From the NCBI GenBank assembly GCA_012033055.1, contig JAAUPR010000006.1, forward strand, positions 56,986 to 96,348: a stretch of 39,363 nucleotides of DNA, written 5' to 3'. The notes beneath the pieces were generated by a model. It was not told where the DNA came from. It saw nothing but the letters and a program-made list of their open reading frames with translations, and did no database searches. This document shows positions 1 through 39,363 of the stretch, in pieces (the first letter of the stretch is position 1; each line of letters starts with the position of its first letter). This stretch comes from Limnothrix sp. RL_2_0 (GTDB taxonomy: Bacteria; Cyanobacteriota; Cyanobacteriia; Cyanobacteriales; MRBY01). A program made the position numbers and the translations under genes.

Positions 1-185
1 ATTTTCAAGAGGTCTTCAGTGGCGCAATAGAGATTGTGGATTTGATAGGCAATACTTTCCACCACAATTTGATCGTCTACTTGTAGTTTTTCCGCCCGAT
101 CGCCGATTTTTTGATGAATGGCTTTGATATTGATCATCTGAGCATTTAGATCAGCAGTTAAGAGCACTAATTTGCCTTTGTCCAT
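1..185 (-). CDS. HepT-like HEPN ribonuclease toxin, N-terminal part (cut by window edge)
   Basis: The reverse strand reads from an ATG at 185 off the left end and gives about 61 residues. The motif ESIAYQIHNLYCATEDLLK matches the conserved helix of HepT/DUF86-like HEPN proteins, which typically read E-S-x-A-Y-x-L-H-N-F-Y-x-x-x-E. The catalytic RxxxxH motif of HEPN RNases would lie beyond the window. The start overlaps the last 19 bases of the restored nucleotidyltransferase frame upstream, the usual tight arrangement of MNT/HEPN toxin-antitoxin modules, in which the MNT partner chemically modifies and silences the HEPN RNase. Family assignment is from motif and context; function as a toxin here is inference. 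It could also be an inactive remnant, since its partner is frameshifted. Confidence 0.65.
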   Translation of the reverse strand, partial: MDKGKLVLLTADLNAQMINIKAIHQKIGDRAEKLQVDDQIVVESIAYQIHNLYCATEDLLK

Positions 186-522
186 AGCATCCCTGATTGG
201 CGAATCTGTTCCGCAAAATGGCAGTGACGCAGGTCGATCACGTCCACATCTCTGGCGATCGCTCCGAGAGAAAACCGATCACCGCAAATAAATCATCCGG
301 CTGAATCTCTTCCACTGCGACATCCACATCAGATTGTTCGTGGAATCTTTGGGGTTTGGTCACAGAACCAAAAATGTAGACTTTGTTGATGCCGTGGCGA
401 TCACCAAACTCATCAAGCCATTGAATGGTTTTGGTCAGAAGTCCTTGACGATCCTGCTCCAACCTTAGACGACGTTCTACATAAAGATCATCTAACAAAT
501 CTGTGCGAAAAGCATTTTTCAT
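167..522 (-). pseudogene. MNT-family nucleotidyltransferase (antitoxin partner of HepT), frameshifted
   Basis: The gene starts at ATG 522. Residues about 50-70 carry the nucleotidyltransferase signature GSVTKPQRF...SDVDVAVE, the GS-x(n)-DxD metal-binding site of minimal nucleotidyltransferases (MNT). The reading frame then runs into TGA at 238 after SERSPEMWT. The -1 frame continues the family sequence without a break as IARDVDVIDLRHCHFAEQ and on to SGMLWTK, including the third carboxylate region (VDVIDL), and stops at TAG 167-169. The switch must lie between about 255 and 275, where there is an A4 run at 271-274 and a HIP1 octamer at 255-262. A one-base indel explains everything. It sits directly upstream of, and overlapping, the HepT-like gene. 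It may be a true pseudogene or an assembly error. Confidence 0.7.
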
Positions 523-592
523 AAGATTTCTTAGGAAATACAGTGGTGAAATGAAGATAATTTGGCGATCGCCCCATGTTCCTCACGATTCC

Positions 593-1444
593 CTAGAGAT
601 CGTCCGGACTGATGCCCAGTTCCTGTAATTTAGCGGCAAGTTTGGCTTGAATCTGTTCAGCTTGTTCGGCTCGTTGTTTCTCCTGTTCGGCTCGCTGTTT
701 CTCCTGTTCGGCTCGTTGTTTCTCCTGTTCGGCTCGCTGTTTCTCCTGTTCAACTCGTTGCTTTTCCTCCTCAAGTTGTTGTCGTTCCAGATCGAGAGAT
801 TCCTTTCCCCAAAGCAGTAGATTCCCCGCTTGATCCCACCACCGCAACCAAGTTGTTGTTATTTCCGCTTTTTTTCCGTCCCATTTACCGAGAAATAAAC
901 CCATCTCCTCTAGCCAGACGCGCCCATCTTCTCCGAGAGGCTGATCTACATACTTACCTTCCACTAAACGATATACGTCCAAACGACCTGCTTTTGGGTG
1001 AAAAATGATATAGAGCGGCACTCGCAAGATTTGCTCATAAAAAAACCATTTACCGTAGGGATAGTAGGGATTGATAGAATATTCACCGCCCTCTGTTTCC
1101 GAGATGAATTCCATCACGATTAATGGGCGATCGCCTTCCGTATTCGGGGTATAACTACGGCGAATCACACCATCTTTTAACGGTTCAACTGTGGAGATGT
1201 ACACCCAATCTGGCGCTTTCACCACGGTTTTGTCATCGACAGTGGCGCAAATACCAAAATTTGTCGCAATCAAGCTCGCTTCGAGGATTAAACCCGCTAG
1301 TTCCAAAGATTCACGCAAGGCCGCCGCTAATAGGGGTTGGAGGTTATTATCCACAGGGTCATCGGGTAAAATAAAATCGTCCGGGAGCTTTTCCCAACGG
1401 ACTTTGGGGGTCAGTGTAGAGTGACGGGTTTGGATTGCTGTCAT
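593..1444 (-). CDS. Uma2 family (DUF820) restriction-endonuclease-like protein with coiled-coil tail
   Basis: A 283-residue protein. The first ~200 residues fit the cyanobacterial Uma2/DUF820 family, a PD-(D/E)XK nuclease fold that is hugely expanded in cyanobacteria. Visible landmarks are PDWVYIS (metal-binding Asp), then PLIVMEFISETEGGEYS (E/Q-x-S-E region) and YEQILRVPLYIIFHP before the final strand. Residues ~215-270 form a highly charged coiled coil made of near-exact EKQRAEQ heptads. The tail ends in KLAAKLQELGISPDDL, a common Uma2 C-terminal motif (LRxLGIxP). It stands alone, 70 bp downstream of an ABC permease. The biological role of these proteins is not established; many are thought to be linked to mobile DNA. 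Family call is firm, function is open. Confidence 0.85.
   Translation of the reverse strand: MTAIQTRHSTLTPKVRWEKLPDDFILPDDPVDNNLQPLLAAALRESLELAGLILEASLIATNFGICATVDDKTVVKAPDWVYISTVEPLKDGVIRRSYTPNTEGDRPLIVMEFISETEGGEYSINPYYPYGKWFFYEQILRVPLYIIFHPKAGRLDVYRLVEGKYVDQPLGEDGRVWLEEMGLFLGKWDGKKAEITTTWLRWWDQAGNLLLWGKESLDLERQQLEEEKQRVEQEKQRAEQEKQRAEQEKQRAEQEKQRAEQAEQIQAKLAAKLQELGISPDDL
655..770 (-). repeat. 21-bp tandem repeats encoding EKQRAEQ heptads
   Basis: Within the Uma2 gene the plus strand repeats a 21-base unit (ctgttcggctcgttgtttct and near copies, alternating cgttg/cgctg) about four to five times, ending in degenerate copies toward 770. On the coding strand each unit gives one heptad. Such in-frame tandem units change length by slippage without breaking the frame. 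Confidence 0.85.
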
Positions 1445-1513
1445 AGACCTAACCGTAACGTTCTCTCTGAGTTTAACTTGTTTATCGGGCGATCGCTCCC
1501 CCCTTTCCCGCCC

Positions 1514-2338
1514 CTAAATCACATCCGCAAAAATGCGTTCCATGCGCCGAAAATACCAAATTCCACTCGCGAAAGTCACCAGAACTAACGCAAAAGATAA
1601 GAGAAATCCGGGCAAATAAATCACTGATTCCCCGCCCAAAATTGCCCAGCGAAAACCGTCAATCACCGAGACCATCGGGTTGACCGAATACAGCAACCGC
1701 CACTCTGCCGGAACAATGGCACTACTAAAACCAACAGGCGAAATATACAGACCAAATTGCACAAAAAACGGCACAATATAGCGAAAATCTCGGTATTGCA
1801 CATTTAACGCCGCTAGCCACAGTCCCGCCCCCGTAGCCGCCATAAAGGCGATCGCCGTAAATAATGGCAAAGTCAAAATTCGCCAACTCGGCACAAAATC
1901 AAACCAAGCCATTAATCCCAAGAGAATAAAGCCCGAAATCAAAAAATCCACAAAACTCACAATCACCGCACTCGTCGGCACAATCAAGCGCGGGAAATAA
2001 ACCTTCGATAAAAGATTCGCATTATTGATCAAACTATTACTACATTCCGATAGCGAACTCGCAAAAAATTGCCAAGGCAACATCGCCGCAAACACCAAAA
2101 TCGGGTAGGGTGCGCCCTCCGACGGCAGTTTCGCAATATTCCCAAACACAATCGTAAACACGATCATCGTTAAAAACGGTCGCAGCAATGCCCACAAAAT
2201 GCCAATTACCGTCTGTTTATAGCGCACTAAAATATCGCGCCACGCTAGAAAATAGAACAACTCTCGGTAACGCCACAGATCCTTCCAATATTGCTTTTCT
2301 GTCTGTCCCGCTTCGATAACTAATTTGTACTGGGTCAT
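1514..2338 (-). CDS. ABC-2 type polysaccharide/O-antigen export permease
   Basis: A 274-residue polytopic membrane protein of the Wzm/RfbA/KpsM type, the membrane half of an ABC exporter that moves lipid-linked polysaccharide across the inner membrane. Family features: an amphipathic N-terminus with YRELFYFLAWRDILVRYKQT, followed by GILWALLRPFLTMIVF (first membrane helix), about six hydrophobic segments, and the C-terminal NPMVSVIDGFRWAIL motif typical of this permease family. Length is normal for the family. The cognate ATP-binding subunit is usually adjacent, but the next gene downstream is a Uma2 nuclease, so the ATPase must be encoded elsewhere. The rmlB gene 205 bp upstream, on the same strand, fits a surface-polysaccharide role. 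Confidence 0.9.
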   Translation of the reverse strand: MTQYKLVIEAGQTEKQYWKDLWRYRELFYFLAWRDILVRYKQTVIGILWALLRPFLTMIVFTIVFGNIAKLPSEGAPYPILVFAAMLPWQFFASSLSECSNSLINNANLLSKVYFPRLIVPTSAVIVSFVDFLISGFILLGLMAWFDFVPSWRILTLPLFTAIAFMAATGAGLWLAALNVQYRDFRYIVPFFVQFGLYISPVGFSSAIVPAEWRLLYSVNPMVSVIDGFRWAILGGESVIYLPGFLLSFALVLVTFASGIWYFRRMERIFADVI

Positions 2339-2543
2339 TCTGAAAATTTTCCCTTAAATTTAAAATCAGCTCAATAGAGTTTTGCAAAAGTCCATAGAGC
2401 AATAGATACCCTTCCTTGGGGAAGATTACCGAAGGCCGGAAAGGGTTTCGATAGGTGTTGCAACTTACTGAGAACCCACCCCTCACCCCTCGCAAAAGGG
2501 GAAATTTAGACCTATGTAAAATGTCTGATGCACAATTGATACT
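2339..2543. other. Intergenic spacer with GC-rich inverted segments
   Basis: No credible ORF. It contains a purine/pyrimidine-asymmetric stretch around 2465-2505 (acccacccctcacccctcgc followed by aaaagggg) that looks like debris of a dispersed repeat, but no second copy is visible in this window. An intervening terminator or promoter between rmlB and the permease could lie here; neither is clear. Confidence 0.3.
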
Positions 2544-3614
2544 TCAGCGATCGCCGTAATTTTGCTGGAGCCAAATTTTATAATCACCAGAACGAACACG
2601 GGCTAGCCACAAAGAATTATCGAGATACCAATGCACCGTTTTGACCATGCCGCTGCCAAAATTTTCCTTGGGCTGCCAGCCAAGCTCCTGAGTGATTTTA
2701 GTACAGTCAATGGCATACCGTCGATCATGTCCTGCCCGATCCCGCACAAAAGTAATTAAAGACCCATAGTCAAAATTTTTACAGGGTCGCAGTTCATTCA
2801 ACAAAACACAAATCTTTTCTACCACCGCTAAATTTGTCAGTTCATTTAAGCCGCCAATATTATAGGTTTCACCGATGCGACCATCAGTTAAAACGCGGTA
2901 AATAGCCTCACAATGATCTGCCACATACAGCCAATCCCGAATATTTTGCCCATCGCCATAAATTGGTAATGGTTGCTGCTCCACCGCATTGAGAATCATC
3001 AAGGGAATCAACTTTTCAGGAAACTGGTACGCCCCATAATTATTTGAGCAATTTGTACATAAAGTTGGTAGGCCATAGGTTGCAAAATAAGCCCGGACAA
3101 AATGGTCAGAACTCGCTTTTGAGGCGGCATAGGGGCTATTCGGTTTATAGAGATTTGTTTCGGTGAAGGGTGGTTCTGTGGGGGCGAGGGAGCCATATAC
3201 TTCATCGGTGGAAATGTGGAGAAATTTAAAAGTTTTTTGTTTTGCTGGATCGAGATTTTGCCAATAATTTAGACTGGCTTCGAGTAGATGAAATGTCCCT
3301 AAAACATTAGTTTGAATAAAAATTTCGGGAGTTAAAATTGAGCGATCCACATGGCTTTCGGCGGCAAAATTAATGATGTAATCCGGTTGATATTTTTGCA
3401 AGATCTGATCAAGGAGAGGGCGATCGCCGATATCCCCTTGCACGAAAATATAGTCAGGATCCGTTGCTAAACTCGTTAAATTCTGAAGGTTCCCAGCATA
3501 GGTCAACTTATCTAAATTAATAATTTTTGCCCAAGCATTTTGGCGAGCCAGCAAAATAAAATTTGACCCAATAAAGCCAGCACCACCTGTGACCAAAAAT
3601 GTGGGTATTGCCAA
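2544..3614 (-). CDS. rfbB: dTDP-glucose 4,6-dehydratase
   Basis: A 356-residue extended short-chain dehydrogenase that converts dTDP-glucose to dTDP-4-keto-6-deoxyglucose, the second step toward dTDP-rhamnose for surface polysaccharide. Visible: NAD-binding [10 protein letters not shown] at residues 9-18, the catalytic ISTDEVYG at 134-141 (Asp137/Glu138), and YAASK at 162-166 with the catalytic Tyr and Lys. Length is normal. The only start that preserves the Rossmann fold is a TTG at 3612-3614, supported by an eight-base-spaced Shine-Dalgarno-like GAGGGG upstream. The rmlA, rmlC and rmlD partners are not in this window. Also known as rmlB. Confidence 0.95.
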
Positions 3615-3641
3615 AGTGTAAACCCCTCATAAATTAAAGTA

Positions 3642-6600
3642 TTACGAATCTGGATCTAATGTTGGAGTGGGTATATCTCTTGTATTTAACTCCCTAAAAA
3701 TCGTGCCTGTTTCCGGTGTCGGTGTATCGCTAAAAATCGTGTCCAGAGCTTCATCCAAGGTTTTTGCCATGACGATCTGATTGTCGTAAACGACGATAAC
3801 CCGCGCGAGGGTAGGCACACTATTTTCGTCGGCCTCAAGGTAAAGGGGTTCCACATAAAGCAAAGATTGCTCAATGGGAATTACTAATAAATTGCCCTGC
3901 ACTGCCCGTGAACCTTCCCGATCCCAGAGGGAAATTTGCTGGGAAATAATCGGGTCTTGTTTAATTAACGCTTCGATTTGATCGGGGCCATAAATGAGTC
4001 TTTGTTTGGGGAATTGATAGAGCAATAATTTGCCGTATTGATCCCCATCGGAACGTCCAGCCAGCCATGCAATTAGGTTGGGTCGGCTAATGGGGGTGTA
4101 GGGATGGAGCAAAATAAATTCTTCGGACTCGGCGGTGGGCAAGCGCATGATCAAATAGTAGGGGGCGATCGCCTTAGATTCACCACCATAAGTCTCCTGC
4201 GGAATTTCCCATTGATCCTCGCGGTTATAAAACACCTGAGCATCGCGCATGTGGTAACTCAACAGCCGTTCAGACTGGACACTGAACAGATCCGTCGGAT
4301 AACGCAAATGATTTTTAAGGTCGATAGGGAGATCAGCGAGGGGAAGAAACATCTCTGGAAAAGCTTTTTGCCAAGTCGCAATCATCGGATCACTGGGGTC
4401 GGCGATATAAAAACGCACCGTACCGTTATAGGCATTCACCACAACTTTGACGGAGTTACGGATGTAGTTAAAACGATTTTCTCCCGGATCGGAATAGGGA
4501 TAATGATCACTGGTCGTGTAAGCATCGATGAGCCAATACAAATAATTTTCTTCACCATTTTGATTCATATCCCCAGCCCGCGCCGTCACTAGATAGGGAT
4601 CCCGATCAAATCGCAAAATGGGCGATCGCCCGTACCCGTTCATTAATATTGCGCCGCATGAGCAAATGGGTTTCGGGAATGAGATCATTAGATAACAAGA
4701 TGCGCCAATCCTTGAGATATTTCGCAAACAACAAGCGCTTCCATGGATTGCCAAAACTAATGCCGCCCGTTCCATCGTAGATGTTGTAACTATTATCCTC
4801 ACCGCTGGGGTAATCCAATTCCTTCACCTTCGTCGCAGTCATCACATAGGTATTAGTCAGTTCACCGAAATAAATACGCGGTTGGCCGATCGGAATAGTT
4901 TTACGAATCTCTGGAGTAAGAGTGGTTAAATTCACCTCATCTTTCCCTGCTTCCCCTTCCCCTTCCCCTGCGCCAATATCCTGCACGTAATACACCGGTA
5001 AACCAGAATCACCCGCCTTATTAACCGGGCTCATCGTGAAGCCATAGCCGTGGGTATACACAAGATGTTCGTTGACCCAAGTTTTTGCCTGTTCTGGTAC
5101 AGCTTCATAATCTAATTCCCTCGGCGCGATAATCACCTGCTCTTGGGCTTCTGGCTGATCTGGTTCGGTACTCAGGGCATAACGATCGATGTCGGCATCG
5201 GGAAAACGATAGTAGAGGCGAATTTGCTGTAATTGTCGGTTAGTCTGCAACACTGGGCGGCTATCCCAGAGGCGGATATTTTTGATGGTTAGGGGGTTGT
5301 TTTGGATATCGGCGGCGGTGAGATCTTCTTCTGGGTTAAAGGTTTTTGATTCGATGGCATCTAGGCCGAAGGCGTTGCGGGTGTATTGGATGCTGTATTC
5401 GAGGTAGGGCAGTTCGCGGGCGAGTTCGTTGGGTTGGACAATGAGGCGCTGGGTGGCAGTGGCGGCAAGAATTCCTAGTCCCATGACACCGATGTAGAGA
5501 ATGATGCCTTTGAGAACTTGGGGCTGTCTGCGGCGGATGGAAACGGTGCGGCGGTAGGGGTAACGCCAAAATTGCACTAGACACCAACTGGCGATCGCCA
5601 ACGCGAGAACTGTTAATAAACCCTCCACAAATTGATCGATATAAATATTGGTGTAGCTAGCACCGTAGACCACGCCAAGTTTTGAGTACAGCAGTTCATA
5701 CCGCACAAGCCAATGTCGTCCCGCCACCGCGATAAAGAGCAACCCTGTGAGCAGATTTAGATGGCGCAACTGGGCAGGGCTAAACCCCGGAAATTTCCCT
5801 TGGGAAAAACTATCACCCGACAGTAAATAGCTCAGGGTGACACTCACGAGGCTGTAGAGAAATAGTCCTTCAAACCAAAAATCGAGAATTTGCCACAGCG
5901 GCAAGGTGAATACGAAAAAGCTCACGTCTTGGCCATAGATGGGATCCACTTGGTTAAAGCTTGTGGCATACCAACCCTGTAAAACGCGTACCCAATTATT
6001 GGAAAGCACGACCCCAAAACACAGGCTAAGCACGACGGCGATCGCCCGCATTGCCCACCACCTTTGCCAAAGCACCCCGGCCAATAAAACCCCGGCAACG
6101 AGAATGCGCCAAGATTGCTGTTCGAGCTGGATAATGATGCTGCGTACCGATTTAAACGCAAAAGGATCGGGTAAAGCCGGAGTGATTAGCGGCAAACTGA
6201 AATCCCGTTGTCCCATTTCCCAGACCACCGAGCCATAGTGAAACAGCACCAGCACAATCAGTAAACTAAAGCCCAACATCAACAGCAATAGCCAACGAAA
6301 GCCAATCACGGGGGATTCCGGAATTTTGGTGTGGTAGGGGATCGGTTCCGATACAATTCTTTGCCACCATTTCAACGGCGCACGGGGGACATTTTTGAGG
6401 CGATCGCCCCCAGATTGATCCGGCCATTCCTGCCATTCCTGACGATTTACGACACGATAATTAACCCACAAAAAACCAAGCGATCCCCCAAAGCCCAACC
6501 CCCACAAACCGAGGCGCACTGACATTTGTTTCAGAAAAACAGTTTCGTAATGCAGCTCGTCAAACCAAAATTTCTCTGCAAAAAATAGGGACACCAAGCT

Positions 6601-6666
6601 GAAGATGCCCCACAATGCTGCCACGGAACAGCAGGTATAAATGAAGATGGTTTGCTTTTTACCCAT
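3642..6666 (-). pseudogene. UPF0182 (COG1615) membrane protein, split by a frameshift
   Basis: The two reading frames together make one UPF0182 protein of about 1,000 residues, the family's normal length. The N-terminal part (6666 down to about 4630) has around seven hydrophobic helices and then the soluble UPF0182 domain, ending its frame at HFAI after [10 protein letters not shown]. The second frame resumes with [12 protein letters not shown] and runs to TPTLDPDS at 3642, covering the conserved [16 protein letters not shown] block. The family consensus here is ERVxxIAPFLRYDRDPY, so the join needs a net +2 or -1 base change at the CCC run (plus-strand GGG 4620-4622) touching a HIP1 site at 4622-4629. 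ATG 6666 is preferred over the upstream TTG at 6696. Function of UPF0182 is unknown. The annotated split may be real decay or a consensus error. Confidence 0.85.
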
Positions 6667-6920
6667 GTTGCCGATTGTATCGACTCTAGGGGGCAAAAAT
6701 CACAAGGTTAAAGGGACTTTCTCTAAAAGTTGTCGTAGTTCTGTCCCAAGGGCTTATCTCGCAAAGTATTCCTCAACGACTGGGCGATCGCCCTCAACAT
6801 CAAACCAGCAAAACAGAAAAATAGCAGTTGAAAATAAGCCATCGTAAAACTGCTGACTAACGTAAATTGTTATCGTGGTGAAAGGAAGGGCTTGTCGCCC
6901 AAAAGTTTCAGTTCTGAGCC

Positions 6921-7646
6921 ATGACATCACTCCCTAGCCAACGCCAAAAAAGTCTCCAGCGTCTCCTCGGCCAGATGGACTTAGACGATCACAGCCAAAT
7001 TCGTTGGGATTTACTCGACCTTGCCCTAACCCATCCCAGCATTTCCCCCGAAGAAAACTACGAACAACTCGAATTTATTGGTGATGCGGTCGTTCGTCTT
7101 GCCGCCTCAGAAGTGCTTTATGCCCAATACCCAGACGAGCCAGTGGGAGAATTTGCCGCGATTCGTTCTATCCTTGTCAGCGATCGCACCCTCGCCGAAT
7201 TCGCCCATATTTACAACCTCAAAAAATATCTACTTTTCCACGGCCATTACCAAGGAGCCGGAGAAGTTTCGTTACTAGCCGATGCTTTTGAAGCCGTATT
7301 AGGAGCATTATTCTTGGCAACGAATGATTTAAGCCTTGTTCATAGTTGGCTCGATCAACATTTACGCAAAAAAGCCGCCGAAATTAAACTCGATCCCGCC
7401 CGCGAAAATTACAAAGATGCCCTACAGGTATGGACTCAGAGCGAACATCAACAATTGCCCACCTATCAAGTGCAAGAGAACCCCGATTTTCAGGATGAGG
7501 AAGAACGATTTTTAGCAACAGTGTCCCTCGGTAAAACTCTCTTAGGCAAAGGGAAAGGGCGATCAAAAAAAGCAGCTCACCAAGCGGCGGCACGGGAAGC
7601 CTATGAGGCGATCGCCATTGACGAGAGCGACGATGCCAAAAGGTAA
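6921..7646 (+). CDS. rnc: Ribonuclease III
   Basis: A 241-residue protein with the RNase III endonuclease domain followed by a double-stranded-RNA-binding domain. It would process rRNA precursors and structured mRNAs in the cytoplasm. The signature is EQLEFIGDAVVRLA near residues 47-60 (family ERLEFLGDAVL, containing catalytic Glu and Asp), and the second acidic pair is in LLADAFEAVLGALFL. The dsRBD begins at NYKDALQVWTQ and ends with the basic helix motif GKGRSKKAAHQAAAREAYE. Single gene facing away from the UPF0182 gene and convergent with mutT. Cyanobacteria often carry more than one RNase III-like gene; this is a full-length one with both domains. Confidence 0.93.
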   Translation: MTSLPSQRQKSLQRLLGQMDLDDHSQIRWDLLDLALTHPSISPEENYEQLEFIGDAVVRLAASEVLYAQYPDEPVGEFAAIRSILVSDRTLAEFAHIYNLKKYLLFHGHYQGAGEVSLLADAFEAVLGALFLATNDLSLVHSWLDQHLRKKAAEIKLDPARENYKDALQVWTQSEHQQLPTYQVQENPDFQDEEERFLATVSLGKTLLGKGKGRSKKAAHQAAAREAYEAIAIDESDDAKR

Positions 7647-7812
7647 TTTTTGCCCAAAGAAAAACGCCCAGGAGTCTGACCTTGTTTCGACCCTAAGCGC
7701 TTTTCGGCGATTCCTCACACCGGATATGCTTTGAGACGGGACTGTTGCCGCAAAGTTCCCCCATATTTTTCAGGCAAAAACACGCTATTTTTTTCCCGTT
7801 CCCCAGTTCCTA

Positions 7813-8208
7813 TCACCGCTGCTGAATCGCTTCAATAATCGCCTGATTCGCCTCTGGAAAAGTAAACTCACCTAAATCTTTTGGTGCAACCCAGCGGATC
7901 TCTTGGCACTCGATCGCCTCCGGTTCACCCCCCAGATATTCGCACCAGTGGACGTGCAGCGATACTTTGAATTTGGGGTAATCATGTTCAATTAAAATCA
8001 GGCGATCGCCAACCCTGATATCTAGATTAATCTCCTCCTTGATCTCCCGCGCAATGCAAGCCTCCACCGTTTCCCCCGGCTCGATCTTCCCCCCCGGAAA
8101 CTCCCACAGACCCGCCATCTCCCCCTTGTCTAAACGGCGATCAATCAAAATCTGTCCTTGGCGATCGCAAATCACAGCCACACCAATCCGCTTGTGGGGC
8201 AAAACCAT
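7813..8208 (-). CDS. mutT: MutT-type Nudix hydrolase (8-oxo-dGTP diphosphatase family)
   Basis: About 131 residues. The Nudix box is clear: G-G-K-I-E-P-G-E, then seven residues, then REIKEE. The motif's usual final Gly is Asn here (EEINL). The family removes oxidised nucleoside triphosphates from the pool. The open frame extends to a TTG at 8226, but ATG 8208 is preferred because GGAGAAAGG lies at a suitable distance upstream and the N-terminus MVLPHKRIGVAVICDRQG then matches the family. The ATG overlaps the stop of a possible 38-aa membrane ORF as TGATG, suggesting translational coupling. Exact substrate cannot be told from sequence alone. Confidence 0.88.
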   Translation of the reverse strand: MVLPHKRIGVAVICDRQGQILIDRRLDKGEMAGLWEFPGGKIEPGETVEACIAREIKEEINLDIRVGDRLILIEHDYPKFKVSLHVHWCEYLGGEPEAIECQEIRWVAPKDLGEFTFPEANQAIIEAIQQR

Positions 8209-8324
8209 CAGTTTCCCTTTCTCCAAACCACAAAATAAACCCGCCCATTATAGGAGATGTTACGAGCCATAAACCAACCCCAAATTCCTATAGAGACTGA
8301 TGTTATCGTCAAGAGCATCACCAT
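8208..8324 (-). CDS. Possible 38-aa single-pass membrane protein, coupled to mutT
   Basis: A short frame from ATG 8324 to TGA 8208-8210. The peptide begins MVMLLTITSVSIGIWGWF (one membrane helix), followed by a short polar, basic tail ending VVWRKGN. A good Shine-Dalgarno-like GAGGA sits eight bases before the ATG. Its stop overlaps the mutT start as TGATG, a typical coupling geometry. I do not recognise a family. Against it: it is short, and no homologue can be checked here. It may instead be only the mutT leader. Confidence 0.45.
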   Translation of the reverse strand: MVMLLTITSVSIGIWGWFMARNISYNGRVYFVVWRKGN

Positions 8325-8375
8325 AAAATTCGTCCTCAAATTTCCGTCCCCTAAGTCTTGGACTTTTTCTAAACT

Positions 8376-8585
8376 GTGACTTGGACTACAATTAGAACCA
8401 CAAAAGCCCGTTGGGAAGCCGAATTTCTGGGACAAATGCTAGAGTCCCACAGCATCCCCAACCGTGTACTGGACATCGGACTAGGAATCTACTTTGGGCA
8501 AGGAAGTCAAGCCGCTCTCCAAGTGCGATCGCAAGATCAATGGACAGCCCGACTCCTCCTCAGTCCGCCAGAAGATGACCTCTGA
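8376..8585 (+). CDS. DUF2007-like small protein
   Basis: A 69-residue protein starting at GTG 8376. The pattern W-T-T-I-R-T-T-x-A-R-W-E-A-E-F-L-x-x-M-L-E-S-x-x-I-P resembles the DUF2007 (putative signal-transducing) fold, in which a short beta-alpha-beta unit compares residues before and after an 'inherited exposure' segment; it ends with a QVRSQDQWTARLLL helix. It lies 26 bp upstream of accD on the same strand, so the two may be co-transcribed. Role unknown. No strong ribosome-binding site precedes the GTG, so the start is only the best available one. Confidence 0.6.
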   Translation: MTWTTIRTTKARWEAEFLGQMLESHSIPNRVLDIGLGIYFGQGSQAALQVRSQDQWTARLLLSPPEDDL

Positions 8586-8611
8586 CAAAATTTGTTTCGC
8601 CATAACCGCCT

Positions 8612-9571
8612 ATGTCTCTTTTTGATTGGTTTGCTGCAAATCGCCAAAATAACGAATCTGCTCACCAGCCCCAGCAGGAGCGAGAAATTGCCGATGGTCT
8701 CTGGACAAAGTGCAAATCCTGCGATGTTCTGACCTACACCAAAGACCTACTCCACAACCAAATGGTCTGCAAAGAATGCGGATTCCACAACCGCGTTGGC
8801 AGCAGTGAACGTATCCGCCAATTGATCGACGATGGCACCTGGGTGGAGATTAGCACCAACATTACCCCCACCGATCCCCTCAAGTTTCGTGATAAAAAAG
8901 CCTACTGCGATCGCCTCAAAGACTACCAAGAAAAAACAGGCATGAACGATGCCGTTGTCACAGGAACAGGTTTGATCGACGGTTTGCCCATTGCCCTCGC
9001 CGTTATGGACTTTGCCTTTATGGGGGGCAGCATGGGTTCCGTCGTAGGGGAGAAAATTTGTCGCCTCATCGAACACGGCACAGCCGAAGGATTTCCTGTC
9101 GTTGTTTTCTGTGCTTCCGGTGGGGCGCGAATGCAAGAAGGCATGTTGAGCCTGATGCAAATGGCAAAAATTTCTGGAGCCTTAGAACGCCACCGCGCCA
9201 AAAAATTACTCTATATCCCCGTCCTCACAAACCCCACTACGGGAGGAGTTACAGCTAGTTTTGCGATGCTAGGGGATCTGATCATTGCTGAACCTAAAGC
9301 AACCATCGGTTTTGCCGGACGACGGGTGATTGAACAAACCCTGCGCGAAAAATTACCCGACGATTTCCAAACCTCAGAATATTTACTCCAACATGGCTTT
9401 GTCGATGCCATTGTGCCCCGTACAGAAATGAAGCGAACCTTAGCGCAGATGATTAGTTTGCACCAGCCCTTTCACGCGATCTTACCGGAGCTACAGATCG
9501 AGACTCACGTGGAACAAGAGAAGGAAAAAGTTTATGAAACTGTTGCTTCCACTAATGATTTTTATAAGTAG
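8612..9571 (+). CDS. accD: Acetyl-CoA carboxylase carboxyltransferase subunit beta
   Basis: A 319-residue protein. The N-terminal zinc ribbon has four cysteines, C34-x2-C37 and C53-x2-C56, as in bacterial and plastid AccD. The carboxyltransferase core shows [39 protein letters not shown] and [21 protein letters not shown], the oxyanion-hole and CoA-binding blocks. With AccA it transfers CO2 from carboxybiotin (on AccB) to acetyl-CoA, the first committed step of fatty-acid synthesis. accB lies about 3.7 kb downstream in the same orientation but in a separate unit. Start ATG 8612 gives the family's normal N-terminus (MSLFDWF). Confidence 0.97.
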
Positions 9572-9830
9572 ATTTAACTTATTTCGTTAAGAACACAAAA
9601 TTCTGCTAATTCAACGGCTGTAACTTAGTTTGTCTACGATGCAGAAATCACCGATAGGCAAAGGTAATGGCCTTAATTGCTGTTTCTGTTGCGAAATGTA
9701 CGGTTCCTACTGGCATTCGTGTTAATTTTAATGAACTACCCTTATGTGTTCCCCTTTTCCAAATATTTGGAATTGCATTTTTTGGGAAGACAAAGGGATT
9801 TTTTATCTCGATCATGAGTGGAAGTGGCGT

Positions 9831-10739
9831 ATGCATTTAAGTAATTCGATTTGGCAAAAAAAGGCTTTAAGTTGGGAATACCATAAGGCCGCCAATCCTA
9901 GTCTTGCTGATGTCCCGATTCGCGCTTTTCCAGCCAGTCTCCACGAATCTGGCCAAACTCGCATCATTCCCCTTGATCTTTCTGTGGAATTGGGTACAAA
10001 GTATCGGGCGACAACCCCAAATCTCTTGGCTAACTATATTCGGATTGAGGCAGGGACAAAAATTTCGGCGATCGCCGCCTCTAGTTCCGAAGTCTTTTAT
10101 GTGATGCGCGGCACAGGCCGCACCGAAACCGAATACGGTATTTTAGAATGGCAAAAAGGTGATTCTTTCACTTTGCCGATGAACTCCGGTGTTACCCACT
10201 ACGCCGATACCGACGCCGCTTTATATTGGGTACATGACGCGCCCATGTTGGCCTACCTCGGAGTACAGCCCACAGCTCCCCGCTTTGAACCAGCCTTCTA
10301 CTCCAGCGAATATCTCACCGGCGAAATCGAGCGCATTCGTGAAGAGGGAATTCGTCGTAACCTCAACCGCAATGGCGTTATCCTCGGCAACCCAGAGAGT
10401 GAATCCACCCGCACAGCCACCCACACAATGTGGTCACTCTATAATCTTGTGCCACCCCATTCCGCCCAGAAACCCCACCGCCACAATTCCATTGCCCTCG
10501 ATTTAGCAGTATCAACCAAGGAAAATACCTATACCCTCATCGGCAAATCCCTCGATCATGACGGCAACATTATTAACCCAGTCAAAATGATGTGGCAGCC
10601 CAACAGCGTTTTTGTGACACCTCCGAGCCTCTGGCATTCCCATCACAACGAATCCGACGAAGATGCCTTTGTCTTTCCAGTCCAAGATGCTGGTATGCAA
10701 ATTTATATGCGTACCCTTGATATTCAGTTTGCTAAATAA
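9831..10739 (+). CDS. Bicupin protein (gentisate-dioxygenase-like cupin)
   Basis: About 302 residues from ATG 9831; the open frame extends upstream to 9744, but that stretch does not look like cupin sequence. Two cupin barrels are visible. The first (SSEVFYVMRGTGRTETEYG ... WQKGDSFTLP) lacks the metal-binding His residues. The second keeps a fuller set: KPHRHNSIALDL and PPSLWHSHHNESDEDAF. This one-degenerate, one-intact pattern is seen in gentisate/salicylate dioxygenase-like bicupins. The substrate is not predictable, and aromatic ring cleavage would be a guess. It stands alone between accD and a gene-poor stretch, with 259 bp of non-coding DNA upstream. Confidence 0.75.
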   Translation: MHLSNSIWQKKALSWEYHKAANPSLADVPIRAFPASLHESGQTRIIPLDLSVELGTKYRATTPNLLANYIRIEAGTKISAIAASSSEVFYVMRGTGRTETEYGILEWQKGDSFTLPMNSGVTHYADTDAALYWVHDAPMLAYLGVQPTAPRFEPAFYSSEYLTGEIERIREEGIRRNLNRNGVILGNPESESTRTATHTMWSLYNLVPPHSAQKPHRHNSIALDLAVSTKENTYTLIGKSLDHDGNIINPVKMMWQPNSVFVTPPSLWHSHHNESDEDAFVFPVQDAGMQIYMRTLDIQFAK

Positions 10740-10868
10740 TTATTCGTAATGGCAATATTTTTTGATCAGCTCTTTCGTTCAATACGGAGGGGCTTTTCTG
10801 TCTGAAACCAGCGTTCAGTTTGTCAATAGTCTTTAGAACCCACGATGCTTGCAGAAATAGCAGAATCC

Positions 10869-10949
10869 TTATTTGGGCGTTTTCAGTTCTTGTACAACAC
10901 AGATAACGGATAGAGAAAGAATAGAAATTAAAAGAGTTAAACTTGCCAT
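10869..10949 (-). CDS. Possible 26-aa membrane peptide
   Basis: Frame ATG 10949 to TAA 10869-10871. The peptide starts MASLTLLISILSLSVICVV and ends in a short polar tail QELKTPK, the size and layout of tiny single-helix membrane proteins. It lies 51 bp downstream of the 58-aa ORF on the same strand. No ribosome-binding site is evident, and no match to known photosystem small subunits is recognised. Weak call. Confidence 0.25.
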   Translation of the reverse strand: MASLTLLISILSLSVICVVQELKTPK

Positions 10950-11000
10950 TTTTTTACTTGCAGATAATACAAACTAAAATTCGACTTATAGATTGAGTTT

Positions 11001-11177
11001 TTAAGCTTCAATGACATGGGCCACACCATTTTCTAATCTTTCTAGCAAGATCGCTAAGCAATTCATCTGTTGTTGGTTCAGATCCTGTGACCATAAAGAC
11101 TGACTGATGATTGTTTCCATTTCTGGTGTGATGATATTTTGCATCAAAGCGGTTTCGAGGGCGGCTTGGAAAGACAT
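11001..11177 (-). CDS. Uncharacterised 58-aa protein
   Basis: An intact small frame from ATG 11177 to TAA 11001-11003. The peptide is Gln-, Leu- and Ile-rich and predicted helical: MSFQAALETALMQNIITP, then EMETIISQSLWSQDLNQQQ, then MNCLAILLERLENGVAHVIEA. The amphipathic pattern (LAILLERLENGV) suggests a small helical bundle or partner-binding protein. No family recognised. It is the only sizeable frame in this 1.1-kb stretch, and its third-position and amino-acid pattern look protein-like. A perfect CRP-type palindrome lies about 165 bp upstream and could serve this gene or the opposite strand. Confidence 0.5.
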   Translation of the reverse strand: MSFQAALETALMQNIITPEMETIISQSLWSQDLNQQQMNCLAILLERLENGVAHVIEA

Positions 11178-11341
11178 TATTTTGAGTTCTTTGAAAAGAA
11201 ATTGATAGCTTGTTTTCTATGACCTTAGTATCTCTTTTTGCTACGGATAATTCTGTGATGTTGCGCCAGCCTACCTATGTATCGTCTCAGTTAGATTGTT
11301 GACAGAAAAGCAGAAAAATTACGGAATCAATCATGAAAAAG

Positions 11342-11357
11342 TGTGATTTCAGTCACA
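11342..11357. promoter_or_regulatory. CRP/SYCRP1-type binding site (TGTGA-N6-TCACA)
   Basis: The sequence TGTGATTTCAGTCACA is a perfect match to the cAMP receptor protein consensus TGTGA-N6-TCACA, which cyanobacterial SYCRP1 also recognises. It lies about 93 bases upstream of the start point that would follow the TATAAT at 11432-11437. Class I CRP activation sites occur near -61.5, -71.5, -82.5 and -92.5, so geometry is compatible with plus-strand activation toward comF. Alternatively it may act on the minus-strand small gene. Confidence 0.6.
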
Positions 11358-11408
11358 AAAAATCCCCAAACATCTGTAACAGCGACATTTGGAGATGATT
11401 CACGATTT

Positions 11409-11437
11409 TTTCTTCGTTTGTTATCCTAGGCTATAAT
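11409..11437 (+). promoter_or_regulatory. Candidate promoter upstream of comF leader
   Basis: TATAAT at 11432-11437 is a consensus -10 element; a weak -35-like TTTCTT is found 17 bases upstream at 11409-11414. A weak -35 with a strong -10 and an upstream CRP-type site is the usual build of an activator-dependent promoter. Prediction only. Confidence 0.4.
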
Positions 11438-11838
11438 GTCTCGTCTGCCATGGGGGTTGTCACCCATCTTGAACGCTTGATTTCGAGTTTTTTGCGCAAC
11501 GAAAGCCTGAATATCTAATTGTTTGGGGGCTTAGTGATCAAGGGCTTAAATTTGTTTGTGTGACTTGTTTAATGGTTATTGCAATGGTGATGAAAGCTCG
11601 TTTTACACTGATAAGATTTTTGACTCGGAATAATGTGGTGTATGGCAGTTGCTAGTGGAATTTTTGATGGTGTATTAAATCAGTATCTGACGTATTTATT
11701 TGGTGTTTGTTGGATTCTCAGCTGATAGTGTTGTGTTTGTTTGGGCAGGGGTATTTAGATCAGGGATGTTCGTTGTACTTGCTGTGTGATAACAACATGA
11801 TGAGTTCAGGTAAGGGGTTTTCTTGATAGTTTTTTGTC

Positions 11839-12498
11839 ATGATGAATCAATTCTTATCGCTTTTCCTTAAGGAGAAATGTCCTCTCTGCGATCGCCCGGC
11901 GGATGAGGTGGTGTGTCGAGACTGCGATCGCCAACTGAAAAAATGTCAATTTCCTAACCCGAAAAAATATTGGCAAAACTCTCTGCCCCTATACGTTTGG
12001 GGTCGTTATGATGGTGCGCTGAAACGGGCGATCGCCACCATGAAATTCAATGATCGTCCCCAGCTTGGGACATGGTTTGGCCAACAACTCGGCGCAACAT
12101 GGCGACGCACTTTCCCCCAGCAGCAAAAACTAATGGTTGTTCCAATTCCTCTACACCCGGAAAAACAGCAACAGCGGGGTTTTAACCAAGCCGAGTTGAT
12201 TTCTCGCCAATTTGCACAGATCACCGGTTTTCGCCACGATAAAACGTCTTTTGTGCGGACGAAATCGACTAAACCTCTGTTTGAACTGAGTCTTGGGGAA
12301 CGTCAACAGGAAATTGCATCGGCTTTTGCCCTGAGTGCAGATGGTCGAAAAAAACTTGGCGATCGCCCCATTTTGCTGATTGACGACATTTATACTTCCG
12401 GCACAACCGCCCAGGAGGCCCAAGCAACACTGCAAAAATATGGTCTCAAAGTCCACGGCATTGCGGCGATCGCCACCCCAAAACAGAGCCAACCCTAA
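11839..12498 (+). CDS. comF: ComF family phosphoribosyltransferase-like protein
   Basis: A 219-residue protein with the two parts of ComF. The N-terminal zinc finger has C14-x2-C17 and C26-x2-C29. The phosphoribosyltransferase domain carries the PRPP-binding loop in LLIDDIYTSGTTAQEA (residues ~180-194). The family block VPIPLHPEKQQQRGFNQAELI is also clear. ComF is needed for DNA uptake/processing during natural transformation in several bacteria and is present in naturally competent cyanobacteria. Two ATGs lie in tandem (11839, 11842). It has an unusually long non-coding stretch upstream with a CRP-type site. Confidence 0.9.
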   Translation: MMNQFLSLFLKEKCPLCDRPADEVVCRDCDRQLKKCQFPNPKKYWQNSLPLYVWGRYDGALKRAIATMKFNDRPQLGTWFGQQLGATWRRTFPQQQKLMVVPIPLHPEKQQQRGFNQAELISRQFAQITGFRHDKTSFVRTKSTKPLFELSLGERQQEIASAFALSADGRKKLGDRPILLIDDIYTSGTTAQEAQATLQKYGLKVHGIAAIATPKQSQP

Positions 12499-12554
12499 GC
12501 CGACCGATCCCCATCGCGTCCCGTCGCCAAAACCTATCATTTAGTGAACCCCAC

Positions 12555-12577
12555 GGGGAATTTAGCCGGAAATCCCC
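12555..12577 (+). other. Hairpin in comF-efp spacer
   Basis: GGGG-A-ATTT, loop AGCCGG, AAAT-CCCC: an eight-pair stem with one bulged A, not followed by a T-run. It sits after comF and about 58 bases before the efp start. It could be an RNA stabiliser, a weak terminator, or part of the efp leader. Confidence 0.3.
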
Positions 12578-12635
12578 CCATCAACGGTAAAATGTGATTT
12601 GATTATGCAAGTCCGCAAAATGTAGCCAGAGCTCC

Positions 12636-13193
12636 ATGATTTCTAGTAACGACTTCCGTGGTGGTACATCCATCGAATTAGACGGTTCCGTATGGCGTGT
12701 TGTCGAATTTCTCCACGTCAAACCCGGTAAAGGTTCCGCGTTCGTTCGTACCAAACTAAAAAATGCCCAAACCGGCAGCGTTGTGGAGAAAACCTTCCGA
12801 GCAGGCGAAACCGTTCCCCAAGCCATTCTCGACAAACGCAATATGCAGCACACCTACAAAGAGGGTGACCAGTTTGTGTTTATGGACATGGAAACCTACG
12901 AGGAAGTGCGCCTCAACGAAACTCAAATCGGCGATCGCGTTAAATATTTGCTCGAAGAAATGGAAGTGAACGTACTCTTCTGGAACGATCAAGTCATCGA
13001 CGTAGAACTGCCCAACACCGTTTCCCTCGAAGTTATCGAGACTGACCCCGGCGTTAAAGGCGATACAGCCACTGGCGGCACAAAACCGGCGATCGTTTCC
13101 ACCGGTGCTCAAATTAATGTGCCCCTTTTCATATCCATCGGTGAGCGCATCAAAATCGATACCCGCGAAGACAAATACCTTGGTCGCGATTAA
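12636..13193 (+). CDS. efp: Elongation factor P
   Basis: A 185-residue protein with the three-domain EF-P layout. It binds between the P and E sites of ribosomes stalled on consecutive prolines and promotes peptide-bond formation. The tip loop reads [13 protein letters not shown], with Lys32 at the site that is modified in many bacteria. The C-terminal OB-fold signature is [21 protein letters not shown]. Length is typical. It lies 99 bp upstream of accB, the conserved cyanobacterial efp-accB order, with a terminator-like hairpin between. Confidence 0.97.
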
Positions 13194-13219
13194 CGCAATT
13201 AATTTTTGGCTTTGTTTCC

Positions 13220-13261
13220 ATGGAGCCTGATGGCCAGCGGCTGGCTGCTACTCCATTTTTT
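13220..13261 (+). terminator. Terminator/attenuator between efp and accB
   Basis: An outer stem ATGGAG (13220-13225) / CTCCAT (13251-13256) encloses an inner stem GCCAG (13233-13237) / CTGGC (13241-13245) and is followed by a run of six T. This is a good intrinsic-terminator shape. It lies only 31 bases before the accB start, so it may let part of the efp transcript continue into accB. Confidence 0.6.
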
Positions 13262-13292
13262 ATCCCAGCAATTGTGAGGAATAACTGGTTCT

Positions 13293-13778
13293 GTGGCTAT
13301 TAATCTACAAGAAATTCAAGAATTACTGACCACGATTGGACAAACCAACGTCACCGAGTTTGAGCTAAAAACCGATGACTTTGAGCTGCGCGTGAGCAAA
13401 GGAACTGTTGTGACAGCGGCTCCTATGGCGGGGCCAGAGTTAATGCCCATGGCGCCAGCGATTCCTCAGCCTGTCCTGTCTACTCCGACGCCTCCAGCTC
13501 CTCCTAGCGAGCCGGCTTCTCCTAGTATTGACCCCAAATGGCTAGAGGTCACATCCCCGATGGTTGGGACATTTTACCGTGCTCCGGCTCCCGGCGAAGA
13601 TCCTTTTGTCTCTGTTGGTGAGCGGGTTAGTAATGGCGACACTGTTTGTATCATCGAAGCGATGAAGCTGATGAATGAGATTGAAACGGAGGTGGGCGGT
13701 AAAGTGGTGAAGATTGTGGTGGAAGATGGCGAACCTATTGAGTTTGGACAGACTCTAATGTGGGTTGATCCTTCCTAA
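13293..13778 (+). CDS. accB: Acetyl-CoA carboxylase biotin carboxyl carrier protein
   Basis: A 161-residue carrier that holds the biotin shuttled between biotin carboxylase (AccC) and the AccA/AccD carboxyltransferase. The C-terminal biotinyl domain has the canonical EAMKLMNEI with the biotin-accepting Lys125. A flexible Pro/Ala/Thr-rich linker (about residues 41-78) joins it to a short N-terminal alpha-beta segment. The start is GTG at 13293, placed by the TGAGGA sequence (13275-13280) upstream; no ATG offers the family N-terminus INLQEIQELL. Confidence 0.97.
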   Translation: MAINLQEIQELLTTIGQTNVTEFELKTDDFELRVSKGTVVTAAPMAGPELMPMAPAIPQPVLSTPTPPAPPSEPASPSIDPKWLEVTSPMVGTFYRAPAPGEDPFVSVGERVSNGDTVCIIEAMKLMNEIETEVGGKVVKIVVEDGEPIEFGQTLMWVDPS

Positions 13779-14024
13779 AGCATCAATGTTTTTAGCAAGA
13801 TTCGGTTGGCGATCGCCCCATACGCATTTTTTTTCTAAGCAAGATAGAGCCGATAAAACCTGTGATCTAATCCAAACTAGGATGAAGTGCGCTATTGTGT
13901 GCGGTTGTTGCCCCAAAGAATTATGTTCATCGTTCATCGAACTGCACAGAACTTGGGTTTAAAATAGTTAAACAAGCTTTCCTTTTTCCTGACCTGACCT
14001 AACCTTATACAAATTTTCGATCCT

Positions 14025-14678
14025 ATGACTTCCTACTCCACTTTTTCTGCCAGAGCCGAAATGAGTGAACTGCGTCGCCTCAAGACGTTACTTCCCCCAG
14101 AACTCCAGAGCTGGGTCATGGTAGAAGGTACTACTGAAGTCAATCCCCCTTTAATTCGTTGCGAAGAATTGGGCAAAGACGAAATAGAAATTCAGATCGA
14201 TCTTGCTAAGTGGGAAAATTTGGCGATCGACCAGCGTAATTTGATGTTTTGGCATGAAGTGGCCAAGGTTCAAAACGATACGATCACTCGGGAAGGCTGG
14301 GAGATGGCGGCTTTAGCGATTGGTCTAGGGGGCGCTGTGGGTGAGCTATGGGTACAGGATGGCTTATTGCTTGTTTTGGCTCTGTCCCTATGTGGTTTTT
14401 CTGGTTACCGTCTGTGGCAAAAAAATATCGGCGAAAAGCGGATGACTGTGGCCATTGAGGCGGACGAGCAGGCGATACGTTTGGCAACGCGCTTTGGTTA
14501 CACTTTGCCAAATGCTTATAAAAGTTTGGGCAGTGCTTTAAAAACACTCATTGAGCAGACTCCCAACCGCCGTAAGCGTAAGGATTTTGAAACTCGTCTA
14601 CAGTTTCTGCGGAAGAGTGCTGCTAAGGCAAAATCTCAAATGGAAGATCAGCAAGTTCGCCGCCCGAAGATGAGCTAA
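14025..14678 (+). CDS. DUF3318 family membrane protein
   Basis: A 217-residue protein that fits the cyanobacterial DUF3318 family. The segment RNLMFWHEVAKVQNDTI is the family's best-conserved block and resembles a worn HExxH-type motif, but the pattern here (HEVAK) lacks the second His. It is followed by one or two hydrophobic helices (about residues 94-128, AALAIGLGGAVGELWV and LLLVLALSLCGFSGY). The tail is basic (PNRRKRKDFETRLQFLRK). Role unknown. Stands alone between accB and the phototaxis operon, which runs toward it on the other strand. Confidence 0.75.
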   Translation: MTSYSTFSARAEMSELRRLKTLLPPELQSWVMVEGTTEVNPPLIRCEELGKDEIEIQIDLAKWENLAIDQRNLMFWHEVAKVQNDTITREGWEMAALAIGLGGAVGELWVQDGLLLVLALSLCGFSGYRLWQKNIGEKRMTVAIEADEQAIRLATRFGYTLPNAYKSLGSALKTLIEQTPNRRKRKDFETRLQFLRKSAAKAKSQMEDQQVRRPKMS

Positions 14679-14733
14679 CTTACTAATTTCAATTGCTAGA
14701 TCTTTACTGAGATCAAACTCCCAGTGGATTAAT

Positions 14734-17700
14734 TTAATGGGCGGCGATCGCCGATTTTTTTCCCTTCGTTGCCACCACAGCCTGCTGCAAAGATTCAATT
14801 AACTCCTGGTCGAGATAGGGCTTCGTTAAATAGCCATTAGCACCCAATTGATCCGCGAGCTGGCGGTAACGCTTACTACCACGGGAGGTCAGCATCAAGA
14901 CTGGCAACTCTGTTTTAGGATGTTGTTTTCGGCAGCGTCCGAGGAACTCAAAACCATTCATTTGGGGCATTTCCACGTCACAGATAATGCCTTCCACCTC
15001 TGGATGTTGCTCCAGTTGACTCAACCCGTCCGAACCATCTTGGGCTTGAACGACCCGATAGCCAGCCTTTTGTAATGTTGTCGATAGAGTTTGGCGTGTA
15101 GTTAAAGAATCATCAATCACTAACACCGTCGGTAACACTAATTTGGGTTTGAGGCGATTCGCCCCTGTGTCGATCATCGCAATTTGCTTGGTTCCCTTTT
15201 GTAGCACCCGTTCCATCAGTGCCGCACCGTCTAATACAGAGACCAAACGCCCATCACCTAGCACCGTACAGCCGGAAATGTAATTGGGGGGGTTGATGGC
15301 ACGACCGAACGGTTTAATCACCAAATTTTGTTCCAACAGAATCTGATCAACCTTGATGCCCATCATGTCGTCACCTTGGGATAAGAGCAACACCATTTGC
15401 TGCCCTGCCTGTTTCCAGACGGAGCTAACATTACTTCTTGCCCATGTACCCATCATTTGTTGGCGGCTGGCAATGAGGGATGAAGGATAATTAAAGCCCA
15501 CTAAAAATTCTTGGATTAGGGGAATAGAACGATTCTTCCAGCGGAAAAATTCTTTACCATCTTTATTACTCAGATCCTGAGGACCTGCAGCGGCGATCGC
15601 CGACAAACTATTTACTGGAATTGCCAAAAAGCTTTCCTGAGAACGGAATAACAATAACTTCGTAATCGTCATACTCCACGGCAAGCGCAGAGTAAACAAT
15701 GTGCCCTTATTTAATTCCGAAGACAGCGAAATATTACCCTTTAGAGAACGAATTTGTAGACGCACAGCATCTAAGCCGACACCCCGTCCCGACAAGTGAG
15801 TGAGTTTTTCCGCCGTCGAAAAGCCCGGAACAAACAACAACTCATAGATTTGCGCCTCCGACATTTGAGCAGCTTCCGACTCCTCAATCAATCCTTTGCC
15901 AATGGCCTTCGCACGAATTTTGTTGAGATCAATCCCCCGGCCATCATCCCGAATTTCAATATAAGTGGAATTCCCCCGGTTATAAGCCTTAATGAGAATC
16001 GTCCCCTCCTCCGATTTGCCTGCTGCCATCCGTTCTTCTGGCATGTCAATACCATGGTCAAAAGCATTGCGTACAAGGTGTACAAGGGGATCATAGAGCT
16101 TTGACAAAACCGCTCGATCCACAAGGGTTGATGTTCCTTCTAGATCTAATTTGACAGGCTTATTGCCTTTAACCGATAAATCCCGCACAGTTCGCGGAAA
16201 ACGATTCAGCAGATCACCGATGGGCAACATCCGCGCTTCGAGGAAATTATGCTCTAGTTGCTTAATTGTTTGCTGACGGTGTTTGAGGTTTTGTTGATCC
16301 TGCTGGTTAATGAGAGTTGTATCTTCAATGGTTTCCCCTAGTTGCGCCATTTCCTCCACCATCGTGGCGGCAAAAATCACAAATTGTGCTAATTGAGACC
16401 GTGCTTGGGGATTTTTGATGACTAATTCTTTCGAGTATTGCTGGAATTGGTTCGTGATTTTATTGAATCGGTTAAACCAACGCTTGAGGGAGTCGAGGGC
16501 ATCGGAACTCTGTTTATTACGCAATAGGGCGCTGTTGTCTTGGGTGACCAGTTCCCCCACAAGGTTATTGAGGTAATTTAACCGTCCCATATCGAGACGA
16601 ACACTGAGGCTACTCGTATCGACTTTTGTCGGAGATTGCCGCGCTGTTTTGGGTAATGGAGCCGATTCAACTTGCGGAGTCGGTTTAGCTGGAGCTGTGG
16701 CTTGGGGCGGAGGAACCTCAAGGCGGGCAGCGACAACTTTTTCTGGAGGAATGACGGGTGTTATTTTGAGTTCTGGAGGTGGAGCTATTGGTGTCGCCAT
16801 GGGAGTTGGGGGCACAATGATTGGCTCAGGCTCGGGATCGGGTGCAGGCAAAGGCTCAACAATCTGTGGGGCTTCAATCTGTGGGGTTTCCTGTACAACG
16901 GCACTGAGGAGATCGCCGTCATCTTCGGAGTCGTCTTCAATAATTAGATTGGCGAGATCGTCTGCGGAAAAGAGTAGTTCTGTGGAGTCGTCTTCGTCGT
17001 CATCTTCGCCCTCAGCAAAGGCATGGAGTGTTGCTAATTCGTTTGCATCGAGCATTAAGTCTGGGATTTCAGCTTCTGGGGAAGGGAGGAGGGCTGAACC
17101 GTTACTTTTTGAGGGAGTAGTGGGTTGTACGACTGGAAGTTCTGGGGGGGCCGCAATACTTTCGGTCATTGTGAGCAGGGCAATGCTTGGTTCGCCTCCT
17201 TCGGTACGATCGCCATTGATAACGGCTTCTTGGCCAATACGAAAATCAGCTAGGGCTAAGGCGGCAATTCTGACATATTCCCGTGGATTGGCTTCCATGG
17301 CACTAGTGGCTGCTTGGGCGATCGCCGCAAACCCCCCAAGATTGAGCATATCCCCCAACGTCGATAGCACCTCGATCTGTGAAGTCAGCTCACCGATGGG
17401 ATTTCTAGTGGGAGGATTATTCACAAACTTTTCCAGACGAGATAGCGCTTGGGGCACTTCTTCCGTGAAAATAAATTCCGTGATGTCCCCATCCATCTGC
17501 ATTTCTGGCAGCTCCGCCGCTTCCTCTAGGGAATGGCCCAGTTTACTTTCTAGCTCCACAAAAATAGGCTTCGCTTTTTCGATGGCAATCTCTGGGTCGT
17601 AGCCCCCCGCCTGAATTTGCTGATTAATTGGCTCTTGCAGAGCATCATAGGCCTTGAGCAGCAAGTCTTCTAGCTCCACATCAAAGACCGTATCTTCTTT

Positions 17701-17942
17701 ATATAAAGCCCGAATCCCGTTCTCCAAATCGTGGGCGATCGCCTGCACAGCCATCAGACCAATACAAGCAGCCCCCCCTTAATCGAATGAGCCGCCCGCA
17801 TCAACCCATGCAGCTTTTGCATCTCATGATCCTGCGACAAAGTCATCAGCCCAGACTCTAAGTGCTGCAACAGCTCCGTAGACTCCTGCACAAAAAATTC
17901 ATACGCTTGGTCGTTAGTGTCAACGTTAGTTTCCCTAGCCAT
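14734..17942 (-). pseudogene. pixL: CheA-type hybrid histidine kinase with C-terminal receiver (PixL-like), frameshifted
   Basis: A CheA for phototaxis, encoded in two frames. From ATG 17942 the first frame gives an Hpt domain to LHGLMRAAHSIKGG (phospho-acceptor His52), then hits TGA. The rest resumes in the next frame, about 1,006 residues with Met at 17754: a second Hpt-like stretch, a long acidic/proline-rich linker (~200-380), a dimerisation helix (~381-410), an HATPase domain (N-box HLVRNAFDHGID, G1 DDGRGID at 603-609, G2 GRGVGLDAV), a CheW-like domain (~695-855) and a receiver domain (VLVIDDS, phospho-Asp at about 926, K978). One base added to the C7 run at 17772-17778 restores IKGGAACIGLMAVQAIAH. 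Last gene of the pix-like operon. Real loss of function or a base-count error. Confidence 0.85.
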
Positions 17943-18140
17943 TACCTAATGTAATCCCCTAAGCAGTCAATAAATAACAAAATTCAAACATGAGCAATAA
18001 TGCAAAACGACAGGATTTTAGCCCTCTGTGTAGAGCACGTAAAAGTAGCGACCATGGACTACCTTATCCAACCAAGAAGAGAAGCCCAAACTCTGATATA
18101 GAGGAACATCTGAGCATTCTCTCCCTGACCACTGAACTTA

Positions 18141-21100
18141 CTACTTAACCTTAAACTCAGACACACTCTGTTTTAGTTCACCCGCAACCCCCAACAGCTT
18201 CGTAAACGATTGAGCCACCTTGACAGACTGTTCAGACGTTTGGTTCGAGATCAGCGCCACATCCTGCATCGTCTGGTTCAGCTCATTCGAGATATTCACC
18301 TGAGTCGAAGCAGACTTCGCAATCTCCTCAACCACACGGTTAATACTAGTACTTACCTTGGCCAAATCCGTTAGCGTTTGCCGCGTCCCCTTCACCAACT
18401 TAGTGCCAATAAGTACCCGTTTACGGCCAATATCCATGGCCTTGATTACCTCATTAGTCTCCGATTGAATTTCTTCAATGATTTCCTCAATCTCTTTCGT
18501 CGCATTGGCCGATTGTTCCGCTAAAGTACGAACCTCATTCGCTACCGCAAAACCTTGCTCCTCCTCACCAGCACGGGTCGCTTCCACAGAAGCATTCAGT
18601 GCCAACAAATTAGTTTGATTAGCCAACTCACGAATCAAATTCAAAACACGAGAGATCTTTTGGGAGGCATCCGCCAAGTTTTTAACCTTGCGGGCCGTCG
18701 CTTCCACCGTTTGTTGGATAGCAAAAATACCTTGGACTGTGCGGTTCATGGCCACATCACCAGCCTTAAGAGTTTTGTTCGCCAACTGTACCTTCAGCCG
18801 CGCATCTTGGGCATTCGTTGCTACCTCTTGAATAGAAGCAGTCATGTCCGTAATTTTGCTGAGGGCATCTCCAACACTCTCTGCTTGGCGCAACGCTTCT
18901 GTCGAGAGGTTATTAATTTGGGCTTCACTATCTTGGGCCGTTTCCGACACAATCACCGTTGATTCTTGTACCTGTTGTACAAGTCGTTGCAGGTTTTCCA
19001 AAGTTGCGTTAAAAAAGTCAGCAACCGTTCCCATTTCACCGTCTGTTACACCAGCGCGAACCGTTAAGTCCCCTTCAAAAGAGTCTTCAATTTCCTCAAG
19101 GAATGTTTCAATTTGTCCTTGCAGAACTTCTTTTTGTTGACGTTGCTCATTAGAAGCCAGCTCTGCTTTTTGGCGTGAGCCTTCAATTTCTTCTAGGAGT
19201 AACGCTTGGTCAAGGGCGTAACCTAACTGGATTGCCACTTGGCGGAACGATTCAACAAGGGGAGCCTCCCATTCTCTGGTGCTAGCGCATTGATGTGCTC
19301 CAAGGAGTCCGTATAGCTTTTGGTTTACCAAAATTGGTACAACCACGTTGGCTTTTACTTGCCATTTTCCAAGTTGTTCTTCGTGGCAGGCGGTTAATCC
19401 GGCTTGGCTCACATCAGGCGTCACTTGGACACGACCTTGGCGATAAGGCTCTACATAGTCCTCTGGGAAACAAGGGGTATCTCCAGAAGTCATCATGTCT
19501 TCGCTCAGTTTTCGCCAGCCGGAGGTGACGGCTTCAAATTTAATGCGCCCATCCCAGTTGTCGTCAAAGCGATAGACCACAACTCGGTCACACTTCATCA
19601 GTTTGAGTGCTTCTTCTACCCCTGTCCGGAAAATTCGCTCAATGTCTAAGGACTCACGAATTCGGAAACTGATGAGGTTTACTTGACGGGTTCTGACGAT
19701 CGCCTGTTCTTGAGTTTCCCGTAGTAGGGCTTGGTCAAGGGCATAACCCACTTGCTCGGAGAGTTGTCGAATGGTTTCAATTTCGACGTCGCTCCAAGCG
19801 CGGATGCTGGCACATTGATGGACGACCAAAAGACCATATAGCCGTTGGTTCGCCATAATGCCTGCAGCCATGTAGCCTTTAACGCCATAGGGCGAAAATT
19901 CACTAATGTGGCAATCGGCAAAATCGGAATTAAAGATATCCGTAACCGCTTTGATATTGCCCTTTTGATAAGACTTAGAAAGCTTCTCTGTGACGTGGGG
20001 TTCGTTCGTTCTGACTCCGAGGGTGGCCGGATAACCGGAAATAACGGATTCTGCGGTGATTAATCCTTTCCAAGAAGAATCGAACTCGTAGATGATTGCG
20101 CGATCGCCGCCAAGAATATCACGGGTTTCTTCCACTGCCACCGCCACAATTGAGGCCACATCAGAAGCATCTTGTAGACGAACTCGGGTCTCATCAAGGC
20201 GCTTGGCTCGTTCCTGTTCCTGTTTTAGGAAGGCTTGCTCCAGCACATACCCTACCTGTTGAGCAATTTGCTTGAGGGTATTCGTCTCCGTGTCACTCCA
20301 CTGGCGAGGCTTCGAACATTGGTGAACGATTAACAAGCCGTAGAGCTTTTGGTTGGCGATAATGGCCACCGCCATGTAACCTTTCACCCCGTGGGACTCG
20401 AATTCTTTGATATGACAATCTTGGAATTCCGCTTCATAAATATTGGTGTAAGCTGTGACCTTACCCCGGAGATAAGCCTTGGCAAATTTTTCAGTAACCC
20501 GTGGCTCGTTAGTCTTGAGGCCAATGATGGAGGCATTACCCGGCAGGACAGATTCAGCATTAATCAAACCCCGCCATTCGTTGTCAAATTTGTAGACCAC
20601 GCTACGATCTGCATCCAGAATATCGCGAGTCTCTTCCACCGCTGCATTGAGTACTTCTTCGATTTCGAGGGACTCTTGTAAACGAGCACTGATTTCACTG
20701 AGGCGTTGGGCACGCTCGGTGGTCATCTGCCGTTGTTCAATGAGGTTCACCCGCTCTAGGGCAAAGCTCACTTGGTTACTGATTTGTCGCAGCAAGTTAT
20801 TCTCTGTGTCTTGCCATTGACGGGAGCTTTGACAGCTTTGCACCACCATTAGACCGTAAAGATTTTTCTCAATGGAGATGGGAGCAATCATCAAAGATCG
20901 CACTTGGGTACTTTCCATGTGCTCTAGTTGGAAGTCCGTTAAACCAGCACCCGTCACGCGATTCATGACGGTGATTTTGCCCCGTTGTGCTTGTTTTGTG
21001 TAGCGTTCATCAAGGCCGCAATCATGGAGGCTTTTACCCATTAAGCTCTTCCAGCGGGGATCTCCAGATTCGGCGATCGCCGTCCCCTTGAGCTGAGCAT

Positions 21101-22526
21101 CCGTTTGGAAAATCAAAACCCGATCCGCCTTTAACGCTTCCCGCGCATCATCCACAACACTATCGAGAATCTCCTCAACATCACTGTAACTACCCAAACG
21201 AGCCGAAATATCATTGAGAATCTTGGCCTGAAGCGCCGTATCCTCCTGTTGCTGTAACGCAAAAGCCTGATCGAGAGCCGTGCCAATTTGAGTCGCCGCC
21301 TTCTTCAGCATCTCCGTCTCATGATCCGACCAACGGCGAGGAAGAGAACATTGATGCACAATCACAAAGCCCATCAGCTTTTGTTGAGCCACAAGAGGAG
21401 CAATCAAACTTGCCCGAATCGCCCGAGCCTTCAACTGATCCAATACATGATCATCGATGTCAGCCTCATAAATATCATTGACAGCATTAATGTGTCCCCG
21501 TAAATATGACTCGTGGTAGGACGCATCCAACCAAGGATCTTCGAGACTCATGCCCATCGTGCTGGGAAACTGTCGTTCCACAGATTCCGCAACAACCGAA
21601 TTATTACCATCTCCCATTAAGCGGCAAACCACCACGCGATCGCCTTTGAGAGCATTGTGGATTTCCTGCACCGCCGCCGTAAAAATATCATCCGTTGTTA
21701 AAGACTCACGGATACGGACACTAATCTGGTTCAACCATTGAGCCTGTTCCGCCGCCGAACGCTGCTGATCCAACAACAACGCTTGGTCAAGGGCATAACC
21801 CACCTGTACTGCCAACTGCCGGAAAAAATCAATCTCAGACTCAGACCATTGCCGTGACGCCGAACATTGATGGGCCACCAACAAACCATAAACTTCACCA
21901 CCCAACAACAAAGGGGCCGTTAAACTCGCCTGGGTTTCCAGCTTCCGTAACTGTTCCAGCTGAGAACTATCTATTTGAATGGAATTGCCAATATCATCGA
22001 TCGCCTCAACCCGCCCCTGTTGCCAGAGCTTAATCGTCTGATCCGATAGAGTATGGCCCGAATAGCTAGAACCAAGAGCACTAGACCAGCGCCGTTCCAC
22101 CGACTCATGGGTCACCTTACCTAACCAATTTTCATCAAATTGATAGACCACCACCCGGTCCACATCCAACGCATTGCGAGAATCCGCCACCGTCGCATTG
22201 AGAATATATTCAAAGTTAAGAGATTCACGGATATGGGAGGTCATCGCGTTTAATAGCTCTGCCCGCTCTACTGCCGCCCGCTCCGTCGCGAGGAGGGATT
22301 GCAGTTCGTCAGTCATCATGTCGATATTTGACCGGAGACTACTCAGTTCCCCTACCAAAGCACCAGCCTTAGACGTTAAAGCTGAGTGCTTGGCCTCTGC
22401 GGAGACGGACTGAATGGGCACAAGGGTCAAGGTTTCTTCCATCTGCCGATCATGGCTGTTAATGATGGACTGGGTATCAATGTTGTTATTTCTCGGGTCG
22501 TTGGGTCGAATGGGTGCTTGAGTCAT
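18141..22526 (-). CDS. pixJ: Six-GAF methyl-accepting chemotaxis protein (PixJ/PtxD-like photoreceptor)
   Basis: A 1,461-residue soluble receptor with no obvious membrane helix. After a ~90-residue N-terminal helix come six GAF domains, near 95-250, 266-422, 437-592, 609-765, 780-935 and 951-1110. A HAMP-like segment (~1130-1190) and an MCP signalling hairpin (~1200-1450; tip RELANQTNLLALNASVEATR) follow. The cyanobacteriochrome Cys-His bilin-attachment pair is present in GAF4 (C704-H705), GAF5 (C872-H873) and GAF6 (C1047-H1048). GAF6 also has a DXCF-like TPCF (C1019). GAF1-3 lack the pair. Most GAFs carry the family GLL-x-x-HQC strand. Position between CheW and CheA genes supports a light-sensing role in phototaxis. 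Multi-GAF receptors of this design are known from Nostoc (PtxD). Bilin binding is inferred, not shown. Confidence 0.9.
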   Translation of the reverse strand: MTQAPIRPNDPRNNNIDTQSIINSHDRQMEETLTLVPIQSVSAEAKHSALTSKAGALVGELSSLRSNIDMMTDELQSLLATERAAVERAELLNAMTSHIRESLNFEYILNATVADSRNALDVDRVVVYQFDENWLGKVTHESVERRWSSALGSSYSGHTLSDQTIKLWQQGRVEAIDDIGNSIQIDSSQLEQLRKLETQASLTAPLLLGGEVYGLLVAHQCSASRQWSESEIDFFRQLAVQVGYALDQALLLDQQRSAAEQAQWLNQISVRIRESLTTDDIFTAAVQEIHNALKGDRVVVCRLMGDGNNSVVAESVERQFPSTMGMSLEDPWLDASYHESYLRGHINAVNDIYEADIDDHVLDQLKARAIRASLIAPLVAQQKLMGFVIVHQCSLPRRWSDHETEMLKKAATQIGTALDQAFALQQQEDTALQAKILNDISARLGSYSDVEEILDSVVDDAREALKADRVLIFQTDAQLKGTAIAESGDPRWKSLMGKSLHDCGLDERYTKQAQRGKITVMNRVTGAGLTDFQLEHMESTQVRSLMIAPISIEKNLYGLMVVQSCQSSRQWQDTENNLLRQISNQVSFALERVNLIEQRQMTTERAQRLSEISARLQESLEIEEVLNAAVEETRDILDADRSVVYKFDNEWRGLINAESVLPGNASIIGLKTNEPRVTEKFAKAYLRGKVTAYTNIYEAEFQDCHIKEFESHGVKGYMAVAIIANQKLYGLLIVHQCSKPRQWSDTETNTLKQIAQQVGYVLEQAFLKQEQERAKRLDETRVRLQDASDVASIVAVAVEETRDILGGDRAIIYEFDSSWKGLITAESVISGYPATLGVRTNEPHVTEKLSKSYQKGNIKAVTDIFNSDFADCHISEFSPYGVKGYMAAGIMANQRLYGLLVVHQCASIRAWSDVEIETIRQLSEQVGYALDQALLRETQEQAIVRTRQVNLISFRIRESLDIERIFRTGVEEALKLMKCDRVVVYRFDDNWDGRIKFEAVTSGWRKLSEDMMTSGDTPCFPEDYVEPYRQGRVQVTPDVSQAGLTACHEEQLGKWQVKANVVVPILVNQKLYGLLGAHQCASTREWEAPLVESFRQVAIQLGYALDQALLLEEIEGSRQKAELASNEQRQQKEVLQGQIETFLEEIEDSFEGDLTVRAGVTDGEMGTVADFFNATLENLQRLVQQVQESTVIVSETAQDSEAQINNLSTEALRQAESVGDALSKITDMTASIQEVATNAQDARLKVQLANKTLKAGDVAMNRTVQGIFAIQQTVEATARKVKNLADASQKISRVLNLIRELANQTNLLALNASVEATRAGEEEQGFAVANEVRTLAEQSANATKEIEEIIEEIQSETNEVIKAMDIGRKRVLIGTKLVKGTRQTLTDLAKVSTSINRVVEEIAKSASTQVNISNELNQTMQDVALISNQTSEQSVKVAQSFTKLLGVAGELKQSVSEFKVK

Positions 22527-22613
22527 GGTTTCTAAACAGAATTAACAGCTTGAGTAAAAGGGAAGGGAATTAAGACAATTGGGGGAAGAATCAGTCAAGG
22601 TTAATGCGGAGTC

Positions 22614-23108
22614 TTAACCTAAACTTTGGTCTCTCAGGGCCGCCAAGAGGGCTTCAAGGTTGACGCCCAATAGTGTTTTTCCTTGGGAAGAGGAATATTG
22701 ACCGTCAATTAGGGGCGCGGCTTCGGGCTTGATCTGGCTGGGAATACCCGGAACAATCTCTTGGCGATCGCACCGTACGAGTTGTCCCACTTCCGTGACC
22801 AAGAGGCCAAAATTGTGTTGATTTACCGAAACCCGCAACAGACTACATTTCGCCGATTGGTAGTCCGTACTGAGTAGAGGCGATAAACCAAGGGCATAGG
22901 CGAGATCCACTAACCAGAGCACTTCACCCCGCCAGCCACACACACCCACCACCGCCGGGGGCAAATCAGGGATTTGCACGATTTTTCCCAATTCCAAATT
23001 GATCGTTTCCGTCAATTGGTGGGTGGGAATCATCCCCCAAACTGCTCCAGACATCAAAAAACTGATGTATTGGAGCGTTGAATTATCTGTAGTTGATGCA
23101 GCAGTCAT
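22614..23108 (-). CDS. pixI: CheW-like adaptor (PixI-like)
   Basis: A 164-residue CheW domain protein that would couple the MCP to the CheA kinase. Family marks: the N-terminal strand YISFLMSGAVWGM, the PDLPPAVVGVCGWRGEVLWLVDL block (CheW consensus LPxxIxGVxNLRGxVxPVxDL) and the C-terminal helix after LLGVNLEALL. Cys/Trp replace the usual Asn-Leu in GVCGWRG, as in the Pix/Ptx-type CheW proteins. It is third in the operon, 87 bp upstream of the MCP gene. Confidence 0.9.
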   Translation of the reverse strand: MTAASTTDNSTLQYISFLMSGAVWGMIPTHQLTETINLELGKIVQIPDLPPAVVGVCGWRGEVLWLVDLAYALGLSPLLSTDYQSAKCSLLRVSVNQHNFGLLVTEVGQLVRCDRQEIVPGIPSQIKPEAAPLIDGQYSSSQGKTLLGVNLEALLAALRDQSLG

Positions 23109-23133
23109 AAGGGTGATAGTAGCGATACAACAG

Positions 23134-23169
23134 AGTGGATGTGGTGGTAGAAGTGGATGTGGTGGTAGA
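23134..23169. repeat. Perfect 18-bp tandem duplication upstream of the cheW-like gene
   Basis: Two exact adjacent copies of agtggatgtggtggtaga at 23134-23151 and 23152-23169, in the 143-bp gap between the CheY- and CheW-like genes. On the minus strand they lie about 30-60 bases upstream of the pixI start, so they alter leader length rather than protein. Confidence 0.85.
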
Positions 23170-23251
23170 AGCTGCCTGAGCAGGAAATCTCAAACAAGTC
23201 TGGGCGGCTCCCCTAAAAACAACCCTGATTAATGGAGCCGCAAGGCGGTAA

Positions 23252-23613
23252 CTACTTAACCCATTTTTTGACAGCATCTAACAATTTTTGCTGATCAATC
23301 GGTTTGGTCACATAGTCATTGGCCCCTTGTTTGCTGGCCCATTTTTTATCCATTTTTTCGGACTTGCTAGAGCACATGATGATAGGGATACTTTCCATCT
23401 CAGGGTTGTTTTTGATTTCTCGGCAGAGACCAAAGCCGCTTTGACCGGGAAGTACCACGTCAAGCACAATGCCATCGATGGTTTTTGACTCAAAATTGCC
23501 TTAGCTGCTTCTGCTGTAGTGACTTTGAGTAAAGTGAATCCTGCTCCTTCTAGACAGCTAGTGATAATTTGAGCTTCTGTGGGACTGTCTTCAACGAGCA
23601 ATAATGTTGCCAT
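23252..23613 (-). pseudogene. pixH: CheY-like response regulator (PixH-like), frameshifted
   Basis: A single receiver domain in two frames. From ATG 23613 the first frame gives MATLLLVEDSPTEAQIITS (acidic pair E-D) through AAKAILSQK, then goes out of register. The other frame continues with IDGIVLDVVLPGQSGFG (phospho-acceptor Asp in VLDVVLP), then PIIMCSS (switch Ser/Thr) and VTKPIDQQKLLDAVKKWVK (conserved Lys). Adding one base to the five-T run at 23482-23486 restores a normal 120-residue CheY. It would carry phosphate from CheA to the pilus motor. Confidence 0.88.
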
Positions 23614-23694
23614 CTTAAACCTCTAAAAATTTGAAAATAAAAGCGAATCAATGGATATTGTAATGGGGATCTAAAGAACATAAAATGCGCTAAA

Positions 23695-24927
23695 TCATAG
23701 AGCTGAGCTTGCTGCGTTGGTATTAGAGCTTATGTCTTGATCATTTTGTTGATCGGCGAGTCCTGCTGCTTCCTCCAAATATTTCTCGACGATAGCTAGG
23801 GTTTTCTCTGGATCGGGGGGTTTGCCTAGGAAATCCGAGGCACCAACGAGCTTGGCTCTGTTGCGGTCGATGAGTGTATCGCGACTGGTGAGAACAATGA
23901 TGGGGGTTTTCTCAAATACCGAGGTTTGCCGCAAGAACTTACACACACTGTAACCACTGGCATTTGGCATTACAAGGTCAAGGATAATCACGTCTGGCTG
24001 GTTTTCGATCAGCTTGGCCACCCCCCGCATTGGTTCGTTAATTGCCAATGTTTGATAGCCAGCTCCTTCTAGTATCTTCTTCAGGGTTTGGAGCACAACC
24101 GGACTATCGTCGATACAGGCAATCAATCCTTTGCGTTGCTGGGTTTTTGGGTTGCTTTTTACTTCTTCTTGTTTAAGGTTTTCTTCGAAGGGATGGGGCA
24201 GATCGGCAACTTTTTTGAGCTGAACGATGCGCTTTTTTAGCAGGGGAATCAGGGCTTTGGTGACGTTGATAACGGATTTGCTGAGGCGGACGGAGATATC
24301 CCACAGGGTAAATTGACCGTTGAGGTAGCGGCCTAATATGCCTAAGGCGGCGGGGTCGATGCCTGTTTTGAGGACGGGGGCAAGGGTTGGGCTGAGGTTG
24401 CCGAGTCCTGACACCTGCCATTGGTGTTGGAGGTGCATTACTTTGCCGAGATCGGGTTCTACTTCTAGGTAGGAGAGGGATAGGCTCAGGGGCATTTCTG
24501 AGGCGTTTCTTTTGCCTTCTCGCCATTCGATGCTGACGTTGTTGTAACAGCCGAGATCAAAAAAGACTTCTTGGGCGATCGCCCGAATAATCGACTTTGC
24601 CTGCACCACAGTGAGTTGTTTGTTGGTGATGCCTTGGTAGAGTAGTTGGTACTCCCACATATGACCATCATTGAGGTTACTAGGGTCGGGAACCCACTGG
24701 GGAACCAATCTATGGATGATCCGATTCCAGCGACGGGTTCCGTGCATACCCGAGGTTGCATACAACAGCCGACCGGACAAAAGATGGATCTGGCCTTGGC
24801 ATTGACTATTACCCACAACTAGCTCACCCGTTGCCCGTTTTTGGCAAAGACTGTTCAGCTGTTCGGCGATTGATTTAAGTGTGTTGGCTGCTGCTGTCAT
24901 ATCGATATTCAAAGCATTCCCGCCCAT
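23695..24927 (-). CDS. pixG: PatA-type response regulator (PixG-like): DUF4388/PATAN domain plus receiver
   Basis: A 410-residue protein and first gene of the operon. The N-terminal ~230 residues form a PatA-like (PATAN) domain: GELVVGNSQCQGQIHLLSGRLLYA is the DUF4388-type strand pair, and the second half ends in a helical stretch. A linker (~255-275) leads to a C-terminal receiver: LIACIDDSPVVLQTLKK (Asp pair), DVIILDLVMPNASGY (phospho-acceptor Asp), TPIIVLTSRD and FLGKPPDPEKTL (Lys). In Synechocystis the equivalent PixG acts in phototaxis. The ATG at 24927 is accepted; a second Met at 24900 is possible. Confidence 0.9.
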   Translation of the reverse strand: MGGNALNIDMTAAANTLKSIAEQLNSLCQKRATGELVVGNSQCQGQIHLLSGRLLYATSGMHGTRRWNRIIHRLVPQWVPDPSNLNDGHMWEYQLLYQGITNKQLTVVQAKSIIRAIAQEVFFDLGCYNNVSIEWREGKRNASEMPLSLSLSYLEVEPDLGKVMHLQHQWQVSGLGNLSPTLAPVLKTGIDPAALGILGRYLNGQFTLWDISVRLSKSVINVTKALIPLLKKRIVQLKKVADLPHPFEENLKQEEVKSNPKTQQRKGLIACIDDSPVVLQTLKKILEGAGYQTLAINEPMRGVAKLIENQPDVIILDLVMPNASGYSVCKFLRQTSVFEKTPIIVLTSRDTLIDRNRAKLVGASDFLGKPPDPEKTLAIVEKYLEEAAGLADQQNDQDISSNTNAASSAL

Positions 24928-25500
24928 TAATAATAACTGTGGACTTGAATTGATTTATTGATTCTTGTCCAATCTACAGAAAACTTATCTTCATCTTTAT
25001 CTAATGCTAAAAATAGGTTTTCTTTGGGTCAACTCACTGTCCCTAAATAGTCTCACTGCTATTTCCTTATTATGTGTCCCGAACAGAAACCTTTGCCAAA
25101 TTCAGGTTTGGCGTTGAGCTTTTTATTCAAGGGTTTTGAGCTTTTTAATGTAAGTGTTTCATCGCTTGTGATCTTGCTTTATGCGTAGAAATACATAGGG
25201 AAAAATCTGGCTGACGAGTACATAAAAAACATTGTTGTTGTTTATCTGAAAGGATAAATGTCAATGTGTTTTATTTACGAAATATGCATCGACAACTCTA
25301 CAAAAGATAAAGGGGAATATTTCTCTTCTGGAGAGTGTTTGTGTCGTGGCAATCTGTATTTCTTTTATCGCTTCTACTGCAAAAAAAGTTGGAATCCGGC
25401 AATTTTTGGTAACAATGTACAAACAAAACATAATGTTTCTGTCTTGGGTTGACGGGGTGGCGATCGCCAGAGGGGAGTGGGATAATATGATTTTTTCGTT
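24928..25500. other. Gene-free upstream region of the pix-like operon
   Basis: 573 bases, AT-rich. A 64-aa plus-strand frame at 25258-25452 is cysteine/phenylalanine-rich with no ribosome-binding site and is not believed. The operon promoter, read leftward, and the promoter of the rightward UDG-like gene should both be here; no consensus -35/-10 pair is convincing. Confidence 0.4.
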
Positions 25501-26178
25501 ATGACAACTATTGCGACCTTAATTGATCAGGTGCGGGCAGAGGCTGAACGAGAGGCGTTTCCCGTGGATATTCCGGTCTATGAAGCTGCAAAGTTACCGC
25601 CGACTCAACCGGTGCTCTATGGGGGCAATTTAAAGGGGCAGCTTTGTTTTTTGGGGCGGGATCTGGGTCGTGATGAGGTACATGCTCGGCAACCGCTTTA
25701 TGGTGCGGCGGGGACGTTGGTGCGGCAGGGTTTTTATCAGGCGATGTATGGCAAAAAAATCCATGACAAGAATGTGTTAGCGAAGGTCTGCGATCGCCTA
25801 CTTTTGACGAATACTGTCCCCTTTAAGCCCCCTGGGAATAAAGCTTATTCTATGGCGGTGAAAAAAAGATTTCGGCCATTTGTCGAAAAATTATTGGTGC
25901 TGCATTGGCAAGGCGATCAGATTATTACCTTGGGGACAGAGGCGTTTAAGTGGTTTGATCCCTATGGTCGTCCGGGGGAAGTGAATGGCTTTTTTCGGCG
26001 AGATGATCGGTTTGACAAGGCGTTGGTGGTAACCCTCCGGGCAATGGATGATCAGGGTTTGGTACGTGAAAAACAAGTGATCCTTTCGCCTTTACCCCAT
26101 CCCTCTCCCCTCAATCAGCGTTATTACGCGAAATTTCCAAGTATGTTACAAACGCGCCTAGGGGCGATCGCCTTTTAA
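25501..26178 (+). CDS. Uracil-DNA glycosylase superfamily protein
   Basis: A 225-residue protein with the UDG-superfamily core. Motif 1 region: LCFLGRDLGRDEVHARQPLY then GAAGTLVR. A central LLTNTVPFKPPGNKAYS resembles family 4-5 N-x-V-x-x-x-P-P-G-N-R. The C-terminal motif 2 is PLPHPSPLNQRY (family H-P-S-P/A/R). The 4Fe-4S cysteines of family 4 and 5 enzymes are not evident, and the catalytic residue of motif 1 cannot be fixed by eye. It probably acts on DNA bases in repair, but cyanobacterial members are barely characterised. Confidence 0.75.
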   Translation: MTTIATLIDQVRAEAEREAFPVDIPVYEAAKLPPTQPVLYGGNLKGQLCFLGRDLGRDEVHARQPLYGAAGTLVRQGFYQAMYGKKIHDKNVLAKVCDRLLLTNTVPFKPPGNKAYSMAVKKRFRPFVEKLLVLHWQGDQIITLGTEAFKWFDPYGRPGEVNGFFRRDDRFDKALVVTLRAMDDQGLVREKQVILSPLPHPSPLNQRYYAKFPSMLQTRLGAIAF

Positions 26179-26265
26179 AGTTATCTGGGCATTTTGGGGA
26201 GAGGGGGAAAATGTCTCTATGATGGGAACACCACTGTTGCGAGGAGAAAACACGATGATCAAACA

Positions 26266-26850
26266 ATGGTTCAAAATAGGGCGATCGCCGCCATAGTTGG
26301 CAACCTAGGATTTTGCCTCAGCGCCCAAGCCTTGCCCGGAGATCTCGTGGATGATGTCGCCACTTGGATCGAGGCGAACCCCAGCTTTCGGGGCAGCACT
26401 ATCAACAATCTCAAGGTGACCCGCTACAATACCGCCGCCCAAAAATTAACCTTCGAAGCCTCCCTTTATTCCCCAACCCGCCTCAATGAACAGCCCACCG
26501 GCTTAGTGCGGAGCGAAAAATTACACTTTTTTGATGTGACCAACGGCGTTACCGTCGAGCGTCTTCAGGAAGCTTTGCGCACTTTGTACGGTGTTAATGT
26601 ATACCAAGATTTTGCTGCCGCCCGCGAGGTTTATAGTTACCCCGATATCAGCACCCTCAACCGTGCCCGCCGGGAAAATTTACCCATCCTCGCAGCCCAA
26701 CAGGGGATCCTCCTTGAGGGCGATCGCTTTGCCTATTGGATTGAGGTCGTCAAAAGCGATAAACAACCTGATTTTGCGAACCGTGGTCACATCACCGTTT
26801 TGTTAAAAGAAGACCTTGCCGCCCTCGAAAATCAACTCAGCAGCCGCTAA
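26266..26850 (+). CDS. Secreted/periplasmic protein of unknown function
   Basis: 194 residues from ATG 26266. The N-terminus MVQNRAIAAIVGNLGFCLSAQALP is a good signal peptide, with basic start, hydrophobic core and an A-x-A site. The mature part is alpha/beta with no recognised domain; it contains YSPTRLNEQPTG and GDRFAYWIEV. The start is doubtful. The best Shine-Dalgarno (GAGGAG, 26241-26246) serves another ATG at 26255, whose frame (MIKQWFKIG...) dies at TAG. One extra G in the GGG run at 26279-26281, touching a HIP1 site, would join MIKQWFKIG to AIAAIVGNLGFCLSAQA, an even better signal peptide. Either a 5' frameshift or the downstream start is right. Confidence 0.65.
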   Translation: MVQNRAIAAIVGNLGFCLSAQALPGDLVDDVATWIEANPSFRGSTINNLKVTRYNTAAQKLTFEASLYSPTRLNEQPTGLVRSEKLHFFDVTNGVTVERLQEALRTLYGVNVYQDFAAAREVYSYPDISTLNRARRENLPILAAQQGILLEGDRFAYWIEVVKSDKQPDFANRGHITVLLKEDLAALENQLSSR

Positions 26851-28388
26851 TCTTCTGTTTGAAAATCCTTCTCAAAATCGTTGCCAGATCCATATTTCAA
26901 CGCTTCCAGCGATCGCCTCAGGCGGTAGTTATCCGGGGCAGGAAATAATTTTTTGCCCAAATGATAGCCAGAGCTATATAAACCCAGCGATAGATAATGG
27001 CGTAGCCAATCGGCTAAGGCTCCAACACCAAGCTTGGGTAAAAGGGGAAGCACCGTTGTGAAATTGACGCGGGGCAAAGTTTTGGCGAGTCCTTGAAACT
27101 GCACTACATCTTGCAAAAAGGGATAGAGCACATCGTCACCAAGGTCAGCCATCACCGCGAAAACGGCATTCATCAGGTCATTAATTTGATCGGGGGGGCA
27201 GGTTTCTTTGACTCCGACGCTCATGGATTTTTGGAATAACCAAGTCACGGATAAATTGGGTTGGTAGGGTTGGAGTTGGGCTAAAGATCGGCGATCGCAG
27301 CAATCCTGTTGTAAAGCCTCGTGAATCCCCGTGGTCAACCGTTGGAGATGGCGCAACATTGACCCAAAGCCGCCGAAACTGACGGGAGATTGAGCACCGC
27401 TGCTGTCCCCAATGGGTAAAATTCTCGCCCAAGGATAATGCACGGGACTTTGGCAATAGCTGGGGAAAAAGCCAAATAAAAATCGTTGAAAATCTAGAGA
27501 TTCTAAATCAACTTGCTGATATTCCGGCAATAGTTTGAGATATTCTGCCAGCAAAAACTCTAGGCTAAAGCGGTCGGGGTGAGCGTCGAGGTAGGTGAAA
27601 AGATAGGTGGTGCGGCCATCTTTGGCGGGGAAGGCTTCCCAAAAATATTGGCATTGGTTGCGGATGGGCGTGAAGGTGTAAATCAAATCGCCACTACTGT
27701 TTTTTGTATACCCTTGGGCGCAACTCCCCACGACAAGACAGATACCGTCGGGCTTTTTACCTTGGCGAGCTTGTTGGGCGATAGGGGAAAAATGTCCCAT
27801 GCCATCGAGGATTAGACGGGTTTTTAGCTTAAGTTTTTCCGTCTCGGCGATCGCCCCCCCATCACAGATCCGAATTGCAGTACAAGCATTATTTTCAAAG
27901 ATCTTGCCGCCCCAAGTGAGAAATTTCTCCTTCATGGTTTGCAAAAGCGCCTTGGGACTAACCCCAATATTCAGAATATTTTCAACCCATAGCGGCTCAC
28001 CCCCATGGAATTGCACCCGTGCCGGATTATATTCCGTGTAAATAACGTCCCGAAGTTCTTGCGGGGTCAGCAACTCCATCTCTACCAGCACATTTAATTC
28101 CGACCGCGAAATATTCCATTCTTGATCCCGTCCCCGCAGTGCGCCCCGCTCTAGGACAACCACCCGCCAACCTTGACGCTGCAAAGCCGCTGCTAGCAAA
28201 ATTCCCAGCGTGCCACCGCAAACGACTACATCGCAATCATAGTCTTGGCAATTCTCGGCAACCGAAGCCACCATTAAAGGCGGTACATTTGGATTTTTTC
28301 GCCATTGGGACCAGCGTTGATCGACTGCTCGTAAACCATTTAGGGGATTGCCCTGCATCCCGCCCAGAATTGATTCCACCTGTTCCAT
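26847..28388 (-). CDS. cruP: CruA/CruP-family FAD-dependent lycopene-cyclase-like protein
   Basis: A 513-residue FAD-binding protein. The dinucleotide-binding start DVVVCGGTLGILLAAALQRQ is followed by VVVLERG. Then come family blocks QEWNISRSELNVLVEM, QFHGGEPLWVENILNIGVSP, DGICLVVGSCAQGY and ILPIGDSSGAQSPVSFGGFG. CruA and CruP are the lycopene cyclase family of green sulphur bacteria and of cyanobacteria such as Synechococcus PCC 7002. CruP is the less-understood paralogue, linked with limiting carotenoid epoxidation/oxidative stress. I favour CruP on overall fit; the choice against CruA is not certain. Gene end overlaps the stop of the convergent secreted-protein gene by 4 bases. Confidence 0.75.
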   Translation of the reverse strand: MEQVESILGGMQGNPLNGLRAVDQRWSQWRKNPNVPPLMVASVAENCQDYDCDVVVCGGTLGILLAAALQRQGWRVVVLERGALRGRDQEWNISRSELNVLVEMELLTPQELRDVIYTEYNPARVQFHGGEPLWVENILNIGVSPKALLQTMKEKFLTWGGKIFENNACTAIRICDGGAIAETEKLKLKTRLILDGMGHFSPIAQQARQGKKPDGICLVVGSCAQGYTKNSSGDLIYTFTPIRNQCQYFWEAFPAKDGRTTYLFTYLDAHPDRFSLEFLLAEYLKLLPEYQQVDLESLDFQRFLFGFFPSYCQSPVHYPWARILPIGDSSGAQSPVSFGGFGSMLRHLQRLTTGIHEALQQDCCDRRSLAQLQPYQPNLSVTWLFQKSMSVGVKETCPPDQINDLMNAVFAVMADLGDDVLYPFLQDVVQFQGLAKTLPRVNFTTVLPLLPKLGVGALADWLRHYLSLGLYSSGYHLGKKLFPAPDNYRLRRSLEALKYGSGNDFEKDFQTED

Positions 28389-28613
28389 GCTAATTTGCCT
28401 CTATCGCGTTCTCATTTTGTCGAGTATTTTTATCATTTTTGCTGCCTATGACTGGTTATAAATACTCAAAAGCCCAAGTAAATCAACGATAACCTTGACT
28501 TCATAAAACTTAATCAATAGAATCAGCGTAACTTAACTGCAAATTTGCGATCGCCGCGAACGACCAGTGATTTTTTAAAACTTTTATTCATTATCCTTTA
28601 AGGAGTTTGCCCC

Positions 28614-29045
28614 ATGCTTGGAAAATTTTTTGGTAAGAAAGAAGAGAAATTTTTTGCTGCCCTCCCGGAAACTGCTGGTGAAGCCATTACTGATGCCGTA
28701 GCAGCCGTAGCCCCAGCCCTCGTCGAGAAGTCCGACTCTGAAACGGTCGCGCCCGAAACTGGCCTAGATAAAGCTGGTGTTGCTGTCGCTGAAGGCAATG
28801 CTATGGCGATCGCCCCTGAGAGTACAGCCCCCGTCCCCACGGGAATTGCGTTTTCTGACCCCAAAGCAATCATTGCCGCAGCCCTGAAGGCGAACTCCGA
28901 AGAAATGGCCGCTGCTGCTTCCAAACAAGTAGAAGGCGTTTTCGCCCAAGATTGTCTGTTAATGGCTGGGAATAAGTCCGGTCGTCGTAGCCCCGGCGCT
29001 AGCATGGCTTCCTTTATGGATATGGCTAAGAACATTAAGTCCTAA
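28614..29045 (+). CDS. Uncharacterised 143-aa Ala-rich protein
   Basis: A strong AGGAG (28601-28605) eight bases before ATG gives a firm start. The product has a basic amphipathic start (MLGKFFGKKEEKFF), a long Ala/Pro/Glu-rich middle (about 20-85), and a compact end: DPKAIIAAALKANSEEMAAAA, then VFAQDCLLMAGNKSG, then RRSPGASMASFMDMAKNI. The arginine-proline-glycine patch followed by an amphipathic helix looks like a conserved docking element. I do not recognise the family, and no function is assigned. Monocistronic: it is flanked by a divergent cruP and a strong terminator. Confidence 0.85.
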   Translation: MLGKFFGKKEEKFFAALPETAGEAITDAVAAVAPALVEKSDSETVAPETGLDKAGVAVAEGNAMAIAPESTAPVPTGIAFSDPKAIIAAALKANSEEMAAAASKQVEGVFAQDCLLMAGNKSGRRSPGASMASFMDMAKNIKS

Positions 29046-29052
29046 ATTTGTA

Positions 29053-29090
29053 TTGAATTTCGACCTTGAATTTCGACCTTGAATTTTGAC
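29053..29090. repeat. 13-bp tandem repeat, three copies
   Basis: TTGAATTTCGACC repeats at 29053-29065 and 29066-29078, with a third imperfect copy TTGAATTTTGAC to 29090, directly after the stop of the 143-aa protein gene. Confidence 0.85.
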
Positions 29091-29110
29091 ATTAAATAAA
29101 AAAATCATTG

Positions 29111-29169
29111 CTATGGTTGATTGCCATAGTTTGATGGAACGATAAAGGAGTCTCCGGACTTCTTTTTTT
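29111..29169 (+). terminator. Terminator after the 143-aa gene
   Basis: A first hairpin CTATGG-TTGATTG-CCATAG (29111-29129) is followed by GGAGTC-TCCG-GACTTC (29147-29162) and an eight-T run. The second is a classic intrinsic terminator. Confidence 0.8.
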
Positions 29170-29196
29170 GTGGAACAGTGCCCCAGCAACCTTAGT

Positions 29197-29415
29197 CTAA
29201 ATGGATATCTGGCAGTGTTTGCCGTGCTGTCTGGTCATGGGAGCAAGTGATCGGCGATCACCACCCCGATAATATTGGGCAAACAGTTTAATCAATTCAG
29301 TATTAGCCTTACCATCAACAGACGGAGATCTGAGCCACACCACCAAGCTCCCATCCGCCGCCATCGATAGATGTTGTTCCTTGGCCTTTGGCTTAACAAT
29401 TACCCGGATTCTCAT
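29197..29415 (-). CDS. DUF167/YggU family protein, C-terminus doubtful
   Basis: A 72-residue frame. The first ~50 residues match DUF167 well: MRIRVIVKPKAKEQHL, DGSLVVWLRSPSVDGKANTELIKLFAQYY (family ...V-x-L-x-x-P-P-V-x-G-K-A-N-x-x-L-I-x-x-L-A). The tail RGGDRRSLAPMTRQHGKHC does not fit the family's usual I-x-L-x-x-G-x-x-S-R-x-K. A neighbouring frame (ADHLLP-stop-PDSTANTARY) looks closer to it. A single-base shift near the CGGGG at ~29265-29270 plus a stop is possible, so the gene may be decaying. Function of the family is unknown. Confidence 0.6.
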   Translation of the reverse strand: MRIRVIVKPKAKEQHLSMAADGSLVVWLRSPSVDGKANTELIKLFAQYYRGGDRRSLAPMTRQHGKHCQISI

Positions 29416-29492
29416 AACTAAAAGCTGACAAACACGTTTTTTCAGTAGCCATCTCCCTATAATGATCGCAAACCCCGTGTGCTGCCCTGTTC

Positions 29493-32400
29493 ATGAATCC
29501 TAACGAACCTGATTCTGCCCCAAAGCCTCAACTTGAGACTACTCCCAAAAGAAAATTTCGTCTCCTCGCAGGGATTGCCATTGGTGCTGTCGTGGTGATC
29601 GGCGGTGGGTTAGGCTATGCCCGCTATTTTGTTTACCAAAAGCTTTCGCCTCAAGTAGAAACCCAGCTCACGGACTTAATTAATCGCCCGATCAATTTGG
29701 GTGAAGTGAACGCTTTTTCTTTATCCGGCATCCGTCTCGGCTATTCGGAATTGCCCGCAACCCCGGAGCATCCCAATCGGGCAGTCATTGAGTCAGTGAT
29801 CGTTAATTACAACCTCTGGTCATTGCTGACGAAACAGGAATTGAAGCTAGATTTGACCCTCGTTAGACCCAAGATTTCTCTGGAGCAGGATGAAAATAAT
29901 GTATGGCTTGATCTCGATATCGATGAGCCAGATGATGATGATGATGGCGGAATTAGTGTAGAGGTTAGTACCGTACAACTGCGTAATGCTGATGTGGTGC
30001 TGCGGGGGCGGGCGGAGTCGGGAACTCTCAAAGAGGCGATCGCCATCAACATCCCCTACGGCAAAGGCGACATCGTTGAAGAAGGCAAAGCCATTGATTT
30101 CGATGTCAAAGGAGAGATCAAGCGGGGCGGCAAACTCGAAGTCAAAGGAAAAGCAAACTTCGTCACAGGCGATGTCGGTCTCGATCTGCGCACCAAAAAA
30201 ATGCAGATGTCCACCATTACCGATCTATTGCCACTGCCCTTTACCATCGTCGATGGCGAAGTGGATGGCGCTTTAGAAATTAATCTCAATGGCCCCGATG
30301 TCATCAGTTGGAATGGCGAAGTGATCGCCGTGGGAGCCACCATCAGCTTGCCCCAACTCGCGAAACCCATTGTCGAAGCAAACAGTCGCATCACCTTTGA
30401 CGGACTCCAACTCACCCTGAATGAATTATCCGGTCGCCTCGGTGAAATTGGCCTTGCAGGTAATTTGAATCTTGATATTGGTCGGGAATCCATCGAAGGG
30501 AAATTCCTCGCTGACTCCACAGAAATCGGCGGTATCCTCCGGACATTTGACATGCAGGAGCCGGAGATTCTTCTCGAAGGGAAATTGCGAGCCTTGGTTT
30601 CTCTGACGGGCGCGTTAGAAAATCCCCAATTATTTATCAATGCGATTAATGATCAGCCCCTCACGGTTGATCGCATCAGTATCGAACAGTTCCAAGGCAC
30701 TTTGGCGGTGGTCGGTACACAGTTTATCATCGAAAATTTCATCGCAGAACCCACATTAGGTGGTCAATTTCAGGGTCAAGGGGTCATTCAACTACCAACG
30801 GAAAATGACACTGCCGGATCCATTGCGATCGCCGCGAAGGGTCAACAGTTACCCACAGATGCTTTGGCAAGACTGTATGAGATTCCTGTCCCGGTGGAAT
30901 TGGGATTGGGTACAGCGGATCTGTTAGTAAACGGGCCTGTTGATCAGCCGGATAATTTTGTGGTGTCTGGTACGGCGGTTGTGCCGGTGGCGAGTGGTTT
31001 GGTGACAGCGACCGATTTGAACATCACCTTAGACCGTTGGGAAACGCCAGCTCAAGCGCGGGGATTACGTTTAGCGGAGCTTTCGACTCAGACTTTACCG
31101 ATCTTTTTGCAAAATAGCTTGATTAATGGGGAGTTTCTTGCATCTGGTGCGCTTCAGCCGGAAGGGGGATCGCCGTTGAATGTGACGGGTTCGGCTCGTA
31201 CTGCTTTTGCTGGTGGTCAGGCGATTATTGAAGGAATTAATGTTGAGGATAATCTTTGGCGGGCGGATGTGGCGTTACGGGGTTTGGATGTTAATGATCT
31301 AGCGCCGGATCTGCCTAATCCAGTGATCGCGAAATATGCTGGGGATTTTGTGGCGGCGGGGACTTTGGATAATCCTAGTTTGGATGCGGTGGAGGTCGTT
31401 GGTTCTGGTCGTTTAACGTTGGCGAGTGGGACGATTCGGACGGAGAATGTGCGGGTTGCGGGGGGGCAATGGTACAGCCGTACGGAGTTGGATAATGCGG
31501 ATTTGGTGAGTTTTTCTCCTCAATTGGGTCAGTATGTTGATCGTGCTCCGGCTAATGGCACTGTGGAGGTGCGGGGCACTGTGGATAATCCTAGTTTGGA
31601 TAGTATTTTGGCGCAGGGATCGGCGATCGCCCAGATAGCGGGGGGTACGGTGAATGCGGGGTCAATTACGCTGCGGAATGGTCAATTTACAAGCAATGTG
31701 GTGGCGAGGGGGGTTAATCTTAGGCCTTTTTCGGATCAGTTAACGGGTACAGCAGGAGCCGAGATGAACGTGGCGGTGGATTTGTTGCGCCCAAGTTTTG
31801 CATATATGCAAGCCCAAGGAGATCTCTACTTAAGTCAAGGGGTCTCGATTATTGATTCGCCACTCCAGAGTCGTTTGGCTTGGGATGGGAAACAGTTGCA
31901 AATTCAAAATGCTGTGGCTTCTGGTTTTCGGGCGAATGGTGTGGTGGATATTGATGGCGATCGCCTCACCACAGATCCCATCGGTGCGATTACCAATCTG
32001 GCATTAAATCTGGATGTAGATAATTTCGAGTTGACATCCCTACCCCTCCCCGAAAATGTTCAAGCCCTCAATCTGCAAGGTCAGGGTGGTTTCCTCGGCA
32101 CAGTGAAAGGGACACCGACTAAGCCCGTTGTTAATGGTCAGCTCCAACTCGATAATCTCCAAATGACAGCATTAGCCTTTGATTCGCGCCTAGAAGGTCT
32201 GGTGCAAACGCGGGGCGATCGCCGTCTGTTAGTTTCCCTAGAAGGAGAAGAAGACAAAATCCTCGCCCGTCTCAACCCCAACCTGCGCCCAGAGCAAGCC
32301 TCCCTCAAGGTAAATGACGCAGAAGTAAATGTGGCAATCGACTACATCAATGGCGGCCTCGATCCAAAACAGATCCGTTTCAGCAGTACCGATCTCCCCG

Positions 32401-35234
32401 TTGCCCTTGTCCATGCCCTCGCCAAAGATCAAGACTTTGTCCAGCAAATTGATTTTCCCATCGCCACGATCCAAGTCGGGGGAACCCTCTCCAGTGAAAT
32501 TACCGGGGACCTCCAGACCCTCACCGCTTCCGGTCGTCTCGCCGTGGATGAACCGCAGATTGGCTATATCGCTGGCGATCGCCTCAACGGAGACTTCTAT
32601 TTTGGCAACAACACCCTCATGGTGCGAGAAATGCAATGGCGACAAAACGGCGGCATTTACACCCTAGACAGCACCGTCAACCTTCCAGAAAATAGCACCG
32701 AACAACCCCGCATTTCCCTAGCAGGCAATGTCGAAGATGGACGCATCGAAGACATTCTCCTCGCACTACAAATTTTTGACTACAGCGATTTCCAGAACCT
32801 CACTAACATCTCCCTCCCCAACTACCTAGGACGTTCCAACCTCTTTGATAACACTGCCGATTTATACAAAACCCCTCCCCTCCCCAGTCCCGTTATCACC
32901 GAAGAAGTCGTTTCCCTAGAATTACCAAGTGAGCCCATAAAATTTGAGCCAAACACCGACAACCAAGCAAAATTCAACTGCGAAAAACTCCTTAAAGAAA
33001 ACAGCATCCAAACAAGTAACGAAGCACTCTTTTCCAGAGACGGAGATAATCTGTCCTTTCCAGAGAAAATTGCCCTCGTAAGCTGTCTCCAGTATCAGCT
33101 TGCCCAGATTGATGAAAACATCGCTGAAGCATCCTTGTTACCCGCCCAAATCGCAGATTTAAAGGGGGCTTTTAATGGGGATGTCAGCTTAAACTTTGAC
33201 GGCAAAGAGAATCTTGAAGCCGAGTTTGATTTTAGGGGCGGTTATCAACAGAATACGGAGTTAGGCGAAACCGTCACTACTGGTCAAGCTTGGCAGTGGG
33301 GCGAAATTGAAATTCCGTTTGTCGTCGCCAAAGGTGTCTTCCGGAATAATGTTTTGACGTTACGTCCGATCAATATTCAGTTACCCGATGGTCGCGTCAG
33401 CTTGATTGCCAGCCTTGGGGGCGAAACCCAAACGGCTCAACTCCGTCTCACAGAAATTCCCGTCGCTTTCGTGAAAAAGTTTGTGGATCTACCCGATTCG
33501 ATTGGGGTTAGCGGCTTGATCAATGCGAATGCAAACCTCGCTGGGACACCGGAAGATCCATCCGCACGGGGCGACATGCAAATGGTTGATACTCGTGTGA
33601 ATGGTGCGGATATTTCTGATGTGAAGGGGAATTTTACCTACGAAAAAGCGCGTCTAAATTTTGTGGTAGATAGTGAATTAGTGGCTGAGGCCGACCCGAT
33701 CCGGGTGACGGGAAGTTTGCCCTACCAGTTACCAAATGCCACTGTTGCGCCGGATACTAACGATTTGAATCTGACCTTCGATCTCAAGGATGAAGGCTTT
33801 ATCTTGCTGAATATTCTGAGTGATGGTCAACTGGCTTGGTTGGAAGGTGAGGGCAATGTTGATTTAACGGTCAATGGCACGATCAATCCTGAAACTAGAC
33901 GGCCTCAAGATCTCGTGGCAAATGGTCAGGCGGCGATCGCCAACGCCAAAATTCAAGCCAAAACATTACCCGATGCCCCCATCGAGAACATCGAAGGCCA
34001 GATTGATTTCAATCTTGACAACTTAGAGGTCAAAAAATTGACCGGTAATTTTAGCGGCGGTAACGTTGACGTATCCGGTATCCTGCCGATTCTCCAAGCC
34101 AGCGATGCAGAAGAGCAATTCCTCAAAGTTAAGCTCAATGACCTAGATTTTGAGTTACCCAACCTATACCGAGGCGGTGTCGGTGGCGAACTATTAATTG
34201 CAGGCACAGCCCTTGAACCAGAAATTGGTGGCGATATCCTCCTAGAAGAAGGGCGCGTCATTCTTGTCGATAACCAGAACATAGCCGCCGCACCCGCCCA
34301 AGGCGCAAAAGCCAACACCAAAAATACCAAACAAAATAAACAACAATCCCCACCTCCCAAAACCGCAGGCGTTGATTTGACCAGTCTCACCAAATTTAAC
34401 GATCTTAAAATCACCCTAGGTCGCAACATTCAAATTACCCGCAACCCCATCTTGAATTTCCTTGCCACCGGAGAAATGCTCCTCAACGGAACCCTCGCCG
34501 AACCAAAACCAGACGGTGTGATTACCCTCAAACGAGGACAAGTAAACCTATTTGCCACCCAGTTACGCCTAGACAATGGCTACAGAAATACCGCTACGTT
34601 CGATCCCCGATTTGGCCTAGACCCCATGCTCGACGTGGTACTCAGAACCTCACTCATTGAAAGCTCTCGCTCCGCAGCCGCAACAACCAATCCCCTCTCC
34701 GCTGAAATCCAAGACACCAGCAATGTATTTAGCGCAGGCCAGATTGGAACCATTGAAACCATTCGTGTTGAGGCCAAAGTACAAGGCCGAGCGAGCAAAC
34801 TAAACGAAAGTATTGAGTTAACCAGTAGTCCGCCCCGCAGCGAAACCGCGCTCATTGCCTTAATGGGGGGAACACTGATCGACAGTTTTTCCGACGATAG
34901 TACTGGTAGCTTAGCCCTTGCTAACCTTGCTGGGTCGGCACTGCTTAACAGCATTCAAGACAGCGTTGGTAGTGCTCTCGGCTTGAGCGAATTGCGTCTA
35001 TTCCCCACCATCATTACAGACGAAGAGAATCGTGATTCAACCCTTGGTCTTGGAGCAGAAGTGAGCATTGATGTGACTTCCAACTTCTCTCTCTCGGCGC
35101 TACAAATTCTGAACAGTAATGAGGCAACTCAATTTGGTATTCGCTACCGAGTCAACGACGAAATCTTCCTGAGAGGATCAACGAATCTGAATGATGATAG
35201 CCGTCTCACCATTGAATACGACCTGAAATTTTAA
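29493..35234 (+). CDS. tamB: TamB/DUF490-family translocation and assembly module protein
   Basis: A 1,913-residue AsmA-like/TamB protein. One membrane anchor near residues 25-48 (AGIAIGAVVVIGGGLGYARY) is followed by a very long beta-rich region that in the family forms a hydrophobic periplasmic groove spanning the envelope, for lipid transport and outer-membrane protein assembly with a BamA/TamA-type partner. There are repeated blocks of the kind GxxDNPSLDxxxxxGSG in the middle and an Asp-rich patch (~149-153). The C-terminal DUF490 domain is seen in GRNIQITRNPILNFLATGEM, then PRSETALIALMGG, and ends EIFLRGSTNLNDDSRLTIEYDLKF. The full length is typical of cyanobacterial members. Confidence 0.93.
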   Translation: MNPNEPDSAPKPQLETTPKRKFRLLAGIAIGAVVVIGGGLGYARYFVYQKLSPQVETQLTDLINRPINLGEVNAFSLSGIRLGYSELPATPEHPNRAVIESVIVNYNLWSLLTKQELKLDLTLVRPKISLEQDENNVWLDLDIDEPDDDDDGGISVEVSTVQLRNADVVLRGRAESGTLKEAIAINIPYGKGDIVEEGKAIDFDVKGEIKRGGKLEVKGKANFVTGDVGLDLRTKKMQMSTITDLLPLPFTIVDGEVDGALEINLNGPDVISWNGEVIAVGATISLPQLAKPIVEANSRITFDGLQLTLNELSGRLGEIGLAGNLNLDIGRESIEGKFLADSTEIGGILRTFDMQEPEILLEGKLRALVSLTGALENPQLFINAINDQPLTVDRISIEQFQGTLAVVGTQFIIENFIAEPTLGGQFQGQGVIQLPTENDTAGSIAIAAKGQQLPTDALARLYEIPVPVELGLGTADLLVNGPVDQPDNFVVSGTAVVPVASGLVTATDLNITLDRWETPAQARGLRLAELSTQTLPIFLQNSLINGEFLASGALQPEGGSPLNVTGSARTAFAGGQAIIEGINVEDNLWRADVALRGLDVNDLAPDLPNPVIAKYAGDFVAAGTLDNPSLDAVEVVGSGRLTLASGTIRTENVRVAGGQWYSRTELDNADLVSFSPQLGQYVDRAPANGTVEVRGTVDNPSLDSILAQGSAIAQIAGGTVNAGSITLRNGQFTSNVVARGVNLRPFSDQLTGTAGAEMNVAVDLLRPSFAYMQAQGDLYLSQGVSIIDSPLQSRLAWDGKQLQIQNAVASGFRANGVVDIDGDRLTTDPIGAITNLALNLDVDNFELTSLPLPENVQALNLQGQGGFLGTVKGTPTKPVVNGQLQLDNLQMTALAFDSRLEGLVQTRGDRRLLVSLEGEEDKILARLNPNLRPEQASLKVNDAEVNVAIDYINGGLDPKQIRFSSTDLPVALVHALAKDQDFVQQIDFPIATIQVGGTLSSEITGDLQTLTASGRLAVDEPQIGYIAGDRLNGDFYFGNNTLMVREMQWRQNGGIYTLDSTVNLPENSTEQPRISLAGNVEDGRIEDILLALQIFDYSDFQNLTNISLPNYLGRSNLFDNTADLYKTPPLPSPVITEEVVSLELPSEPIKFEPNTDNQAKFNCEKLLKENSIQTSNEALFSRDGDNLSFPEKIALVSCLQYQLAQIDENIAEASLLPAQIADLKGAFNGDVSLNFDGKENLEAEFDFRGGYQQNTELGETVTTGQAWQWGEIEIPFVVAKGVFRNNVLTLRPINIQLPDGRVSLIASLGGETQTAQLRLTEIPVAFVKKFVDLPDSIGVSGLINANANLAGTPEDPSARGDMQMVDTRVNGADISDVKGNFTYEKARLNFVVDSELVAEADPIRVTGSLPYQLPNATVAPDTNDLNLTFDLKDEGFILLNILSDGQLAWLEGEGNVDLTVNGTINPETRRPQDLVANGQAAIANAKIQAKTLPDAPIENIEGQIDFNLDNLEVKKLTGNFSGGNVDVSGILPILQASDAEEQFLKVKLNDLDFELPNLYRGGVGGELLIAGTALEPEIGGDILLEEGRVILVDNQNIAAAPAQGAKANTKNTKQNKQQSPPPKTAGVDLTSLTKFNDLKITLGRNIQITRNPILNFLATGEMLLNGTLAEPKPDGVITLKRGQVNLFATQLRLDNGYRNTATFDPRFGLDPMLDVVLRTSLIESSRSAAATTNPLSAEIQDTSNVFSAGQIGTIETIRVEAKVQGRASKLNESIELTSSPPRSETALIALMGGTLIDSFSDDSTGSLALANLAGSALLNSIQDSVGSALGLSELRLFPTIITDEENRDSTLGLGAEVSIDVTSNFSLSALQILNSNEATQFGIRYRVNDEIFLRGSTNLNDDSRLTIEYDLKF

Positions 35235-35280
35235 AGTATTAGCAAGAAAATGTAACAAACTTTCCTGAGAAACGTTAACA

Positions 35281-35295
35281 TTAGTTAATAACTAA
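35281..35295. promoter_or_regulatory. Perfect 7-bp inverted repeat upstream of ftsH
   Basis: TTAGTTA-A-TAACTAA, two seven-base arms around a single A, 81 bases before the ftsH start. The spacing and symmetry suit a dimeric regulator, which is not identified. It may also be a chance AT-rich palindrome. Confidence 0.35.
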
Positions 35296-35375
35296 CCTGA
35301 ACGACAGGATAAGACTCTCTTTTAAGAACTTAGTCATTATTTTGCTCATCCTCACCTTACAGGAGGCTCCCAGCA

Positions 35376-37238
35376 GTGAATAAAAACAATAAAAAATGGC
35401 GTAGTGCCGGGCTATATGCTCTCTTGGCGATCGTTGTGATCTCCTTGGCTGTGTCATTTCTCGATCAGCAGCCCCAAAGTCGCGAAACTTGGCGCTATAG
35501 CGAATTTCTACAGGAAGTTCAATCGGGCAATATTGAGAGTGTCAAGATTAGCTCAGACCGCTCCCAAGCCTTTGTTCCCGCCCAAGACGGCACACCTATC
35601 TTGGTAAATCTTCCCCCCGGAGATACTGAACTAATCGATATCCTCAGCGATAACAATGTCGATATTGCAGTACTTCCCCAGAATGATGACAATTGGGTAT
35701 TCCGTGCCCTCAGCACTCTGATTTTCCCCATTCTGTTACTTGTCGGTTTATTTTTCTTGTTGCGCCGTGCTCAGAGTGGCCCCGGTTCTCAAGCAATGAA
35801 CTTTGGCAAGTCTAAGGCTCGTGTTCAAATGGAGCCTCAAACTCAAGTTACCTTTGGCGATGTTGCCGGTATTGAGCAAGCAAAACTCGAACTCACTGAG
35901 GTTGTAGATTTCCTCAAAAATGCTGATCGCTTCACTGCTATTGGAGCCAAGATTCCTAAGGGTGTTCTCCTCGTAGGCCCTCCCGGAACTGGTAAGACTC
36001 TATTAGCAAAGGCTGTCGCTGGTGAAGCGGGTGTTCCTTTCTTCTCCATCTCTGGTTCTGAGTTTGTGGAAATGTTCGTTGGTGTGGGTGCTTCCCGCGT
36101 CCGTGACCTTTTTGAACAAGCAAAGGCGAATGCACCTTGTATTGTCTTCATCGATGAGATTGATGCTGTGGGTCGTTCCCGTGGTGCTGGTCTTGGTGGT
36201 GGTAATGATGAGCGTGAACAGACGCTTAACCAACTCCTGACTGAAATGGATGGTTTTGAAGGTAACACTGGCATTATTATCATCGCGGCAACAAACCGTC
36301 CTGATGTACTGGATTCTGCTCTCATGCGTCCCGGCCGTTTTGACCGCCAAGTTGTGGTTGATCGTCCTGATTATGCGGGTCGTCTAGAAATCCTCCATGT
36401 TCACGCCCGTGGCAAAACTTTGTCTAAGGATGTTGACCTCGAAAAGATTTCTCGCCGTACTCCTGGTTTTACTGGTGCGGATTTGTCTAACTTGCTTAAT
36501 GAAGCGGCAATTCTTGCGGCACGTCGTAATTTGACTGAGATTTCGATGGATGAAGTGAATGATGCGATTGACCGTGTCATGGCTGGTCCTGAGAAGAAAA
36601 ACCGTGTGATGAGTGAAAAGCGTAAGACGCTTGTTGCTTACCATGAGGCGGGTCATGCTCTTGTTGGTGCTTTGATGCCTGATTATGATCCTGTCCAAAA
36701 AATCAGTATTATTCCCCGGGGTCGTGCTGGTGGTTTAACTTGGTTCACTCCTAGCGAAGATCGTATGGATTCTGGTTTGTACTCTCGTTCTTATCTGCAA
36801 AACCAGATGGCTGTTGCTTTAGGTGGACGGATTGCTGAGGAGATTATCTTTGGTGCTGAGGAGGTTACTACTGGTGCTTCTAATGACCTGCAACAGGTTG
36901 CGAATGTGGCTCGTCAGATGATTACTCGCTTCGGTATGAGCGATCGCCTTGGGCCTGTGGCTCTGGGTCGTCAGAACGGCAATGTATTCATGGGTCGTGA
37001 TATTGCTTCTGACCGTGACTTCTCTAATGAAACGGCTTCTGTGATTGACGAAGAGGTGCGTAGCTTAGTAGAAGATGCTTACATCAGAGCGAAAGATGTG
37101 CTTGTTGGTAACCGCTCGGTATTAGACCAACTGGCTAATATGCTCGTCGAAAAGGAGACTGTTGACTCTGAAGAGTTGCAGAATCTATTGATGTCTAGCG
37201 ATGTGAAAATGGCTGCTTTTTCTAATGCTTCGGCTTAG
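35376..37238 (+). CDS. ftsH: ATP-dependent zinc metalloprotease FtsH (FtsH3-type)
   Basis: A 620-residue membrane-bound AAA protease. Two membrane helices (~12-29 and ~113-129) flank a lumenal/periplasmic domain. AAA module: Walker A GPPGTGKT 201-208, Walker B IVFIDEID 256-263, second region of homology ending RPGRFDRQ. Zinc site HEAGH 423-427. The N-terminus [17 protein letters not shown] and the stretch [20 protein letters not shown] match the cyanobacterial FtsH3 (Synechocystis Slr1604) type, an essential subunit that pairs with FtsH1 or FtsH2 to degrade damaged or unassembled membrane proteins. GTG start at 35376, with a perfect AGGAGG (35361-35366). T-ending codons dominate, which suggests strong expression. 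Confidence 0.95.
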
Positions 37239-37600
37239 GACTATTGCATGGGTATTGTTTTTGTCTAATTGGCTAAGGCGATCGCCCTAAATAAAAAAGA
37301 CTTCTGGCACTGAGCTGGGGGTCTTTTTTTTGTGGATTCATGCTGTGTACAGGTCGAATTGCTCTTCATTCTGGGTGGGGTTTTGACATAATTGGGGAAG
37401 CACGAGACAAGCTTGGATTAATTGATGGTTGAGTTGTGAGCCATTTGGGGAATAGCTTGGATGGGTGGGGCGATCGCCTCACTAAAAAGAAAGCGCGTCA
37501 AGATTGACTAATTTAGTATTCATGGCATTGCTGTGAGAAATCGCAGAAATTAGCCTTTATGGTAACGAGAATCCGGGGCACTGCCCAGACACACAAAATA
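37239..37600. other. Convergent spacer between ftsH and chlR
   Basis: Holds the ftsH terminator (37293-37331), a HIP1 site at 37279-37286, a second around 37470 and a GC-rich hairpin GGGC-ACT-GCCC (37576-37586) past the end of chlR without a T-run. No gene seen. Confidence 0.5.
37293..37331 (+). terminator. Terminator after ftsH
   Basis: AAAAAAGAC (37293-37301) pairs with GTCTTTTTTT (37321-37330) around a loop of about 19 bases. The 3' arm is itself the T-run. Read on the opposite strand it also presents an A/T-rich stem, so it may act in both directions. Confidence 0.75.
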
Positions 37601-37999
37601 CTAGACAGTCGAAGAGGAATTTAGCTCTAACCCTGAAGACTCCGTGGTGATCGAACAAATGCAAGGATCCTGGTCCAGCCATTGAGTGCCTAAGTCGTAC
37701 ATCGACGTTAAGAGCGGACGAAACTCTAAACCCTTAGCAGTGAGGGAATATTCTACACGGGGCGGAATTTCTGGGAAAACTTCGCGGTGAACGATGCCAT
37801 GGGATTCGAGATCACGAAGTCGTACAGTCAGAGTTTTGGTACTGATACCGGGGAGAGATTCCAGCAGTTGATGGGTGCGGCGTCCCCCTTGAAACAGTTC
37901 TTTGAGAATAAGAATTGACCATTTATTACCCAGTAATTTCACCACAAACTGAATTGGGCAAGTGTAGGACGGCTCAAAACAAACTTCTTTTTCCGACAT
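37601..37999 (-). CDS. chlR: HxlR-family transcriptional regulator, probable ChlR
   Basis: A 132-residue winged-helix regulator: CPIQFVVKLLGNKWSILILKEL and RRTHQLLESLPGISTKTLTVR, then RVEYSLTAKGLEF, are standard HxlR blocks. Four cysteines, C7, C14, C113 and C115 (CIC), sit at the two ends of the protein. In Synechococcus PCC 7002, ChlR is a [4Fe-4S] protein that activates chlAII-ho2-hemN under low oxygen and is divergent from it. Here the gene is likewise divergent from chlAII with ho2 next. The four Cys therefore fit cluster ligands. Identity as ChlR rests on context plus the Cys set. Confidence 0.8.
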   Translation of the reverse strand: MSEKEVCFEPSYTCPIQFVVKLLGNKWSILILKELFQGGRRTHQLLESLPGISTKTLTVRLRDLESHGIVHREVFPEIPPRVEYSLTAKGLEFRPLLTSMYDLGTQWLDQDPCICSITTESSGLELNSSSTV

Positions 38000-38191
38000 C
38001 CAAATCCCCTTCCCTAGTCAACTTTTGTGAAACTTTAGCATTTATTTATAAAAGCGAAAAATGCAGTGGTGTCCCTAATTTTTTCCTCGCGGTAACTATG
38101 GGGAACTGCTAGAAACTGTCTTGTCAGTGTACTGGAGATTCGGAAAGATGAAGGTCAATTACTGCAATTCTTTTAATAATTTTTTGTGAAC
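38000..38191. promoter_or_regulatory. chlR-chlAII divergent promoter region
   Basis: 192 bases shared by both genes, AT-rich. Candidate operator-like features are the direct repeat acttttgtga/aactttagca at about 38021-38040 and the small inverted repeat CAGT-GT-ACTG at 38125-38134. Which, if any, is the ChlR site cannot be decided by eye. Confidence 0.4.
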
Positions 38192-39268
38192 ATGGTTACA
38201 GCTTTTACGCCACCAGAGGCAACAACTCTACGACCGGGTATTAAGGCTCCGGTGAAAGAAACGCTACTGACCCCCCGCTTCTACACGACGGATTTTGAGG
38301 CGATCGCCAATATGGTGTTGGATCTTCAGGACGAAGAGATTGCCGCCGCCTTAGAAGAACTCCGGGCAGATTATAATCGCCATCATTTTGTGCGGGATGA
38401 GAATTTTGACAGTGCCATTGATCACCTTGATAAAAAAACCCGTGCTGCCTTTATTGATTTTCTTGAACGCTCCTGCACCTCAGAATTTTCTGGCTTTTTA
38501 TTGTTTAAAGAACTGTCCCGCAAACTCAAGGGACGTAGCCCAGTATTAGCAGAAGCCTTCGGGTTGCTAGCTCGCGATGAAGCCCGCCATGCCGGATTTA
38601 TCAACAAAGCGATGGTGGATTTTGGGTTATCCCTTGACCTCGGTTACCTCACGAAGCAACGCACCTATACTTTTTTCCCGCCAGAATGGGTGATTTACTC
38701 AGTGTATTTGTCCGAAAAAATTGGCTATTGGCGTTATATCCTCGTTTTTCGCCATTTAGAACAACATCCCGAACATAATCTTTATCCGCTGTTTAACTAT
38801 TTCGAAAATTGGTGTCAGGACGAAAATCGCCATGGTGATTTCTTTAAGGCTCTCCTGCGATCGCAGCCCAAAATGTGGGACACCTGGCAAGGGCGATTAT
38901 GGGGACGTTTTTTCCTCCTCACTGTCTTCGCAACCCACACTATGACGGTGTTTGAGCGGGCAGATTTTTATGAGGCTCTGGGTATGGATGCAAAACAGTA
39001 CAACATCGATGTGATTCGCAATACCAACACAACGACAGCCCGTGCCTTTGCAGAAATTATGGATACAGATAACCCCAAATTTTTTGAGCTGCTAGAGGAT
39101 TGTTCTCAGGCCAATGAAAAACTCGCTGAAATCACTCTGGGCGATCGCCCGTACCTTGTGAAGCTCCTCCTTAAAATCCCTCAGATCGCCACGATTATTT
39201 GGTCGTTACTGCGCCTCTATTTTCTTAAACCTATCGATGCAGAAGCCTTGCGTAGCGAAGTGCATTAA
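38192..39268 (+). CDS. acsF: Mg-protoporphyrin IX monomethyl ester oxidative cyclase (ChlAII-type AcsF)
   Basis: 358 residues from ATG 38192 (an in-frame GTG at 38186 is an alternative). It is the diiron oxygenase that closes the fifth ring of chlorophyll from Mg-protoporphyrin monomethyl ester. N-terminal LRPGIKAPVKETLLTPRFYT is the family signature. The iron ligands lie in two E/D-E-x-R-H motifs, DEARH (residues 129-133) and DENRH (210-214). The hydrophobic helical core is typical. Adjacent to chlR and ho2, it is most likely the low-oxygen isoenzyme ChlAII; the aerobic ChlAI gene would be elsewhere. The sequence alone does not separate the two. Confidence 0.93.
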   Translation: MVTAFTPPEATTLRPGIKAPVKETLLTPRFYTTDFEAIANMVLDLQDEEIAAALEELRADYNRHHFVRDENFDSAIDHLDKKTRAAFIDFLERSCTSEFSGFLLFKELSRKLKGRSPVLAEAFGLLARDEARHAGFINKAMVDFGLSLDLGYLTKQRTYTFFPPEWVIYSVYLSEKIGYWRYILVFRHLEQHPEHNLYPLFNYFENWCQDENRHGDFFKALLRSQPKMWDTWQGRLWGRFFLLTVFATHTMTVFERADFYEALGMDAKQYNIDVIRNTNTTTARAFAEIMDTDNPKFFELLEDCSQANEKLAEITLGDRPYLVKLLLKIPQIATIIWSLLRLYFLKPIDAEALRSEVH

Positions 39269-39342
39269 ATATCGCCAACTGAAATCAAAACCACTGATTT
39301 TTTTTTACCAGACTCTCTCTACAAATAAAGAATTTATTAACA

Positions 39343-39363
39343 ATGACTAATCTATCCCAAGCC
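39343..39363 (+). CDS. ho2: Start of a heme oxygenase gene, probable ho2 (cut by window edge)
   Basis: An ATG at 39343 opens MTNLSQA before the window ends. Synechocystis Ho2 begins MTNLAQKL, and ho2 follows chlAII in this gene cluster in Synechococcus PCC 7002 and Synechocystis. Seven residues plus context is thin evidence. The enzyme would cleave heme to biliverdin. Confidence 0.55.

What the first reader, a model, noticed from the sequence alone, without database searches (positions are those of the whole stretch)
18141..22526. Photoreceptor MCP with a C-terminal-only gradient of bilin-binding GAF domains
Seen in sequence: six GAF repeats. GAF4, 5 and 6 have the Cys-His pair (C704-H705, C872-H873, C1047-H1048). 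At the aligned place GAF1 has no Cys, GAF2 has His360-Val361 and GAF3 has Phe532-Gln533. GAF3 still keeps a lone Cys503 after Asp502, near the DXCF position. GAF6 has both Cys1047 and a DXCF-like TPCF (Asp one residue further back), so it may be a dual-Cys blue/green-type sensor with a changed motif. The three intact domains are the ones nearest the HAMP and signalling hairpin, and GAF4 and GAF5 are near-duplicates. Inference: three different light inputs in one soluble receptor, with three structural or ligand-free GAFs in front.
Basis: partly seen in the sequence, partly recalled or inferred. Interest (0 to 1): 0.65.

Follow-up and report, generated by a model that had tools for sequence, protein, structure and literature searches.

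The report
Phototaxis receptor with half-silenced light sensors
This is a PixJ-type phototaxis receptor of a Picosynechococcus-group cyanobacterium in which the three front pigment-binding domains have lost the cysteines that hold the pigment while the three nearest the signalling end keep them; it is a good new example of a known kind of light sensor, not a new kind.

Summary
The 1461-aa gene lies on the minus strand (22526-18141), has six GAFs and an MCP signalling domain, and every residue number given is right. Cys704, Cys872 and Cys1047 sit at the canonical bilin position; Cys1019 aligns with the second Cys of TePixJ. The protein is PixJ in a pixG-H-I-J-L (tax1-like) cluster. All six GAFs fall in the DXCF cyanobacteriochrome clade. 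In the nearest relatives outside the genus (Okeania, Trichodesmium, Symploca, Lyngbya) nearly all 4-5 GAFs are dual-Cys, so most simply GAF1-3 lost both Cys, GAF4/5 (a tandem duplicate pair) lost the second, and GAF6 kept both. All six genomes held for the genus share this pattern. Keeping Cys in the last GAF while the first is lost is common in the PixJ family (last GAF intact in 75 of 80 proteins, first in 39). GAF6's changed motif is not an oddity: its whole clade has [D/E]-[V/T/A/I]-[P/T]-C-F-P instead of DXCF. 'Three different light inputs' is overstated: GAF4 and GAF5 share nearly the same pocket, so two sensor classes are likelier. GAF1-3 remain under purifying selection. No HAMP was detected. 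Bilin binding and colours are not testable here.

The parts
18141..22526 (-). pixJ-like gene: six GAF domains plus MCP signalling domain, 1461 aa, no predicted membrane helix
21753..22271 (-). GAF1 (residues 86-258), no Cys at either bilin site
21237..21752 (-). GAF2 (259-430), Trp at second-Cys site, His360-Val361 at canonical site
20721..21236 (-). GAF3 (431-602), Asp502-Cys503-Gly504 (invariant in the genus), Phe532 at canonical site
20217..20720 (-). GAF4 (603-770), canonical Cys704-His705, EPRV at DXCF site; tandem duplicate of GAF5
19701..20216 (-). GAF5 (771-942), canonical Cys872-His873, EPHV at DXCF site
19176..19700 (-). GAF6 (943-1117), dual Cys: Cys1019 (DTPCF) and Cys1047-His1048; most conserved GAF in the genus
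19386..19388 (-). codon of canonical Cys1047
19470..19472 (-). codon of second Cys1019
18717..19175 (-). linker (1118-1270) between GAF6 and the signalling domain; HAMP not detected by Pfam
18255..18716 (-). MCP signalling domain (1271-1424)
23695..24927 (-). pixG-like: DUF4388 plus receiver domain
   Evidence: same order in L054 and in Okeania/Symploca/Trichodesmium loci
23308..23613 (-). pixH-like CheY; reading frame breaks near 23485 compared with PCC 7117
22614..23108 (-). pixI-like CheW
14734..17754 (-). pixL-like CheA with HATPase, CheW and receiver domains

Best explanation
The protein is the PixJ-type phototaxis receptor of a tax1-like cluster (pixG-H-I-J-L order). Shown by sequence: six GAFs of the DXCF cyanobacteriochrome lineage in front of an MCP signalling domain, with the CheW, CheA, CheY and PatA-like partners next door. 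Inferred history: an ancestor had an array of dual-Cys GAFs, as the nearest relatives outside the genus mostly still do; in the Picosynechococcus lineage GAF1-3 lost both Cys and stay as structural or ligand-free modules, GAF4/5 duplicated and kept only the canonical Cys, and GAF6 kept a dual-Cys pocket. Inferred mechanism: GAF6 binds phycocyanobilin/phycoviolobilin through Cys1047, with Cys1019 reversibly attacking C10 (a blue- or violet-absorbing dark state going to green or a nearby colour); GAF4/5 bind a bilin through one Cys and give a second, longer-wavelength input; photoisomerisation is passed along the linker to the MCP hairpin and alters PixL kinase activity, PixG/PixH phosphorylation and type IV pilus steering.
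For: GAF6 best solved match is TePixJ (E 1.4e-38) with both Cys aligned; the GAF6 model matches TePixJ 3vv4 at 41% identity, TM 0.87-0.90 by target length. Of the seven TePixJ pocket positions examined, GAF6 differs only at the Asp in all six species. Tree: all six GAFs inside the 99/97-supported clade with TePixJ and apart from the red/green clade; GAF6 with the terminal GAFs of Okeania, Trichodesmium, Symploca and Lyngbya at 100/100; GAF4 with GAF5 at 100/100. In those relatives nearly all GAFs are dual-Cys. dN/dS 0.03-0.11 in every domain, GAF6 slowest of the GAFs by dN. Operon partners; one heme oxygenase and one ferredoxin-bilin reductase family gene in the genome; pilus-type ATPase family genes present. 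PixJ1 and PtxD precedents: PMC5812497.
Against: No biochemistry. The Asp of DXCF is displaced in GAF6, which could alter photochemistry. GAF4 has lost the His after Cys in one congener (L011), so that domain is not strictly constrained. The branches that place GAF2 and GAF3 within the clade are weak or long. pixH is frame-broken in this assembly, so the pathway may be incomplete in this strain unless that is a sequencing error. dS is near saturation, so dN/dS is only indicative. Whether this strain is motile is unknown.
Confidence: 0.75

Rival explanations
1. Three spectrally different light inputs (GAF4, GAF5, GAF6 each a different colour).
For: All three have Cys-His at the canonical site; PtxD of Nostoc punctiforme has at least six bilin GAFs and conversions among six colours (PMC5812497).
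Against: GAF4 and GAF5 are a duplicate pair with almost the same pocket letters in five of six species, so equal or similar colours are more likely.
Confidence: 0.2
2. Only GAF6 is a working light sensor; GAF4 and GAF5 are on the way to losing bilin binding like GAF1-3.
For: GAF4/5 lack the second Cys and have E, K/N, E, Y where the dual-Cys pocket has D, R, Q, N; GAF4 is decaying in one species with Cys-Gln; GAF6 is the most conserved GAF.
Against: Cys-His of GAF5 is kept in all six species and of GAF4 in five; Tyr at the Asn site is common in single-Cys GAFs (42 of 82).
Confidence: 0.25
3. GAF3 is still a ligand sensor that uses the invariant Asp502-Cys503 pair (a displaced second Cys, or a different ligand).
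For: D502, C503, G504 and the following LDERY are invariant in all six species although the domain otherwise diverges to 65%; confident model with a cyanobacteriochrome fold.
Against: No canonical Cys or His; Cys503 is one residue off the second-Cys column; residue conservation alone does not show ligand binding.
Confidence: 0.1

Closest known systems
TePixJ (Thermosynechococcus), DXCF blue/green cyanobacteriochrome MCP
   Same: Closest solved match of GAF6; both Cys, and the Arg, His, Gln and Asn of the pocket positions examined, in register; MCP output
   Different: Motif DTPCF instead of DPCF with the acidic residue one place earlier, plus a three-residue insertion before it; six GAFs
Synechocystis PixJ1 (tax1 locus)
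   Same: pixG-H-I-J-L gene set; only the last of its two GAFs binds bilin (PMC5812497)
   Different: PixJ1 has two transmembrane segments and two GAFs; this protein has no predicted membrane helix and six GAFs
PtxD / NpF2164 of Nostoc punctiforme
   Same: Large multi-GAF MCP in a taxis gene cluster; two of its domains use a second Cys (PMC5812497)
   Different: At least six of its seven GAFs bind bilin; here only three can by the Cys criterion
Five-GAF and four-GAF PixJ of Okeania, Trichodesmium, Symploca, Lyngbya (L055-L069)
   Same: Terminal GAF with the same [DE]-x-[PT]-C-F-P motif; GAF6-to-linker region 60-68% identical; flanking pix genes where the locus is long enough
   Different: Their other GAFs are nearly all dual-Cys; no GAF4/5-type single-Cys pair

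Membership tests
PixJ-type phototaxis receptor (tax1/ptx clusters) | GAF array fused to an MCP signalling domain | tested here: met
PixJ-type phototaxis receptor (tax1/ptx clusters) | Neighbouring CheW, CheA-receiver hybrid, CheY and PatA-like regulator genes | tested here: met
   the CheY frame is broken in this assembly
PixJ-type phototaxis receptor (tax1/ptx clusters) | Required for directional movement in light | not testable with these tools
   needs a knockout in a motile strain
DXCF cyanobacteriochrome GAF (GAF6) | Canonical Cys-His plus second Cys followed by Phe at TePixJ spacing (28 residues) | tested here: met
DXCF cyanobacteriochrome GAF (GAF6) | Asp two residues before the second Cys | tested here: not met
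   Thr, Val or Ala there; Asp/Glu one residue earlier in the whole clade. So it is not a strict DXCF domain by motif; placement in the lineage rests on the tree
DXCF cyanobacteriochrome GAF (GAF6) | Groups with DXCF GAFs in a tree | tested here: met
   99/97 and 100/100
DXCF cyanobacteriochrome GAF (GAF6) | Covalent bilin and reversible photoconversion | not testable with these tools
   needs expression and spectra
Red/green (XRG) cyanobacteriochrome (GAF4, GAF5) | WxDxxL motif with conserved Trp (PMC11284453) | tested here: not met
   TNEPxVTEK, no Trp
Red/green (XRG) cyanobacteriochrome (GAF4, GAF5) | Groups with the red/green NpR6012g4 (6bhn) lineage | tested here: not met
   identity of 6bhn

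The most novel reading that the evidence does not exclude
The terminal GAF clade ([DE]-[VTAI]-[PT]-C-F-P) is an unnamed dual-Cys subfamily in which the pocket acid has moved by one residue, giving photochemistry distinct from DXCF, and the Cys-less GAF1-3 have been kept as ligand-free relays that tune one C-terminal light switch.
Probability: 0.2. Interest if true: 0.5.

Novelty: new member of a known kind. Interest (0 to 1): 0.3.

Why it matters
It gives a clean natural series for how multi-sensor receptors evolve: the same receptor with almost all domains dual-Cys in filamentous marine relatives and with three silenced, two single-Cys and one dual-Cys in Picosynechococcus. It also points to a clade-wide shift of the DXCF acid that can be tested by spectroscopy, and to the question why Cys-less GAFs are kept under selection.

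Tried and rejected
Plus-strand translation of the given range: full of stops; the gene is on the minus strand. A first alignment of orthologs with some loci in the wrong orientation was discarded and redone. HAMP search by Pfam at E 10: nothing. A literature search for Picosynechococcus plus cyanobacteriochrome found no paper in the library, and none on the [DE]xxCF variant stood out. GAF4/5 as red/green type: rejected by motif and tree.

Full report
The gene. The range 18141-22526 holds one ORF on the minus strand, ATG at 22526, 1461 aa. Pfam gives six GAF stretches and an MCP signalling domain at residues 1271-1424. No 19-residue stretch averages above 1.55 on the Kyte-Doolittle scale, so it is probably soluble. 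A HAMP was not found by Pfam in the linker even at E = 10, although NCBIfam chemoreceptor models align across it.

Position of the Cys. Alignment with solved structures puts Cys1047-His1048 of GAF6 on the ECH site and Cys1019 on the DPCF site of TePixJ, with 28 residues between the two Cys, the spacing of TePixJ C494 and C522 (residue numbers from PMC6955287). GAF4 and GAF5 carry Cys-His at the canonical site and EPRV or EPHV at the DPCF site, so they are single-Cys. GAF1-3 have neither; Cys503 of GAF3 is one residue before the second-Cys column, and its neighbour Asp502 is at the DXCF Asp column. At seven TePixJ positions (D492, C494, R507, C522, H523, Q526, N535) GAF6 reads T/V/A-C-R-C-H-Q-N, GAF5 mostly E-H-N/K-C-H-E-Y, GAF4 mostly E-R-K-C-H-E-Y, GAF3 D-G-K-F/T/S-Q-H/A/T-L/M. 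D492, C494, C522, H523, Q526 and N535 are named as pocket or linkage residues in PMC6955287; the role of R507 is from general knowledge of the family.

Surroundings. Upstream on the same strand lie a PatA-like regulator (23695-24927), a CheY-like ORF (23308-23613) and CheW (22614-23108); downstream is a CheA-receiver hybrid (14734-17754). This is the pixG-H-I-J-L set of tax1 (PMC5812497). The same neighbours flank the gene, in the same order, in PCC 7117 (L054) and in several Okeania, Symploca and Trichodesmium loci long enough to show it. The genome has one heme oxygenase and one ferredoxin-bilin reductase family gene, three MCP signalling domains and pilus-type ATPase family genes.

Relatives. 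In one congener (L011) GAF4 reads Cys-Gln and is more diverged. The nearest relatives found outside the genus have four or five GAFs, nearly all dual-Cys. In a set of 80 PixJ-like proteins with two or more GAFs, drawn as the best matches from one order plus named loci, the last GAF has the canonical Cys in 75 and the first in 39. Counting one protein of the genus only, 32 have it in the last but not the first and 1 the other way round, sign test p = 8e-9, not corrected for relatedness. The pattern with three empty, two single and one dual was seen only in this genus.

Tree. A tree of 99 GAFs puts all six in a 99/97-supported clade with TePixJ and the soluble dual-Cys GAFs, apart from the red/green lineage of NpR6012g4. 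GAF6 joins the terminal GAFs of the relatives (100/100), GAF4 and GAF5 form a pair (100/100; 53% identical), GAF1 joins the first GAFs of the relatives weakly (92/70), GAF2 and GAF3 are placed less surely, GAF3 on a long stem. The simplest reading is loss of Cys from dual-Cys ancestors; this is inference from the tree.

Motif of GAF6. Among 147 dual-Cys GAFs, 118 have Asp two before the second Cys. The 20 terminal GAFs of this clade in the census (14 of the relatives, six of the genus) have Val, Thr, Ala or Ile there and Asp or Glu one residue earlier. The three-residue insertion before it is limited to the genus in this sample. So the 'changed motif' is a conserved trait of the clade.

Selection. 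dN/dS lies between 0.03 and 0.11 in all parts, GAF1-3 included, and mean dN is lowest among the GAFs for GAF6 (0.073). dS is near saturation, so these are rough. GAF1-3 are therefore not decaying freely.

Structure. Models of GAF3 (mean pLDDT 92) and GAF6 (87) both match cyanobacteriochrome GAF structures best. The tool gives no coordinates, so I could not ask whether Cys503 faces the pocket.

Function. The most likely role is a phototaxis receptor acting on PixL and the CheY proteins, by analogy with PixJ1 and PtxD (PMC5812497). The colours cannot be read from sequence: GAF6 is likely a PVB-type dual-Cys sensor; for GAF4/5, single-Cys but DXCF-derived, the type is open. 'Three different light inputs' is less likely than two classes.

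Limits. The relatives came from one order-level draw and one genome scan; other orders were not searched, so the reach of the [DE]xxCF clade is not known. No experiment was done. The library holds open-licence papers only, so an earlier description of the variant motif may exist in papers I could not read.

Noticed in passing
window 23308-23613 (minus), break near 23485: The pixH-like CheY gene loses its frame about half way by a one-base difference from PCC 7117, which has a full-length CheY. Sequencing error or real loss cannot be told apart here.
   Followed up: partly
window 3642-6696 (minus): A UPF0182 family gene is split over two frames (profile positions 4-545 and 544-770). A second frame break in the same window makes assembly error more likely for both.
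   Followed up: partly
window 37601-37999 (minus) and 38186-39268 (plus): An HxlR-type regulator stands head to head with a rubrerythrin-fold gene that looks like AcsF (chlorophyll biosynthesis; family, AcsF from general knowledge); a candidate regulator-target pair.
   Followed up: no
window 593-1444 (minus): Uma2-family protein with a tail of EQEKQRA heptad repeats.
   Followed up: no
L123 (G052), ORF 2504-10967: A 2821-aa PixJ-like protein with eleven GAFs, ten single-Cys near-copies followed by one dual-Cys GAF.
   Followed up: no
L080-L087, L101, L107-L111 (first GAF of many two-GAF PixJ proteins with a long N-terminus): Many two-GAF PixJ proteins have a first GAF with a Cys at the DXCF site (DPCI) but Asp, Glu or another residue at the canonical Cys site.
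   Followed up: no
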